Source of the DNA: Streptomyces nigrescens
GTDB lineage: Bacteria; Actinomycetota; Actinomycetes; Streptomycetales; Streptomycetaceae
Length of the DNA: 64,000 bases
NCBI GenBank assembly: GCA_024349765.1
Contig: AP026073.1
Location: 7,130,001-7,194,000, forward strand
Reading direction: 5' to 3'
Positions 1-64,000 of this stretch are shown piece by piece. Position 1 is the stretch's first letter; each line of letters starts with the position of its first letter. Position numbers and translations under genes: made by a program. The notes below the pieces were generated by a model, which searched no databases, was not told the origin of the DNA, and saw only the letters and a list, made by a program, of their open reading frames with translations.

Positions 1-1
1 C

Positions 2-220
2 GCGGAATGGCTGGTCGGCCTGGAGGGCGACACGCTCGCCTCGCGCCGCGGCGGGGGCCCGGCCACCGTCACCGCCCGAGGCCCGCTGGCGGACCTGCTG
101 CTGTTCGTCTACGGCCGGCGGTTCGCCCCCGGTGGCTCCGGCGGCGGCGTCGAGGTCGTCGGCGATGCGGCGCTGCTCGACGCCTGGCTCGACGCCACCA
201 GCTTCTGGCTCAGGGAGTGA
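2..220 (+). CDS. C-terminal fragment, maleylpyruvate isomerase (MDMPI) family protein
   Basis: The gene enters from the left edge; only the last 72 codons are present, ending TGA at 218-220. The visible part reads through EWLVGLEGD, then GPLADLLLFVYGRR and a closing VVGDAALLDAWLDATSFW. This is the usual C-terminal signature of the mycothiol-dependent maleylpyruvate isomerase / TIGR03083 family, in which a DinB-like four-helix N-terminal domain binds metal and thiol. That catalytic domain lies outside the window, so activity cannot be judged. The family call is from pattern recognition and the substrate is unknown. Confidence 0.6.
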   Translation, partial: AEWLVGLEGDTLASRRGGGPATVTARGPLADLLLFVYGRRFAPGGSGGGVEVVGDAALLDAWLDATSFWLRE

Positions 221-290
221 GCCGGAAGCCGGGGCGGAAGGGGGCCAGGGGCCGGGGGGCGGAAGGAGGCTCAGCCCTCGGGACGTACCG

Positions 291-851
291 TTACGCACCG
301 TCCGCGTGCGCACCGTCCGCGTGCGCGGCGTCCACGTGCGCACCGTCCGTGTGCGCACCGTCCGCGTGGGCACCCTCCGTGTGCACGGCGTCCCAGGCCG
401 CCCGGGAGGCGGCGATGGCCGGGCGGTGGGCGATCGACCAGTCCGCGAGGGCCTTCACGAGGTGGGTGAGGCTGCGCCCCAGCTCCGTCAGCTCGTACTC
501 GACCTTGGGCGGAACGGTGGGGTACACGGTCCGCTTCACCAGCCCGTCGCGCTCCAGGCGCCGGACGGTGAGGGTCAGCATCCGCTGCGAGATGTTGCCG
601 GGGATGGCGCGCTGCAGCTCCTTGAACCGCTTGGTGCCGGGGGAGAGTTCGACGACCACGTAGACGGACCACTTGTCCCCGAGCCGGTCCAGTGCGTCCC
701 GGACACCGCACTCGTCCTGCGGCGTCTCACACACGATCACCGTCCCGGCCGACCCTGATTCCGACCCCGGCCCCGCTTCCGACCCCGCCCCCAGTCTCGG
801 TTCCGGTTCAGGTTCCGCCGAGGTGGTTACCCCCGTGTGCCCTACTGACAT
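291..851 (-). CDS. HxlR-family winged-helix transcriptional regulator
   Basis: Likely local repressor of the divergent oxidoreductase gene at 922. A variable N-terminus rich in Glu, Pro, Gly and Ser is followed by the HxlR core: a Cys in the VRDALDRLGDKWSVYVV stretch, SPGTKRFKEL, the recognition region ISQRMLTLTVRRLERDGLVKR and the wing VPPKVEYELTELG. I prefer ATG at 851 over the TTG at 854, because GGAGG sits 7 nt before the ATG. The C-terminal tail repeats HADGA/HTDGA/HVDAA, encoded by a 15-nt DNA repeat, and is probably not part of the fold. Divergent HxlR/NmrA pairs resemble E. coli ytfH(qorR)/ytfG(qorB). The conserved Cys could sense quinone or electrophile stress; that is inference. Confidence 0.85.
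   Translation of the reverse strand: MSVGHTGVTTSAEPEPEPRLGAGSEAGPGSESGSAGTVIVCETPQDECGVRDALDRLGDKWSVYVVVELSPGTKRFKELQRAIPGNISQRMLTLTVRRLERDGLVKRTVYPTVPPKVEYELTELGRSLTHLVKALADWSIAHRPAIAASRAAWDAVHTEGAHADGAHTDGAHVDAAHADGAHADGA
295..384. repeat. Six 15-nt tandem repeats in the 3' end of the HxlR gene
   Basis: Six imperfect copies of GCACCGTCCGCGTGC start at 295, 310, 325, 340, 355 and 370. The unit length is a multiple of three, so copy-number changes keep frame. Read on the minus strand they encode the Ala-His-Asp-Gly tail of the HxlR regulator. Confidence 0.85.
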
Positions 852-921
852 CAAAGTGCCTCCTTACGCGCCGAAGTTGCCCTCCGGATGATGGGACCAC
901 ACAGCTCAGGAGGGGGATCCC

Positions 922-1800
922 ATGATTCTGATCACCGGCGCCAACGGCGCCCTCGGCCGACTCGTCGCCGCCGAACTGGCCGGCCGGGACGACGTCGTCC
1001 TCGGCACCCGCACACCCGAATCCACCACGGATTCCACCCACGCCGCTCAGGCCGCTCAGGCCCCCCGGCCCACTCAAGCTCCCCGGCGCCGCATCGACTT
1101 CGACGACCCGGCCTCCCTCGACTTCACCGGCGTGGACACCCTGCTGCTCATCTCCGCCGGGTACGGCGAGGACGACATCGTCATCGCCCGGCACGACGCC
1201 GCGATCACGGCGGCCGAGAAGGCGGGCGTGCGGCACCTCGTCTACACCAGCCTCAGCGGCGACGGCGACCACCTGGCGTACGCGCTGGCCCACCGCTGGA
1301 CCGAACGCCGCCTCGCCCGCAGCCCGTTGGCGTGGACGGTGCTGCGCAACGGGCTCTACGCCGAGTTCCTCGCCGCCATCGCCGCTCCGGGACCCGACGG
1401 CACCATCGCGGCGCCGCTGGGCACGGGCCGGCTGGCCGCGGTGGCCCGCGCCGACCTCGCGGCGGTGGCGGCACGGGTGGCGACCGAGCCGGAGCGGCAC
1501 GCCGGGCGGGTGTACGAGCTGGTGGGCGAACGGGCTCTGGGCGGCGCCGAGTTGGCGGACGCGGTCGGCGGCTCGTACGAACCCGGCTCGCTCGGCGCGG
1601 CCCGGGAGGCGATCGCCGCGTCCGGCGGGGCGCTGCCGTACCAGGTCCCGATGCTGGTGGGCACGTACTCGGCGATCGCCGGCGGCTTCCTGGACGGCTC
1701 CGGCATCGAGGCGAACGCGCTGCGGACGCTCCTCGGCCGCGCGCCCCGCCCCGCCCTGGACGCCTACCGGACCGCGGTCGCCGCGCCGTCCGCGGCCTAG
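922..1800 (+). CDS. NAD(P)H-binding NmrA/QorB-like oxidoreductase
   Basis: A 292-residue atypical short-chain dehydrogenase. It starts directly with the dinucleotide motif MILITGANGALG (GxxGxxG). Further along are a short acidic/aromatic stretch for the second Rossmann strand, GVRHLVYTSLSG near residue 105 and LAWTVLRNGLYAEF near residue 140, all typical of the NmrA/QorB (quinone oxidoreductase 2) group. A strong RBS (AGGAGGGG) precedes ATG 922. It is divergent from the HxlR gene with about 70 bp between them, which points to HxlR-controlled NAD(P)H-dependent quinone or carbonyl reduction, though an NADP-sensing role without catalysis is also known in this family. Its TAG overlaps the convergent methyltransferase stop by a few bases. 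Confidence 0.82.
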   Translation: MILITGANGALGRLVAAELAGRDDVVLGTRTPESTTDSTHAAQAAQAPRPTQAPRRRIDFDDPASLDFTGVDTLLLISAGYGEDDIVIARHDAAITAAEKAGVRHLVYTSLSGDGDHLAYALAHRWTERRLARSPLAWTVLRNGLYAEFLAAIAAPGPDGTIAAPLGTGRLAAVARADLAAVAARVATEPERHAGRVYELVGERALGGAELADAVGGSYEPGSLGAAREAIAASGGALPYQVPMLVGTYSAIAGGFLDGSGIEANALRTLLGRAPRPALDAYRTAVAAPSAA

Positions 1801-2882
1801 TCCGGCACCGCCTCGCCGGTGGCCTCGGCCTCGATGAGGGAGGACATGGCGCGGGTCGGGACGATGCGGTGGAGGCGGAAGCCGGAGCGGGTGAGGAGGT
1901 CCTCGAACTCCGCGGCGGTGCGTTCGCGGCCCCGGACGACCATGAGCATGACGATGTCGAGGGCGAGGGCCGGGTGCGGGGAGCCGTCGGCGGGCAGGAC
2001 CGCGTCGACGACGAGCAGCCGCGTGCCGGGCGTCACGGCCCGCCGGATGGTGCGCAGGATGCGCAGGCAATCCGCGTCGGGCCAGTCGTGCAGGATGTTC
2101 TTGAGCAGGTAGAGGTCCCCGCCCTTCGGTACGGCGGTGAAGAAGTCGCCGCCTTCCGTGCGCCAGCGGCCGTCGAGCTCCGGGGTGTCGAGCAGATGGT
2201 CGGCGACGGTCTCGGGCCGGTCGAAGAGGACGCCCCGCAGGCCCGGGGAGCGGGTGAGGGCCTCGCGGAGCAGGCCGCCCCGGCCGCCGCCTATGTCCAC
2301 GACCGTGCCGCTGTCGGGGAAGGCGTAGGCGCCGGCGATGTCCTCGTCCGCCTGGCCGGTGCGCGAGGTCATCGCGGCGTCGAAGAGACGGCTCTTGTCG
2401 GGTGTGGCGGACAGGTGCGCGAAGAAGGGGACGCCGTAGGCGGTTTCGAAGCCGGGTTCCCCGGTTCTCAGGGTGTCGGGGATGTTCTCGGCGGACCGGC
2501 GGAACATCTCGTCGGTGAACAGCAGGGCGGTGGCGCGCTGGGAGCCGGGCACATCGGCGCGCAGGCCCGCCCCGCTCTCCGTCAGGGCGAACGCCCCGTC
2601 CTCCTCGTGGAACAGCCCCCGGGTGGCGAGCATCCGCAGGATCCGGCGCAGGGGTACGGCCTGCGTGCCCGAGCGCTCGGCCAGGTCCTCGGCGGTGCGC
2701 GGGCCGTCGGCCAGGAGGTCCGCGATGCCGTGCACGATGACGGCGCGCACGGCATCGGCGTATATGTGGCCGTACATCAGGTCCTGCAGCGGCGAGAAAC
2801 GGGCGCCGGCGGCGGGGGCGTCCGGGCGGAGGTCAGGGGTGGTGGCCAAGGGTTCGCTCCTGTCGTCGTGACGTGTCGACAT
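1797..2882 (-). CDS. SAM-dependent O-methyltransferase (hydroxyindole/polyketide OMT type)
   Basis: A 361-residue small-molecule O-methyltransferase. The first 110 residues form the winged-helix dimerisation domain (GIADLLADGPRTAEDLAERSG). A class I SAM-binding fold follows: glycine-rich VVDIGGGRGGLLREAL near 190, LFDRPE as the acidic end of strand 2, GGDFFTAVP, then LLKNILHDWPDADCLRILR with the His of HDWPD as predicted general base. This matches enzymes such as DnrK and acetylserotonin OMTs. The acceptor cannot be named: no secondary-metabolite genes adjoin it. A -10-like GATAAT ends 7 nt before ATG 2882, so the message may be leaderless; the GGAGG 1 nt from the start is too close to act normally. 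Confidence 0.85.
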   Translation of the reverse strand: MSTRHDDRSEPLATTPDLRPDAPAAGARFSPLQDLMYGHIYADAVRAVIVHGIADLLADGPRTAEDLAERSGTQAVPLRRILRMLATRGLFHEEDGAFALTESGAGLRADVPGSQRATALLFTDEMFRRSAENIPDTLRTGEPGFETAYGVPFFAHLSATPDKSRLFDAAMTSRTGQADEDIAGAYAFPDSGTVVDIGGGRGGLLREALTRSPGLRGVLFDRPETVADHLLDTPELDGRWRTEGGDFFTAVPKGGDLYLLKNILHDWPDADCLRILRTIRRAVTPGTRLLVVDAVLPADGSPHPALALDIVMLMVVRGRERTAAEFEDLLTRSGFRLHRIVPTRAMSSLIEAEATGEAVPD

Positions 2883-2957
2883 GCCTCCATTATCGAGTAT
2901 TTGCCCAGGTCACGGATGGTTTTGGGGACTTCGGGGACCCGCCGGCGACCAGCGGGG

Positions 2958-2986
2958 GCCGGGCAGCGGGCGGCCCGCTGCCCGGC
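2958..2986 (-). terminator. Hairpin terminator after the UvrA-like gene
   Basis: A perfect 13-bp stem, GCCGGGCAGCGGG paired with CCCGCTGCCCGGC around a CGG loop, lies just past the UvrA-like stop codon. There is no long U tract, which is common for terminators in high-GC genomes. Confidence 0.6.
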
Positions 2987-2991
2987 CTTCC

Positions 2992-5379
<2,388 letters not shown>

Positions 5380-5526
5380 CGGTGTCTCCCTCTGCTGGAA
5401 CTGCCATGGTGCCCGCCGGGTCGCGGGAAGGCGCCTCGTCGTGCAGTTCACGCTACGGGCGGGCGGCAGGCCGTGCTTCTTCGTTCCTGACCGGTGTGCG
5501 AGCCCTCGCCCCCGCACGTACCACTT

Positions 5527-5556
5527 TTGCTAGCGCTTGCTTGCAATAGTTAGCAC
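5527..5556 (+). promoter_or_regulatory. Possible operator/promoter before the XRE regulator
   Basis: A locally AT-rich stretch 20-50 bp upstream of ATG 5576 contains inverted TGCTA (5528-5532) and TAGCA (5551-5555) arms and two overlapping GCTTGC-like elements. It could be an autoregulatory site of the helix-turn-helix protein. This is position-based inference only. Confidence 0.3.
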
Positions 5557-5575
5557 GGCGAGGCACCATCGAGGC

Positions 5576-6019
5576 ATGGCATCACTCAACGTCGGCAATC
5601 TCGGCGAGTTCCTGCGGGAGCAGCGGCGCACCGCGCAGCTGAGCCTGCGGCAGCTCGCGGATGCCGCCGGGGTGTCCAATCCGTACCTCAGCCAGATCGA
5701 GCGCGGCCTGCGCAAGCCCAGTGCGGAGATCCTCCAGCAGCTGGCCAAGGCGCTGCGGATATCCGCCGAGACGCTGTACGTCCAGGCCGGAATTCTGGAT
5801 GAGCGACGCGGTCTGGACGGGGTCGAGGTGCAGACCGCGATACTCACCGACCCGGCGCTGAACGAGAGACAGAAGCAGGTCCTGCTGCAGATCTACGAGT
5901 CCTTCCGCAAGGAGAACGGACTGGTCAGCCGCGAGGACCGGGCAGCGGGCGGCCATGCGGACGGACGCGAGGCGGACGCCCATGAGACCGAGGCCGACGA
6001 CGGCCCGCACGCCACCTGA
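5576..6019 (+). CDS. XRE-family helix-turn-helix regulator (Rv0474-like)
   Basis: A 147-residue DNA-binding protein. The N-terminal Cro/CI HTH spans residues 8-65 (FLREQRRTAQLSLRQLADAAGVSNPYLSQIERGLRKPS), followed by ISAETLYVQAGIL and a second helical region ALNERQKQVLLQIYESFRKEN. The tail is acidic and His-rich. ATG 5576 is chosen because the HTH family starts here; a frame to 5537 would run into the promoter region. It lies 31 bp upstream of the HbhA-like gene and probably shares its transcript. In mycobacteria Rv0474 precedes hbhA in the same way, so it is the likely regulator of this operon. Confidence 0.85.
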   Translation: MASLNVGNLGEFLREQRRTAQLSLRQLADAAGVSNPYLSQIERGLRKPSAEILQQLAKALRISAETLYVQAGILDERRGLDGVEVQTAILTDPALNERQKQVLLQIYESFRKENGLVSREDRAAGGHADGREADAHETEADDGPHAT

Positions 6020-6050
6020 GCAACCGATTCGTTCCAGGAGGAACCACGTC

Positions 6051-6704
6051 ATGGCCATCAACACCGATGAGCTCCGCAAGGTCCTGACCGACGCAACCCC
6101 GCTCTACGCCGTGGCCGGCACCATCGATCTGGCCGCCGAGAAGCTCGGCGAGGTGCCGCAGCTGGTGGAGCGGCTCCGGGCCGAGGCTCCCAAGCGCTTC
6201 GATTCCGTCCGCAGCACCGATCCCAAGGAGGTCCAGGCGCTGGTCACCAAGCAGGCCAAGGACGCCCAGGAGAAGCTGGCCGATCTGCTGGAGTCGCTCG
6301 ACGGCGACTTCAAGAAGTTCCGCGACCAGGCGCAGGAGCTGGCGCTGCAGGGCGTCGGCCGGGTCGCCGAGACCGCGGTGAAGGCCCGGGAGGGCTACGA
6401 GGAGCTGGCCGAGCGCGGCCGGGGCGCGGTGGCGACCTGGCGCGGTGAGGTGGCCAACCGCACCGAGGACGTCGCGGTGGCGATCGAGCCGGAGCCGGCC
6501 CCCGCCAAGCCCGCCGCCAAGAGCGGCACCGCGAAGACCGGCACGGCCAACGGCTCCAAGACGCAGAGCAGGACCGCCTCGTCGGCCAAGGCCACCACGT
6601 CGCCCCAGGCCAAGCCGGCCGCGGCGAAGAAGCCGGTCGCGCAGCGCAAGCCTTCGCCGGCGCCGGCGCCGGCGAAGAAGAGCACCCCGCCGTCCGCGAA
6701 GTGA
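6051..6704 (+). CDS. HbhA-like coiled-coil protein with Lys/Ala/Pro tail
   Basis: A 217-residue protein with the HbhA plan. An N-terminal hydrophobic segment (LTDATPLYAVAGTIDLAAEKL) leads into a helical, charged, coiled-coil-like body (about 35-150; EVQALVTKQAKDAQEKLADLLESL), then a basic tail rich in Lys, Ala, Pro and Ser from about 155 (KKPVAQRKP, APAKKSTPP). No signal peptide is seen. Mycobacterial HbhA binds sulfated glycans through its Lys tail and is also linked to lipid inclusions and cell-end growth; in a saprophyte the tail more plausibly binds polyanions or envelope components. Start ATG 6051 has AGGAGG 8 nt upstream. Confidence 0.75.
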   Translation: MAINTDELRKVLTDATPLYAVAGTIDLAAEKLGEVPQLVERLRAEAPKRFDSVRSTDPKEVQALVTKQAKDAQEKLADLLESLDGDFKKFRDQAQELALQGVGRVAETAVKAREGYEELAERGRGAVATWRGEVANRTEDVAVAIEPEPAPAKPAAKSGTAKTGTANGSKTQSRTASSAKATTSPQAKPAAAKKPVAQRKPSPAPAPAKKSTPPSAK

Positions 6705-6746
6705 GCGCACGGCCGCGCACCGCGCACTGAGGCGCGGATCACGGCC

Positions 6747-6776
6747 GGGCCGGGCACACCCTGGCGTGCCCGGCCC
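6747..6776 (+). terminator. Hairpin after the HbhA-like gene
   Basis: An 11-bp stem, GGGCCGGGCAC with GTGCCCGGCCC, and an 8-nt loop lie about 40 nt past the HbhA-like stop. It probably separates, fully or partly, the regulator/hbhA transcript from the DUF2516 gene. Confidence 0.65.
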
Positions 6777-6895
6777 GTTGTGCGGGTACGGTGGGGCCGC
6801 ACGGGCGGCAGCCGGCGGCCCCCCGGCCCTCGATGGCCGGGCAGTCGGACCACACTGCACCAGACCACACGGCAGGCGAACGGGCGGAGGACGGC

Positions 6896-7240
6896 GTGCT
6901 GATCTACGGGTTCCAGTCGATTCTGAGCTGGGCGCAGCTCGCCCTGGGCATTTATGCCGCCGTGATGCTGATCGACGCCGCGGTGCGCCGCGAGGACGCC
7001 TACCGCGCGGCGAGCAAGCAGACCAAGGGCATGTGGCTGATCTTCCTGGCCATCGCCACGGCCCTGCTGTTCATCCTGCCGGTGATGTCGTTCCTGCCGA
7101 TCATCGGCGTGATCGCGGTGATCGTCTACACCGTCGACGTCCGGCCGGCGCTGCGTGCGGTCTCCGGCGGTGGCCGCGGTCCGCGGCGCGGCGGTTCCAG
7201 CTCGGACGGGCCCTACGGGCCGTTCAACGGCGGGCGCTGA
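6896..7240 (+). CDS. DUF2516 family membrane protein (Rv0476-like)
   Basis: A 114-residue membrane protein with about three hydrophobic segments: ILSWAQLALGIYAAVMLIDAAV, MWLIFLAIATALLFILPVMSF and LPIIGVIAVIVYTVDV. A glycine/arginine-rich cytosolic tail ends GPYGPFNGGR. GTG 6896 is chosen for GGAGG 5 nt upstream; an in-frame extension to 6791 covers non-conserved sequence. It matches DUF2516, whose mycobacterial member Rv0476 sits directly after hbhA, so regulator, HbhA-like protein and this protein form a conserved actinobacterial trio. Function unknown; a membrane partner of the HbhA-like protein is a reasonable guess. Confidence 0.75.
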   Translation: MLIYGFQSILSWAQLALGIYAAVMLIDAAVRREDAYRAASKQTKGMWLIFLAIATALLFILPVMSFLPIIGVIAVIVYTVDVRPALRAVSGGGRGPRRGGSSSDGPYGPFNGGR

Positions 7241-7304
7241 GCCCCCCGCTGAGCCCTCCGGGGCCCTCGGAATCCTTCGTTCGGCAAGCCCCCTGCCGCG
7301 CCGC

Positions 7305-8681
7305 TCAGCGGCGGTCCAGCAGCAGCACGGCCACGTCGTCGGTCAGCTCGCCGCCGTTGAGGTCGCGTACCTCCCGGACGGCCGCGTCCAGCAGGGCGTC
7401 GCCCCGCAGCCCGGACTCCATCTGCCGGCCGACGAGCTCCGCCATGCCCTCCTGGCCGAGCCGCTGGTTGCCCTCGCCGATCCGGCCCTCGATCAGGCCG
7501 TCGGTGTACATCATCAGGCTCCAGGAGCCGCCCAGCTCGACCTGGCGGCGCGGCCAGCGGGCCTCCGGCAGCAGGCCGAGCGCCGGGCCGCCGCATTCGT
7601 ACGGCAGCAGCTGCGGGCGCTCACCGGCCCGGGCCAGCAGCGGCGCGGGGTGGCCGGCCAGGCACAGTCCGGCGCGGCGGCCGTCCGCGGAGATGTCGAC
7701 GGTGCACAGCGTCGCGAAGATCTCGTCGTCCGCGCGCTCGTGCTCCAGCACCTTCTGGAGGGTGGCGAGCAGCTCGTCGCCGCACAGTCCGGCGAAGGTC
7801 AGCGCGCGCCAGGCGATCCGCAGCTCGACGCCGAGGGCGGCCTCGTCCGGGCCGTGGCCGCAGACGTCGCCGATCATGGCGTGCACGGTGCCGTCGGCGG
7901 TGCGCACGGTGTCGTAGAAGTCGCCGCCGAGCAGCGCGCGGCTGCGGCCGGGGCGGTAGCAGGCGGCGAACCGCAGGTCGGAGCCGTCCAGCAGCGGGGT
8001 GGGCAGCAGTCCGCGCTCCAGCCGGGCGTTCTCCTGGGCGAGCATCCGCGACTCGGTGAGCTGGCGCTGGGCGAGGTCGGCGCGTTTGCGTTCGACGGCG
8101 TAGCGCACGGCGCGGCTGAGGACCGCGCCGTCGAGTTCGTCGCGGAAGAGGTAGTCCTGGGCGCCGACGCGCACGGCGTCGGCGGCACGCTCGGCGTCCG
8201 TCTCGTAGGTGAGGACGAGGACGGCGTGCGAGGGGGCCAGCCGCAGGACGTCGTGCAGCATGCCCAAGGCATCGCCAGGGTCGCTGCCGGGGGCGGTGCC
8301 GCGCTCGCCCGCGGCGCGGTCGGCCGGTTCGGCCGGCGGCAGGTCGAGCAGGATGCAGTGCACGTCGTCGGTGAGCAGCCGCTCGGCCTCGGTGAGGTTG
8401 CGGGCGGTGCGCAGCCGTACCTTGCGGCCGGCCCAGTCCCACATGTCGGGGACGTGGCTGTTGGGGTCCTCGCCGATGAGGAGCAGGGTCAGGCCCTGGC
8501 TGACCGGGCCGTGATCGGCCGAAAGTCGCTGTTCGATTTCCGGGGCGTCCGTGCCCCGGTCCGTCGCGTCCCCCGCGCCCGGCGCGTCGGCGACCCGCGC
8601 GGTCCGCGCGCAGGCGTCGTCCACCGGTCCTGCCTGGTGCGGCAGCACGACCGTCCGCTGGTGCGGTACGGGTACGGGCAT
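7305..8681 (-). CDS. SpoIIE-type PP2C phosphatase with receiver-like N-terminus
   Basis: A 458-residue signalling protein. Residues ~60-190 resemble a response-regulator receiver: LTLLLIGEDP, phospho-acceptor-like HCILLDLP, SHAVLVLTYE and GAQDYLFRDEL, where the usual Lys-Pro is not obvious. A coiled linker (AVERKRADLAQRQL) follows. The PP2C/SpoIIE domain has GGDFYDTVRTADG, AMIGDVCGHGPDEAA and C-terminal ELTDDVAVLLL, which carry the metal-binding aspartates. Such proteins dephosphorylate anti-anti-sigma factors (RsbU/RsbP type). Start ATG 8681 has GGAGGGAAGG upstream; longer frames to 8978 lack an RBS. No anti-sigma partner is adjacent. Confidence 0.85.
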   Translation of the reverse strand: MPVPVPHQRTVVLPHQAGPVDDACARTARVADAPGAGDATDRGTDAPEIEQRLSADHGPVSQGLTLLLIGEDPNSHVPDMWDWAGRKVRLRTARNLTEAERLLTDDVHCILLDLPPAEPADRAAGERGTAPGSDPGDALGMLHDVLRLAPSHAVLVLTYETDAERAADAVRVGAQDYLFRDELDGAVLSRAVRYAVERKRADLAQRQLTESRMLAQENARLERGLLPTPLLDGSDLRFAACYRPGRSRALLGGDFYDTVRTADGTVHAMIGDVCGHGPDEAALGVELRIAWRALTFAGLCGDELLATLQKVLEHERADDEIFATLCTVDISADGRRAGLCLAGHPAPLLARAGERPQLLPYECGGPALGLLPEARWPRRQVELGGSWSLMMYTDGLIEGRIGEGNQRLGQEGMAELVGRQMESGLRGDALLDAAVREVRDLNGGELTDDVAVLLLDRR

Positions 8682-8974
8682 CGGTCTGCTTCCTTCCCTC
8701 CCCCCGAGGGGCGCATGGGCGCCGACCGGCGCACCACGGTGCCCGGCTCCGCTCCGCTCGTCGGTCTGTCGAACGGGCACGCACCGGGCACTGACAGGCG
8801 ACCATAGCGCCAGAACCAAGCGGTATGGAATGGCCGTCGGCAATCGGCCATCGTCATATGCCGCGGCCGATAAGGCATTTGACCTGGGCCGGGGGGAATA
8901 CGGAATGACGAATATCACCCCGCTTGAGTGCATTCGGCGACAAGCCGGCAACTCTCGGAGAGGAAACAATCCGG

Positions 8975-10210
8975 TCATTTATCGCGGACGTGATCCGCGT
9001 CATGGTGCCGCGGGTCACCGTCCGGCCGGACCACTCCGAGGATCGGCATCGAGCCGGCCCCGGTGATCGTCACCTGCCGGCCGGGCCGCGGGGCGTGCAC
9101 GATCGCGCCGTCACCGAGATACATCCCGACATGGCTGGCATCGGAGAAATAAATGATCAGATCGCCCGGCCGCATGTCCTGCAGGGCGACGTGCGGCAGC
9201 TGCCGCCACTGCTCCTGCGAGGTCCGCGGAATGGTCCGCCCGGCGTGCTGCCAGGAGCGCAGGGTGAGCCCGGAGCAGTCGAAGGTGTCCGGACCCTCGG
9301 CACCCCACACGTAATCCTTGCCGAGCTGTGCGGTGGCGTAGGAAATCGCCTTGCGGCCGGCCGCCGACGCCTTATTGCTGATCTCGTCCAGTACGCCCGA
9401 GTCGAGCCACTTCTGCTGCTCCCGGAAGGCCGCTTCGTCCTCCAGCTTCTGCAGCCGGGCCTTTTCCTTCGCGGCCAGCCGGGATTCCAGCTCCTTTGCC
9501 GCGTCGATCTTTTTCTCGATGTCCTTGCGGGCGCTTTCCTTCTTCTTGCGGTTCGCCTCCAGCTGTTCCCAGCGGTCGGTCGCGGCGTCGGAATAGTTCT
9601 GCAAATCACCCTGGAGACGGGAGAGTTGACTGATCACGCGTTTGGCGGCCAGCTGACCCTTGCGGGCCAGGGTGGCGTTGTCGAGGAAGGCCTCCGGATC
9701 GGCGTTGAGCATCAGCTTCGCCTCGGCCGGCAACCCGCCGCCGCGGTACTGCGCGCTGGCCAGGGCGCCCGCCTGCCGCTTGAGGGCGGCCAGGTCGTGC
9801 TGGGTGCGGTCGATGGTGCGGGCCAGCTTGACGATCTCCTTCTGCTGGCGTTCGACCTGCTCCTTGGCCGCGTTGTAGGCGTCGGTGGCCTGCTCGGCCT
9901 TGCGGTAGAGGGCGTCGATCTTCTTGCGCACGTCGTCGAGGTGGCGGGCGCCGGCGTCCGCGTCGCCCGAGGCCTTCCCGGAGCCCGCGGGCGGGTCCTT
10001 CGGGTCGTCGGCGTACGCGGTGGACGCCGTGGCGCCCAGCAGGCCCGTGGCGCACAGGACGACGGCGGTGCACACCGCCAGCCGGCGGCCCGTGACGGCC
10101 GGTCCACCCGTTACGCCCGTTACACCCTGTACACCCCGTACACCCCGTACACCCCGAACGCCCTGTCGTGCCCCCTGGCTCCCCACCAGCCACCTCCGGT
10201 CGTTCCGCAC
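8975..10210 (-). CDS. Secreted NlpC/P60 peptidoglycan endopeptidase
   Basis: Up to 411 residues. A long basic n-region is followed by a signal peptide (RRLAVCTAVVLCATGLLGA, cleavage near ASTAYA-DD). A long coiled-coil stalk covers about 85-265, and the C40 cysteine peptidase domain about 285-400, with Cys312 in FDCSGL, His360 in SHVGMYLG and His372 in IVHAPR. It probably cleaves stem-peptide D-Glu to diamino-acid bonds, as RipA/RpfA-associated hydrolases do. GTG 10210 gives the longest frame, but GTG 10186 has GGAGG 6 nt upstream and may be the true start. The first ~35 residues include GVRGVRGVRGVQG encoded by 9-nt repeats. Convergent or divergent neighbours are unrelated. Confidence 0.85.
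   Translation of the reverse strand: MRNDRRWLVGSQGARQGVRGVRGVRGVQGVTGVTGGPAVTGRRLAVCTAVVLCATGLLGATASTAYADDPKDPPAGSGKASGDADAGARHLDDVRKKIDALYRKAEQATDAYNAAKEQVERQQKEIVKLARTIDRTQHDLAALKRQAGALASAQYRGGGLPAEAKLMLNADPEAFLDNATLARKGQLAAKRVISQLSRLQGDLQNYSDAATDRWEQLEANRKKKESARKDIEKKIDAAKELESRLAAKEKARLQKLEDEAAFREQQKWLDSGVLDEISNKASAAGRKAISYATAQLGKDYVWGAEGPDTFDCSGLTLRSWQHAGRTIPRTSQEQWRQLPHVALQDMRPGDLIIYFSDASHVGMYLGDGAIVHAPRPGRQVTITGAGSMPILGVVRPDGDPRHHDADHVRDK
10108..10161. repeat. Six 9-nt repeats in the 5' end of the NlpC/P60 gene
   Basis: Six near-identical 9-mers of the CCCGTACAC type run without gaps. On the minus strand they encode Gly-Val-Arg/Thr/Gln tripeptides before the signal sequence core, so length changes would alter only the signal-peptide n-region. 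Confidence 0.8.
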
Positions 10211-10330
10211 CGATTCGCGTCAACTCTCCGGCGCGGATGCTGCCATACCGGCCGGTAATTCAACAGAGCGACGGGCCCTTTAGTACGGGTGGGCGAGCAC
10301 TTCTTTCCACGCACCCAGCCGATGGCCGAG

Positions 10331-10374
10331 GTTCACCCTGCGTTCACTCCCCTCCATCGGCGGCTTCACTTGAT
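10331..10374 (+). promoter_or_regulatory. PHO box (PhoP-binding direct repeats) upstream of pstS
   Basis: Two adjacent 11-nt units, GTTCACCCTGC (10331-10341) and GTTCACTCCCC (10342-10352), match the Streptomyces PHO box with its conserved GTTCACC. A third CTTCACTTGAT (10364-10374) is exactly two units further on, in phase. This is the expected binding array for phosphorylated PhoP and predicts induction of pstSCAB under phosphate limitation. It lies 160-200 bp before the pstS start. The rest of the 10211-10531 intergenic stretch holds the divergent NlpC/P60 promoter and a 12-bp palindrome TACCGGCCGGTA (10247-10258) of unknown role. Confidence 0.85.
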
Positions 10375-10531
10375 CTGCCTAATTTCGGCCGTACCGAGTG
10401 CGCGTCACGCCCGGAAGGCAAGCGCGACACGGCAGAAAACACGCCTCAACCGCACCCCCACGGCGGTCACCACACACCTCATCACCTCGCACGCCGACGA
10501 TGCGGCGCGCCCCAGGAAGGAATTCCCGACA

Positions 10532-11656
10532 GTGAAGCTTCAGCGCAAGAACCGGGTTCGCGCCCTCGCCGTTGGCGCTCTCGCCGTCTCCGGTGCCCTG
10601 GCCCTGACGGCGTGCGGCTCCGACGACACCACCGGCGGCAGCGGTGGCAGCAGCGCCGCCAAGACCTCGAACATCAAGTGCGAGGGCAAGGGCAAGCTGC
10701 TCGCGTCCGGCTCGTCCGCGCAGAAGAACGCCATGGACGTCTGGGTGCAGAACTACTCGGGCGCCTGCAAGGACACCGAGATCAACTACCAGCCGACCGG
10801 CTCCGGCGCCGGCGTGACCACCTTCCTGCAGGGCCAGACCGCCTTCGCGGGCTCCGACTCGGCCCTCAAGCCCGAGGAAGTCACCAAGTCCAAGCAGGTC
10901 TGCAAGGGCGGCCAGGCCGTCGACCTGCCCATGGTCGGCGGCCCGATCGCGGTCGGCTACAACGTCCCCGGCGTGGACAACCTGGTCCTGGACGCCCCGA
11001 CCCTGGCGAAGATCTTCGACTCGAAGATCACCAAGTGGAACGACGCCGCGATCAAGAAGCTGAACCCGGGCGCCAAGCTGCCGGACCTGAAGATCCAGGC
11101 CTTCCACCGCTCCGACGACTCGGGCACCACCGACAACTTCACCAAGTACCTCAAGGGCGCCGCACCCGGCGACTGGAAGCACGAGCCGGCGAAGAAGTGG
11201 GAGGGCACCGGCGGCCAGGCGGCGTCCGGCTCGGCCGGCGTCTCCTCGCAGGTCAAGCAGACCAGCGGCGCGATCTCCTACTTCGAGCTGTCCTACGCGA
11301 CCTCCGGCAAGATCCCCACGGTCAAGCTGAACACCGGCGCCAAGGCCCCGGTCGAGGCCACGGTCGACAACGCCTCCAAGGCCATCTCCGAGGCCAAGCA
11401 GGTCGGCAAGGGCAACGACCTGGCCCTGCAGCTCAACTACACCACCAAGGCCGAGGGCGCCTACCCGATCACCCTGGTGACGTACGAGATCGCCTGCGAC
11501 AAGGGCAACAAGGCCGAGACCCTGCCGGCCACCAAGTCCTTCCTGACCTACGTCTCCAGCAAGGACGGCCAGGACGCGCTGAAGGCCCTCGGCTACGCCC
11601 CGCTGCCCACCGAGATCGCCGACAAGGTCCGCGCCACCGTCAAGACCCTCTCCTGA
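10532..11656 (+). CDS. pstS: Phosphate ABC transporter substrate-binding lipoprotein PstS
   Basis: A 374-residue extracellular high-affinity phosphate receptor. A lipoprotein signal peptide ends in LALTACGS (lipobox Cys about residue 28) and is followed by a Gly/Ser linker. The mature protein carries LLASGSSAQKNAMDVW, the phosphate-binding TGSGAGVTTFLQGQTAFAGSD, FHRSDDSGTTDNF and LPATKSFLTYVSS, all diagnostic of PstS. GTG 10532 is preceded by AGGAAGGAA and is the usual MKLQR-type start. It is the first gene of pstSCAB, behind a PHO box. A hairpin after it (11697-11720) probably keeps pstS mRNA more abundant than pstCAB. Confidence 0.97.
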   Translation: MKLQRKNRVRALAVGALAVSGALALTACGSDDTTGGSGGSSAAKTSNIKCEGKGKLLASGSSAQKNAMDVWVQNYSGACKDTEINYQPTGSGAGVTTFLQGQTAFAGSDSALKPEEVTKSKQVCKGGQAVDLPMVGGPIAVGYNVPGVDNLVLDAPTLAKIFDSKITKWNDAAIKKLNPGAKLPDLKIQAFHRSDDSGTTDNFTKYLKGAAPGDWKHEPAKKWEGTGGQAASGSAGVSSQVKQTSGAISYFELSYATSGKIPTVKLNTGAKAPVEATVDNASKAISEAKQVGKGNDLALQLNYTTKAEGAYPITLVTYEIACDKGNKAETLPATKSFLTYVSSKDGQDALKALGYAPLPTEIADKVRATVKTLS

Positions 11657-11696
11657 CCAACCCCGGGTGGCGGCCCGACCGTCGCCACACGGCCGA

Positions 11697-11720
11697 GGGG
11701 GCCCTTTGACGAGGGCCCCC
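11697..11720 (+). terminator. Attenuating hairpin between pstS and pstC
   Basis: GGGGGCCC pairs with GGGCCCCC (8 bp, loop TTTGACGA) 41 nt after the pstS stop. It is placed to terminate or stabilise most pstS transcripts while letting some polymerase into pstCAB, fitting the need for excess binding protein. Confidence 0.65.
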
Positions 11721-11790
11721 TTCGGGCCGCCGCCCGTCCGGTGCACCGCCGCGCCTGGAGTCCCCCGGGACTCCGCAGACCGGAGAATCC

Positions 11791-12783
11791 ATGACTGCTT
11801 CTTCCATAGCCGACAACCCGCCACCACCCGGAGACGCGCGTCCGTCCGTCTCGGGCAAGGCGGTCCGCCCCGGTGACCGGATCTTCCTCGGGCTCTCCCG
11901 GGGCTCCGGCATCGCCCTGCTGGTGATCATGGCCGCCATCGCGGTCTTCCTCACCTACCGGTCCGTGCTCGCCATCTCCGGCGACAAGGCCGACTTCCTC
12001 ACCACGTTCGACTGGAACGCCACCGGCACCGAGCCGAAGTTCGGCATCGCGGTGCTCGCCTTCGGCACGGTCGTCAGCTCGGTGATCGCCATGCTGATCG
12101 CGGTCCCGGTCGCCGTCGGCATCGCGCTGTTCATCTCGCACTACGCCCCGCGCAAGCTGGCCTCGCCGCTCGGCTACGTCATCGACCTGCTCGCCGCGGT
12201 GCCCAGCATCGTCTACGGCCTGTGGGGCGCGCTCTTCCTCGTCCCGCACCTGTCCGGCCTCTACGGCTGGCTGAACGACTACCTCGGCTGGACCGGGATC
12301 TTCAGCTACTCCCAGGGCGCCGCCCGCTCGCTGTTCACCGTCGGCATCCTGCTCGCGATCATGATCCTGCCGATCGTCACCAGCGTCAGCCGCGAGGTGT
12401 TCCTCCAGGTCCCGAGGATGCACGAGGAAGCCGCGCTGGCCCTCGGCGCCACCCGCTGGGAAGTCATCCGGATGGCGGTGCTCCCCTTCGGCCGCTCCGG
12501 CGTCATCAGCGCCTCCATGCTCGGCCTCGGCCGCGCCCTCGGCGAGACCATGGCCGTCGCCACGGTCCTCTCGCCCAGCTTCCTGATCAGCGCCAGCCTG
12601 CTCGACCCGGGCGGCGGCACGTTCGCGCAGAACATCGCCAGCAAGTTCAGCGAGGCCGACCAGTTCGGCCAGGACGCCCTGATCGCCTCCGGTCTCGTCC
12701 TCTTCGTGATCACGCTGCTCGTCAACGGCGCGGCCCGCCTGATCATCGCCCGCCGCAAGGAGTACTCGGGAGCCGCCGCATGA
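11791..12783 (+). CDS. pstC: Phosphate ABC transporter permease PstC
   Basis: A 330-residue inner-membrane permease with about six membrane segments. Examples are GIALLVIMAAIAVFLTYRSV, FGTVVSSVIAMLIAVPVAVGIALF and SLFTVGILLAIMILPIVTSV. The ABC-permease coupling loop is visible (MHEEAALALGATRWEVIRMAVLPFGRSGVISASMLGLGRALGET), the EAA motif that docks on PstB. ATG 11791 follows GGAGA. Its TGA overlaps the pstA start in an ATGA quartet, so the two permeases are translationally coupled and form the heterodimeric channel. Confidence 0.97.
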   Translation: MTASSIADNPPPPGDARPSVSGKAVRPGDRIFLGLSRGSGIALLVIMAAIAVFLTYRSVLAISGDKADFLTTFDWNATGTEPKFGIAVLAFGTVVSSVIAMLIAVPVAVGIALFISHYAPRKLASPLGYVIDLLAAVPSIVYGLWGALFLVPHLSGLYGWLNDYLGWTGIFSYSQGAARSLFTVGILLAIMILPIVTSVSREVFLQVPRMHEEAALALGATRWEVIRMAVLPFGRSGVISASMLGLGRALGETMAVATVLSPSFLISASLLDPGGGTFAQNIASKFSEADQFGQDALIASGLVLFVITLLVNGAARLIIARRKEYSGAAA

Positions 12784-13862
12784 GCGTGATCACGGACCGC
12801 CGTACGGTCGCCAACGACCGCAATCCGCTCCCGGTCTCCCTCAAGCAGGCCCGGCTGCCCCGCTGGACCCCGCCGGTGCTCGCGCTGGTCGCGGCCGGCG
12901 CGGGCTGCGGCATCGGGCTGGCCGCCGGACTGGACAGCACCGTCCAGTGGGGCCTGATCGCCGTCCTGCTCTTCATCGCCGGCACCTTCGTGCTGTCCGC
13001 GGCCGTCGAGGGCGGCCGGCAGGCCAAGGACCGGCTGGCCACCAGCCTGGTCTGGGTCGCCTTCCTGCTCGCCGTCGTCCCGCTGGCCTCCCTGCTGTGG
13101 GAGACCGTCGCCCGCGGCAGCAAGGTCCTGGACGGCTACTTCCTGTCGCACTCGATGGGCACCCTGCCGGACGCCATGCCCGGCGGCGGCATCTACCACG
13201 CGATCATCGGCACCCTGGAGCAGGTCGGCCTGGCCACCCTGATCGCCGCGCCGGTCGGTCTGCTCACCGCGATCTACCTCGTCGAGTACGGCCGCGGCCG
13301 GCTCGCCCGGGCCGTCACCTTCTTCGTCGACGTGATGACCGGCATCCCGTCGATCGTCGCCGGCCTGTTCGTCCTGTCCGTGTGGATCCTGATCCTCGGC
13401 TTCGGCCCGTCCGGTTTCGCCGGGTCGATGGCGCTGGCCATCCTGATGATGCCGGTCGTGGTCCGCTCCACCGAGGAGATGCTCAAGCTCGTCCCGAACG
13501 AGCTGCGCGAGGCCTCGCTGGCCCTGGGCGTCCCCAAGTGGCGCACCATCCTCAAGGTCGTCCTGCCGACGTCGATCGGCGGCATCACCACCGGCGTGAT
13601 GCTCGCCATCGCCCGCATCACCGGCGAGACCGCGCCGGTGCTGCTCCTGGTGTGGGGCGCGAAGACGATCAACAACAACCCCTTCGAAGACGCCCAGCAG
13701 TCGCTCCCGCTGTACGTGTTCCAGCAGTGGCAGCAGGGTTCCGAGGCCTCCTACGACCGCGCCTGGGCCGCGGCACTGGTCCTCATCGCCTTCGTCATGA
13801 TCCTCAACCTGGTGGCCCGCGGCATCGCCCGCTGGAAGGCCCCCAAGCACGCCGGTCGCTGA
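12780..13862 (+). CDS. pstA: Phosphate ABC transporter permease PstA
   Basis: A 360-residue permease. It has membrane helices near the N-terminus ([40 protein letters not shown]) and the core MetI-like domain from about 135 ([29 protein letters not shown]). The EAA loop reads [25 protein letters not shown], followed by [18 protein letters not shown]. The N-terminus is longer than in E. coli PstA, as is usual in actinomycetes. It starts in the ATGA overlap with pstC and partners PstC and PstB. Confidence 0.97.
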
Positions 13863-13914
13863 CGCGGCCCACCCAGCGACCAGACGTACCCCCGCGAAAG
13901 AAGCAGTGATTTCC

Positions 13915-14691
13915 ATGGCCAAGCGAATCGACGTCAGCGGCCTCTCCGCGTACTACGGCGGCCACAAGGCCATCGACGACATCTCGATGACGATCGAGCC
14001 CCGCACGGTGACCGCCTTCATCGGCCCGTCCGGCTGCGGCAAGTCCACGTTCCTGCGCACCCTGAACCGGATGCACGAGGTCACCCCCGGCGGCCGCGTC
14101 GAGGGCAAGGTGCTGCTGGACGACGAGAACCTCTACGGCACCGGTGTGGACCCGGTCGCGGTCCGCCGCACCGTCGGCATGGTCTTCCAGCGCCCCAACC
14201 CGTTCCCCACGATGTCGATCTTCGACAACGTCGCGGCCGGGCTGCGGCTGAACGGCTCGTACAAGAAGAGCGAGCTCAAGGACATCGTCGAGAAGTCCCT
14301 CAAGGGCGCCAACCTCTGGAACGAGGTCAAGGACCGGCTGAACAAGCCCGGCTCGGGCCTGTCCGGCGGCCAGCAGCAGCGGCTGTGCATCGCCCGCGCG
14401 ATAGCCGTCGAACCGCAGGTGCTGCTGATGGACGAGCCCTGCTCCGCCCTCGACCCGATCTCCACCCTCGCCATCGAGGACCTGATCGGCGAGCTGAAGG
14501 AGCGCTTCACGATCGTCATCGTGACGCACAACATGCAGCAGGCGGCGCGGGTCTCGGACCGTACGGCGTTCTTCAACCTCGCGGCGGTCGGCCAGCCCGG
14601 CAAGCTGATCGAGATCGACGAGACCGAGCGGATCTTCTCCAACCCGTCGGTGCAGGCCACGGAGGACTACATCTCCGGCCGCTTCGGCTAG
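13915..14691 (+). CDS. pstB: Phosphate ABC transporter ATPase PstB
   Basis: A 258-residue ATPase with Walker [10 protein letters not shown] near residue 37, Q-loop VFQRPNPFP, signature [16 protein letters not shown], Walker [14 protein letters not shown] and switch His in [11 protein letters not shown]. The C-terminal [26 protein letters not shown] is characteristic of PstB. ATG 13915 is taken as start; an in-frame GTG at 13906 has slightly better upstream purines and cannot be excluded. Last gene of pstSCAB; a strong hairpin follows. Confidence 0.97.
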
Positions 14692-14758
14692 GCCCCAACC
14701 GGCCGGCCGCCCCAGAGACGTCCTGCGGTGCTGCATGGCGGTGCCACCGCAAGGCGAA

Positions 14759-14790
14759 GGGCCCGCCCCTCCTTCCCGGGGGGCGGGCCC
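14759..14790. terminator. Bidirectional terminator between pstB and pit
   Basis: An 11-bp GC stem, GGGCCCGCCCC with GGGGCGGGCCC, has a 10-nt loop and sits between the convergent pstB and pit genes. Confidence 0.75.
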
Positions 14791-14848
14791 ACTGCGTGGT
14801 GATGGCCGGTGTGTTCTCCGGCCGGTGCGTCAGCCGAGGGCCGGTGCG

Positions 14849-15847
14849 TCAGCCGAAGGCCAACTGGATCAGCCAGAACGCGAGCGCCGCGACCAGCGCC
14901 GCCGCGGGCATCGTGATGAACCAGCCCATCACGATGTTCTTGGCGACGCCCCAGCGGACCGCGCGCGAGCCCTTGGTCGAGCCGACGCCCATGATCCCGG
15001 CCGTGATGACGTGGGTCGTGGAGATCGGCGCGTGGAACATGAACGACGCGGTGTACATGACCGACGCGGCGGTGGTCTCCGCGGCGAAGCCCTGCGGCGG
15101 GTCCAGCTCGATGATGCGGCGGCCGAGGGTGCGCATGATCCGCCAGCCGCCCGCGTACGTACCGAGCGACAGGGTGATCGCACAGGCCAGCTTGACCCAG
15201 ATCGGGATGGCCGCGTTCTTGTCCTCGACGTCCGCGATGACCAGGGCCATCACGACCACGCCCATGGTCTTCTGCGCGTCCTGCAGGCCGTGCCCGAGCG
15301 CCATGCCGGCGGCCGAGACGGTCTGCGCTATGCGGAAGCCGCGCTTGGCCTTGTGCGGGTTGGACCGCCGGAACAGCCAGAGGATGACGACCATGACCAG
15401 GTAGCCGAGCACCAGGCCGATCACCGGCGAGATGAACATCGGCAGGACGACCTTCTCGATCACCCCGGACCAGATCACCTCGGTCCCGCCGGCCAGCGCG
15501 GCACCGACCATGCCGCCGAACAAGGCGTGCGAGGACGACGAGGGCAGACCGAAGTACCAGGTGACGAGGTTCCAGACCACCGCGCCGAGCAGCGCGGCGA
15601 ACAGGATGCCCATCCCGTGGTTGCCGTGCGGGGTGGCGATCAGCCCTTCACTGACCGTCTTGGCGACGCCACTGCCCAGGAAGGCACCGGCGAGGTTCAT
15701 CACCGCGGCCATCGCCAGGGCGGCCCGCGGGGTCAGCGCCCGGGTCGAGACCGAGGTCGCGATCGCGTTCGCCGAATCGTGGAAGCCGTTGGTGTAGGTG
15801 AAACCGAGCGCGACCGCAATGGTCACGATGAGCGCGAAGGTGTCCAT
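14849..15847 (-). CDS. pit: Low-affinity inorganic phosphate transporter, PiT family
   Basis: A 332-residue membrane transporter using a cation gradient to import metal-phosphate. The PiT signature appears twice in inverted halves: GFHDSANAIATSVSTRAL near the N-terminus and HAPISTTHVITAGIMGVG near residue 270. Many membrane helices are evident, together with the loop GLPSSSSHALFGG and MALGHGLQDAQKTMG. It corresponds to the S. coelicolor pitH1 position beside pst. It forms an operon with the upstream DUF47 gene (10-nt gap). Unlike pstS, no PHO box is evident upstream. Confidence 0.93.
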   Translation of the reverse strand: MDTFALIVTIAVALGFTYTNGFHDSANAIATSVSTRALTPRAALAMAAVMNLAGAFLGSGVAKTVSEGLIATPHGNHGMGILFAALLGAVVWNLVTWYFGLPSSSSHALFGGMVGAALAGGTEVIWSGVIEKVVLPMFISPVIGLVLGYLVMVVILWLFRRSNPHKAKRGFRIAQTVSAAGMALGHGLQDAQKTMGVVVMALVIADVEDKNAAIPIWVKLACAITLSLGTYAGGWRIMRTLGRRIIELDPPQGFAAETTAASVMYTASFMFHAPISTTHVITAGIMGVGSTKGSRAVRWGVAKNIVMGWFITMPAAALVAALAFWLIQLAFG

Positions 15848-15857
15848 GGCTGAGGGC

Positions 15858-16478
15858 TCAGGACTCCTTGACCGCGATGGTCTCGACAGTATTGGCGACG
15901 TGCTCGAACGCGTCCGCCGCCTCTTCCAGGATGTCCACGATCTGCTTGAGCTTGAGCACCTCGATGGCGTCGTACTTGCCGTTGAAGAGGTGCGCGAGCA
16001 GCTTGCGGTGGATCTGGTCGGCCTGGTTCTCCAGCCGGTTGACCTCGATCCAGTACTCGGTGAGGTTCGACATCGTCCGCAGGTTCGGCATCGCCTCGGC
16101 GGTCAGCTCCGCCGCCCGCGCCAGCACCTCGATCTGCTGCTCGATGCCCTTGGGCAGCTCCTCGACCTTGTACAGGACGACCAGGTCGACGGCCTCCTCC
16201 ATGAAGTCCATGATGTCGTCGAGCGACGAGGCGAGGTTGTAGATGTCCTCGCGGTCGAACGGCGTGATGAACGAGGAGTTCAGCTGGTGGAAGATCGCGT
16301 GGGTCGCGTCATCTCCCGCATGCTCGGCAGCTCGCATCCGCTCGGAGATCTCGGTCCGCGCGGAGGCGTCCGCCCCGAGCAGTTCCATCAGGAGCTTCGA
16401 GCCCGTGACGATGTTGTCCGCGGAGGCGGCGAACATGTCGTAGAAGCTCGTCTCCCTGGGGGTCAGACGAAAACGCAC
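15858..16478 (-). CDS. DUF47/PhoU-like Pit accessory protein
   Basis: A 206-residue all-helical protein of the TIGR00153/DUF47 family. It has E/DxxxD metal-binding repeats typical of PhoU folds (MRAAEHAGDDATHAIFHQLN, SSLDDIMDFMEEAVDL, EVNRLENQADQIHRKL, LKQIVDILEEAADAFEHVANTVE). Such proteins are encoded beside Pit and regulate or stabilise the transporter. The start is GTG 16478 with AGGA 6 nt upstream. Ten nucleotides separate it from pit, so co-transcription and a joint role are very likely. Confidence 0.9.
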   Translation of the reverse strand: MRFRLTPRETSFYDMFAASADNIVTGSKLLMELLGADASARTEISERMRAAEHAGDDATHAIFHQLNSSFITPFDREDIYNLASSLDDIMDFMEEAVDLVVLYKVEELPKGIEQQIEVLARAAELTAEAMPNLRTMSNLTEYWIEVNRLENQADQIHRKLLAHLFNGKYDAIEVLKLKQIVDILEEAADAFEHVANTVETIAVKES

Positions 16479-16623
16479 GTGAAATCCTCGGGGTGCATCG
16501 GATTCGGTCGAGTTGATGCTAGGCGCATCATCCAGCCACTGCTAACCGGCATTCCTTCAGTGTCGCCCATCGGGCAGCATGCTCTGCACGGGGTACCACG
16601 AGTGCCCGCAAAGTTCGGTACCA

Positions 16624-16642
16624 TATACCCACCAGGGGTATA
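16624..16642 (+). promoter_or_regulatory. CsoR operator palindrome
   Basis: TATACCCACCAGGGGTATA contains inverted TATACCC/GGGTATA arms around a 5-nt centre. This is the CsoR-type site (TACCC...GGGTA with AT flanks), located 30-50 bp before the csoR start. Copper-free CsoR should bind here and repress its own gene. Confidence 0.85.
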
Positions 16643-16672
16643 TAGATCGCCTAAATACCACGGGAGACGGCC

Positions 16673-17089
16673 ATGACGACCACGGACGCCGACACCACCG
16701 GCCGCACCGCAGCCGCCGCGGCCGACCACCCCTCGCAGCCGGAAACCGACCCCCGAGGCACCACCCGCACCGTGACCGATACCGCAGAAACCTCCCCGGC
16801 CCACGGCGTCCACGGCTACGCACAGCAGAAGGACGCACACCTCAAGCGACTGCGCCGCATCGAGGGCCAGATCCGCGGACTGCAGCGGATGCTCGAGGAG
16901 GACGTCTACTGCATCGACATACTCACCCAGGTCTCGGCGAGCACGAAGGGCCTGCAGTCCTTCGGGCTCCAGCTCCTCGAGGAGCACCTGCGGCACTGCG
17001 TCGCCGACGCGGCGGTCAAGGGGCCCGAGGCCATCGACGCCAAGGTCCAGGAGGCCACCAAGGCCATCGAGCGGATGCTGCGGAGCTGA
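16673..17089 (+). CDS. csoR: Copper-sensing repressor CsoR (metal-sensitive regulator)
   Basis: A 138-residue CsoR/RcnR-family protein. The first ~48 residues are a variable Thr/Ala-rich extension. The four-helix core starts at KDAHLKRLRRIEGQIRGLQRMLEEDVYCIDILTQVSAS. The Cu(I)-binding C-H-C set is intact: Cys in DVYCIDIL, and His and Cys in EEHLRHCV. Binding Cu(I) releases the DNA palindrome upstream. It occupies the same place as SCO4136 next to the pit/pst genes. No copA/copZ is adjacent, so its other targets lie elsewhere. Confidence 0.93.
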   Translation: MTTTDADTTGRTAAAAADHPSQPETDPRGTTRTVTDTAETSPAHGVHGYAQQKDAHLKRLRRIEGQIRGLQRMLEEDVYCIDILTQVSASTKGLQSFGLQLLEEHLRHCVADAAVKGPEAIDAKVQEATKAIERMLRS

Positions 17090-17096
17090 CCGCGGA

Positions 17097-17300
17097 CTAT
17101 CCACGCCCCGCGGCACCGGACGGTTCGCCGCCGGCCCCGTCCCCGGCTCCGTCCGCCTCCACGTCCAGCACCTCGTCGATACGGTCCGGGCTGAGCCGGT
17201 CCTCGCTCGCGGCCGCCGCCGCGATCATCAACTCACCGGTCAGGTCGATCTCCACGAGGGCCACGGGGTCCTGGACCGTCGGATGGCGGTGGCCGGCCAC
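17097..17300 (-). CDS. Small acidic hypothetical protein
   Basis: About 67 residues from GTG 17300, preceded by repeated GGAGG; a longer frame to 17336 or 17396 lacks an RBS. The core VALVEIDLTGELMIAAAAASEDRLSPDRIDEVLDVE looks like a conserved actinomycete small protein of unknown function, ending in a Gly/Ala-rich acidic tail. It lies 7 nt from the convergent csoR stop. Confidence 0.6.
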   Translation of the reverse strand: MAGHRHPTVQDPVALVEIDLTGELMIAAAAASEDRLSPDRIDEVLDVEADGAGDGAGGEPSGAAGRG

Positions 17301-17433
17301 GGACAACACCTCCTCCTCCGGGCGCCTCGCGCGCATGCGGTGGTACCGCCAGCGTAAGGACGGGCGCACACCGCGCGCATGGCACGGAAGGACCATTTCC
17401 GCTCCCGGCGACCGGCCCTGACGGGCGGGGCGC

Positions 17434-18300
17434 CTACGGAGTCGCGGAGGCGATCTTGCCGGCGTAGATGTCCCGGCGGTCCGGCAGGCGGACCACGACG
17501 GGCGTCCCGAATCCGGACAGTTCGGTGGTCGACGTCACCGATGCCCCCTTGGGCGCGCCATTGGCGAAATGGAAGCGTTCGCGCACCTTGCGCAGCCGGC
17601 CCGCCTCGTCCAGATACACATCGAACGGCACCGCGTGGGTGGTAAACCCTTTCTCCGCGGCGACCAGCGCCGGCCTGCTCCGCGCCGAGGCGGCCCGCGC
17701 GGCCACCGCGATGTCCGTGGTCCCGCGGTAGTGCCGCACCGGCACGCCGTCCAGCCGCTCCTCGCCCTGGTACGTCACCTGCCGTGCGCCGCGCAGCAGT
17801 TCCGCCGCGGCGAGCGGATCGGTGGCGCCGCCGGTGACGAGGTTGCCGTCGGTCAGCGCGGCGGTCTCCACCCGTACCCACTTGTCGGCGGGCACCCCGG
17901 CCCCGCGGTTCTTCATGTACAGCGCGCCGGGCGCGAGGATCTCGGTGATCGGCTGGCGGCCCTCGCCCGGCCGGTCCGCCGGGTCCGGGAGGACGACGAC
18001 GAGCCGTCCGGTGGCGGTGGTGAAGTCGTAGCCGCCGGTGCCGCGGATGGCGACGCGGGTGCCGCCGCTGTCCGTCTCCATGGCCGTGCGGACCCGGGCC
18101 GAGCGGGCCCGGAGCAGGGCGTCGGCGCTGCCGCGGACCCGGGCGGCGGCCGCGGCGGCGGACCCGCCGGACGGCTCGTGGTCGTCGGCCACGGCGCCTT
18201 CGGAGGAACAGCCCGTCGTCAGCAGTCCGACCGCCAGACCCGTCCCGCACGCCAGGGCCACGGCGGCCGTCCGGCCGCCCCGCCTGTCCTGCACCACCAT
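17434..18300 (-). CDS. LppX/LprG-like lipoprotein
   Basis: A 288-residue exported lipoprotein. The signal peptide AAVALACGTGLAVGLLTTGC has lipobox TTGC (Cys about 31), followed by a Ser/Ala linker. The mature part is mostly beta-like (VRTAMETDSGGTRVAIRGTGGYDF, KWVRVETAAL, RQVTYQGEERLDGVPVRHYRG, PFDVYLDEAGRLRKVRERFHF, LSGFGTPVVVRLPD). This pattern fits the LolA/LppX/LprG-like half-barrel fold that carries lipids or senses the envelope in actinobacteria. Ligand unknown. Start ATG 18300. Confidence 0.72.
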   Translation of the reverse strand: MVVQDRRGGRTAAVALACGTGLAVGLLTTGCSSEGAVADDHEPSGGSAAAAAARVRGSADALLRARSARVRTAMETDSGGTRVAIRGTGGYDFTTATGRLVVVLPDPADRPGEGRQPITEILAPGALYMKNRGAGVPADKWVRVETAALTDGNLVTGGATDPLAAAELLRGARQVTYQGEERLDGVPVRHYRGTTDIAVAARAASARSRPALVAAEKGFTTHAVPFDVYLDEAGRLRKVRERFHFANGAPKGASVTSTTELSGFGTPVVVRLPDRRDIYAGKIASATP

Positions 18301-18473
18301 CGCGTACGAGCCCCCTCGGCCGCTGTCTTCGGGACCGGCCTGGCCGGCCGGTCCGCTCGGGAGGGTCCGACGTCCCGCCCGTGTGCGCCTGACGTTCCGT
18401 CGACCGATCCGTTCAACGACCGTTGCGGGGGCTCGTCACGCTGGCGACTTCCAAGGCGCGTAGCGTGGCGCGC

Positions 18474-18653
18474 GTGCCCGACCCAGCGCTGCATGCGACC
18501 TCCACCACCGAACGCGGTTCCTTCTGCACGGCCCGCTGCGCCTGCGGCTGGCGCGGACCGGCCCGGCGGGCCCGCTCCCAGGCGCGGACGGACGCGGAGC
18601 GGCACGTGTCGGAGGCCGGCGACGGGCCCCGCCCCGAACACCCCGTGGAATGA
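18474..18653 (+). CDS. Small Cys/Arg-rich protein, probably leaderless
   Basis: A 59-residue frame from GTG 18474. The centre STTERGSFCTARCACGWRG holds three cysteines (CxxxCxC) followed by Arg-rich RRARSQARTDAERHV. I recognise this as a recurrent Streptomyces small protein but no function is known. There is no RBS. A -10-like TAGCGT ends 7 nt before the GTG, so a leaderless transcript is likely. The Cys cluster could bind a metal. Confidence 0.55.
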   Translation: MPDPALHATSTTERGSFCTARCACGWRGPARRARSQARTDAERHVSEAGDGPRPEHPVE

Positions 18654-18799
18654 GGGAATCCGTTCCGGGAACCCCCAACGCCCCTGACGCATCTGCCTAG
18701 TGAGGGAAGCAACAGCGGTCCCGTGACCGCCCCGCGACGACCAGCCGGGCCACCGGCGGACGGGGCAGGACCGTTCGACATCGAGGGGGATCCATCCCA

Positions 18800-20407
18800 G
18801 TGAAGCGGCGCACACTCCTGCAGACCGGCGGCGGACTCGCGGCGACCTCGGTCGTCTGGGCCACCGGTTGCGACGACAAGAGCGGCGGGACGGGCGCGGC
18901 CTCCTCCTCCGCCACGGCCGGCTCCGACGCGGTGCAGACCAACGCGGCCTCCGTACCCGCGCGGGTCGCCGCCGGCCGGGCCACCCCGGCCTCCTGGACG
19001 GCGCTCGGCAAGAGCCTGGACGGCAAGCTCGTCCGCGCCTCGGACGCCGCCTACGCGGCCGCCCGGCGGCTCTACAACACCCGCTACGACAGCCTGAAGC
19101 CGTCGGCGATCGCGTACGTCAAGCACCCGGCCGACGTCGCCGAATGCCTGGCGTTCGCCCGGCGGTACGGCACCCAGGTCGCGATCCGCAGCGGCGGCCA
19201 CTCCTACGCGGGCTGGTCCAGCGGCAACGGAAAGCTCATCATCGACGTCTCCGCGCTGGCGAAGGTGGGCGCGCCGTCCGGCGGCGTGACCCGCATCGGC
19301 GCCGGCGCCAAGCTCATCGACGTCTACCAGGGCCTGGCGGCGCACGGCGTGACGATACCCGGGGGCTCCTGCCCCACCGTCGGGATATCCGGGCTCACGC
19401 TCGGCGGCGGCCACGGCGTGGTCTCCCGGGCGTACGGGCTGACCTGCGACAGCCTGGTCGGCGCGACCGTCGTCACGGCGGACGGGAAGACCGTCGACTG
19501 CGACGCCAAGCAGCACGCGGACCTGTTCTGGGCGCTGCGCGGCGCCGGCAACGGCAACTTCGGCGTGGTCACCGAGCTGCGCTTCCGTACGCATCCGGCG
19601 CCGCGCGCGGTGATGGCGTACATGACCTGGCCGTGGGCCAAGGCGGCGAAGGTGGTCGCGTCCTGGCAGAAGTGGGGGCCGGTGCAGGCGGACGAGATAT
19701 GGTCCGCCTGCCATCTCGACGCCCGGCCCGGCGGCACCCCGGCGGTGTCGGTGGCGGCGTTCTCCCTGGGGACGTACGGCGACCTGAAGAACGCCGTGGA
19801 CCGGCTCGCCGACCAGGCGGGCGGCCCCGGCCCGGCGTCCACCGTGCACCTCACCCCGATCGGCTATCTGGACGCCATGGAGAGCTACGCGGGCTGCTCG
19901 TCGAAGACCTCCGCGCAGTGCCACATGCCGGGTTCGCTGCCCGGGCACACCGGCGGCGGCCAGCTGGGCCGCGAGACCTACGCGGCCCGTTCGCACTTCT
20001 TCGACCGCTCGCTGTCGGCGGCCGGCATCCGGACCCTGATGGACCAGATCGAGCGCGGCGGCCGCAAGGGCGTCGCCGGGAACGTGGCGCTGACCGCGCT
20101 GGGCGGGGCGATCAACCGCGTGGGCCGCACCGACACCGCGTTCGTGCACCGCGGATCGCGGTTCCTGGCCCAGTACTTGACGTCCTGGCCGGCGAGCGGC
20201 TCGCCCGGCACCCGCACAGCGTGGCTGGATTCCTTCCATGACGCGATGCGCCGGTACTCCTCGGGCGCCGCGTACCAGAACTACACCGACCCGAACCTGA
20301 CGGACTGGAAGACCGCCTACTACGGGGCGGCCGCCGGACGGCTCGCCGAGGTCAAGAAGACCTACGACCCGCAGCGGCTGTTCAGCACCTTCCCGCAGGC
20401 GCTCTGA
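18800..20407 (+). CDS. Tat-exported FAD oxidoreductase, berberine-bridge (BBE) family
   Basis: A 535-residue secreted flavoprotein. The N-terminal KRRTLLQTGGGLAATSVVWATGC has twin Arg and a lipobox-like ATGC, suggesting Tat export and possible lipidation. The PCMH FAD domain covers about 100-275: RSGGHSYAGWSSG (His134, covalent FAD link) and GGSCPTVGISGLTLGGGHG (Cys191, second covalent link). The BBE C-terminal motif is YQNYTDPNLTDWKTAYYG, with AEVKKTYDPQRLFSTF. A bicovalent flavin suggests oxidation of sugars, alcohols or alkaloid-like substrates. GTG start with GAGGGGG upstream. It stands alone, closed by a strong hairpin. Confidence 0.88.
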   Translation: MKRRTLLQTGGGLAATSVVWATGCDDKSGGTGAASSSATAGSDAVQTNAASVPARVAAGRATPASWTALGKSLDGKLVRASDAAYAAARRLYNTRYDSLKPSAIAYVKHPADVAECLAFARRYGTQVAIRSGGHSYAGWSSGNGKLIIDVSALAKVGAPSGGVTRIGAGAKLIDVYQGLAAHGVTIPGGSCPTVGISGLTLGGGHGVVSRAYGLTCDSLVGATVVTADGKTVDCDAKQHADLFWALRGAGNGNFGVVTELRFRTHPAPRAVMAYMTWPWAKAAKVVASWQKWGPVQADEIWSACHLDARPGGTPAVSVAAFSLGTYGDLKNAVDRLADQAGGPGPASTVHLTPIGYLDAMESYAGCSSKTSAQCHMPGSLPGHTGGGQLGRETYAARSHFFDRSLSAAGIRTLMDQIERGGRKGVAGNVALTALGGAINRVGRTDTAFVHRGSRFLAQYLTSWPASGSPGTRTAWLDSFHDAMRRYSSGAAYQNYTDPNLTDWKTAYYGAAAGRLAEVKKTYDPQRLFSTFPQAL

Positions 20408-20421
20408 GCCCGCCGGCGGAC

Positions 20422-20465
20422 ATGCGGACGGCCCGGACCCCACGTGGGGTCCGGGCCGTCCGCAT
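20422..20465. terminator. Bidirectional terminator, perfect 20-bp stem
   Basis: A 20-bp perfect inverted repeat (20422-20441 with 20446-20465) and an ACGT loop lie between the convergent oxidoreductase and PAP2 genes. It is one of the two longest perfect stems noticed in the window. Confidence 0.85.
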
Positions 20466-20515
20466 CCGCCAGGTCTTCGTTCCCTCGAAGGGGAGCCGGG
20501 CCGGTGGGCCGTCCG

Positions 20516-21241
20516 TCAGGCCGCCAGGTCCTTGTCCCGCTCCTTGGGGCCGCGCGGCAGCGCCGGTCCGGAGGCGACCACCCGGCTGCCCTCGCCGTCC
20601 TGGCCCGGACGGCCGTCCGCCGGCACCCCGGGCGCGCGGACCAGCCAGAACACCTTCGAGCGGCCGATCGCGGTGGTGAGCGGCACCAGCAGCGCCTGGG
20701 CGAGCGGCGCGAGCAGCAGGGCGACGGCGGTGCCCAGCGCGAAGCCGCCGATCACGTCGGTCGGGTAGTGGACGCCCATGTAGACGCGGCAGAAGCCCTC
20801 CGCGAGCGCCAGCGCGATGCCGATCAGGCCGTAGGTGCGGTGCGCGATGAACAGCCCGACGCCGACCGCCATGGTCAGCGTGGCGTGGTCGCTGACGAAC
20901 GAGAAGTCGCTCTTGCCGGGGATCAGCACCGCCAGTCCGGCGTGGTCCTTGAACGGCCGGGGCCGCTCGACGAACTCGCGGATCGGGATGTTGGCCAGCA
21001 GCGCGATCCCGGCCGCCAGCGGGGCCCACACCAGGCCGGCGACGGAAGCGGCGGCGCCCGGCCGGCGGCGCGCGGACCACCAGGCGATCAGGCACAGCAC
21101 GGCGAGGGCGGCGATGATGCCGTACTCGCCGATGTACTCCATGGCCTTGTTGACCCAGTGGGGCGCGTCCTTCGCGAGGCCGTTGATGCCGTCGAGCACG
21201 TCGACGTCGGGGTTCGGCCCCTCGAATGCGAGTCCAGCCAT
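20516..21241 (-). CDS. PAP2-family membrane phosphatase
   Basis: A 241-residue integral membrane lipid phosphatase. The three PAP2 motifs are present: REFVERPRPF (KxxxxxxRP-like), FVSDHATLTM (PSGH-like with SDH) and CRVYMGVHYPTDVIGG (SRxxxxxHxxxD-like). Between and around them are five or six hydrophobic helices (IIAALAVLCLIAWW, LVWAPLAAGIALLANI, AVALLLAPLAQALLV). It probably dephosphorylates undecaprenyl-pyrophosphate or another lipid phosphate at the outer face of the membrane. The C-terminal 40 residues are a charged cytosolic tail. Start ATG 21241. Confidence 0.88.
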   Translation of the reverse strand: MAGLAFEGPNPDVDVLDGINGLAKDAPHWVNKAMEYIGEYGIIAALAVLCLIAWWSARRRPGAAASVAGLVWAPLAAGIALLANIPIREFVERPRPFKDHAGLAVLIPGKSDFSFVSDHATLTMAVGVGLFIAHRTYGLIGIALALAEGFCRVYMGVHYPTDVIGGFALGTAVALLLAPLAQALLVPLTTAIGRSKVFWLVRAPGVPADGRPGQDGEGSRVVASGPALPRGPKERDKDLAA

Positions 21242-21445
21242 CTACCGTGGCCCCTTATCTTTCGCGCGCGCGTGCGCCGTCCGTGTGCTGCCAACCCCCG
21301 TGGTCGTCGAGCGTGTGCTGCTGCGAGCTGCTACGTCCCCACGCCTAGGAAACGTGATGACCGCCCCGGTCGTTCCACTCTCCACCGGATGATCACCAGG
21401 ACGTTATCGAAGCTTGACTCATCACCGCAGTTCAGGGCCCTATGT

Positions 21446-22465
21446 TCACGCAGCGTTCGCGGCGGGGAGCGCTTTTGCGCCATCCGAGGTGACGCGGGTC
21501 GCCCCGATGTAGTCCGGTGTGTCGATCTTGTCGAACCGGATCACCGCCCCGGTGTAGGGCGCGTTGATCATGTACCCGCCACCGACGTAGATGCCCACGT
21601 GGTGGATCGAGCGCGGATCGTTCAGGTCGTACGCGAAGAACACCAGGTCCCCCGGGAGCAGCTCGCTGCGCTTCGGATGGGGCCCGGCGTTCCACTGGTC
21701 GTTCGCCACCCGCGGCAGCTCGATGCCCACCGAGTGGTACGCGGCCTTGGTCAGCCCGGAGCAGTCGAACCGCCCGCCCTGCGCGGCCGTGCCCGTCCCG
21801 CCCCACAGATACGGCCGGCCGAGCTTGTCCTGCGCGTAGTAGATGGCCCCGGCGGCCTGCCGGGACGGCGCCACCGGCCCGCGCGGCGCCTCGAAGCTCT
21901 TGGCCAGGGTCGTGATCGTCTTCACATAGTTCTGGGTCTCGCGGTACGGCGGGACGCCGTTGTACTGGATGACGCGGTACGCACCGGCGTTGTAGGCGGC
22001 GAGCATGTTGTGCGTGGCGTCGCCCGGCGCCTTCTTCACGTAACTGGCCAGCTCGCAGTCGTACGAGGCGGCCGACGGGATCGCGTCCTCCGGGTCCCAG
22101 ACGTCCTTCTTCCCGTCACCGTTGCCGTCGATCCCGTGCGTCTGCCAGGTGCCCGGGATGAACTGCGCCATGCCCTGCGCGGCCGCCGGGCTCTGCGCCT
22201 TGGGGTTCCACCCGCTCTCCTGATAGAGCTGCGCGGCCAGCAGCGCGGGGCTTATGGCCGGGCAGAGCGTGCCCCACTTCTGCACCAGGTCCTGGTACGC
22301 GGCCGGCACCGCGCCCTTGGCCAGCCCGAGCGCCCGCCCGCCGGCCCCGGCCAGCCCGGCCGCCGCCACGTACGTACCGATCACGAGCAGCCCGAGCAGG
22401 AGCACCAGCCCCGTCCCGAGCCCACCGGCCACCCAGAATTTCCGCACCCCCCAACCCTCCCCCAT
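21446..22465 (-). CDS. Bifunctional lytic transglycosylase / NlpC-P60 hydrolase
   Basis: A 339-residue cell-wall enzyme with one N-terminal membrane anchor (FWVAGGLGTGLVLLLGLLVIG). The SLT domain covers about 60-185, with catalytic Glu83 in YQESGWNPKAQS, GMAQFIPGTW, an EF-hand-like DGNGDGKKDVWD insert and AYNAG. A C40 peptidase domain follows from about 200, with Cys235 in FDCSGLTKAAY and His289 in IHHVGIYVGG; Asn301 takes the usual third His place (INAPYTG). GTG 22447 with GGGAGGG upstream may be the real start. In S. coelicolor its counterpart SCO4132 adjoins the cmd genes, and transglycosylase plus NlpC fusions accompany conjugation machines (VirB1 role). Confidence 0.88.
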   Translation of the reverse strand: MGEGWGVRKFWVAGGLGTGLVLLLGLLVIGTYVAAAGLAGAGGRALGLAKGAVPAAYQDLVQKWGTLCPAISPALLAAQLYQESGWNPKAQSPAAAQGMAQFIPGTWQTHGIDGNGDGKKDVWDPEDAIPSAASYDCELASYVKKAPGDATHNMLAAYNAGAYRVIQYNGVPPYRETQNYVKTITTLAKSFEAPRGPVAPSRQAAGAIYYAQDKLGRPYLWGGTGTAAQGGRFDCSGLTKAAYHSVGIELPRVANDQWNAGPHPKRSELLPGDLVFFAYDLNDPRSIHHVGIYVGGGYMINAPYTGAVIRFDKIDTPDYIGATRVTSDGAKALPAANAA

Positions 22466-22639
22466 TCAGGCCCGGTTCACTGCCTTTTTCCGGCCGTGCG
22501 GTGCGCGTCGCGCGTCACACCGGCGGCGCAGGGGGCGCGCCGCCCCGGACGCGATCCCGCTCACATCCGCCCCGCGCGGCGCCCCGTGCACCGCCGGATG
22601 AGCGACACTGCACGGGACACCCGAACCAGGACGAGAGCC

Positions 22640-22762
22640 ATGGACCCGAACGATCAGCGGCAGATGAACCGTCACCTGTGGTGGCGGGTGGCGTACTTCC
22701 TGTTCGCGATCCACCTGGTGGCCCTCGTCATGGTCTTCGCCATGACGCACGCGCCGAAGTAG
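22640..22762 (+). CDS. 40-residue single-pass membrane protein (DUF6126-like)
   Basis: A 40-residue frame from ATG 22640. A charged start MDPNDQRQMNRHLWWR is followed by one membrane helix (VAYFLFAIHLVALVMVFAM) and a short tail. Size and layout resemble the small DUF6126 proteins of Streptomyces. Upstream AGGACGAGAG is a weak RBS; an in-frame ATG at 22598 has none. Function unknown. It is too small for firm annotation, but the hydropathy is unlikely by chance. Confidence 0.5.
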   Translation: MDPNDQRQMNRHLWWRVAYFLFAIHLVALVMVFAMTHAPK

Positions 22763-23021
22763 CCGGAGCAGCCGTCCGCGGCACCTCTCCGCCGCACCGA
22801 TGATCATTGCTCACGGTTATCCCCCGTGATACACACAGTGAGACCCGTCGGCTCAATGGGTGGCCCGCACCCGCACGTACACGCCACCCTCATGGGATCC
22901 GTCGAAGAAAGGCGTCAAGTCGACTTCTGGCGGCGTCTTTGTCAGCGAAGATAGAGGGCGAAGAGAACGGCCGACCTGCGCCGGCCGGCGCAGCGGCATC
23001 ATCAACGACCCATAAGGGGCG

Positions 23022-23360
23022 GTGAGTTCACACATGGCGCAGATGTCACACATGGTCCTTGCAGCCGAAAAGGGCGACATCACCACCATCATCGGCGGAA
23101 TCGCCCCGGACTGGGGCCCGTTCGGAAGCCTGGGCAACGAGGCCCGCGTGATGGTCGAAGTGGTCATGGCGGTGGCGATCCTGCTGTGCCTCGGCATCGC
23201 GATCTGGGGCGCCGCCAAACAGCGCATCGGCGCCACCGCGCTGCGCGACACCTTCAGCGCCGAACAGGGCAAGGGCCTGATCGTGGCCGGCCTGACCGGC
23301 GTCTTCATCATCGGCTCGCTGGGGACGCTGTTCACCATCGTGTACGGAATGGCGGTGTAG
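23022..23360 (+). CDS. cmdF: CmdF-like small membrane protein (VirB2/TrbC-pilin-like)
   Basis: A 112-residue membrane protein (GTG 23022; ATG 23034 is an alternative). Two helices, MVEVVMAVAILLCLGIAIWGAA and GLIVAGLTGVFIIGSLGTLFTIVYG, are joined by a short polar loop (KQRIGATALRDTFSAEQGK). This two-helix hairpin topology is that of VirB2/TrbC pilin subunits. By position and order it corresponds to SCO4131 (cmdF) of the S. coelicolor cmdABCDEF cluster, reported to affect sporulation and antibiotic production. The pilin comparison is inference from topology, not sequence identity. Confidence 0.72.
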   Translation: MSSHMAQMSHMVLAAEKGDITTIIGGIAPDWGPFGSLGNEARVMVEVVMAVAILLCLGIAIWGAAKQRIGATALRDTFSAEQGKGLIVAGLTGVFIIGSLGTLFTIVYGMAV

Positions 23361-24000
23361 GGCCGGGCGGGGCGGATCGAGATCCGGGCGGGACGGAATC
23401 CGGGCGGGGCAGGCGCGGTCCGAGGCCGGAACGGCGCGACACCGAGGCCGGAACGGTCCGATTTCGAGGCCGGAACGGTCCGATACCGAGACCGGAACGG
23501 TCCGATACCGCCGCCCCTGGGCGCACCCGGGCAGGCGTCCGTCCCCGCGCCGCACCCCCTGCGCCCCCGCCTGTCCTCCCTCCGCCGTCCCGTGCCCCCG
23601 CCCGCTCCCATCCGGCCGCCCCTCCCCCGCGAAGGCCCCCTGTGAAGGCCCCATGCTGACGCCCACTCACCCCGGTCCGCCGGGCCCGCCGCGGGCCCTT
23701 CGCACCCCCGCCACCAGCGGGCCGATTGGGCTGCCCGTCGGGCGGGGACAGGTGGATCCGGGGGAAGGAAGGCCCGAAAAGGCGCAAGAGGGCGACGGCC
23801 GAGGCGGAGCGAGGCGATGAGTACAAATAACCCACAGTCCCCCATTCGCCTCCGCGGCACCGCATCTGAGGAACCGTCACCGTGAGATCTACTCGTATCC
23901 CCGCGCCCGAGCTGCCGCCCGCGCGGCTACGGTCATATGTGGGCGGCACAACGACGGCACGGACGGCGACGGCGCCAGAGGCAGAGGGGGCACAGGGGCG
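23361..24000 (+). other. 640-bp intergenic stretch between cmdF and cmdE
   Basis: It contains four 22-nt tandem repeats (23422-23509), a C/G-rich low-complexity stretch, and possibly a 40-codon frame at its end (23882-24004). No convincing larger gene was found. It is long for the middle of an otherwise overlapping operon, so cmdE-A may have their own promoter here; an AT-richer patch lies at 23820-23850. Confidence 0.6.
23422..23509. repeat. Four 22-nt tandem repeats
   Basis: Units start at 23422, 23444, 23466 and 23488. Each follows GAGGCCGGAACGGTCCGATACC with few changes. The length is not a multiple of three and the repeats lie between genes. The half-palindromic CGGAACGGTCCG core in each unit could be a protein-binding array. 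Confidence 0.85.
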
Positions 24001-24004
24001 ATGA
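23882..24004 (+). CDS. Possible 40-codon ORF coupled to cmdE
   Basis: GTG 23882 has GAGGAA upstream; the frame ends TGA at 24002-24004, overlapping ATG 24001 of cmdE in an ATGA quartet. The peptide begins VRSTRIPAPELPPARLRS and ends in a Thr/Ala/Glu tail, without recognisable features. The coupling geometry is suggestive, the composition is not. It could be a leader ORF or chance. Confidence 0.25.
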   Translation: MRSTRIPAPELPPARLRSYVGGTTTARTATAPEAEGAQGR

Positions 24005-24858
24005 GTCTCAGCGACGACGGAGGCTACGGCGGCGACGGCCACCGCGGCCCCGAGACGGGCCAGACCCGCACCAGACTTCCCGACAGCGGCGCCGACCCCT
24101 ACGGCCCGGGACGGCGGCCCCGGAGCGGACTGTCCAGCCGCAACCTCATCACGGTCGTCGGCGTGATCGTCCTGCTCCTCGCGGCCATCGCCTTCGCCAA
24201 CCGCGGCGACAGCGGCAGCACCGGCTCCGACACCTCCGGCGACTCCCCCAAGAACGCCCCCGGCCCCGCCCGCCCCACCACCCCCACCGGCACCAAGCCC
24301 GTCACCACGAAGAACGGCGGCATCGCCGCGGGCTTCCCCAAGACGGAACAGGGGGCGCAGTCGGCGGCGGCGAATGTCGCGGTGACGCTCGTCTCCGCCG
24401 ACATGCTCAAGCCCGGCCCCCGGCACGCGATCGTCAAGCAGGCCTTCGTCCCCGCGAAGGTCGACGAGATGCAGGGCAAACTCGACGCCGCCTATTCGAC
24501 CTCGTTCCTCAAGAAACTCGGTCTCGACGCGAACGGCAACGCGGCCGCGGGCATGACGTACATCTCCCGCACGGTCCCCGTCGGCACCAAGCTGGTCAAG
24601 CTCGGCGGTGACACGGCGAACCTCGAGGTGTGGTGCACGGGGCTCTACGGAACGGCAGGCGTGAAATCGACCACCCCGGTGACGAGTGACTGGTTCACCC
24701 TGCGGCTGCAACTGAAATGGACAAGTGGGGACTGGAAGGTCGAGGGCTTCTCCCAGCAGGACGGCCCCGCACCGGTCAACGGAGACGACAAGACGTCCAG
24801 CGCCGACCAGATCGCCAAGGCAGTTGAACAGTACGGAGGGTTCACATATGCGCGGTAA
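24001..24858 (+). CDS. cmdE: CmdE-like membrane-anchored protein (VirB8/TcpC-like)
   Basis: A 285-residue protein with a cytosolic Gly-rich N-terminus, one membrane helix (LITVVGVIVLLLAAIAFA, about 50-67) and a Pro/Thr linker. An extracytoplasmic domain follows from about 105 (EQGAQSAAANVAVTLVS, LDAAYSTSFLKKLGLD, TGLYGTAGVKSTTPVTSDW, FTLRLQLKWTSGDWKVEGF). The single helix plus NTF2-like domain ending in a DWKV strand is the plan of VirB8/TcpC proteins. It corresponds in order to SCO4130 (cmdE). It overlaps cmdD by 11 nt. The VirB8 relation is inference from architecture. Confidence 0.75.
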   Translation: MSLSDDGGYGGDGHRGPETGQTRTRLPDSGADPYGPGRRPRSGLSSRNLITVVGVIVLLLAAIAFANRGDSGSTGSDTSGDSPKNAPGPARPTTPTGTKPVTTKNGGIAAGFPKTEQGAQSAAANVAVTLVSADMLKPGPRHAIVKQAFVPAKVDEMQGKLDAAYSTSFLKKLGLDANGNAAAGMTYISRTVPVGTKLVKLGGDTANLEVWCTGLYGTAGVKSTTPVTSDWFTLRLQLKWTSGDWKVEGFSQQDGPAPVNGDDKTSSADQIAKAVEQYGGFTYAR

Positions 24859-26170
24859 CCAGAGGCGTGCCCTCACCATCACCGCCGCGCTGGCGTCCGT
24901 ACAGACCATGGTCGTCCTGCTGGCCACCCGCGCCCTGGCCGCCCCGAAGCCCAGTCCGTCCCCGTCCGGTGCCTGCGACCTGGTGCCCGGTCGCGCCAAG
25001 GATTTCTGCCAGTCGGGTGAGTCCGGTACGGCCCCCAAGGCGCCCTCCAACCCCCTCGACAACAACCCCCTCGACCCCCTCGAATCCCTCGCCAAAGGCT
25101 GTGCCAAAGCCGCCGCGTGGATCGTGAACAAGCTCTCCGAGGCCGTGAGCGCCACTTCGCAGGTGGACTTCACGAACGCGGCGTTCCTGCGGCAGTACGC
25201 CGTCGTGTTCGCCGCGTCCACCGTGCTCACGCTCGTGCTGTGGCTGCTCGCCGTGGCCAAGCGGGCGGTGCGGGGGGTGCGGCTGACCGAGGCGATCAGT
25301 GAGGCGGTCGGGTTCCTGTGGCTGACCGTGCTGGCGTCGGCGTTCACGCCGTTGATCCTGTACACCGTCGTGTCGGCGACCGACGGGGTGACCGCGATCA
25401 TCGCGAAGGGGACGGGAGCGCAGACCGACACCTTCTTCGGGTCGTTCTCGCAGGCGCTCACCAAGGGCACCGACATCGGCGGCGGGCCGATCATGCTGAT
25501 CGTGGTCAGCCTGGTCTCCGTGCTGGCCGCCGGTGTGCTGTGGCTGGAGCTGGTGATCCGGGCCGCGCTGCTGTACGTCGGGGCGCTGCTCGGGACGGTG
25601 GTGTACGCCGGGCTGGTCGACAAGAACATGTGGGGGCACGTGCGCCGCTGGGCGGGCATCATGATCGCGGTGATCATGGTGAAGCCGGTGATCGTGATCG
25701 TGCTGGGCATCGCCGGGGCGCTCTCCGGCGACAAGGGCCCGAACGCCATCTCGGCGGTGGTGTCCGGTCTCGCCATCATCCTGCTGGCGATCTTCGCGAG
25801 CGCGGTGATCTACCGGTTCGTCCCGGGGTTCGGCGACGAGATCGCCGCCTCGCGGAACAACCGGATGAGCCGGGGCGCGGAGAACGCCGCCGCCGCGGTG
25901 CTCAGCTCCCCCGCCGCGCTGGTCTCGCAGGGCATCAAGACGCACAGCACCCGCCGCTCCGGCGGGGACGGCGGCGGCCAGCCGCAGGGCGCGCAGGGCG
26001 GCCAGTCCCGGCCGGCCGACGCGGTCTCCGGCGGCGTCGCCGCGCACAGCTCCCGCACCGGCGGCGGCCGCGGCCCGTCCCCCGCCGCCCCCGCTCCCCG
26101 TACGAATCCCGGCCCCGGCCCGAGCAGCAGCGCCCGCACCGGCAAGACAGCAGGAGGTGACGGGCGTTGA
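24848..26170 (+). CDS. cmdD: CmdD-like polytopic membrane protein (VirB6/TrbL-like)
   Basis: A 440-residue protein with a signal peptide (RRALTITAALASVQTMVVLLATRALA), an extracytoplasmic Pro/Ser segment and then six or so membrane helices: QYAVVFAASTVLTLVLWLLA, VGFLWLTVLASAFTPLILYTVV, IMLIVVSLVSVLAAGVLWLELVIRAALLYVGALLGTVVY, IMIAVIMVKPVIVIVLGIAGAL, AIILLAIFASAVIYRFV. A cytosolic Gly/Ser/Pro tail ends it. Layout and size match the TrbL/VirB6 conjugal-transfer channel family. The start ATG 24848, with GGAGG upstream, lies inside cmdE. Counterpart of SCO4129 (cmdD). The stop overlaps the cmdC start. Confidence 0.78.
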   Translation: MRGNQRRALTITAALASVQTMVVLLATRALAAPKPSPSPSGACDLVPGRAKDFCQSGESGTAPKAPSNPLDNNPLDPLESLAKGCAKAAAWIVNKLSEAVSATSQVDFTNAAFLRQYAVVFAASTVLTLVLWLLAVAKRAVRGVRLTEAISEAVGFLWLTVLASAFTPLILYTVVSATDGVTAIIAKGTGAQTDTFFGSFSQALTKGTDIGGGPIMLIVVSLVSVLAAGVLWLELVIRAALLYVGALLGTVVYAGLVDKNMWGHVRRWAGIMIAVIMVKPVIVIVLGIAGALSGDKGPNAISAVVSGLAIILLAIFASAVIYRFVPGFGDEIAASRNNRMSRGAENAAAAVLSSPAALVSQGIKTHSTRRSGGDGGGQPQGAQGGQSRPADAVSGGVAAHSSRTGGGRGPSPAAPAPRTNPGPGPSSSARTGKTAGGDGR

Positions 26171-27732
26171 GCACCCAGTCCCACCCGGTCGCACCCCGCC
26201 GTACGTATCTGATCGGCCGCGCCCGGCCGAACGCGATCGTCGGCAAGAACCGCGAGACCGGCGAGATCGCGCTGATCATCGCGGGCGCGTTCCTCGGCAT
26301 GATGTGCGGGCTGTTGGTGCCCATGCTGCCGCTGCGGATCGTGAGCCTCACCGGCTTCCCGATGCTGGGCCTGGCCGCGGTCTACGTCCCGTACAAGGGC
26401 CGCACGTTCTACCGGTGGTTCGAGATCCGGCGCAGTTTCCGGCGCACGGTCCGCAAGGGCGGCGCGGTCTACCGTTCCGGCGCGGCGGAGGCCGGCACCC
26501 GGCTGGACGGCCGCGAGGTGGAGATCGGCCCGCCGCCCGGCATCGGCCGGATCAACTGGCTCAGCGCGCCGTTCGGCCCGGACGAGATCGCGGTGCTGCT
26601 GCACGCCGACCGGCGGACGGTGACCGCCGCCATCGAGATCGAGGGCCCGGGCGTCGGGCTGCGGGACAGCGAGGACCAGGAGGCGCTGGTCGACCGGTTC
26701 GGGACGCTGCTGAAGCACGTGGCCAACGGCGACGGCTTCGTGACGCGGCTGCAGATGCTGGCGCGGACCCTCCCGGCCGACCCGGACGCGCACGCCAAGG
26801 ACGTCGCCCAGCGGGGCGACCGGACGTCCCCGCAGTGGCTGCGGGACTCCTACGACCAGCTGCAGTCGATGGTGTCGACGAGCAGTGAGCAGCACCGCGC
26901 GTACCTCGTGGCCTGTATGCACTACACCCGCGAGCTGGCCTCCGAGGCGCACACCATGGCGCGGGCCGCCCGGATGCACCAGGGCGGGCTGCTGCGCAAG
27001 AAGCTCGACCGGGACGCCGGGCTCGCGGTGGTGATGGCCCGTGAGCTGACCGACATCTGCGCCCGGCTCGCCGAGGCCGACATCCGGGTCCGCCAGCCGC
27101 TCGGCCAGGCCCGGCTGGCGTCCCTGGTGCACTCGATGTACGACCCGGACCACCCCATCGACCACATCCAGGCGATGAGCAAGCGCAACGCCTGGCCGGC
27201 CGAGCTCGACGCGATGGAGCCGACGTACCTGCAGGCGAAGACCCGGGAGTCGTCGACCCGGGCGCCCTGGTGCCACGCCACCGCCTGGATCAAGGAGTGG
27301 CCGCTGACCCCGGTGGGCGTCAACTTCCTCGCCCCGCTGCTGGTCCACACCCCGGACGTGATCCGTACGGTCGCGGTCTGCATGGACCTGGAGCCCACCG
27401 AGGTCGCCATCGAGCGGATGCTGACGGAGAAGACCAACGACGACGCCGAGGCGAGCCGCGCGGCGAAGATGAACCGGGTGGTCGACCCGCGGGACGTCGC
27501 CCACCACGGCCGCGTCGACCAGCGCGGCGAGGACCTGGCGTCCGGCGCGGCCGGCGTCAACCTCGTCGGCTACCTCACCGTCTCGTCCCGGTCACCGGAG
27601 GCACTGGCCCGGGACAAGCGGACCATCCGGGCCTCGGCCGGCAAGTCGTACCTCAAGCTGGAGTGGTGCGACCGGGAGCACCACCGGGCGTTCGTCAACA
27701 CCCTGCCGTTCGCGACCGGGATCCGCCGCTAA
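26167..27732 (+). CDS. cmdC: CmdC-like protein, SCO6880 family (PrgI plus VirB4 N-terminal domain)
   Basis: A 521-residue protein starting at TTG 26167, with GGAGG upstream, overlapping the cmdD stop (TTGA). Two adjacent membrane segments sit near the N-terminus (IALIIAGAFLGMMCGLLVPML, TGFPMLGLAAVYVPY), as in VirB3/PrgI. A large soluble part resembles the N-terminal domain of VirB4 ATPases: GRINWLSAPFGPDEIAVLLHAD, SEQHRAYLVACMHYTRELASEA and a final LEWCDREHHRAFVNTLPFATGI. No P-loop is present. CmdC plus CmdB together make one VirB4-like protein split in two. Counterpart of SCO4128. Confidence 0.8.
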   Translation: MSTQSHPVAPRRTYLIGRARPNAIVGKNRETGEIALIIAGAFLGMMCGLLVPMLPLRIVSLTGFPMLGLAAVYVPYKGRTFYRWFEIRRSFRRTVRKGGAVYRSGAAEAGTRLDGREVEIGPPPGIGRINWLSAPFGPDEIAVLLHADRRTVTAAIEIEGPGVGLRDSEDQEALVDRFGTLLKHVANGDGFVTRLQMLARTLPADPDAHAKDVAQRGDRTSPQWLRDSYDQLQSMVSTSSEQHRAYLVACMHYTRELASEAHTMARAARMHQGGLLRKKLDRDAGLAVVMARELTDICARLAEADIRVRQPLGQARLASLVHSMYDPDHPIDHIQAMSKRNAWPAELDAMEPTYLQAKTRESSTRAPWCHATAWIKEWPLTPVGVNFLAPLLVHTPDVIRTVAVCMDLEPTEVAIERMLTEKTNDDAEASRAAKMNRVVDPRDVAHHGRVDQRGEDLASGAAGVNLVGYLTVSSRSPEALARDKRTIRASAGKSYLKLEWCDREHHRAFVNTLPFATGIRR

Positions 27733-27755
27733 AGCCGCTGGGAGGCGCGTACGTC

Positions 27756-29192
27756 ATGGCCATGCTCGATCCGCTCGGAGCGCTCACCGAGGCGTTCACC
27801 AGCTTCCTGTTCGGGAAGGTGGAGACGACACGGCTGCCGGTACGCACCTCCACCGGACAGGCCCAGGCGGTCTATCTGCCCACCGCCGCGCCCGGCCTCG
27901 GCGACTCCGGCGTGATCATCGGCCGTGAGGTCTACAGCGGCAAGGGCTACATCTACGACCCGTTCCAGCTGTACGGCCAGCAGCTGCCGGCCCCGCACTG
28001 GCTCGTGCTCGGCGAGTCCGGCAACGGCAAGTCCGCGCTGGAGAAGACGTACGTACTGCGGCAGCTGAGGTTCCGGGACCGGCAGGTCGTGGTGCTCGAC
28101 GCGCAGGGCGAGGACGGCGTCGGCGAGTGGAACCTCATCGCCCAGGAGCTGGGGATAACTCCCATCCGGCTGGACCCGACCGCCGCGCTCAACGGCGGCA
28201 TCCGGCTCAACCCGCTCGATCCGTCGATCACCACCACCGGCCAGCTGGCCCTGCTGCGGACGATCATCGAGGTCGCGATGGGCCACGGCCTCGACGAGCG
28301 GGCCGGCTTCGCCCTCAAGGTCGCCCATGCGTACGTCAACGAGACGATCACCGACCGGCAGCCGGTGCTGACGGACATCGTCGAGCAGCTGCGGCACCCG
28401 GAAGCCGAGTCGGCCGAGGCGATGAACGTCGACATAGACGACGTGCGGGCCTGGGGCCTGGACGTGGCGCTGGTGCTGGACCGGCTGGTCGACGGTGACC
28501 TGCGCGGCATGTTCGACGGGCCGACGTCGGCGGGCATCGACCTGGACGCCCCGCTGATCGTCTTCGACCTCTCGCACATCGACCGCAACTCCATCGCGAT
28601 GCCGATCCTGATGGCGATCGTCGGCGTCTGGCTGGAGCACACCTGGATCCGCCCTGACCGGAAGAAACGCATCTTTCTGGTCGAGGAGGCCTGGCACATC
28701 ATCAACTCCCCGTTCGTCGCCCAGCTCTTCCAGCGGCTGCTGAAGTTCGGCCGCCGGCTGGGCCTGTCGTTCGTGGCGGTCGTCCACCACCTGTCGGACG
28801 TGGTGGACGGGGCGGCCGCGCGGGAGGCCGCGGCGATCCTGAAGATGGCCTCGACCCGGACCATCTACGCGCAGAAGGCCGACGAGGCGCGGGCCACCGG
28901 CCGGGTGCTGGGCCTGCCGCGCTGGGCCGTGGAGATCATCCCGACCCTCACGCCCGGCATCGCGGTCTGGGACGTCAACGGCAACGTCCAGGTCGTCAAG
29001 CACCTCATCACGGAGGCCGAACGGCCGCTGGTCTACACCGACCGGGCGATGACCGAGTCGTCCCCGCTGCCGGCGGACGACGACACCCGGGCCGCACTCA
29101 ACGCGGCGGCGGACGCGGAGGCCGAGGCGCGCGCCGAGGCGATGGCGATGGAGCGCCGGTGGAGAGACGAGTCGAGCGAGACGGTGGCGTGA
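27756..29192 (+). CDS. cmdB: CmdB-like VirB4-type ATPase
   Basis: A 478-residue ATPase of the VirB4/TraC/HerA class. It has Walker A GESGNGKS (86-93), a core VVVLDAQGEDGVGEWN, and Walker B RKKRIFLVEEAWHII (Glu310/311). The sensor region LFQRLLKFGRRLGLSFVAVVHHLSDV follows, then KMASTRTIYAQKADEARATGRVLGLP and TPGIAVWDVNGNVQVVKH. The N-terminal VirB4 domain is in the neighbouring CmdC. ATG 27756 has GGAGG 10 nt upstream. Counterpart of SCO4127, reported as membrane-associated and needed for normal sporulation. It probably energises assembly of the Cmd membrane complex. The stop overlaps the cmdA start. Confidence 0.87.
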   Translation: MAMLDPLGALTEAFTSFLFGKVETTRLPVRTSTGQAQAVYLPTAAPGLGDSGVIIGREVYSGKGYIYDPFQLYGQQLPAPHWLVLGESGNGKSALEKTYVLRQLRFRDRQVVVLDAQGEDGVGEWNLIAQELGITPIRLDPTAALNGGIRLNPLDPSITTTGQLALLRTIIEVAMGHGLDERAGFALKVAHAYVNETITDRQPVLTDIVEQLRHPEAESAEAMNVDIDDVRAWGLDVALVLDRLVDGDLRGMFDGPTSAGIDLDAPLIVFDLSHIDRNSIAMPILMAIVGVWLEHTWIRPDRKKRIFLVEEAWHIINSPFVAQLFQRLLKFGRRLGLSFVAVVHHLSDVVDGAAAREAAAILKMASTRTIYAQKADEARATGRVLGLPRWAVEIIPTLTPGIAVWDVNGNVQVVKHLITEAERPLVYTDRAMTESSPLPADDDTRAALNAAADAEAEARAEAMAMERRWRDESSETVA

Positions 29193-30883
29193 GGCGCGGA
29201 TACGACGACGGGCCCTACGACGGCCGGCACGGCGAACGGTACGGCGAACGGTACGACGACCGGCGGGACGACGACCGGGACGGGTGGTACGGAGGTCCGC
29301 ACCGCCCGGACCGCCCGCACCCCCGCGACCGGCCCGGCGGCCGGGGGCGGGGCATTCCGGACTCCCTGCTGGTCGGGCTGCTCGCCTTCCTGCTGGGCCT
29401 GACCCTGCTGGTGTGGACGGCGACCGGGCTGGCCGGGCTGTTCGCGCACGGCGCCTGGCCGGCGGGCGTCGACTACTCCGGTACGCCGCTGGCCCTGCGC
29501 CATCTGGTGTCCGCGCCGCACGACATGGCCGCCGCCTGGCCGGGCACCCCCAAGGGCCAGCTCTCCGGGTACGGCCTGTTCTGGGGCATCCTCATCGGCG
29601 AGCTGATGGTCCTGCTGGTCCTGACGATCTTCGCGATGGGGACGGTCACCCGCTACCGCGCCGTACGGGCCGCCCGCCGCGCCAAGTCCCGGGCGTCGGC
29701 AGGGGCGGCGCGGGCGGGGCTCGCCGAGGACGCACCGGCCGAGCCGGCCGCGGCGGCCGCACCGGCGACGCCGGCCGCCCCCGTCGCCCAGCCCGTACCG
29801 GCCGCCCCGGAAGCCCCGGCCGTACCGGACGCGCAGGCCGTTCCCGGGACGCCGGCCGATGCCGCCGCCACCGCCCCGTCCGGCCCCGTCCCCGAGCAGC
29901 GCACCGCGTCCCCGGGCGCACCCGGGGCGGTCGCCGCGCCCGGTGAACCGGCGCTGCCCCGCGTCGAGTTCACCGCCGACCGGGCCGCCGCGCGGGCCGC
30001 CGCCGCCACCGTCGCGGCCGCCGCCCCCGGCGCGCTGATCGTGGCCACCACGGACCCCGCGCTGTGGGCCGGGACCAAGGACGCCCGGGCCAAGCTCGGC
30101 CCGCTGCTGACCTACGACCCCACGCACCGCCTCGACACCCCGGCCCGGATGCGCTGGTCCCCCACCGCCGGCTGCGAGGACCTCGCCACCGCGGCCGCCC
30201 GCGCCGCCGCCCTGCTGGCCCCCGTACGCCCCACCAGCTCGCTGGACTCGGCGCTCGCGGACGCCGCGGAGACGCTGTTGCGCTGCTGGCTGCACGCCGC
30301 CGCGGTGGACGGCCGGCCGTTCCGGCAGCTGCACCGCTGGGCGCACGCCGCGGGCGGCGCGCAGGAGCCGGTGCGGATCCTGCGGACCAGCGCCCAGGCG
30401 TCCGCCGGGCAGGCCGGTGAGCTGGAGTCGGTGCTCACCGCGCACGCCGAACGCCGGGAGGCGGCCAAGGAGTTGGTCGGGCGGGCGCTGGCCGCGCTGT
30501 CGTCGATCCACATCCGGGACGCCTGCAATCCGCTGCGCGCGGATTCGCTCCTTCTCGAATCATTCATCGACGAAGGGGGAACGCTCTACGTGGTAGGCGA
30601 GCCCGTCGAGGATCCGCGTACCGACCCGGGTGCGATGCCCCTGCTCACCGCACTCCTCTCGCACGTGGTCGAGCACGGCCGCCGCATGGCCGAACGGTCA
30701 TCCGACGGTCGGCTCGACCCACCACTCACCCTCGTCCTGGACGACATCGCGGCCCTCGCGCCGCTGCCCGCGCTACCCGACCTGCTGGAGGCGGGCCGGA
30801 CGCGCGGCCTGTTGACGCTCGCCACCCTGCGCTCCGCGGAGCAGGCCCGGGCCCGCTGGCCGCACCGCTCCCTGCCGGTCTGA
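29189..30883 (+). CDS. cmdA: CmdA-like VirD4/TraG-type protein without Walker A, possibly 3'-truncated
   Basis: A 564-residue protein from GTG 29189 (GTGA overlap with cmdB). An Asp/Arg/Tyr-rich N-terminus is followed by two membrane helices (LLVGLLAFLLGLTLLVWTA, GILIGELMVLLVLTIFAMG) and a long Ala/Pro linker. A C-terminal region follows the VirD4/TraG pattern: ALIVATTDPALWAGTKDARAK, LLTYDPTHRLDTPARMRWSP and Walker-B-like LTLVLDDIAALAPLPALPDLL, GRTRGLLTLATLRS. No GxxGxGKS is present, so ATP hydrolysis is doubtful. It ends soon after Walker B, where VirD4 proteins continue, and its last 111 bp overlap the convergent thioesterase. Counterpart of SCO4126. Confidence 0.75.
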   Translation: MRRGYDDGPYDGRHGERYGERYDDRRDDDRDGWYGGPHRPDRPHPRDRPGGRGRGIPDSLLVGLLAFLLGLTLLVWTATGLAGLFAHGAWPAGVDYSGTPLALRHLVSAPHDMAAAWPGTPKGQLSGYGLFWGILIGELMVLLVLTIFAMGTVTRYRAVRAARRAKSRASAGAARAGLAEDAPAEPAAAAAPATPAAPVAQPVPAAPEAPAVPDAQAVPGTPADAAATAPSGPVPEQRTASPGAPGAVAAPGEPALPRVEFTADRAAARAAAATVAAAAPGALIVATTDPALWAGTKDARAKLGPLLTYDPTHRLDTPARMRWSPTAGCEDLATAAARAAALLAPVRPTSSLDSALADAAETLLRCWLHAAAVDGRPFRQLHRWAHAAGGAQEPVRILRTSAQASAGQAGELESVLTAHAERREAAKELVGRALAALSSIHIRDACNPLRADSLLLESFIDEGGTLYVVGEPVEDPRTDPGAMPLLTALLSHVVEHGRRMAERSSDGRLDPPLTLVLDDIAALAPLPALPDLLEAGRTRGLLTLATLRSAEQARARWPHRSLPV

Positions 30884-31669
30884 GGCCGCCCGGTCCGGTG
30901 CCGCGACGACGGCCCGCGCCAGGTCCGGCCAGTGCCGGGTCAGGTAGAAGTGGTCGCCGCCCGGGAAGACCCGCAGCCGGAAGTCCCCGGCGGTGTGCGC
31001 CCGCCAGGCCGCCGCGTCGTCCACCGCCACCAGCGGGTCGGCGTCCCCGACCAGCGCGGTGAGGGGGGTGTCGAGCGGCGGTCCGGGCCGGTGCCGGTAG
31101 GTCTCGACGGCCTTGTAGTCGCTGCGGACCACGGGCAGCGCCATGGCCAGCAGTTCCCGGTCGTCCAGCACCCGGGGGTCGGTGCCCCGGGTGCGGCGGA
31201 TCTCCTCGATCAGCCCGTCGTCGTCCCGCAGGTGGACGGTGCCGCCGCGGACCCGGGAGGGCGCCCAGGCGCCGGAGACGACGAGTCGCAGCGGGCGGCC
31301 GGCGCCCGTCCCCTCCAGCAGCCGGGTCACCTCGTAGGCGATCAGCGCGCCCATGCTGTGCCCGAGCAGGACCAGGGGCTGCCGGCCGGTGAGCGGCAGC
31401 AGTCCGCGGAAGGCCCGGGCCGCCAGTTCGCGCAGGTCCTCCAGGCGCTCCTCGTGGAGGCGGTCGTGGCGGCCCGGGTAGCGCACCGCCAGCACCTCGT
31501 ACGGGCCGGCCCCCTCCTCGGCGGCGGCCGCCGCCACCGCCTTGGCGAGCGGCCGGAACGCGGCCGCGCCGCCGCCGGCGTGCGGGAAGCACACCACCCG
31601 GGCGGCCGGCGGCGCCCCGTCCGCGGCCGGCGCCGGGCCCAGTCTGCGCAGCCACCGGCTACATTCCAC
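30773..31669 (-). CDS. Type II thioesterase of the polyketide cluster
   Basis: A 298-residue alpha/beta hydrolase of the RifR/TEII family. VVCFPHAGGGAAAFRPLA leads in; the nucleophile Ser105 is in LLGHSMGALIAYE; then VGDADPLV and His240 in FPGGDHFYL. These enzymes clear stalled or wrong acyl groups from carrier proteins. GTG 31669 overlaps the upstream SDR by 11 nt. Family members usually stop some 20 residues after the His; here 58 follow, and from about residue 262 the frame is antisense to cmdA with unrelated composition (PDRAASDRQGAVRPAG). The native stop seems lost at the cluster edge. Confidence 0.87.
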   Translation of the reverse strand: MECSRWLRRLGPAPAADGAPPAARVVCFPHAGGGAAAFRPLAKAVAAAAAEEGAGPYEVLAVRYPGRHDRLHEERLEDLRELAARAFRGLLPLTGRQPLVLLGHSMGALIAYEVTRLLEGTGAGRPLRLVVSGAWAPSRVRGGTVHLRDDDGLIEEIRRTRGTDPRVLDDRELLAMALPVVRSDYKAVETYRHRPGPPLDTPLTALVGDADPLVAVDDAAAWRAHTAGDFRLRVFPGGDHFYLTRHWPDLARAVVAAPDRAASDRQGAVRPAGPGLLRGAQGGERQQAARPARLQQVG

Positions 31670-32489
31670 GGGTGTAGCCCCCGTCGACGGTCAGGCTCTG
31701 CGCGGTGATCGCCGCCGCCCGGCCGGACACCAGGAACCCGATCAGCTCCGCGGCCTCCCGCGCCTCGACCAGCCGGCGCAGCGGGATGCCCTTGCGGGCC
31801 TGGCGCAGCATCCGGGCCGGGTCGGCGCCGATCTCGTCGGCCTGCGCGGCGAGTTCGCGGCGCAGCATGGGCGTGTCGATCCAGCCGGGCAGGACGGCGT
31901 TGACCGTGATGCCGCGGGCCGCGAGGTCCAGGGCGAGGCCCTTGGTGTAGCCGATCAGGCCGTGCTTGGAGGCGCAGTAGGCGGTGTTCCGCATCTTGCC
32001 GGCCTTGCCGAGGATCGACGAGACGTTGACGATCCGCCCGTGGTCGACGAGGTATTCCAGGCAGGCCGCGGTGACCGCGAAGGTGCCGTGCAGGTTGATG
32101 TCCAGCACCCGCAGCCAGGTGGTCTCGTCGTCGGGCCCGTTCTCGTCGGCCACGCCGGCGTTGTTGACGAGGATGTCGAGGGTGCCGGCGGCCCGCAGTT
32201 CGGCGCGGAGCCGGCCGCGGAGCAGTTCCCGGTCGCGCAGGTCCGCGGCGACGGCCACGGCGGTGGCGCCCAGGCCGGCGGCCTCCTTGACGACCGTCTC
32301 CAGCTGCCCGGCGTCCCGGTCGAGGAGGATCAGCCGGGCGGCGCCGGCCTCCGCCAGCAGCAGGGCCGTCTCCCGGCCGATGCCCTGGGCCGCGCCGGTC
32401 ACCACGGCCGTCTTCCCGGCCAGTTCGCCGGGCGCGGGACCGCCGCCCGGCACGCCCGGAACCCCGGGCGTTGTCACGTCATCGGTCAT
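31659..32489 (-). CDS. SDR-family ketoreductase of the polyketide cluster
   Basis: A 276-residue short-chain dehydrogenase. Cofactor motif TGAAQGIGRE is near residue 31, followed by DILVNNAGVADENG and the Ser of RIVNVSSILGK. The catalytic Tyr/Lys lie in TAYCASKHGLIGYTKGLALD, and the C-terminus reads SLTVDGGYTRGM. An N-terminal Pro/Gly segment of about 22 residues precedes the fold. It is probably an NAD(P)H-dependent 3-oxoacyl-ACP reductase or modifies the released product. It lies 10 nt downstream of the FabG-like gene and overlaps the thioesterase; same operon. Confidence 0.87.
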   Translation of the reverse strand: MTDDVTTPGVPGVPGGGPAPGELAGKTAVVTGAAQGIGRETALLLAEAGAARLILLDRDAGQLETVVKEAAGLGATAVAVAADLRDRELLRGRLRAELRAAGTLDILVNNAGVADENGPDDETTWLRVLDINLHGTFAVTAACLEYLVDHGRIVNVSSILGKAGKMRNTAYCASKHGLIGYTKGLALDLAARGITVNAVLPGWIDTPMLRRELAAQADEIGADPARMLRQARKGIPLRRLVEAREAAELIGFLVSGRAAAITAQSLTVDGGYTRGM

Positions 32490-32499
32490 GGTCGTCCCC

Positions 32500-33246
32500 T
32501 CACGCCATCTTCAGGCCGCCGTCGATGTGGAGCACCTCGCCCGTCGCGTACGTGTTGCGCGGGCTTGCCAGGTACGCCACGGCGTCGGCGATGGTCTCGG
32601 GTTCGGCGTAGGACTTCACCAGCAGCCGGCGCATGATCTCGTCCTCGCCGTGGCTGCGGATGGCGTCGGTCATCTCCGTGTTGATGACGCCGGGGGCGAC
32701 CGCGTTGACCAGGATCCCGCGGGAGGCGAGTTCCACCGCCATCGCCTTGGTGAACGCCTCCAGACCGCCCTTGGCCGCCGCGTAGTTGGACTGCCCGCGG
32801 CCCGGCTTGGAGGCCGCCGACGAGGAGATGTTGACGATCCGGCCGTAGCGCTGGCGCATCATCAGGGGCGCCACGGCCTGGACGGTGAGCATCGGCGCGA
32901 CGAGGTTGGTGGCCAGCACCTGCTCGATGTCCTTCAGGCTCTGGTTGACCAGCAGTTCGTCGCGGGTGATGCCGGCGTTGTTGACCAGCACGTCGATCCG
33001 CCCGAAGGCGGCGCGTACGCCCGCGACCAGTTGCCGCGGCACGTCGGGGTCGGAGACGTCCCCCTGGAAGAGCTCGATGCGGCGGCCGAGCGCGGCGATC
33101 CGCTCGGCGGCCTGTTCCGCCTCGCGGGTGGCGCTGCGGTAGTTGAGCGCGATGTCGCAGCCGCCCTCCGCCAGTTTCAGGGCGATGGCCCGGCCGATGC
33201 CCCGGCTGCCGCCGGTCACCAGTGCCACCTGGCCTTCGAATTCCAT
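32500..33246 (-). CDS. FabG-like 3-oxoacyl-ACP reductase of the polyketide cluster
   Basis: A 248-residue SDR close to FabG: TGGSRGIGRAIALKLAEGG, DVLVNNAGITRDELLVNQSLKD, RIVNISSSAASKPGRGQ, catalytic SNYAAAKGGLEAFTKAMA and VLHIDGGLKMA. The NAGITRD...L motif is typical of reductases acting on ACP-bound 3-ketoacyl chains, so it is the best candidate for the iterative ketoreductase of this PKS. ATG 33246 follows GAGAGGA. It sits 32 nt after the aminotransferase-reductase fusion gene. Confidence 0.9.
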   Translation of the reverse strand: MEFEGQVALVTGGSRGIGRAIALKLAEGGCDIALNYRSATREAEQAAERIAALGRRIELFQGDVSDPDVPRQLVAGVRAAFGRIDVLVNNAGITRDELLVNQSLKDIEQVLATNLVAPMLTVQAVAPLMMRQRYGRIVNISSSAASKPGRGQSNYAAAKGGLEAFTKAMAVELASRGILVNAVAPGVINTEMTDAIRSHGEDEIMRRLLVKSYAEPETIADAVAYLASPRNTYATGEVLHIDGGLKMA

Positions 33247-33278
33247 GGTGTCCTCTCGCGAGTCGGTGCGGTCCGGTC

Positions 33279-36164
33279 TCAGACCGAGTGGGCGCTCTTG
33301 TAGTCGGCCAGCCGCAGCCCGTGCGCGTCGGCCAGCGCCGCGATGTCGATGACCTGCTGGCGGCTGATGTTCCCGTACGAGTAGTGGCGGTCCAGGCCCG
33401 CCAGGCCCATCAGCGCGGTCTCCGCCATGCAGGCGAACAGCTGGCCGGCCTCCAGGAAGGCGCGCGCCGACGGGTGCAGGCTCTCGCCGTTCGGGGTGGC
33501 GACGATCCCGCCGAGCATGTACGCCAGGTCGGGCCGCTGCTCGGTCACGCCCGGCACCACGTTGTTGGGCACCGCGATGTCGCAGATCACCGCGCCGTCG
33601 GCGAAGTGCTCGCCGGTCAGGAACGGTTCGGGGCTGTTGGAGGCGGCAAGCACCAGCTGCGCCTCGCGCAGCGCCGCGCTGTCCTGGGTGACGGTCAGGA
33701 ACGGGTCGCTGCCGTAGCGCTCCTGAAGGTGCTCGGCGATGGCCCGGCCGCGCCCGGCGTCGTCGCCGCCCGGCCCCTCGGCCAGCCACTTGGTGATCAG
33801 CGGCTCCTCCGCGAGCCGCGCCGGGATGCCGGTCAGTTCGCCGCCGGCCGCGATCCGCGACCAGCACTCCTGGTAGATGCCGTGCACGGTGTTGCGCAGC
33901 CGCCGGACGGAGCCGTCGCGGCGGCTGCCGACCAGCACGATCCGGCCGAGCCGCTCGGCGAACAGCTGGCTGTAGACCGACGCGATGTTGCCGGCCGCGC
34001 CGACCACGGCCAGCGTGGCGTCCTCGACCTTCCAGCCGCGGTCCTGCGCGCCCCGCTCCATCGCCTGCACACCCATCGCCACGGTCAGCGCGTTGCCGCT
34101 GGTCAGCGCGATGCCCGGGACCCGCAGCGAGGTGCAGTTGTTCGTGACGATCGAGGTGTACATGCCCAGGCCGGCCACCGCGCAGCCGTCGTCGCGGGCC
34201 GCCTGCACCCGCTCCTCGATGTCCGCGCGGATCCCCGTCACGTCACCGGAGGCCAGATAGCCGCCCATCTGCTCGGACGACACCATCAGCGGGTAGAGCG
34301 CGAACTCCACGGCGCTGCCGAGCGGCGAGTCGATCCGTACGCCGGGGTAGGGCGCGGCCTTCTTGACCGGGTCCATGCCCAGGACGAACGAGCGCAGCGC
34401 CGCGTCGCTCAGGTCGGCGAGCGCCGGGTCGACCTGCCGCAGATGGGCCGGTTCGATGAGGTGGTTGAGGAACGCGACCTTGCGCACCGGCCCGGTCACC
34501 GGCCGCGGCGCGTCCTGCTCGTAGCCGGGCAGCGTGCCCCGGAAGTCCCGGATCTCGGCGCGCGGCTTGGGGATCCGGCGGTCGCTGGCCGGGTGGACCA
34601 GGTGCAGGGTGTCCTCGTGGCGCAGGATGCGGCACAGCCGGTCCAGCGCCCCGCGCACCTGCTCGATCTCCTCGTCGGTGAGGTACGCGGACGGCTGGAT
34701 GCGCAGCACGTTGCCGGCGCTGCCGGTCGGCGCGATGCGGATGCGTTCCTGCCGCAGCAGGTAGCCGGAGAGCAGATAGCCCAGCGACCCGGTGTACGCG
34801 CTGCCGCGCAGCACCATCGAGCGGGCCCCGCCCTGGTCGCGCAGCTGCACGCCGAGGAACAGGCCCTTGCCGCGGACGTCCTCGATGACGTCGGGGTAGG
34901 CGGCCTTGAGATCGTTCAGCACCGCGGTGAGCCGCTCGCCGCGCTCGGTGACCTGCCGGTAGAGCTGCCCGTCGCCGGCCTCCAGCAGCTCGACGACCTT
35001 CCGGGCCACGCCCGAGGAGAAGTCGTCCATGGCGAACGTGGAACTGTGGATGATGTCGAACTCGCCCTGGTACAGCGACTTCCGCACCAGCATCGCGGAG
35101 ATCTTGGCGAGGCCGCCGCCGAGCGACTTGGACAGCGTGTAGTAGTCGCCGCGCAGCCCGATCAGCGAGCTGGCGAGGAACGCGCCGCAGCGGCCCAGGC
35201 CGCTCTGCACCTCGTCGATGATCAGCGCGGTGCCGACCTTGTTGCAGAACAGCCGGATGGCCCGGCCCTGTTCGACGGTCAGCGCATGGATGCCGCCCTC
35301 GCCCTGCACCGGCTCCACCAGGAACGCGGTGATCACCGGCAGGTCCCGCTCGACGACCCGGACCCGCCCGCCGTCGGTCTCCACGTCGAGCAGCGTCACC
35401 CGCTCCTCGTCGGCGATGGCGTCCAGCAGCTCGGGCCGGTCCATCGGCACGAACCGCACCCGCGTCCCGAGGTGGGCGAACGGCGTCCGGAAGCCGCTGT
35501 TGTACGTCAGCTGCACGCTGCCGACGAGCTTGCCGTGGAAGGACCGCTCCAGCGCCAGGAACAGCGGCCGGGTGGCGAGCGCCGCCGTGTTGTGCGCGCC
35601 GACCGCCGCCAGCAGCGCCTCGATGCCCTCGCCCTCCGGCGCCCGCTCCCGCACCGCCGGGGCGTGGAAGGCGTCCGCGTCGACGACGGCCTCGCCCCGG
35701 CCGACCGCCTCCCGCGCCCGCTCCACATGGGCGGCGACGGAGTCGGCGAGCTCCGCGACGGCCCGGACCCGGACCAGCTCGGCGTGTTTGACGGCCGCCT
35801 CGACGGCCTCGGCGCCGCTGTTGCCGAACGTGGCGACGTACGGCTCCTTGACGGAGGTCTCCCGCCGGACGACGTCGCTGAGCGCGGCGCCGAGCCGGCC
35901 GGCCTCCTCCCGCAGCGAGAACTGGGCGTGCACGGCCCGCCGCTGGTCGAGCAGATCGTGCGCGTGGGCGACGATCTCGGGATGGTTGTGGCCCAGGATC
36001 AGCGAGCCGTAGCCGCCCATCAGGTCCAGGACGGGCACCTCGGCGCCCTGCTCGTCACGGTGGTGGAGGGTGTTGCCCTCCGCCCGGACGTACTCCACGT
36101 CCAGCCCCAGGGCGGTGAAGATCCGGCCCATCTGAGGCTGCACGAACTCGGTGAACTGCGACAT
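33279..36164 (-). CDS. Class III aminotransferase fused to an acyl-ACP-reductase-like domain
   Basis: A 961-residue two-domain enzyme. Residues 1-510 are a class III PLP aminotransferase: NSGAEAVEAAVKHAE, LIIDEVQSGLGR and PLP-Lys346 in TLSKSLGGGLAKISAM. A linker of about 50 residues follows. Residues ~560-950 resemble cyanobacterial acyl-ACP reductase (AAR): GLGMYTSIVTNN, nucleotide motif AVVGAAGNIASVYSQLF and QLFACMAETALMGLAG, whose Cys912 aligns with the thioester-forming Cys of AAR, then YSYGNISRQQ. Predicted reaction: acyl-ACP to aldehyde, then to amine, in one protein. ATG 36164 with GGGGA upstream. It follows the second KS pair by 22 nt. Confidence 0.88.
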   Translation of the reverse strand: MSQFTEFVQPQMGRIFTALGLDVEYVRAEGNTLHHRDEQGAEVPVLDLMGGYGSLILGHNHPEIVAHAHDLLDQRRAVHAQFSLREEAGRLGAALSDVVRRETSVKEPYVATFGNSGAEAVEAAVKHAELVRVRAVAELADSVAAHVERAREAVGRGEAVVDADAFHAPAVRERAPEGEGIEALLAAVGAHNTAALATRPLFLALERSFHGKLVGSVQLTYNSGFRTPFAHLGTRVRFVPMDRPELLDAIADEERVTLLDVETDGGRVRVVERDLPVITAFLVEPVQGEGGIHALTVEQGRAIRLFCNKVGTALIIDEVQSGLGRCGAFLASSLIGLRGDYYTLSKSLGGGLAKISAMLVRKSLYQGEFDIIHSSTFAMDDFSSGVARKVVELLEAGDGQLYRQVTERGERLTAVLNDLKAAYPDVIEDVRGKGLFLGVQLRDQGGARSMVLRGSAYTGSLGYLLSGYLLRQERIRIAPTGSAGNVLRIQPSAYLTDEEIEQVRGALDRLCRILRHEDTLHLVHPASDRRIPKPRAEIRDFRGTLPGYEQDAPRPVTGPVRKVAFLNHLIEPAHLRQVDPALADLSDAALRSFVLGMDPVKKAAPYPGVRIDSPLGSAVEFALYPLMVSSEQMGGYLASGDVTGIRADIEERVQAARDDGCAVAGLGMYTSIVTNNCTSLRVPGIALTSGNALTVAMGVQAMERGAQDRGWKVEDATLAVVGAAGNIASVYSQLFAERLGRIVLVGSRRDGSVRRLRNTVHGIYQECWSRIAAGGELTGIPARLAEEPLITKWLAEGPGGDDAGRGRAIAEHLQERYGSDPFLTVTQDSAALREAQLVLAASNSPEPFLTGEHFADGAVICDIAVPNNVVPGVTEQRPDLAYMLGGIVATPNGESLHPSARAFLEAGQLFACMAETALMGLAGLDRHYSYGNISRQQVIDIAALADAHGLRLADYKSAHSV

Positions 36165-36186
36165 GTGTTGGTGGTCCCCTCGTGCG

Positions 36187-37578
36187 TCAGTCCGTGTGCG
36201 GCCGCTGGGCCAGCAGGGCTCCGGCGAACCCGTTGAAGGTGCTGTGCAGACTCAGGACGGAGTCGATCCGCCGCTTCCTGGGCGCACCCATGACGAAGTC
36301 GGTGCCGTCGTCCGGCGGCGTCCGCAGATGCGCGATCGGCGGCAGCTCCCCGGTGGCGAACAGGTGCGGCGCCAGGGCGAGTTCGGCCAGCGGGCCGGCG
36401 GCACCGAGGGTGCCGGTGACCGGCCGCAGCGAGCCGACCAGCACCCCGCTGTCCTTCAGCAGCGCCCGCAGCAGCTCCGCCTCCGCGGCGTCGTGCCGGA
36501 CGGTGCCCTTGCCGTCGGCGAGGACGGCGCCGAGGGTGTCGGGCGTCAGGCCGTGCTCGGCCAGCAGCCCGCGCGGGCCCTCGGCGAGGGCGGACGGGCC
36601 GACGCCGCTGTCCACCGCCGGCCGCAGCGCCGCCCCCAGGAACGTCACCAGCGGCCGCGCCCCGCGCGCCGCCGCGTCCCCGGCCCGCTCCAGCACCAGC
36701 GCCACCGCGCCCTCGGCCAGAACGGTGCCGTCCCGCTCCGCGTCGAAGCTGCGCAGCGCCGCCCCGTCGGGCCCGCCGGGCGTCAGATGGCCGGCGCGGT
36801 ACTGCGCGGCCAGCTTCAGCGGCTCGTTGTAGCTGCCGGCGCCGACCACCAGCGCGGTGTCGCACGTCCCCTCGCGCAGCGTGAAGGCCGCCCGCTGCAG
36901 CGCGCCCAGCGCGGCCCCGGCGTCCTGGACGAACGCCGCGCAGTCGCCCCGGAACCGCTGCGCGATGCTGATCAGCGCGAGCGTGTTGTTGTTCAGCGCC
37001 CGGATGACGGTGAACGGGTTGAAGGTGGCCGCGTTGCCGAACGCCTCCGCCACCAGCCGCGTCAGGTTCACCCCCGCCTCCGGCGAGTGGTCCGTGCGGG
37101 CGTTGTCCAGCGCCTTGTGGAACGCCGCCGCGCTCAGGTCGGTGGAGTCGTCCTGCGCGACGTACAGCCCGCGCCGCTCCTCCGGCACCTGCTGCCAGCT
37201 CTCCCCGGCCGCCGCCATCGCGTCCTGCGCGGCGAGCACCGCGTTGAACGTGAACGGCGTCCCGAACTTGCGCAGTTTGTGCGGGACGCTGTCCCGGCTC
37301 TCCTCCTGGAGCGCGTCCGGCACGTGTCCGAAGTGGCTGATCTTCCGGGTCCGCACGTACGGGTCCCGGTACGGCGACAGCGCCGGCTGCGCCTGCCGCC
37401 AGGCCGACCACAGCGCCTCGGGGCCGCGCCCGGTGGGCAGCACCGCGCCGATGCCGGTGACGACGATCGCGTCCGGGTCGAAGCCCGTACCGGAGGTGCC
37501 GGGGGTGTGGGGGGTGCGGGGGTTGGGGTCGTCGTGGAGCTCGTCCGAGGGGTTCGTACTCGGGAGGTCAGTCGTCAT
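36187..37578 (-). CDS. Catalytically inactive ketosynthase-like protein (CLF-like), pair 2
   Basis: A 463-residue thiolase-fold protein. The N-terminus carries a ~35-residue Pro/Thr extension, then AIVVTGIGAVLPTGRGPEALW. Around the normal Cys nucleophile it reads FVQDAGAALGALQ, with Gln218 at or next to the Cys position. The two catalytic His motifs are changed (LADGKGTVRHD instead of AHGTGT; VTGTLGAAG without GH). Gln for Cys is the mark of KS-beta/chain-length-factor and KSQ domains. It overlaps the active KS at 37568 by 11 nt and is probably its heterodimer partner, shaping chain length or priming by decarboxylation. Confidence 0.85.
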   Translation of the reverse strand: MTTDLPSTNPSDELHDDPNPRTPHTPGTSGTGFDPDAIVVTGIGAVLPTGRGPEALWSAWRQAQPALSPYRDPYVRTRKISHFGHVPDALQEESRDSVPHKLRKFGTPFTFNAVLAAQDAMAAAGESWQQVPEERRGLYVAQDDSTDLSAAAFHKALDNARTDHSPEAGVNLTRLVAEAFGNAATFNPFTVIRALNNNTLALISIAQRFRGDCAAFVQDAGAALGALQRAAFTLREGTCDTALVVGAGSYNEPLKLAAQYRAGHLTPGGPDGAALRSFDAERDGTVLAEGAVALVLERAGDAAARGARPLVTFLGAALRPAVDSGVGPSALAEGPRGLLAEHGLTPDTLGAVLADGKGTVRHDAAEAELLRALLKDSGVLVGSLRPVTGTLGAAGPLAELALAPHLFATGELPPIAHLRTPPDDGTDFVMGAPRKRRIDSVLSLHSTFNGFAGALLAQRPHTD

Positions 37579-38854
37579 AACCGCGTACCACCAGACTGGC
37601 GTTGAGGCCGCCGAAGCCGAAGGAATTGCTCACTGCCACCGACACCTCCTGGTGCCGGGCCTTGTCCGGGACGTAATCGAGATCGCAGGCCGGGTCGGGG
37701 TTCTCCAGGTTGAGCGTGGGCGGCACGATGCCGTCGCGCACGGACAGCACCGTCGCGATCAGCTCCGGCGCGCCGGCCGCGGCGATCAGGTGCCCGAGCA
37801 TCGTCTTGTTGGCGGTCACCGCCAGCTTCCGGTAGTGCTCGCCGCCGGCGAAGACGTCCTTGATCGCCCGGGTCTCGATCGGATCGTTCAGGGGCGTGGA
37901 CGTGCCGTGCGCATTGACCGAGTCCACCGCCTCCGGAGCCACGCCGCCGTCCGCCAGCGCCCGGCGCATCGCCAGCGCCGCGCCCACGCCGTCCGGATGC
38001 GGGGCGGTGACCTGATAAGCGTCGAGGGAGCTACCAAAACCCGCCACCTCGGCATAGACGATCGCGCCGCGCCGCCGGGCGCTCTCCTCGCTCTCCAGCA
38101 CCAGCATCGCGGCGCCCTCCGCGGCGACCAGACCGCTGCGGTCCCGGTCGAAGGCGCGGCACAGCCGGTCCCCGAACAGCTCGGACGTGGAGGGCGCCCC
38201 CAGCAGGTGCAGCCCGGTCATGGTGGGCAGGTTCAGCACCGAGTCGGCGCCGCCCACCACCATCGCGTCCACCTCACCGCGCCGGATCATCCGGAACCCG
38301 TGCCCGATGGCGTGCGTGGCGCCCGCGCAGGCGGTGCTGAAGTTCAGCGCCGGGCCGCGCAGCCGGTGCCGGGCCGCGATCCCGGCGGCCAGCGCGTCAT
38401 TGGTGCAGAACAGGCCGCTGGCCCGGTCGAGTCGGTCGCGCCGCGCGTACAGCGCCTGCCAGCTGGGCTGCCCGTCCTCGCCGAGGGCCGGCAGCAGCTC
38501 CAGCGGGTCGCGTTCCGGTACGCCCGAGCCGACCGCGGTGCCGATCCGGCCCGCCGTCCACGCCCCGTCCCCGCCGGCCGCCAGACCGGCGTCGGCCAGC
38601 GCCTGGCCGGCCGCCGCCAGCCCGAACCGCACCCGCCGCTCCACCGGCCCCGGGTCCTCGTCGGCCCCGTACCGCGCCGCGAACGCCGCGTCGTCGACCG
38701 GCGCCGCATAGCGCACCGGGAAGTCGTCCACGCCCGGCGGCTGCCAGCCGCGGATCGCCGAGCGGCCCTCGCACAGGCCCTCCCACACGGTCTGCCAGTC
38801 GAGCCCCAGTCCGCAGACGGCGCCCAGTCCGGTCACCACGACGCGGCGGCTCAT
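37568..38854 (-). CDS. Active beta-ketoacyl-ACP synthase (KS-alpha), pair 2
   Basis: A 428-residue condensing enzyme with a full catalytic set: Cys176 in NFSTACAGATHAIG, His316 in NAHGTST, Lys350 and His355 in NKTMLGHLIAAAG, and the closing NSFGFGGLNASLVV. It extends an ACP-bound acyl chain with malonyl-ACP. It belongs with FabF-like type II PKS ketosynthases rather than aromatic minimal-PKS ones, judging by motif style. ATG 38854 overlaps the upstream KS-like gene by 4 nt (ATGA) and it overlaps the downstream KS-like gene, so all four KS-type proteins are translationally coupled. Confidence 0.92.
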   Translation of the reverse strand: MSRRVVVTGLGAVCGLGLDWQTVWEGLCEGRSAIRGWQPPGVDDFPVRYAAPVDDAAFAARYGADEDPGPVERRVRFGLAAAGQALADAGLAAGGDGAWTAGRIGTAVGSGVPERDPLELLPALGEDGQPSWQALYARRDRLDRASGLFCTNDALAAGIAARHRLRGPALNFSTACAGATHAIGHGFRMIRRGEVDAMVVGGADSVLNLPTMTGLHLLGAPSTSELFGDRLCRAFDRDRSGLVAAEGAAMLVLESEESARRRGAIVYAEVAGFGSSLDAYQVTAPHPDGVGAALAMRRALADGGVAPEAVDSVNAHGTSTPLNDPIETRAIKDVFAGGEHYRKLAVTANKTMLGHLIAAAGAPELIATVLSVRDGIVPPTLNLENPDPACDLDYVPDKARHQEVSVAVSNSFGFGGLNASLVVRGYDD

Positions 38855-40059
38855 GATCCGGCTCCTTCCAGTACGACGGCACACACCTGACCGCGTGCGC
38901 CGCAGGCCAGCACCAGCACCCGGGAGACCGGCAGCGGCTCCTCGCGGACGGTTTCCCCGTCGTCCGCGAGGAGCCGCCCGGTGGCCAGCCCGTGCAGCGC
39001 CAGCACCACATGGGCCAGCGGATGGGCGGGCCCGAGCACACCGGTGGCGCGCTCGGCCCCGGCCACCGCGGGCCGGGCGCCGGCCGGCCCGAAGACCCGG
39101 TCGAGCGCGGCGCGCTGGGCCTGCTCGCCGGCCGCCGTCCACCCGGCGTCCGGCAGCACCCAGCCGATCCCCGCGGCGTCGGTACCGGCCATCGCCAGCG
39201 CCGCGTGCACCGCCTCGGTGAGCGCCGAGGTCAGGTCCGCACCGTCCGCACCGAACCCGCGCCCGTAACCGGCCAGCCGCACCGCCGGACCATCGGGCGC
39301 CGCGGGTACGTCCCGCGCCCCCGGTACGTCCGGCCCGCGCCGGGCGACGAGGAACGCGGCCCCCTCCCCGGGGGCGGCACCGGTCCAGCCCAGCTCCTCG
39401 TACTGCGGGAACAGCAGCGGATGCACCTTCGGGCTGACCGCACCGATGACGGCCGCCTCGTTCTCGCCCTCGGCGACCGAGAGCACCCCGTCGACCAGGG
39501 CCGAAAGGCCCGCGTCGGAGAACGGGGAGTACGCGGCCATCGCACCGGTCAGCCCGAACACCGCCGAAATGTGCGCCGCGGCCGTGCTGTTGAGATGGGA
39601 CAGCCCGCTGAACGGCGGGACCTCCCGGCCGTAGAGCGCCGCGACCGCACCGGGCGAGTCGTCCGCCGCCCGCCGCAGCCCGTCCAGGGCGGAGAACCGC
39701 AACAACTGCTCGTCGACCGTGGGCAGTCCGAGGTACAGACCCCAGCCCTCCCCGCCCACCGGGCCGGTCACCGAGGGACCGGTCAGCGCCAGCCGCGCCC
39801 CGTACAGCGCCATCCGCGCCTGCTTCTCGGAGGTGCGCAGCACCCGCCGGTGCACACCGAGCGTCGCCGCGTCCGGGTCGTCGACGAGGAACGCGGTACC
39901 CGCGCCGGGCCAGGCCTCGGCGAGCAGCTCGTCGGACCGGCCGGTGTCCTTGCCGGCCACCAGGGCCTCCCACAGCGACGCGGGGTCCGCGCCCGCCGCG
40001 GTGTATAAGCCGGGTGCGGTCAGCCGCACCGCATCGAGGTTCGTCATCGCGTCACTCAC
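38851..40059 (-). CDS. Catalytically inactive ketosynthase-like protein, pair 1
   Basis: A 402-residue divergent KS-fold protein. Recognisable landmarks are AAAHISAVFGLTGAMAAYSPFSDAGLSALVDGVLSVAEG (about 160-198), where the Cys loop of active enzymes reads YSPFSDAG and lacks Cys, and GEGAAFLVARR. No HGT or NK..GH motif is found. It is more divergent than the partner at 36187. GTG 40059 lies in a GTGA overlap with the preceding active KS stop, so it is probably the non-catalytic subunit of that KS. Having two KS/KS-like pairs is unusual for a cluster this small. Confidence 0.75.
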   Translation of the reverse strand: MSDAMTNLDAVRLTAPGLYTAAGADPASLWEALVAGKDTGRSDELLAEAWPGAGTAFLVDDPDAATLGVHRRVLRTSEKQARMALYGARLALTGPSVTGPVGGEGWGLYLGLPTVDEQLLRFSALDGLRRAADDSPGAVAALYGREVPPFSGLSHLNSTAAAHISAVFGLTGAMAAYSPFSDAGLSALVDGVLSVAEGENEAAVIGAVSPKVHPLLFPQYEELGWTGAAPGEGAAFLVARRGPDVPGARDVPAAPDGPAVRLAGYGRGFGADGADLTSALTEAVHAALAMAGTDAAGIGWVLPDAGWTAAGEQAQRAALDRVFGPAGARPAVAGAERATGVLGPAHPLAHVVLALHGLATGRLLADDGETVREEPLPVSRVLVLACGARGQVCAVVLEGAGS

Positions 40060-41366
40060 CCCGCCTGCGCCAGGATCAGCGAGCAGTTCTGCCCGCCGAA
40101 ACCGAAGGAGTTGGACAGCACCGTGGTCACCGGCGTGTGCCGCTGCTCGGTGACGATGTCCAGACCGCGGGTCACCTCGTCCGGCTCGTGGAAGTTGAGC
40201 GTCGGCAGCACGGCCTGCCGCTGCAGGCTGAGCACCGACAGCACCGCCTCGGCCGCCCCGCTGTTCGCCAGCGAATGGCCCATGGCGGACTTGTTGCCGG
40301 TCACCGGGATCCGGCCCACCCGCTCGCCGAACACGGTGTGCAGCGCCGCCGCCTCACAGGTGTCGTTGGCCTCGGTCGAGGTGCCGTGCGCATTGACGTG
40401 GTCGATGTCGTCCGGGGTCAGCCCGCCGTCCGCGAGCGCCGCCCGGATACAGGTGGCGTAGTCGGAGCCGTCGCGGGAACTGGACGTCATCTTCACCGCC
40501 TCGGTCACCCCGGCGTAGCCCGCGACCCGGGCCAGCACCCGGGCGCCCCGGGCCTCGGCGTGCGCCCGCGACTCCAGCACCAGGAACGCGGCGCCGTCCC
40601 CGATGACGAACCCGGAGCGGTCCTTGTCGAACGGGCGGCTCAGCTCCGCCGCGTCCCGGTCCCCGGCCGGCGCCAGCGCACCGATCCCGTAGAACGCGGC
40701 GACCGAGGCCAGCGTCGTCAGGCTCTCCGCGCCGCCGGCCAGCGCCACGTCGAGGGTGCCGCTGCGGATGTAGCGGTACGCGCTGCCGATGGCCATCCCG
40801 CCCGCGGCGCAGGCGTCCGCGTGCGTCTCCAGCACCCCGGCCGCACCGAAGTAGTCGGCCAGCCGCGCGGTGGCGGTGTCCGGCTGGACCCGCTCGTGCC
40901 GCCGCGGGTCCGGCCCGCCCGCGTCGAGGTATGCGTCCAGGTCCAGCGCGCCCGCCTCGAAGTCCACATGGTCGGCCAGACCGGCGAGTTCGGCGGGCTC
41001 CATCACCATGCGGTTGCAGGCGAGGAAGACGCCGCCGCGCTCGGAGTCCAGGCGCCGCGGCAGTCCGCTGCGCTCCCAGGCCTGGGCGGCGGCGTGCCAG
41101 GCGAGCGCGCCGGCCGGCCCCAGCGGGCGGGCCTCCGGCGGCACCGCCTCCTCCAGGGACCGCCGCACCGCGGGGTCGATGTGGGCCGAGACGGCGCAGG
41201 GCACGCCCCACTCCTTGTGGAGCGGGTGCTCGGCGATGAGGGTGTTCCCCTGCGCGAGATGGTCGAACAGCGCCTCGGGGTCGGTCAGTCGACCGGCCAC
41301 CAGGCCGATACCGGTCACCACGACCTCATGACCGGCCCCGGCGGGTATGTGGGGGTTCACTTGCAT
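40056..41366 (-). CDS. Active beta-ketoacyl-ACP synthase (KS-alpha), pair 1
   Basis: A 436-residue ketosynthase: VVVTGIGLVAGRLTDPEAL, nucleophile Cys186 in THADACAAGGMAIG, His327 in NAHGTSTEANDT, Lys359/His364 in NKSAMGHSLANSGA and NSFGFGGQNCSLIL. The Cys elbow DACAAGG differs from the common TACA/TACS of FabF, and GMAIGSAYRYIRSG follows the normal pattern. It lies 42 nt after the ACP gene and overlaps its inactive partner. ATG 41366. It may perform initiation or a different set of extensions from the KS at 37568. Confidence 0.92.
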   Translation of the reverse strand: MQVNPHIPAGAGHEVVVTGIGLVAGRLTDPEALFDHLAQGNTLIAEHPLHKEWGVPCAVSAHIDPAVRRSLEEAVPPEARPLGPAGALAWHAAAQAWERSGLPRRLDSERGGVFLACNRMVMEPAELAGLADHVDFEAGALDLDAYLDAGGPDPRRHERVQPDTATARLADYFGAAGVLETHADACAAGGMAIGSAYRYIRSGTLDVALAGGAESLTTLASVAAFYGIGALAPAGDRDAAELSRPFDKDRSGFVIGDGAAFLVLESRAHAEARGARVLARVAGYAGVTEAVKMTSSSRDGSDYATCIRAALADGGLTPDDIDHVNAHGTSTEANDTCEAAALHTVFGERVGRIPVTGNKSAMGHSLANSGAAEAVLSVLSLQRQAVLPTLNFHEPDEVTRGLDIVTEQRHTPVTTVLSNSFGFGGQNCSLILAQAG

Positions 41367-41408
41367 TCCTTTCGCACGTCGAACGCCTTCGGCGGCGGCC
41401 GGCCAGGG

Positions 41409-41987
41409 TCAGCCGACGGGCTGGGCGTGCCCCAGCGCGGCCAGCGCCGCGCGGACGCCCTCGGCCATCACCTCGTCACCGGTGGCCGCCTCCAGCGCGG
41501 CACCGCAGCCGGCGCACTGGACCTTGCCGGACGGCGCGATCTGCGCCTTGTCGGCGGCGCATTCGGTGCAGGCCTCGGGAAGGTGGTCGAAGATCCGGTG
41601 GGTGAACGCCGCCCAGTGCGCGCTGGTGGCCGCCGCGGCGACCTCGTACGGGCGCATCCCGGCGTGCACCTGCTCCTCGCTGTAGCCGAACGCGCTGCGC
41701 CGCAGCACCTCGGCGGCCAGCTCGGAGATCCCGCCGCGCTCGTCGTAGAGCTGCTCCGACCCGCCGAGCGCCGACGCCAGCTGGTCGAGCACATTGGACT
41801 TGGGCAGCGCCACGCCGAGCTTGGTCTCCATCTCGAAGCGGAATTCGACCAGGTCGAGGGATTCGGCCCCGAGGTCGGAGACGAGGGTGGCGTCCGCGGT
41901 GATCTCATCGACGCTGCTGCCCAGCACCTGCGCCAGTCCCTCGCGGACGATGTCGTGGATCCGGTCTGCCTCGTAGGGGTTCTGCAT
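41409..41987 (-). CDS. Acyl carrier protein fused to a C-terminal zinc-ribbon domain
   Basis: A 192-residue protein. Residues 1-85 are an ACP with phosphopantetheine Ser43 in DLGAESLDLVEFRFEMETKLGV. An ~45-residue helical linker follows (ISELAAEVLRRSAFGYSEEQ, AHWAAFTHRIFDHLP), then a four-Cys ribbon: Cys140/143 in CTEC and Cys158/161 in CAGC, closing with a helix. Ordinary ACPs are ~80-90 residues, so the 105-residue extension is unusual. The ATG 41987 with GAGGAGAGAA upstream is clear; the longer frame to 42038 is not needed. First gene of the PKS operon. The ribbon may dock one of the KS pairs or the aminotransferase-reductase. Confidence 0.88.
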   Translation of the reverse strand: MQNPYEADRIHDIVREGLAQVLGSSVDEITADATLVSDLGAESLDLVEFRFEMETKLGVALPKSNVLDQLASALGGSEQLYDERGGISELAAEVLRRSAFGYSEEQVHAGMRPYEVAAAATSAHWAAFTHRIFDHLPEACTECAADKAQIAPSGKVQCAGCGAALEAATGDEVMAEGVRAALAALGHAQPVG

Positions 41988-42678
41988 GGTTCTCTCCTCG
42001 TTTCGAAAGCACTCTGCACGCCACCTTTTACCGGCCATGGAAACACTGGAAAACGGCAGCGGAAATTACTTGGCGGCACGTTTCGTCAACCGGACGAAAA
42101 CCGGAAGGAAAGTGCGGTGAGAGGACATGACTGAGCCCGCGACGGTTTTACACAGAACGGCTTCGCAAAGCCGGAATGAATTACCGGAAAACCGTCGGAA
42201 AATTCTGCTCAGTACGCCCGGCAGGAGGCGGCGGCCGCCAGCGCGGCACACTCGGCCCCGGGCCGCTGAACGCCGGGGCACTCTCCCGGGAAGCGGGAAG
42301 CCCGGCCACCTGACGTCGTTACGGACATTGCTTCAGACATCGCTTCAGACATCGCTGAACGCGTGACACATGCCATCCCCCGTAGCAAATGATCCCCCCG
42401 ATACCTGCTTACACAGGAACAGGCCGTAATACGTCGGCGAAACCACTTCGTCGTGGCCCACCGAAAGGACCTGCACCGCCTCTCCCGGAGGCGCGATAAA
42501 AACGTTACCAGAGCTCCCCAGAAGCGTCACGGAAATGTGCGGTAGGTCACGTGACCCAATCTCTTCCCCGCGGGGTCAACTCAAAAGGTTCCGTGGTAAT
42601 GAAAAACTTAACGTGGGATTCACATACCCGTGGGCCTGTTTTTCCGTCCCGAACCGTCCCGAAAACCGACCCGGCCGC
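41988..42678 (-). other. 691-bp regulatory region upstream of the PKS operon
   Basis: It is more AT-rich than its surroundings. Leftward promoter-like TTGACG (42084-42089) and TAATTT (42063-42068), spaced 15 nt, lie 76-102 nt before the ACP gene. A TetR-type palindrome is at 42545-42556. A minus-strand GTG frame of 61 codons (42345-42530) starts 15 nt from that palindrome, but its third positions are only about 60% GC and it has no known match, so I do not call it a gene. A transcript from the palindrome would have a ~550-nt leader. Confidence 0.6.
42543..42558 (-). promoter_or_regulatory. Putative TetR operator 2 (PKS operon side)
   Basis: TAGGTCACGTGACCCA contains the perfect 12-bp palindrome GGTCACGTGACC (42545-42556). 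It differs by one base from the core GGTCACGCGACC in the P450-operon promoter at 47053-47064, so it is probably bound by the same repressor. Confidence 0.6.
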
Positions 42679-43872
42679 CTAATTCAACCGCCGCGCATAC
42701 CCCGGCAGCAGCTTCCCCTGATTCACACTCACCGCACCCACCAGACGCTCCCCCCGGTAGTGCGCCACCAGCACCGCACCCTCCGCCGCGGACCCCGCCT
42801 CCACCACCTCGCGGTCCCCCGTACCCGGCAGCCCCACCGACCGGATCCGCAACCCGAACGCCGCCGTCCAGAACGACGGCACATGCACATACGGCTCGGC
42901 CGCCGCCGGCCCCGCCAGCAGATTCCGCCCCGCCAGCTCACCCTGCGCGGCCGCATTGCTCCAGTGCTCCAACGGAACCGGCCCCTCCGCCGTCCGCACC
43001 GCCTCACACCACGCCGCGTCCCCGGCCACCACCACCGCCGGATCCGCCACACCCGCACCACCGGCACCACCCGCGGCCCGCGCGAACAGCCGCTCGTCAC
43101 AGTGGATCCGCCCGGACGGCAACGCCAGCCCCGACCCCACCAGCCACCCCGTGGCCGGCACCATCCCGATCGCCACCACCACCAGCGACGCGGACACCTC
43201 CGCCCCGTCCGCCAGCACCACCGCCCGCACCCGGCCGCCCGCGGCCGCCGCGAAACCCCGCACACCCACGCCCAGCCGCAACGCCACCCCCGCCCGGCCC
43301 GCCGCCTCCGACACCACCTCCGCCACCGTGCCGCCCAGCGCCCGCAGCGGCGCACCGAACGGCTCCACCAGCGTGACCTTCACCCCCAGCCCGCTCAGCG
43401 ACGACGCCAGCTCCACCCCGACGAACCCGGCACCGACGATCACCACCTCATCGGCCCCACCGGCCACCTCGGCCCGCAACCGCCGGACGTCCGCCAGCCC
43501 CCGCACCGTCACCACCCCGTCCGGCACCCCGGCCCCGGGCCACTCCCGCGCCTTCGCACCCGGCGCCAGCACCACCCCGTCGTACGGCAGCTCCGCACCG
43601 TCGGCCAGCCGCACCCGCCGCCGCTCCCGGTCCAGCCCGACCGCCCCGGTCCCCCGGATCCAGCGGGCGCCGAACTCCGCCTCACCCGCCAGCCGGATGT
43701 CGTCCCCGGTCATCGTCCCGGCCACCACCTGCTTCGTCAGCGGCGGCCGGTCGTAGGGCAGTTCCCGCTCGTCCGACACCACCGTCAGCCGGCCGTCGAA
43801 CCCCTCGGCCCGCAGCGACCCCGCGGCCCGCACCCCCGCGAGACCCGCCCCCACCACGACGACCTCGCGCAA
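42679..43872 (-). CDS. FAD-dependent ferredoxin reductase
   Basis: A 397-residue pyridine-nucleotide oxidoreductase of the P450-redox (putidaredoxin-reductase/BphA4) type. FAD motif VVVGAGLAGVRAAGSLRAEG is at the N-terminus, then DRPPLTK, NAD motif VIVGAGFVGVELASSLSGLG near 145 and AIGMVPATGWLVGSG. PAVVVAGDAAWCE follows, with EHWSNAAAQGELAGRNLL and an ALLVAHYRGERLVGAVSVNQ-like C-terminal domain. It passes NAD(P)H electrons to the ferredoxin encoded just upstream. The longest start is TTG 43872, with AGGGGG upstream; an internal GTG is possible. Last gene of the P450 operon. Confidence 0.9.
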   Translation of the reverse strand: MREVVVVGAGLAGVRAAGSLRAEGFDGRLTVVSDERELPYDRPPLTKQVVAGTMTGDDIRLAGEAEFGARWIRGTGAVGLDRERRRVRLADGAELPYDGVVLAPGAKAREWPGAGVPDGVVTVRGLADVRRLRAEVAGGADEVVIVGAGFVGVELASSLSGLGVKVTLVEPFGAPLRALGGTVAEVVSEAAGRAGVALRLGVGVRGFAAAAGGRVRAVVLADGAEVSASLVVVAIGMVPATGWLVGSGLALPSGRIHCDERLFARAAGGAGGAGVADPAVVVAGDAAWCEAVRTAEGPVPLEHWSNAAAQGELAGRNLLAGPAAAEPYVHVPSFWTAAFGLRIRSVGLPGTGDREVVEAGSAAEGAVLVAHYRGERLVGAVSVNQGKLLPGYARRLN

Positions 43873-43875
43873 CGC

Positions 43876-44070
43876 TCAGGCCCCCTCGACCACGAGCGCC
43901 CGCACCGGACACGCCCGCACCGCGGCGGCCACCTTGCCCGCCAGCCCGTCCGGCACCTCCGGCGCCACCACCAGGCGCTCGTCGTCATCGAGCGCGAACA
44001 CCTCGGGCGCCACCAGCGCACACTGCCCGAGCCCGTCACACACGTCCCGGTCGACCCGGATCTCCACCAT
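43876..44070 (-). CDS. [3Fe-4S]-type ferredoxin
   Basis: A 64-residue ferredoxin. The cluster Cys residues are in VCDGLGQCALVAPEVF (CxxxxxC) and in RACPVRALVVE, the three-Cys pattern of small actinomycete P450 ferredoxins. The acidic surface (ALDDDERL) fits reductase/P450 docking. ATG 44070 is chosen, as homologues start MVEIRVD; a frame to 44094 adds eight residues. It lies between the P450 and its reductase, so these three genes form a complete electron-transfer chain. Confidence 0.9.
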   Translation of the reverse strand: MVEIRVDRDVCDGLGQCALVAPEVFALDDDERLVVAPEVPDGLAGKVAAAVRACPVRALVVEGA

Positions 44071-44112
44071 CCCGCTACCCCCCACCGCTCTCACCCTGCT
44101 CCTGATACCGCG

Positions 44113-45291
44113 TCAGCGCTCGTACCGCAGCGGCAGCTCCACCAGCCCCCGGATCGCATCCGACGGCAGCCACCGCACCTCCTCCGCCGGCACCGCCAGC
44201 TCCAGCGTGCCGAACCGCCGCAGGATCTCGGTCAGCGCGATCGTCGCCTCCTGACGGGCCAGCCGCTGCCCCAGGCAGAAGTGCGGCCCCACCCCGAACG
44301 ACAGATGCTGCGCGGTCGCCCGCCCCAGGTCGAACGCATGCGGATCCTCCCGCACCTCGGGATCCCGATTCGCCGCGTTCAGCAGGAACCGCACCAGCTC
44401 CCCCTTACGGATCACCACCCCGCCCGCCTCGACGTCCTCCAGCGCCACCCGGTTCACGGTCGTCATCGCCGACCCCCGGAACCGCAACGCCTCCTCCACC
44501 GCCGCACCGACCAGCGACGGATCCGCCCGCAGCGCCGCCAGCTGCTCCGGATGCGCCAGCAGATCGTGCAACGCGTTGGCCAGCAGATTCGTGACCGTGT
44601 CATGCCCCGCGATCAGCAACACCGCCGCGAACGACGACAGTTCCTCATCACTGAGCGCACTCCCGTCCTCGAACCGCGCCGCGATCAGCTCACTGAGCAG
44701 ATCCTCCGTCGGCCGCTCCCGCTTCGCCCCGATCAGCCCGATGCAGTATCCGAACAGCTCCGCGGCCGCCGACTGCATCGCCTCCAGCGACGGCGCCGCC
44801 GAGATGTCCATCGCCCACTGCCGGAACGGATCCCGATCCTCCGCCGGCACCCCCAGCAGCTCGCAGATCACCTCCAGCGGCATCGGATACGTGAACTCCT
44901 CGATGAAGTCCGCCGTACCGCGGTCCCCCAGCTTGTCCAGCAACTGGTCGGTGATCTCCGCGATCCGCGGCTCCAACTGCCGCACCGCCCGCGACGCGAA
45001 CGCCGCACTCACCAGCCGGCGGTGCCGCGCGTGATCCGGGTCGTCCTGCTCCAGCAGCATCACCGCCATCCCCGGCACCAGCGCCCCGTGCGGCGCATGC
45101 GTGTGCACGTCGTTGGACAGCCGCGGATCGCTCAACAGCTCCCGCGTCAGCGCCGCCCCGAGCACGGTCCAGGTCTCCTGCCCGTTCAACTGCCGGGTAC
45201 GGATGATCCCGTGCCGCTTCGCCAGCCGGCCCAGCTCCTGCTCCAGCCCCGCCGTCGACGCCAGCTCGGCCAGATCCACCACTTCGGTCAT
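44113..45291 (-). CDS. Cytochrome P450
   Basis: A 392-residue bacterial class I P450. The I-helix reads LLIAGHDTVTNLLANAL with Thr232 for oxygen activation, the K-helix ExxR is EEALR (267-270) and the heme loop FGVGPHFCLGQRLAR carries Cys339. HARHRRLVSAAF matches the C-helix. These features fit the CYP105/CYP107-like hydroxylases and epoxidases of natural-product clusters. Partners are the adjacent ferredoxin and reductase. It probably oxidises the polyketide-derived product, but the P450 operon could also be an independent unit; the shared operator argues for the former. Confidence 0.94.
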   Translation of the reverse strand: MTEVVDLAELASTAGLEQELGRLAKRHGIIRTRQLNGQETWTVLGAALTRELLSDPRLSNDVHTHAPHGALVPGMAVMLLEQDDPDHARHRRLVSAAFASRAVRQLEPRIAEITDQLLDKLGDRGTADFIEEFTYPMPLEVICELLGVPAEDRDPFRQWAMDISAAPSLEAMQSAAAELFGYCIGLIGAKRERPTEDLLSELIAARFEDGSALSDEELSSFAAVLLIAGHDTVTNLLANALHDLLAHPEQLAALRADPSLVGAAVEEALRFRGSAMTTVNRVALEDVEAGGVVIRKGELVRFLLNAANRDPEVREDPHAFDLGRATAQHLSFGVGPHFCLGQRLARQEATIALTEILRRFGTLELAVPAEEVRWLPSDAIRGLVELPLRYER

Positions 45292-45333
45292 GACGTACTT
45301 CCCCCTGATTCCCCCTGGTTGGCCCCGGAACGC

Positions 45334-45981
45334 TCAGTCCCGGAGCAATTGCACGGCAAACTGCGCCAGTTGCGCATCCATCGCGGACGACCGGCTGCCG
45401 GCGATCCCCGACCGCATCAGGGCCGCCCCCTCGACCAGCGCCACGAACGTCTCGGCCCGGGCCCGGCAGAACTCACCCGACCAGTCCGGCCGCCCCTGCT
45501 GGACGTACGCCTCCACATGGGCCACGTACTTCCGGTAGAACTCCCGCACCACGGTGGCGATCTCGTCGTCCCGCGCCGCCAGCGCCCACACCTCGACATA
45601 CAGCCGGACCAGCTGCGGATCGTCCTGCTCGGCGAGGACCACCCCCACCACCTCGTCGGGGTTCGCCGGCCCCGCCGGCAACTCGATGGCCGACGGGTCG
45701 TCCCGCACCATCCGCAGCCCCGTCGTCTCCGCCAGCCGCTCCAGCGAACGCTCCAGCGCCCGCTCCAGCACGGCCTTGATCAGATCCGCCCGGGTCGGGA
45801 AGTAGTGCTGCAGATGCCCGACCCGCACCCCCGCCTCACCGGCGATCGCCCGCAACGAGGCATCCGACCCCTTGGCCACCAGCACGGCCTCGGCCGCGTC
45901 CAGCAGACTCGTCCGCCGAATGCTCCCCTGCCGCGTCAGCGTCGAGCCCTTACCGGCCCCGCCGTCCTTCTCCTCGCTCAT
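45334..45981 (-). CDS. TetR-family transcriptional repressor
   Basis: A 215-residue TetR protein. The HTH lies at about 20-65: RRTSLLDAAEAVLVAKGSDASLRAIAGEAGVRVGHLQHYFPTRADLI. A helical ligand domain follows (YVEVWALAARDDEIATVVREFYRKY; AETFVALVEGAALMRSGI). ATG 45981 overlaps the stop of the upstream gene (ATGA). It is encoded inside the P450 operon, whose promoter holds a palindrome in the -35/-10 spacer, so autorepression is likely. The ligand may be the cluster product or an intermediate. Confidence 0.92.
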   Translation of the reverse strand: MSEEKDGGAGKGSTLTRQGSIRRTSLLDAAEAVLVAKGSDASLRAIAGEAGVRVGHLQHYFPTRADLIKAVLERALERSLERLAETTGLRMVRDDPSAIELPAGPANPDEVVGVVLAEQDDPQLVRLYVEVWALAARDDEIATVVREFYRKYVAHVEAYVQQGRPDWSGEFCRARAETFVALVEGAALMRSGIAGSRSSAMDAQLAQFAVQLLRD

Positions 45982-47039
45982 GACACCTCGACCCCGACGC
46001 CCGCCTTCTCCAGCGCCGCCACGACGTCCTGCGGCACCGGCGTCATCTCCGGGAACACCACCCCGCGCGGCGCGGCCGCCCCGTCCTCGCCCAGCACCCG
46101 GCGCAGCCCCAACAGCCCGCCCAGCGCCGTGAGATGAGCCTGCCCGGCCGGATCCGTCAGCACGGCCGTACGCCGCTGACCGCCCCGCCCGCGCACATCG
46201 ATCCGCAGGCACGCACTGCCGCCCTCACCCGGCGAATACAGCATCGACCGCCGCGTCGACTGGAACTTCTCACCACGCCCCCACCGGAAGAACCCGGTCT
46301 TCTTCAGCGCCAGCAGCGTCGACGTCGACGAGTTGGCACTGAACCCGATCCGCGTGAGGGCGGTGTCCACCCCCAGCACCAGCGGCAGCGTGAACTGCTC
46401 CGGCGTGTCGATCCGCGCGACCTTCGTCCGGTGCTCCCCGATGGCCACATGGCCGGCCCCGGACAACGGCATGATCATCCGCCGCTGCCCGCCCTCGGTC
46501 ACCTCGTAGTCCAGCCCCAGCCGGTCCATGAACTCCACCGAGTCCGTGCCCGCCCGGTCCTTCAGGTCGTACCGGATCGCGATCTCCACCGCCGACGCCC
46601 CGCCGACCTCGGCCGCCAGCGCGGCCGCGACCAGCGCCGTCACCCCGCCCATCCAGCTCGACGACAACAGCACCGGCGCCTTCGGCGGGTTCACCGCCGC
46701 CACCGCCACCGCCCGCTGCAGCCGCGCCGTCCACCGTGTGATGTCCACATACGGCACACCACCCCGGATCGCCGCCAACAGCACCCGGTCCTCGGGGTCG
46801 TTCACCGTGCTGATCACGGCCCGCACCTTCGCCGAGAACGGCTCCGGATCACTCAGATCCCACCGCCGCACCGCCGCACCGACCTCCTCGGCCAGCGCCG
46901 CCCCACGCTCCGGCGTACGCCCCGTCAGGAGCAACGGCCACGAAGTAGCCGCCAGCCGCGCCAAATCCCCGCCAACGGTCCCGTAGCCACCCACCACAAG
47001 AACCGGGCCCGTCACATCAAGCTGGATGTCATCGTCCAC
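45978..47039 (-). CDS. Saccharopine-dehydrogenase-like NAD(P)-binding protein
   Basis: A 353-residue protein with a Rossmann start VLVVGGYGTVGGDLARLAA, RTPERGAALAEEVGA and VRAVISTVNDPEDRVLLAAIRGGVPYVDITRW, the pattern of saccharopine dehydrogenase/enoyl-reductase-like (SDH_NADP) proteins. The C-terminal half is less typical and includes a hydrophobic stretch near 115-145. Function is not established; reduction of an imine or enone in the product would suit the pathway. GTG 47039 lies 7 nt after a -10 hexamer, so the message is probably leaderless. First gene of the P450 operon. Confidence 0.75.
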   Translation of the reverse strand: MDDDIQLDVTGPVLVVGGYGTVGGDLARLAATSWPLLLTGRTPERGAALAEEVGAAVRRWDLSDPEPFSAKVRAVISTVNDPEDRVLLAAIRGGVPYVDITRWTARLQRAVAVAAVNPPKAPVLLSSSWMGGVTALVAAALAAEVGGASAVEIAIRYDLKDRAGTDSVEFMDRLGLDYEVTEGGQRRMIMPLSGAGHVAIGEHRTKVARIDTPEQFTLPLVLGVDTALTRIGFSANSSTSTLLALKKTGFFRWGRGEKFQSTRRSMLYSPGEGGSACLRIDVRGRGGQRRTAVLTDPAGQAHLTALGGLLGLRRVLGEDGAAAPRGVVFPEMTPVPQDVVAALEKAGVGVEVS

Positions 47040-47046
47040 AACCCCG

Positions 47047-47075
47047 ACACTAGGTCACGCGACCTAGAAACACAA
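47047..47075 (-). promoter_or_regulatory. P450-operon promoter with TetR operator in the spacer
   Basis: On the minus strand, -35 TTGTGT (47070-47075), a 17-nt spacer and -10 TAGTGT (47047-47052) are followed 7 nt later by GTG 47039. The palindrome CTAGGTCACGCGACCTAG (47050-47067; 7-bp arms, 4-bp centre) fills the spacer and overlaps the -10. This is the geometry expected for steric repression. Confidence 0.75.
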
Positions 47076-47222
47076 CGACGATCTACGTCACACCGGCCGG
47101 CCCAGACCCACGACCTGCCCTCACACCCCCACCCCGGGCCCGCCGGCCGCCCGTCACGCATCCACCCGACGCCCCCAGGGCCCCAGGGCCCCAGGGCCCC
47201 ACGATGCCCCCAGAACGCAAAA

Positions 47223-47266
47223 AAGCCTCGCCCCGAGTTGAATTACTTCAACTCGGGGCGAGGCTT
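47223..47266 (-). terminator. rRNA operon terminator
   Basis: A perfect 20-bp stem with a 4-nt loop is followed on the minus strand by a run of U. It lies just beyond the 5S gene and ends the rRNA transcript before the P450-cluster genes. Confidence 0.92.
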
Positions 47267-47277
47267 TATCAAAATTT

Positions 47278-47396
47278 GTTCGGCGGCGTCCTACTCTCCC
47301 ACAGGGTCCCCCCTGCAGTACCATCGGCGCTGAAAGGCTTAGCTTCCGGGTTCGGAATGTAACCGGGCGTTTCCCTAACGCTATGACCACCGAAAC
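47278..47396 (-). rRNA. rrf: 5S ribosomal RNA
   Basis: About 119 nt, read on the minus strand from GTTTCGGTGGTCATAGCG to GGACGCCGCCGAAC. The conserved internal CCGAACCCGGAAGCTAAGCC is present. Ends pair (GTTTCGG/CCGAAC). A 77-nt spacer separates it from 23S. Confidence 0.95.
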
Positions 47397-47473
47397 ACTA
47401 TGAAGTTAACCAACCGGAATCATGACTCAACGGTCGTTACTTCAGAACCTACACAGTGGACGCGAGCAACTGA

Positions 47474-52422
<4,949 letters not shown>

Positions 52423-53143
52423 AATGCTTCCGGGTACTCCCGGCGAACACTCGCGTTGAGCGGAACCAGAGGGAGGAATAATCCCTCGGTTCACAGCGTC
52501 CTCGCTGTGTTTTCTTCAAAGGAACCTCGTCACCAGACCATCCGGTCCGGTAGACGGGGTATCAACATATCTGGCGTTGACTTTTGGCACGCTGTTGAGT
52601 TCTCAAGGAACGGACGCTTCCTTTGTGCCTGTTTCACCAGGCTCTCCGGGCGCTTCCCTTCGGTCTTGCGTTTCCGACTCTATCAGATCCTCGCGGTCCT
52701 GATTTTCGCCGGTGCGTTTCGGCCTTTCGGCTTCTTCGCGGTTCCAACCTTACCAGATCCGTTTCCGTCTCCGGCGCCCTGTTGGAGCGGGCTCGGCCGC
52801 TTCGCTTTCGCTTTTCGGCCTTTCCGACTCTATCAGATCTTGTTCGTTCCGTTGACCGGTCCGAATTCGTTTCCGATTCCCCGTCGGAGGGGGTTTTGCC
52901 GCGCCTTTCGGCGTGTCCACTACGTTAGCGGAATTCCTCGTCGACGCATAATCGCGCCGCGGTCCGAATTTCGGCATGCCGAAATTGTTCCCGGTGAGGG
53001 ACCGTGCAGTAGTGGTGTGCCGCGAGGCGGCGGGATGGTCGCCGGGGGCCGTCGGCTCCGTGGCAACTCGGAGAACACTACACGAGCGGGTGAGGTGCTT
53101 CAAACCTGTGCCGGGCGCGGATTTGCCCGGTACTTTGGGCGGC
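52423..53143 (-). promoter_or_regulatory. rRNA promoter and leader region
   Basis: Leftward rRNA promoters: -10 hexamers TAGAGT at 52682-52677 and 52832-52827, within a duplicated TTTCCGACTCTATCAGATC (52672 and 52822), and TAAGGT at 52752-52747. The third promoter has TCAACG 17 nt upstream (52855-52850). Between them and 16S (52540-52620) lies the leader with the GTTGAGAACTCAACAGCGTG-type conserved sequence of actinomycete rRNA operons. Multiple tandem promoters are normal for Streptomyces rRNA. The right part (52900-53143) contains no gene I recognise. Confidence 0.75.
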
Positions 53144-53185
53144 ATGACTGCGCATGCGCTCGTACAGCAGTGGTGGCCCGCCTGA
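53144..53185 (+). CDS. Tryptophan leader peptide upstream of trpS
   Basis: A 13-residue peptide, MTAHALVQQWWPA, with tandem Trp codons (TGGTGG at 53171-53176). It lies 147 nt before trpS and overlaps mutually exclusive RNA hairpins. This is the structure known from the S. coelicolor trpRS1 (SCO3334) attenuator, where ribosome stalling at Trp codons lets transcription continue. Confidence 0.8.
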   Translation: MTAHALVQQWWPA

Positions 53186-53237
53186 CGGCGGCCGACCACA
53201 GCGCATGCATGACCACGGCCGCCGCCTCGGCGGCCGT
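53152..53237 (+). promoter_or_regulatory. Ribosome-mediated transcription attenuator of trpS
   Basis: Segment 1 GCATGCGCT (53152-53160) pairs with AGCGCATGC (53200-53208). Segment 2 CGGCGGCCG (53186-53194) can pair with CGGCCGCCG (53216-53224) as antiterminator. The terminator is ACGGCCGCC/GGCGGCCGT (53215-53237, 5-nt loop) followed by a T-rich stretch. The Trp codons of the leader lie between segments 1 and 2. Trp-tRNA shortage should stall the ribosome, favour the antiterminator and raise trpS expression. Confidence 0.75.
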
Positions 53238-53332
53238 TCGCGTTTCTGCTTCTCGTAGCCGGCCGGCGAGTTCGGCGGTCTCGATGAGCACCCCGGGAGC
53301 TCCGGGAGTGCGGGAATCGGGAGAGATGACGG

Positions 53333-54391
53333 ATGGGTGAACTGGTGCGGGAGCAGGCCGGCGCGGCCGGAGGCGACCTGGTGCGAGGGCGCGGCAGACG
53401 CGTGCGGGTGTTCAGCGGAGTGCAGCCGACGGGGCATCTGACGCTGGGGAACTACCTCGGGGCGGTGCGGCGGTGGGCGGCGGAGGACCAGCACCGGGCG
53501 GACGCGCTGTTCTGCGTGGTCGATCTGCATGCGCTGACCGTGGAGCACGATCCGGCGCGGGTCCGGCGGCTGAGCCGGCAGGCCGCGTCGCTGCTGCTGG
53601 CGGCGGGGCTGGATCCGGAGCGGTGCACGGTCTTCGTGCAGAGCCAGGTGGATGAGCATCTGCGACTGGCGTACCTGATGGAGTGCACCGCCACCGACGG
53701 GGAAATGCGGCGCATGATCCAGTACAAGGAGAAGGCGGCTCGTGAGCAGGCGCGCGGCGGGAGCGTGCGGCTGTCGCTGCTGACGTATCCGACGTTGATG
53801 GCGGCGGACATCCTCGCGTACGGAACGGACGAGGTGCCGGTCGGGGACGACCAGACCCAGCACGTACAGCTGACCCGGGACCTCGCGGTGCGGTTCAACC
53901 AGCGGTACGGGGCGACCTTCGTCGTACCGAAGGCGATGCCCCCACGGGTGGCCGCGCGGGTGATGGATCTGCAGGAACCGACGTCGAAGATGGGCAAGTC
54001 GCACGCCCGGACGGCGGGGACCGTCTTTCTGCTGGACGAACCGGAGGTGGTGCGGAAGAAGGTGATGCGGGCGGTGACCGACGGCGGCGATGACGTCGTC
54101 TACGAGCGGGAGGCGCGGCCGGGCATCGCGAACCTGCTGGATGTGCTGGCCGCCTGTACGGACGGGGATCCGGAGCGGCTGGCCGAGGGCTACGCGTCGT
54201 ATGGGGCCCTGAAGAAGGACGTGGCGGACGCGGTGGTGGAAACCCTGCGACCGCTGCGCGAACGCCATGCGGAATTGGCGGCCGACCCGGCGTACGTCGA
54301 CGAAGTCCTGCGCGCCGGAGCCGACCGGGCCCGCGGCTTGGCGAAGCCACGGGTGGACGCGGCTTATCGGGCTATGGGGGTGGGGGTTTAG
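53333..54391 (+). CDS. trpS: Tryptophanyl-tRNA synthetase, auxiliary inducible type
   Basis: A 352-residue class I synthetase charging tRNA-Trp. The HIGH-like motif is in GVQPTGHLTLGNYLGAVRRW, the KMSKS loop is SKMGKS near residue 220, and TDGEMRRMIQYKEKA and VGDDQTQHVQLTRDLA are family blocks. ATG 53333 follows GGGAGAG. The Trp leader peptide and attenuator upstream place it with S. coelicolor TrpRS1 (SCO3334), which is induced by and resistant to tryptophan-analogue inhibitors such as indolmycin; resistance here is inferred, not visible. proC, convergent downstream, supports this orthology (SCO3337). Confidence 0.93.
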   Translation: MGELVREQAGAAGGDLVRGRGRRVRVFSGVQPTGHLTLGNYLGAVRRWAAEDQHRADALFCVVDLHALTVEHDPARVRRLSRQAASLLLAAGLDPERCTVFVQSQVDEHLRLAYLMECTATDGEMRRMIQYKEKAAREQARGGSVRLSLLTYPTLMAADILAYGTDEVPVGDDQTQHVQLTRDLAVRFNQRYGATFVVPKAMPPRVAARVMDLQEPTSKMGKSHARTAGTVFLLDEPEVVRKKVMRAVTDGGDDVVYEREARPGIANLLDVLAACTDGDPERLAEGYASYGALKKDVADAVVETLRPLRERHAELAADPAYVDEVLRAGADRARGLAKPRVDAAYRAMGVGV

Positions 54392-54442
54392 GAGCGTGGG
54401 GCGTGGGGCGTGGGGCGTGAAACGTAAGGCGTAGGCATTTCG

Positions 54443-54468
54443 GGGGCCCGCCCGTGGGGGCGGGCCCC
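54443..54468. terminator. Bidirectional terminator between trpS and proC
   Basis: An 11-bp stem, GGGGCCCGCCC with GGGCGGGCCCC and loop GTGG, lies between convergent genes. Short GTGGGGC repeats precede it (54392-54420). Confidence 0.75.
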
Positions 54469-54501
54469 GTTGCCGGGGCCGCTGGTTGCCGGGGTGACGG
54501 G

Positions 54502-55311
54502 TCAGCCGTTGCCGGTGGCCAGTTCGCGGCTGCGGTCGCGGGCGGCTTCGAGGGCGGCGATGAGGGCGGCGCGGACGCCGTGGTTCTCCAGTTCGCGGAT
54601 GGCGTTGATGGTGGTGCCGGCCGGCGAGGTGACGTTCTCGCGGAGTGTGACCGGGTGTTCGCCGCTGTCTCGGAGCATCACGGCGGCGCCGATCGCGGCC
54701 TGGACGATGAGGTCGTGTGCCTTGTCGCGGGGCAGGCCGAGCAGGATGCCGGCGTCTGTCATGGCCTCGACGAGGAAGTAGAAGTACGCGGGGCCCGAAC
54801 CGGAGAGGGCGGTCGCGGCGTCCTGCTGGCTCTCGGGGACGCGGAGGGTCTTGCCGACGGTGGAGAAGATCTCCTCGGCGAGGGTGAGGTGGGCGGCGGT
54901 GGCGTGGGTGCCGGCGGAGATGACGGACATCGCCTCGTCGACGAGGGCCGGGGTGTTCGTCATGACCCGGACGACCGGGGTGCCGGTGGCCAGGCGCTCC
55001 TCGAAGAACGAGGTGGGGATGCCGGCTGCGCCGCTGATGACCAGGCGGTCGGCGGGCACGTGCGGGGCCAGCTCGCGGAGCAGAGTGCCCATGTCCTGGG
55101 GCTTCACGGTGAGGATCAGGGTGTCGGCGGACTTGGCGGCCTCGGCGTTGCTGACCGCTTCGACGCCGTAACGGTCGTGCAGCTGGGCGGCGCGCTCCTG
55201 GCGGCGGGCGGTGACCAGCAGGTCGGAGGGCGCCCAGCCACCGCGGATCATCCCGCTGAGGAGGGCTTCGCCGATCTTTCCGGTGCCGAGGACTGCGACC
55301 TTCTGGGTCAT
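54502..55311 (-). CDS. proC: Pyrroline-5-carboxylate reductase
   Basis: A 269-residue enzyme for the last step of proline synthesis (P5C to L-proline with NAD(P)H). The N-terminal Rossmann motif is VAVLGTGKIGEALLSGMIRGG. ILTVKPQDMG and VRVMTNTPALVDEAMSVIS follow, and the P5CR signature LSGSGPAYFYFLVEAMTDAGILLGLPRDKA is near 165-200, with ENVTSPAGTT closing the substrate site. ATG 55311; the upstream RBS is weak. Single gene, convergent with trpS. Confidence 0.96.
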   Translation of the reverse strand: MTQKVAVLGTGKIGEALLSGMIRGGWAPSDLLVTARRQERAAQLHDRYGVEAVSNAEAAKSADTLILTVKPQDMGTLLRELAPHVPADRLVISGAAGIPTSFFEERLATGTPVVRVMTNTPALVDEAMSVISAGTHATAAHLTLAEEIFSTVGKTLRVPESQQDAATALSGSGPAYFYFLVEAMTDAGILLGLPRDKAHDLIVQAAIGAAVMLRDSGEHPVTLRENVTSPAGTTINAIRELENHGVRAALIAALEAARDRSRELATGNG

Positions 55312-56385
55312 GGTGCCGGTTCGCCTTTCCGCTGCGCTGTGCCGGTGCTGCTTGTACTGGGTTCCGGTGCTGCTTGTACTGGTGCGTGCATGCGTGCTGT
55401 GGCCGGGTGGCTGGGGTGGCTATGCCTGTGGTCCGCCCCGCTGGTCCGCCGACCGCCGCCACCCGTGTGCGTGCTGTCGTCCGTCATCCTCGCACCGCGG
55501 GTTGGCCGGCGGCGGCGCGTTCCGCTGGGTGGACCGCGGCACGGCCTGCGTCTGACTGGTGGCCGGCGCGTGACATAGGCAGAAGTGCGGGGGGGGGGGG
55601 GGAGGTCGGGCAGGGCGGGGGCGCGGGGAATGCGGGAGAGGGCGGGGCGCGTGAGGTCGGGGCGGTGGGGCGGGGATGCGGGAGAGGGCGGGGCGCGTGG
55701 GGCGGGGCGCACGTCGGCGTCGGGGTGGCGGGGTTTCCGCTGGGTGTCGGGGCGGGCGAACGCGGGCTGACGGTCGAGCGGGGCCGACGGTCGGATGCGG
55801 ACCAACGGTCGGGGACGGGTCCACGGTCGGGGGCGGGTCCACGGTCGGCGGCGGTGTGGCGGGCGGTTGGGTGGAGGCGGTTGTGGGCTGGGGCGGTTGT
55901 TGGGGCTGGGGGCGGGTGTGAGGGGTGGGGTGGGGTGGTGCGTCGGTGCGTCTTCGGTTGAGCGTCTCGTTCGGCTGAGCGTCTCGGTTGAGCGTCTTCG
56001 GTCGGGGTGAGCGTCTTCGGTTGGGGGGTGGCTGCGGGGGTGCCTCTGGGCCGGCGCCGCTGCCTCCTTATTCCGGCAACGATTACGGAGAGTGATTAGT
56101 TCCTGCCGAGAGTAGCAGAGAGTGAGAGGGGGGTGGGGTGGGGTGGGGGGCGTTCCGGGGTGGGGATTACCTGGGGCGGTGCGGGGCGGAGTGGGGGTGG
56201 AAGTGGGGTGCGGGGTGGCGCGTGGGGATGGGTGGGGTGCGCCGGCGGGCGCTGGCGCGAACGGAACCATTCCGTCCTGTTGGATAACTCCGCGTTTACA
56301 GGGTGGTTACCTGACGAGTTGCGGCTTGGCGGCTGAGGCTCGACACAATGGGGTGACCTGTCCAGCCGCGCCGGAAGGGGCGACG
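55312..56385. other. 1.07-kb G-rich, repeat-laden intergenic region
   Basis: The plus strand is strongly G-rich and C-poor. It holds a 14-G run (55589-55602), a duplicated ~30-nt block GATGCGGGAGAGGGCGGGGC-like (near 55626 and 55673), repeats of CGGTCGG-type units (55787-55850) and of GAGCGTCTTCGGTT-type units (55949-56025). Long frames on both strands are low-complexity (Pro/Arg or Gly/Val) and I do not accept them as genes. It contains the proC promoter side and, near 56280-56385, probably the promoter of the next gene. Confidence 0.6.
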
Positions 56386-56973
56386 ATGGCGAAGATCCGG
56401 GTCGGCGGCCTCGGCCGGCTCCTGTTGATCGTCGTGATCGTTGTCGTGGGCCTCGTTGTGGCGTTCGTGCCGGGGTTGGCCTCGCCTCCCTCCGTTGGCG
56501 TGGGTGTATACGGGGCGGACGGGCGGGGTGCTTCGGCCTCGCCGGCCGGGCACGGGGGCGCGGGCGCGGATGCGGGCGGCTACACCACCGGTGAATCCTG
56601 GCGCTTGTCTGAGGCAAGGCGATCTTCCGAGTCGGGGCGATCTGTCGAGCCGGGGCGATCTGTCGAGTTCGGACGAGCGGTTGAGTTCGGACGAGCAGCC
56701 GAGTCTGGGCGAGTGGCTGCTGATGGGCCGGTGGTTGGGGATGGGGTCGAGCATCATCAGGCGGCCCGGGGGCGTTGTCCGGGGCGGCGGGGTGGGCGGT
56801 CCTCCGGTTCGCTGTGTGCTCCCGTGCCGTCGGGGAACGTGGTGTCGATCGCCGCGCCCGTGCGGACCGTTGAGGGTGGGCCGGCGATCATTGCGCCGCT
56901 GACGGGGCGGCAGGCCGTGCCGTTGTCGAGATCGGGTGAACTGCCGGTCCATCACCTCGTTTTCCGCTGCTGA
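56386..56973 (+). CDS. Hypothetical membrane-anchored/secreted protein with internal repeats
   Basis: A 195-residue frame from ATG 56386 with GGAAGGGG upstream. The start MAKIRVGGLGRLLLIVVIVVVGLVVAFVPG is a convincing membrane anchor or signal. The middle is low complexity with repeated SGRSVEPGRSVEFGRAVEFG-like units (about 85-120), and the end is HHLVFRC. I recognise no family. The 12- to 15-nt repeats suggest a drifting linker. The true extent is uncertain, and a frameshift in the repetitive part cannot be excluded. Confidence 0.4.
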   Translation: MAKIRVGGLGRLLLIVVIVVVGLVVAFVPGLASPPSVGVGVYGADGRGASASPAGHGGAGADAGGYTTGESWRLSEARRSSESGRSVEPGRSVEFGRAVEFGRAAESGRVAADGPVVGDGVEHHQAARGRCPGRRGGRSSGSLCAPVPSGNVVSIAAPVRTVEGGPAIIAPLTGRQAVPLSRSGELPVHHLVFRC

Positions 56974-57199
56974 GAGCTGAGAGCTGCCCCAGGGCCCTCC
57001 CCCGGCCCGCGCATTCGACGGAATCCAGCCGTCATCGCTCCGCACCCTTCATGGCGCCTGCCGCACGGTTCGCGCGTGCCGGTGCGGACCCGTACGCGCT
57101 CGTGTGCGGCCTCGTGCCCGTATTCGGCCGTCCTGGTTCGTGCCTGCCGTGTGTGTCCGTGTGCTGGGCCGCCGCGTTCCGATTCGCTGGAGGCATCTC

Positions 57200-58900
57200 A
57201 TGCGTAGGTTCCGAGTACGTCGCGGACGTTCCGTCCAGCCGTCCATATGGTCCCGGCGGGGCCGATCGTCCCGGCAGGGCACGTCATCCCAGCAGGACGC
57301 TTCCTTCCGGCAGGACACGTCGTCCCGGAAGGCCACACCTTCACGACCTTCACGACCTTCACGTCACGACGTCGCACGACCCCATGACGCGCGTGCGGCG
57401 CGTGAGCCCCGTGCGGCGCGCCCGTCCCACATCCGGGCCGATGTCACCGCCTCGCTCGTGGTGTTCCTCGTTGCCGTGCCGCTGTGTGTCGGGGTGGCCG
57501 TGGCGTCCGGGGTGCCGGCTGAGTTGGGGCTGGTCACCGGGATCGTCGGCGGGTTGCTCACCGGGTTGCTGCCGGGCAGCAGTCTGCAGGTCAGCGGGCC
57601 GGCCGCGGGGCTGACCGTGCTGGTCTACGAGGCCGTGCAGGAGTACGGGCTCGGTGCGCTGGGTGTCCTGGTGCTGAGCGCCGGGGTGCTGCAGCTGGTG
57701 ATGGGGGCGCTGCGGCTGGGGCGCTGGTTCCGGGCGATCTCCGTCGCGGTCGTCCAGGGGATGCTGGCGGGCATCGGGCTGGTGCTGATTGCCGGCCAGC
57801 TGTACGCCCTGGTGGACGCCAAGGCGCCGGGCAACGGGCCGGCGAATCTGGGCGGGCTGCCGAACCTCGCGGTGGACACCATCGGGTCCGACCCGGCGCT
57901 GGTGGCGCTGGCGGTCGGGGTGTCGACGCTGGCGGTGCTGGTGCTCTGGCCGAAGTGGCGGCGCGCTGCGCGGGTGCTGCCCGCGCCGCTGGTCGCGGTG
58001 GCGCTGGCCACCGTCGCCGTGGCGGTGCTGGATCTGCCGGTGGCACGGGTGGAGGTTTCCGGGCTGCTGGAGGTGGTCCAGCCGCCGGGCGGGGCGGATG
58101 TCGCCCGGCTGGTGGAGGCGGGTGCGGTGGCCGGGGTGCTGGGCACCGTGCTCGCCTTCGCGCTGATCGCCTCCGCCGAATCGCTGTTCAGCGCGGCGGC
58201 GGTGGACCGGCTGCACGACGGGCCGAAGACCGACTACGACAAGGAGTTGTTGGCCCAGGGCGCGGGCAACACGGTGTGCGGCCTGCTCGGCGCGCTGCCG
58301 ATGACCGCGGTGATCGTACGCAGTGCCGCCAACGTCCAGGCCGGGGCGCGGACCAAGGCGTCGCGGGTGCTGCACGGGGTCTGGCTGCTGGTGTTCGCGG
58401 CGGTGTTCCCGGTGGCGCTGGGCGTCGTTCCGATCGCGGCGCTCGCGGCCGTACTGGTGCACGCGGGATGGAAGTTGCTGCCGGTGAGGACGTGGCGGCC
58501 GCTGTGGCGGGAGCACCGGGGTGAGGCCGTGGTGCTGGCGGCGACGGCGGTGGCGATCGTGGCCACCAACATGTTCGAGGGGGTGCTGCTCGGGCTGCTG
58601 CTGGCCGTCGCGAAGTCGGCGTGGGAGACGTCGCAGGTGCACCTGGAGGTGACCGGCCTGGAGGGCAGTGGGGCGATCCGGGTACGGGCCGTGGGCCATG
58701 CGACGTTCCTGCGGCTGCCGAAGCTGCTCGACCAGCTGGAGGCGCTGCCCCGGGACCGGGAGATCGAGCTGGATCTGTCCGGGCTGCGCCATCTCGACCA
58801 TGCGTGTGCGGCCGCGCTCGGCAACTGGGAGGAGCAGCGCCGCGGGCCGGACGGGACGGACGGGACGGCGCGGCGGACCACGCCGTCCGTGGCTCCGTAG
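57200..58900 (+). CDS. SulP-family anion transporter with STAS domain
   Basis: A 566-residue transporter. The basic Ser/Arg-rich N-terminal ~75 residues are followed by 10-12 membrane helices starting DVTASLVVFLVAVPLCVGVAVASGVPAELGLVTG. The SulP phrase SLQVSGPAAGLTVLVYEAV follows, then ASAESLFSAAAVDRLHDGPKTDYDKELLAQGAGNTVCGLLGALPMTAVIVRSAANVQAGA. The C-terminal STAS domain covers about 470-550 (EIELDLSGLRHLDHACAAAL). It may carry sulfate or bicarbonate; no carbonic anhydrase adjoins it. ATG 57200 has GGAGG 6 nt upstream. Confidence 0.9.
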   Translation: MRRFRVRRGRSVQPSIWSRRGRSSRQGTSSQQDASFRQDTSSRKATPSRPSRPSRHDVARPHDARAAREPRAARPSHIRADVTASLVVFLVAVPLCVGVAVASGVPAELGLVTGIVGGLLTGLLPGSSLQVSGPAAGLTVLVYEAVQEYGLGALGVLVLSAGVLQLVMGALRLGRWFRAISVAVVQGMLAGIGLVLIAGQLYALVDAKAPGNGPANLGGLPNLAVDTIGSDPALVALAVGVSTLAVLVLWPKWRRAARVLPAPLVAVALATVAVAVLDLPVARVEVSGLLEVVQPPGGADVARLVEAGAVAGVLGTVLAFALIASAESLFSAAAVDRLHDGPKTDYDKELLAQGAGNTVCGLLGALPMTAVIVRSAANVQAGARTKASRVLHGVWLLVFAAVFPVALGVVPIAALAAVLVHAGWKLLPVRTWRPLWREHRGEAVVLAATAVAIVATNMFEGVLLGLLLAVAKSAWETSQVHLEVTGLEGSGAIRVRAVGHATFLRLPKLLDQLEALPRDREIELDLSGLRHLDHACAAALGNWEEQRRGPDGTDGTARRTTPSVAP

Positions 58901-59277
58901 GCCGGGGAGACCGGGGAGGCGGGGAGACCGGGGAGGCGGGGAGACCGGGGAGGCGGGGAGACCGGGGAGGCGGGGAGGCCGGGAGGCCGGGGAGACCGGA
59001 AACCTGTGGGCCCTGAAGTCGGTGAGCGGTGCGCCGGTGAGCGGTGGCCGGTGCGCCGGGAGGGCGGACCTCCCGGCGGTCAGCAGGCCCGGAGACCCGT
59101 GCCCCCGGAGCCCCGTAGCCCCATGGCCCCGTAGACCCCTAGACCCGTAGGGCCCGCGGGCGGTATCGCCAGTAACGGGCCTTACGGCGTCGAAGGGCCG
59201 TTACAACAACAGAGCGGCGTTCCGGCGGAAATGACCGTAGGGTCAGGAGCTGGTGACCACCGACCCCGAGGAGCGCT
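58901..59277 (+). other. Intergenic region with 17-nt tandem repeats
   Basis: Four perfect copies of GGGGAGACCGGGGAGGC (58904-58971) and degenerate copies to 58998 follow the sulP stop. Further right are CCCGTAG-type short repeats (59110-59155), an inverted GTAACGG/CCGTTAC (59172-59178, 59198-59204) and a -10-like TAGGGT (59238-59243) that may serve the peptidase gene. No gene seen. Confidence 0.7.
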
Positions 59278-60687
59278 GTGAACCGCCGGCCCCTTCGTCG
59301 CTGCGGGGCGACCGCCGCGCTGTCCGTCGCCCTGCTGCTGTCCTCCTGCACCGGTGCCGCCCTGAGCGCCACCGGGACGGCGGGCAGCGGCGGGGTGGGC
59401 GACCCGCTCTTCCCGGCGCTCGGGAACGGCGGTTACGACGTACGGCACTACGGCCTCGACCTGGCCTACGACGTCAAGCGGAAGCATCTGGACGCGACCG
59501 CGGAGATCACCGCCCGGGCCACCCAGGACCTGCGCTCCTTCAAGCTGGACCTGGAGGGGCTGCGGGTGTCCGCGGTCCGCGTCGACGGCAAGGACGCGTC
59601 GTTCTCCCGCACGGGCCACAAGCTCACGGTGCGGCCGCCGGTGGGCATCGCGAAGGGCACCCAGTTCCGTACCACCGTCGAGTACGCGGGCACGCCGCAG
59701 GAGCTGAAGGACCCGGACGGGTCGACGGAGGGCTGGGTCAAGACGCCCGACGGGGCGTTCGTGTCGGGGGAGCCGGCCGGCGCGATGACGTGGTTCCCCG
59801 GCAACAACCACCCGGAGGACAAGGCCACCTACGACTTCAAGATCACCGTTCCGCGGCGCTACACGGCCGTCGCCAACGGGGAGCTGCGGTCGGCGAAGGT
59901 GTCCAAGGGGAAGGCCACGTTCACCTGGCACAACCCGGAGCCGATGGCCAGCTATCTGGCGACCGCCACCATCGGCACGTTCGACGTCCACACCTCCCGC
60001 ACACCCGGCGGGCTGCCGCTGTACGTCGCGGTGGACCCGGCGGAGGCCGCGGCGAGCCGGAAGCCGCTGGCCCGGCTGCCGGAGATCATCAAGTGGGAGA
60101 GCGGGCTGTTCGGGACGTACCCGTTCTCCTCGGCGGGCGCGATCGTCGACCACACCCCGCCGCGGATCGACTGGTCCGCGCTGGAGTCCCAGACCAAGCC
60201 GGTCTACGCCGGGGCGCCGGACACCGTGACCGTCGTGCACGAGATGGCGCACCAGTGGTTCGGCGATTCGGTGACGCCGAAGACCTGGCAGGACACCTGG
60301 CTCAGCGAGGGTTTCGCGACGTACGTCGAGTGGCTGTGGGGGGAGCACGAGGGCGGCAAGACACCCCAGCAGCAGTTCGACGCGCTCTACAAGGACGACC
60401 CGCACAACGAGCGCTGGGACTTCCCGCCGGGCCGCCCGGGCGCGGCGAAGAACGTCACCGGCACGGCCGTGTACGAGCGCGGCGCGATGCTGCTCCAGCA
60501 GCTCCGCAGGGCCGTGGGTGACAAGACGTTCTTCCGGATCCTGAAGGAGTGGCCGGCCAAGTACCGCTACTCCAACGCCGATTCGAAGGATTTCATCGCC
60601 TTCTGCCAGGCCCGCACGGACGTGGACCTGAAGCCCCTCTTCGACGCGTGGCTGTACGGGAAGGGGAAGCCGGACAAGGTGTTCTGA
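59278..60687 (+). CDS. M1-family metallopeptidase, lipoprotein
   Basis: A 469-residue exported aminopeptidase-like enzyme. The signal peptide LRRCGATAALSVALLLSSC has lipobox LSSC (Cys24). An N-terminal beta-domain (YDVRHYGLDLAYDVKRKHLDATAEITARAT) typical of M1 precedes the catalytic centre VVHEMAHQWFGDSV (His321, Glu322, His325), with the third ligand Glu344 in WLSEGFATYVEWLWG. GAMTWFPGNNHP replaces the usual GAMEN exopeptidase loop, so N-terminal specificity may differ. It lacks the large C-terminal helical domain of PepN. GTG start with GAGGAG upstream. Confidence 0.92.
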   Translation: MNRRPLRRCGATAALSVALLLSSCTGAALSATGTAGSGGVGDPLFPALGNGGYDVRHYGLDLAYDVKRKHLDATAEITARATQDLRSFKLDLEGLRVSAVRVDGKDASFSRTGHKLTVRPPVGIAKGTQFRTTVEYAGTPQELKDPDGSTEGWVKTPDGAFVSGEPAGAMTWFPGNNHPEDKATYDFKITVPRRYTAVANGELRSAKVSKGKATFTWHNPEPMASYLATATIGTFDVHTSRTPGGLPLYVAVDPAEAAASRKPLARLPEIIKWESGLFGTYPFSSAGAIVDHTPPRIDWSALESQTKPVYAGAPDTVTVVHEMAHQWFGDSVTPKTWQDTWLSEGFATYVEWLWGEHEGGKTPQQQFDALYKDDPHNERWDFPPGRPGAAKNVTGTAVYERGAMLLQQLRRAVGDKTFFRILKEWPAKYRYSNADSKDFIAFCQARTDVDLKPLFDAWLYGKGKPDKVF

Positions 60688-60748
60688 GCCGGGCGGGGTG
60701 GTGCCGGGCGGGGGTGTGCCGGGCGGGGTGGTGTTCTGAGGAGGCCCG

Positions 60749-61957
60749 CTAGCTGACGTTGGGGATCAGGCGGATGGCCGCCGGGTGGCGGGCGGTGAGG
60801 GTGAGGAAGCGGCGGGTGGAGCGGACCACCTGTTCCTTGACGAGGGCGGCCGGGCGGCCGGTCAGGACCGTTTCGCGCGGGGTGTCGTCGGCGCGTACGG
60901 ACTGGATCAGGCCGTCGTGCCGGCCCAGGCTCACGCACTGCACGAAGTAGGCGAACGTCAGCGGCCGGGGCGCGGTGCCGCGGAGTTCGGCGATGATGCC
61001 GCGGGCCGCGTGGGCGCCGGTCGGCAGGGCGGTGGCGCAGGCCATGCGGAGGGTGCCGGCCCGCGGGGACCGGGCCTCGGCCGCGTCGCCGGCGACGTAG
61101 ACGTCCGGGTGGCTGACCGAGCGCAGTGCGGCGTCGACCCGGATGCGGCCGGTGGCCGGGTCGGTGTCGAGGCCCGCGTCCCGGGCGAGGTCCCCGGTGG
61201 CCCGCAGGGCGGCCGTCCACACCACGGCGTCCGCGTCCAGGTCGTCCGCGTCGGTGACCCGCCGGCCCTCGGTGACGCGGACGTGCAGCCGGTCGAGGAC
61301 GGTCCGTACGTGGGTCCGGCCGCGGGCCGACAGGCCCGGCCCGAGTTCGCCGCCGGTGAGCAGCCGGACCTGCCACTCCGGGTGGGCCTCGGCGAGTTCG
61401 GCGGCCATCTCGATGCCGGTGAGGCCGCCGCCGACCACCGCCAGCGCGCCGGGTCCGGTCAGCAGCCGCCGGTGGAGGGCGGTGGCGGTCTCGGCGGTGA
61501 AGGACCGCTGCCCGGCGCCGCGCGGGTCGGTGTGGCTGCCGAGGGCGTAGACCAGGCGGTCGTAGCGGAGGGTGCGGCCGCGGTCGGTGTGCACGACGCG
61601 GGCGTCCGGGTCGAGGGCGGTGGCCCGGGCGGCGAGGTGCTCCACGCCGGTGCCGCGCAGCAACTCGGCCCGGGAATGGGCGACTTCGGGGCGTCCGGCG
61701 GCGACTTCGTGCAGCCGGACCCGTTCGGTGAGCCGGTCGTCGGGGTCGACCAGGGTCACGCGCGCGTGCGGGGCGAGCCGCAGCGCGGCCATCATGCCGG
61801 CGTAGCCGCCGCCGAGGACGACGACCCTGCCGCTTGCGGCCTTACGGGTGCGGGGGCGTGCGCCGCGCGGCCGGTGGTCCGTCACACCGTTCGCGATCTT
61901 GTTCATCTTCTTCATGGCGTCCTCCTGGGCGTTCATGGCGTCCTCCTCGGCGTGCAT
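60749..61957 (-). CDS. NDH-2-like FAD-dependent oxidoreductase, ECF41-linked
   Basis: Up to 402 residues. FAD Rossmann RVVVLGGGYAGMMAALRLAPHA is followed by LRYDRLVYALGSHTD, NAD site ALAVVGGGLTGIEMAAELAEAHP and HPDVYVAGDAAEA. The C-terminal FVQCVSLGRHDGLIQSV and FLTLTARHP match the type II NADH dehydrogenase group, but without an obvious membrane-binding C-terminal helix. Three in-frame ATGs (61957, 61936, 61915) each follow AGGAGG by 5 nt in a 21-nt repeat, so the exact start is open. It lies downstream of an ECF41-type promoter and of the ECF41 sigma gene, as the target oxidoreductase. Confidence 0.87.
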   Translation of the reverse strand: MHAEEDAMNAQEDAMKKMNKIANGVTDHRPRGARPRTRKAASGRVVVLGGGYAGMMAALRLAPHARVTLVDPDDRLTERVRLHEVAAGRPEVAHSRAELLRGTGVEHLAARATALDPDARVVHTDRGRTLRYDRLVYALGSHTDPRGAGQRSFTAETATALHRRLLTGPGALAVVGGGLTGIEMAAELAEAHPEWQVRLLTGGELGPGLSARGRTHVRTVLDRLHVRVTEGRRVTDADDLDADAVVWTAALRATGDLARDAGLDTDPATGRIRVDAALRSVSHPDVYVAGDAAEARSPRAGTLRMACATALPTGAHAARGIIAELRGTAPRPLTFAYFVQCVSLGRHDGLIQSVRADDTPRETVLTGRPAALVKEQVVRSTRRFLTLTARHPAAIRLIPNVS

Positions 61958-61980
61958 GGCGTCCTCCTGGGCGTCTTCAT
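61916..61980. repeat. Tandem 21-nt repeats each carrying an RBS and ATG
   Basis: On the minus strand the units ATGCACGCCGAGGAGGACGCC and ATGAACGCCCAGGAGGACGCC (21 nt each) are preceded by a 23-nt relative. Every copy contains AGGAGG, 5 nt, ATG. The last two ATGs and 61957 share the reading frame of the flavoprotein. Confidence 0.85.
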
Positions 61981-62079
61981 GACGTCCTCTTCATGGCGTT
62001 CACGACGTCCCCCTGGGCGGGATGTCGTCCTCCTGGGTGGACGCGCCGCACCGGGGCCGGTGCGGCGTCGCCGGAAGGG

Positions 62080-62106
62080 GACGACACGGGAGGCGGGAAT
62101 GTGACA
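62080..62106 (-). promoter_or_regulatory. ECF41-type promoter
   Basis: On the minus strand TGTCACA (62106-62100), exactly 16 nt, then CGTC (62083-62080). This equals the published ECF41 consensus TGTCACA-N16-CGTC. It lies between the sigma factor gene and the flavoprotein gene it should drive, about 123 nt before the first ATG. Confidence 0.85.
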
Positions 62107-62159
62107 GCGGGAAGGCGACAGCGGGAAGGCGACAGCGGGGGCGCGGGCCGGGGGCGACG

Positions 62160-63197
62160 TCACTCCTGGCCGGGGGTGAGCGCCCGGTCGAGATCGACGT
62201 GGCCGAGCTTCTCGGGGTTGACCACGGCGTCGACCTCCGTGATCCGTCCGTCGTGGACGGTGAAGGCGAACACCCCGGCCTGGCGCCCCGCCGCGTCGGC
62301 GAAGACCAGCCCGGTCGCGCCGTTGACCTGCTGGAGCGCGACCCGCACCGGTCCGCGTTCGGCACCGCGGGCGACCAGGCCCAGCGCGTAGCGGGCGACC
62401 TTCTCGCGGCCCAGCACCGGGCGGCGGGCGGCACTCACCCGGCCGCCGCCGTCCGAGCGCCAGACCACTTCGGGGTCGAGGACGGCGAGCAGCGCGTCGA
62501 GGTCGCCGCCGATGACGGCGGACAGGAACGCCTCGACGGTGCGCCGGTGTTCGGCCCGGTCGACGGTCCGGCGCGGCGCCTCGGCCCGTACCCGCCGGCG
62601 GGCGCGGGAGGCCAGCTGCCGTACCGCGTCGGGTGTGCGGCCGACCGCCTCGGCGACGTCCGGGAAGGGGACGGCGAAGACGTCGTGGAGGATGAAGGCG
62701 GTGCGTTCGGCGGGGGTGAGCCGTTCCAGGACGGTGAGCAGGGCCATGCCCACGGACTCGTCGAGGGTGACCCGGTCCTCCGGTGCGTCGCCGTACGCGC
62801 TGCCGGGCAGTTGGTCGGCGCCGGTGCCGTCGACCAGCGGTTCCGGCAGCCAGGGCCCGACGTACCGTTCGCGGCGGGCCCGGGCCGAGCCCAGCAGGTC
62901 GTAGCAGATCCGGCTGACGACGGTGGTGAGGAAGCCGCGCGGGCTGTCCACGGGTGGGTCGAGGGGCAGCGCCTGCCACCTCAGCCAGGCCTCCTGCACG
63001 GCGTCGTCCGCGTCGCTGACCGTCCCCGTGATCCGGTACGCGATCCCCCAGAGCCGTCCCCGCTCCGCCTCGAACGTCGCCAGGTGGCCCTCGGCCGGCC
63101 GCCCGGGGTGGCTGCTCGCGGCCGGGTCGGGGTGGCTGCTTGCGGTGTTCCCGCCTGTGGCGTTCCTGTCTGCGGTGTCCCTGCTCGCTTCCGCCAC
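62160..63197 (-). CDS. ECF41-family RNA polymerase sigma factor (SigJ-like)
   Basis: A 345-residue ECF sigma factor with a fused C-terminal SnoaL-like domain. Sigma-2 is at about 40-110 (GRLWGIAYRITGTVSDADDAVQEAWLRWQ), WLPEP at 116-120 and sigma-4 at 150-205 (LTPAERTAFILHDVFAVPFPDVAEAVGRTPDAVRQLASRAR). The regulatory domain carries DGGGR (249-253) and NPEKL (327-331), the three hallmark motifs of ECF41. The C-terminal domain acts in place of an anti-sigma factor. GTG 63197 with GAGGGAG upstream; a 566-residue open frame runs further but is not supported. Its N-terminus has a repeated SSHPDPAASSHPG. Confidence 0.94.
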   Translation of the reverse strand: MAEASRDTADRNATGGNTASSHPDPAASSHPGRPAEGHLATFEAERGRLWGIAYRITGTVSDADDAVQEAWLRWQALPLDPPVDSPRGFLTTVVSRICYDLLGSARARRERYVGPWLPEPLVDGTGADQLPGSAYGDAPEDRVTLDESVGMALLTVLERLTPAERTAFILHDVFAVPFPDVAEAVGRTPDAVRQLASRARRRVRAEAPRRTVDRAEHRRTVEAFLSAVIGGDLDALLAVLDPEVVWRSDGGGRVSAARRPVLGREKVARYALGLVARGAERGPVRVALQQVNGATGLVFADAAGRQAGVFAFTVHDGRITEVDAVVNPEKLGHVDLDRALTPGQE

Positions 63198-63279
63198 GTG
63201 CCGTGTCTCCCTCGCTCCGTACGCCCGCCCCGCCCCGGTCCGCCGCCGGGTCGAGGTCCGGCCCCTCCGGGGCCCGCCC

Positions 63280-64000
63280 CTAGGGACGACGCGGCGGGGC
63301 CGGGTGTGACATCGGCGGGCGGCGGGCGACGGTGAGGTCGAGGGCGTACGCCTCCTCGACCGTGCCGTCCGGGAAGACGTCGAGCAGGGCGGCCCGTTCG
63401 GCTTCCAGGACGGGGGCGGCGGCCGCCGGGCCGAGGGCCGCGAAGTACGAGCGGCTGCCGAGCATGGCGAGGTGGGTGCCGAGGGGGACCCGCCGGGTCC
63501 AGTGCAGCACGCGGCATTCCGGCTGCAGGCCGAGGCCCAGGCCGCGGAGCAGGTCGGGGGCCTCCGGTGCGATCGGGTGGGCGTGGTAGCCGGGGAGCCG
63601 GCGGGCGAGCCTGGCCTCCTGTTCGGCGGCCCAGGGGACGTCCGGGTCGGGCAGGTTCCACCACAGCGCGAGCGCGCCCCCGGGCCGCAGCACGCGCAGC
63701 GCCTCCGGGACGGAGCGCGCCGGGTCGGTCCAGTGCCATGCCTGGGCGTAGCCGACGAGGTCGAAGCCCGCGTCGTCGGAGAACGGGAGCGCCTCGCCGA
63801 TACCGCGGACGAGCGGGACGTCCGGATGGGCGGCGCGCAGTTCGGCGGCCATGGCCGCACCGGGCTCCACGGCGGTCACCCGCGCGCCGCGCGCCGTGAG
63901 CAGGCCGGTCGCGATGCCCGTTCCCGCCCCGACGTCCAGCACCCGCGCACCGGCCAGCGGGCGTCCGGCCAGTTCCTCGATCGCGGCGAAGAGGGCCGGT
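63280..64000 (-). CDS. Class I SAM-dependent methyltransferase (5' end outside window)
   Basis: At least 239 residues; the reading frame stays open to the right edge, so the N-terminus is missing. The SAM site is LDVGAGTGIATGLLTARGARVTAVEPGAAM, then IGEALPFSDDAGFDLVGYAQAWHWTD and ALRVLRPGGALALWWNLPDPD, the pattern of UbiE/methyltransf_11 proteins. LDVFPDGTVEEAYALDLTVARRP ends it. Similar proteins are often annotated only as class I methyltransferases; the substrate is unknown. It lies 82 nt upstream of the sigma factor start, in the same direction, and could be co-transcribed. Confidence 0.88.
   Translation of the reverse strand, partial: PALFAAIEELAGRPLAGARVLDVGAGTGIATGLLTARGARVTAVEPGAAMAAELRAAHPDVPLVRGIGEALPFSDDAGFDLVGYAQAWHWTDPARSVPEALRVLRPGGALALWWNLPDPDVPWAAEQEARLARRLPGYHAHPIAPEAPDLLRGLGLGLQPECRVLHWTRRVPLGTHLAMLGSRSYFAALGPAAAAPVLEAERAALLDVFPDGTVEEAYALDLTVARRPPMSHPAPPRRP

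Follow-up and report, generated by a model that had tools for sequence, protein, structure and literature searches.

For the Pseudomonas gene order kecABCDEFGH, a pathway to koreenceine by reductive release, transamination and ring closure has been proposed (Lozano 2019), and koreenceine production is described as dependent on the Pseudomonas cluster. Streptomyces relatives of the cluster were already reported by Lozano 2019, and Streptomyces members are described also in a 2024 report; kecI-K are given in the 2019 paper as missing from the Streptomyces and Xenorhabdus clades and are not defining. PtTamH, a transaminase-reductase fusion of like layout, is reported to form an amine from an ACP-bound C12 chain, and for argimycin P the PKS and an aminotransferase are described as enough to give nigrifactin, which contains a ring, after deletion of the other named cluster genes. 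We analyzed a stretch of 64,000 nucleotides from Streptomyces nigrescens (the window, whose positions are used below) and identified a locus that we read, with a probability of about 85%, as a Streptomyces koreenceine-type (kec) gene cluster. Its probable function is to assemble a short fatty chain and convert the end to a hemlock-alkaloid-like nitrogen ring, and the genes added in Streptomyces may oxidize the product.

The locus contains a nine-gene operon on the minus strand, running from 41987 to 30773 (Table 1). Four of its junctions overlap, as judged from the open reading frames and their translations, and the widest intergenic gap is the 42 nt between the ACP and KS1 genes. The sequence-only reading of the window had listed an ACP, two active KS, two inactive KS-like proteins, a fusion, two SDRs and a thioesterase and had noted the lack of a cyclase, aromatase, AT or DH; open reading frames, Pfam and the cysteine columns bore out the list, and none of the nine operon proteins matched a Pfam family for an AT, DH, cyclase or aromatase. 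An ER gene was absent from the operon, as was a DH gene. SDR1 scored 222.9 bits against NF009466 (FabG; cut-off 222) and 258 bits against TIGR01830, below the cut-off of 297.75. The last ~110 nt of the thioesterase gene lie antisense to the end of a core gene. Upstream of the ACP gene, at a distance of 691 bp, lies the P450 set, which may form a separate transcript, and the cluster unit probably extends past the operon to 47039, taking in the ferredoxin reductase, ferredoxin, P450, TetR and saccharopine-dehydrogenase-like (SacDH-like) genes. The SacDH-like protein had no match in the Pfam search.

Table 1. Genes of the kec-type locus in the window, with domain matches and conserved residues.
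Product	Positions	Strand	Evidence
ACP, KecA-type	41409..41987	-	PF00550; C-terminal extension of ~110 residues
KS1, KecB-like, active ketosynthase	40056..41366	-	ketoacyl-synt; Cys186, His327
CLF1, KecC-like, without catalytic Cys	38851..40059	-	ketoacyl-synt; Ser at Cys column
KS2, KecD-like, active ketosynthase	37568..38857	-	ketoacyl-synt; Cys177, His317
CLF2, KecE-like, without catalytic Cys	36187..37578	-	ketoacyl-synt; Ala at Cys column
KecF-like fusion, class III aminotransferase and acyl-ACP reductase (AAR)	33279..36164	-	PF00202 (Aminotran_3)
SDR1, KecG-like, FabG-type ketoreductase	32500..33252	-	NCBIfam; Tyr157; YxxxK
SDR2, KecH-like	31659..32489	-	PF13561; Tyr171; YxxxK
Thioesterase, stand-alone	30773..31669	-	PF00975; GHSMG
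Ferredoxin reductase	42679..43872	-	PF07992, PF14759
Ferredoxin, small	43876..44094	-	PF13459; syntenic in Streptomyces kec loci
Cytochrome P450	44113..45291	-	PF00067
TetR-family regulator	45334..45987	-	PF00440
SacDH-like Rossmann protein	45978..47039	-	named by eye

The ACP carries Ser43 within the motif GAESL and, in its C-terminal extension, two CxxC pairs. In an alignment of 22 sequences, all four cysteines of the extension were retained in the aligned sequences from Streptomyces, Pseudomonas and a MAG locus (L064); the Chitinolyticbacter sequence (L063) ends before the extension. A structure model of the ACP reached a pLDDT of 90.5, and a Foldseek search with it gave no match passing an E value of 0.001; among the 50 matches listed, all were ACPs except one of low probability with a longer alignment. 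KS1 has a GH motif after His327. A quick tree of the KS and CLF proteins, with long branches flagged and the CLF1 of L163 (<250 aa) omitted, placed each of the four proteins of all kec loci in a single clade (SH-aLRT 99 for KS1, 100 for CLF1, 100 for KS2 and 99 for CLF2); the comparators were own-genome ketosynthases not individually identified as FabF, with no characterized polyene KS among them. The two active ketosynthases scored 302.6 and 380.7 bits in the NCBIfam fabF model, below its cut-off of 493.75. For KS2, AntD (6smo) scored 195 bits, the actinorhodin KS 200 bits and the best FabF-type chain 315 bits, and the actinorhodin chain 1tqy_B was the second-best solved match of CLF2. Duplicates of primary FabF are ruled out by the fabF scores and the separate clades, and an aromatic type II PKS is ruled out by the lack of cyclase and aromatase families in the nine operon proteins.

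The fusion has the PLP lysine (Lys346) in its aminotransferase half and Cys912 and the motif GAAGNI in its reductase half, and both Lys346 and Cys912 were kept in every kec fusion aligned. It matched CrmG with an E value of 1.6e-142. Its C-terminal part matched the long-chain acyl-ACP reductase 6jzu and the aminotransferase entry 4ppm, which is described as PigE, and the cysteine was retained in the 4ppm match. No record in a phage collection covered 80% of the fusion.

We found the fusion at full length in 6 of 391 other Streptomyces genomes (85-97% identity), and the gene order was identical in all six regions fetched around it; given this count and this common order, the Streptomyces cluster is not a chance arrangement. 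The order ACP-KS-CLF-KS-CLF-fusion-SDR-SDR was kept in eight of nine Pseudomonas regions fetched and was present also in Photobacterium (L059), Pseudoalteromonas (L065), Xenorhabdus (L066 and L069) and the MAG. Among 199 genomes of the genus to which a P. frederiksbergensis genome (G392) belongs, 16 had the fusion. Identity between the Streptomyces and Pseudomonas fusions was only 44-46% in 15 of these 16, suggesting possible differences in the starter and in the length of the chain. No SDR match was found after the fusion of the Chitinolyticbacter locus, indicating that the SDRs are not universal in the relatives. The S. nigrescens locus shares with kec the eight-gene order, orthologous KS and CLF proteins and an intact PLP lysine and reductase cysteine; the gene set, order, orthology, catalytic residues and insertion boundaries are established here. 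The sequence-only reading had known of no named cluster with precisely these genes, which is incorrect, as koreenceine matches gene for gene and in order. Its prediction of ketosynthases outside primary FabF proved right; the distinct KS clade with conserved synteny that it anticipated was found, and a characterized relative, koreenceine, exists where it expected none. It had named the neighboring P450 as a possible oxidant of the product, and the synteny of the Streptomyces kec loci supports the place of this P450 in the unit.

The 16.4 kb unit has a core gene on one side and a 5S rRNA gene on the other. In two genomes lacking the cluster, the distance between these flanks was 53 and 665 bp. 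One genome (G035) showed no rRNA flank within 10 kb, indicating that the insertion site differs between genomes. We searched the non-Streptomyces kec loci for the additional genes at an E value of 0.01, with the Streptomyces loci as the positive control. The thioesterase was present in all seven Streptomyces kec loci (L039-L044 and L062, split in L062) and in none of 14 non-Streptomyces loci, for which 10 kb stretches were used in Pseudomonas. The P450, ferredoxin and ferredoxin reductase were present in all six Streptomyces loci with sequence there (L040-L044 and L062) and in none of the 13 non-Streptomyces loci with enough upstream sequence; one Xenorhabdus locus (L069), with only 1.9 kb upstream, was therefore counted for the thioesterase alone. 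This distribution supports the assignment of the P450 set to the cluster unit. The P450 had PikC as its best solved match (288 bits) and contains FGVGPHFCLG, presumably its heme-type motif. In the literature passages searched, the P450 set of Streptomyces is not described. The SacDH-like gene lay beside the cluster in all five Streptomyces kec regions reaching that far, and both it and the TetR gene are inside the inserted segment; since 3 of 121 genomes have the pair and no kec, the two are not certain cluster genes. A weak TetR match (26%) was observed upstream of the ACP, on the other strand, in the Pseudoalteromonas locus.

In the proposed pathway, the two KS/CLF pairs would add malonyl units to an acyl starter bound to the ACP, keto groups would be reduced by SDR1 and SDR2, and fatty-acid synthesis would supply any dehydration or enoyl reduction. 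The chain would pass to Cys912 in the reductase half of the fusion, which would release it as an aldehyde, which the aminotransferase half (Lys346) would convert to an amine, and spontaneous closure of the amine with a 5-keto group would give a 2-alkyl tetrahydropyridine. The P450, with ferredoxin and ferredoxin reductase, would then probably oxidize the product, and the thioesterase would remove stalled chains. The partly reduced acyl-ACP chain, aldehyde release, transamination and cyclic imine of the sequence-only reading agree with the proposal described by Lozano 2019. For the S. nigrescens strain, the compound made, the length of its chain and the part played by the P450 are inferred.

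The same machinery could instead fully reduce the chain to an open-chain alkyl amine, comparable to the tambjamine tail and perhaps modified by the P450, with no cyclic imine. PtTamH is described as yielding linear amines and the cluster has two reductases, as such a route would have it, but the gene order and the presence of two KS/CLF pairs fit a cluster with known ring products, and a Pfam scan of 14 proteins recognized no other gene of tambjamine type; we consider the open-chain product unlikely. Release of a hydroxy or keto fatty acid by the thioesterase, with the fusion acting only late or in trans, is far less probable still: the constant presence of the thioesterase in the Streptomyces loci speaks for it, and its absence from the other kec loci speaks against it, as does the argimycin cluster, which also has a stand-alone type II thioesterase, ArpT, described as an editing protein. 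The thioesterase and P450, ferredoxin and ferredoxin reductase genes, unseen in the other kec loci examined, might also suggest a novel type II PKS unrelated to any named cluster, but such a system is ruled out by the one-to-one orthology and the order shared with kecA-H type loci, and we leave it almost no probability.

Aminotransferase trees were built with stand-alone enzymes from 9 of 18 loci (L021-L038), L068 and CrmG. Two partial sequences (L076 and L077) were dropped from them; L079, L071 and L049 were also left out of one tree, and L057 and L058 of the tree placing CrmG. L049 (G360) has a fusion-like open reading frame of 734 aa with an incomplete reductase part. The stand-alone CrmG-type transaminases nested within the kec fusions, adjoining Streptomyces fusions with a Cys-less reductase, and the reductase cysteine was replaced by glycine in all four such fusions aligned. 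The kec fusions did not form one clade (p-AU 0.001, 0.02 and 0.008, in a test chosen after a quick tree). Tentatively, and at slightly under even odds for the whole, we propose that Streptomyces kec makes P450-oxidized koreenceine-type alkaloids not yet isolated, and that the CrmG-type stand-alone aminotransferases found in type I PKS and NRPS pathways descend from a kec-type fusion, having lost the reductase cysteine and then the whole reductase where the assembly line has its own terminal reductase. The trees suggest how type I assembly lines could have taken over a release enzyme from a type II PKS, with only the transaminase part retained.

Polyene and aromatic type II PKSs (AntD, actinorhodin) likewise have a KS/CLF pair and an ACP, whereas the Streptomyces kec operon is without a cyclase, aromatase or dedicated DH. 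PtTamH, of tambjamine YP1, also joins an N-terminal transaminase to a C-terminal AAR-like reductase and acts on an ACP-bound chain, but its substrate is a fatty acid loaded by TamA and its product a linear amine. PigE, of prodigiosin, contains both kinds of domain, but in reverse order and in a pyrrole pathway; Pfam recognized no pyrrole-forming genes of the tambjamine or prodiginine type in the operon and the genes upstream of it (14 proteins). Argimycin P and coelimycin share aldehyde release, a class III aminotransferase (as does CrmG) and a nitrogen ring, but are built by modular type I PKSs with a TR domain and a stand-alone aminotransferase. The same eight-gene order is found in the koreenceine cluster of Pseudomonas koreensis (MIBiG BGC0001987) and in PP_2777-PP_2784 of P. 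putida KT2440, and the Pseudomonas loci share the KS/CLF clades, the four-Cys ACP extension and the catalytic lysine and cysteine. Pseudomonas kec has kecI-K (membrane proteins and a transporter), whereas the adjacent downstream position in Streptomyces, compared by position only, holds the extra thioesterase and then the core gene, and the P450, ferredoxin, ferredoxin reductase, TetR and SacDH-like genes are added upstream. With its delimited unit and its conserved set of oxidation genes, the Streptomyces cluster would extend a plant-like alkaloid pathway by a branch in the actinobacteria.

The nine-gene operon proposed by the sequence-only reading was borne out by the open reading frames (ORFs) and their translations, and its gene names agreed with Pfam and NCBIfam. 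On the minus strand, the order is ACP, KS1, CLF1, KS2, CLF2, the KecF-like aminotransferase/acyl-ACP reductase (AAR) fusion, SDR1, SDR2 and thioesterase, with gaps of at most 42 nt and four overlaps. Alignment showed that the catalytic Cys and His are present in KS1 and KS2 and absent in CLF1 and CLF2. Upstream on the same strand lie genes for a saccharopine-dehydrogenase-like protein (SacDH), a TetR protein, a P450, a ferredoxin and a ferredoxin reductase, the last four identified by Pfam; the ferredoxin reductase gene ends 691 bp before the ACP gene.

Coordinates of features in the window
Feature	Position	Strand	Remark
Neighbouring core gene	26167-27732		present in 61/61 Streptomyces genomes searched
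End of thioesterase ORF	30773-30883	-	antisense to end of conserved core gene
Fusion	33279-36164	-	
ACP	41409-41987	-	~110-residue C-terminal extension
5S rRNA	47278-47394		
rRNA operon, complete (5S, 23S, 16S)	47278-52424	-	directly adjoins cluster

We compared both flanks with two cluster-free genomes, in which the gene ending at window position 30883 is followed after 665 bp (L190) or 53 bp (L193) by the counterpart of the window sequence from ~47270 on, at the 5S end of the rRNA operon. This close spacing indicates that the cluster is a 16.4-kb segment at this site. The rRNA operon likewise lies beyond SacDH in genome G311, and in three other genomes the bases immediately preceding 5S gave a short match at a contig end; in G035 the rRNA flank was not found within 10 kb. 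Because the 3' part of the thioesterase ORF overlaps the end of a conserved core gene in antisense orientation, the insertion site determines the final residues of the thioesterase.

The fusion was matched at E 1e-50 in 60 of the 392 Streptomyces genomes searched. In seven of these (the window's own and six more) the match was full-length at 85-100%, in four it was full-length at 45-47%, and in the other 49 it fell mostly in the aminotransferase half. All six regions around the close matches contain the same operon, the contig of L039 ending upstream of ACP. In L062 (Streptomyces endophytica HNM0140), CLF1 and the thioesterase were each matched as two overlapping pieces, possibly reflecting sequencing errors or decay. 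G392 is the genome that carries the P. frederiksbergensis locus L097; within its genus, 16 of 199 genomes contained the fusion (one at 38%), and eight of nine regions fetched showed the order ACP-KS-CLF-KS-CLF-fusion-SDR-SDR, the ninth (L164) containing the fusion alone. This order was also found in Photobacterium, Pseudoalteromonas, two Xenorhabdus and one MAG; the Chitinolyticbacter locus (L063) also shows this koreenceine-type (kec) order, but its ACP match is short and no SDR was matched. Most non-Streptomyces kec loci came from a contig scan that kept 80 of 567 relatives, and the numbers of such loci are therefore minima. A quick maximum-likelihood tree built from 51 sequences recovered KS1, KS2, CLF1 and CLF2 each as one clade (SH-aLRT 99, 100, 100 and 99). 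Fusions 33-35% identical, with the Cys intact, occur in L055, L073 and L074 (Streptomyces, Micromonospora and Saccharomonospora); nothing matching a kec KS or CLF was seen near them.

Among the Streptomyces kec loci, the thioesterase was found in 7/7 (L039-L044 and L062; split in L062), the P450, ferredoxin and ferredoxin reductase in 6/6 with sequence there (L040-L044 and L062), and SacDH in 5/5 reaching that position. No thioesterase match was detected in 14 non-Streptomyces kec loci, and no P450, ferredoxin or ferredoxin reductase match in the 13 in which at least 4.4 kb of sequence precedes ACP; the same queries all matched in two Streptomyces loci used as positive control. A SacDH-like/TetR pair without kec or P450 match was present in three Streptomyces genomes (L175-L177).

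The ACP extension contains a zinc-ribbon-like motif of four Cys in two CxxC pairs. In the alignment, the Streptomyces and Pseudomonas sequences and that of L064 retain all four Cys, which are absent in L059, L065, L066 and L069 and were not seen in the short L063. The predicted ACP model was confident (pLDDT 90.5), and its first part matched ordinary ACPs by Foldseek. The predicted structure of the P. putida ACP PP_2777 is called unusual in an excerpt of PMC12490732.

We examined the history of the fusion. The reductase catalytic Cys is kept in 26 of 30 aligned sequences with a reductase domain and is Gly in four, the fusions of L045-L048 (Streptomyces genomes G333, G351, G347 and G160), which lie near type I-like KS matches. 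Of these four, only L045 and L046 had a type I PKS confirmed by Pfam. The PKS of L045 carries a terminal reductase domain of its own (PF07993); none was found in the one L046 PKS protein scanned. In careful trees, stand-alone aminotransferases, including CrmG, and the Cys-less fusions grouped together as sister to the Streptomyces kec fusions, nested within the kec group; the Cys-less fusions took a like position in the reductase-domain tree, with weaker support (94/92). Forcing the kec fusions into one clade was rejected (p-AU 0.001 and 0.008 in aminotransferase trees; 0.02 for the reductase domain); this result calls for caution, as the group was picked after the first tree. The direction of change was judged from the outgroup fusions, which have the Cys too. 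The five stand-alone regions surveyed contained a type I PKS (L054), an NRPS protein with a terminal reductase (L052), a glucanase-like scanned protein (L053), two scanned proteins that were both regulators (L051), and no KS match (L050). DQ115832, a short (1532 bp) record of Cyanobacteria phage AS-1, matched the reductase domain at 48.8% over fusion residues 597-961 and may be host DNA.

Sequence searches matched the N-terminal half of the fusion to CrmG and its C-terminal half to PigE and the AAR of Synechococcus. As excerpted, PMC9594044 describes conversion of a C12 acid to an amine by PtTamA and PtTamH via an ACP-bound chain, and PMC5300972 reports that, in Streptomyces argillaceus, the PKS and the aminotransferase ArpN are all that nigrifactin requires from the cluster, spontaneous cyclisation being suggested. 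From these matches and this literature, we infer that the product would be a 2-alkyl tetrahydropyridine, which the P450 may oxidise.

The window cluster is real and looks complete, but it belongs to the koreenceine family, as a member from Streptomyces; what may be new is its set of accessory oxidation genes and the history of the transaminase. The koreenceine cluster is listed as MIBiG BGC0001987 in a 2025 preprint, and a 2024 paper (PMC10829540) gives 230 homologues with comparable clusters, 23 of them in Streptomyces. Passages of Lozano et al. 2019 (PMC6498172) describe partial koreenceine-like clusters without kecI-K in Streptomyces (clade C), and describe kecABCDEFGH as ACP, KS, CLF, KS, CLF, aminotransferase/reductase fusion and two reductases, a gene set and order identical to those of the window operon.
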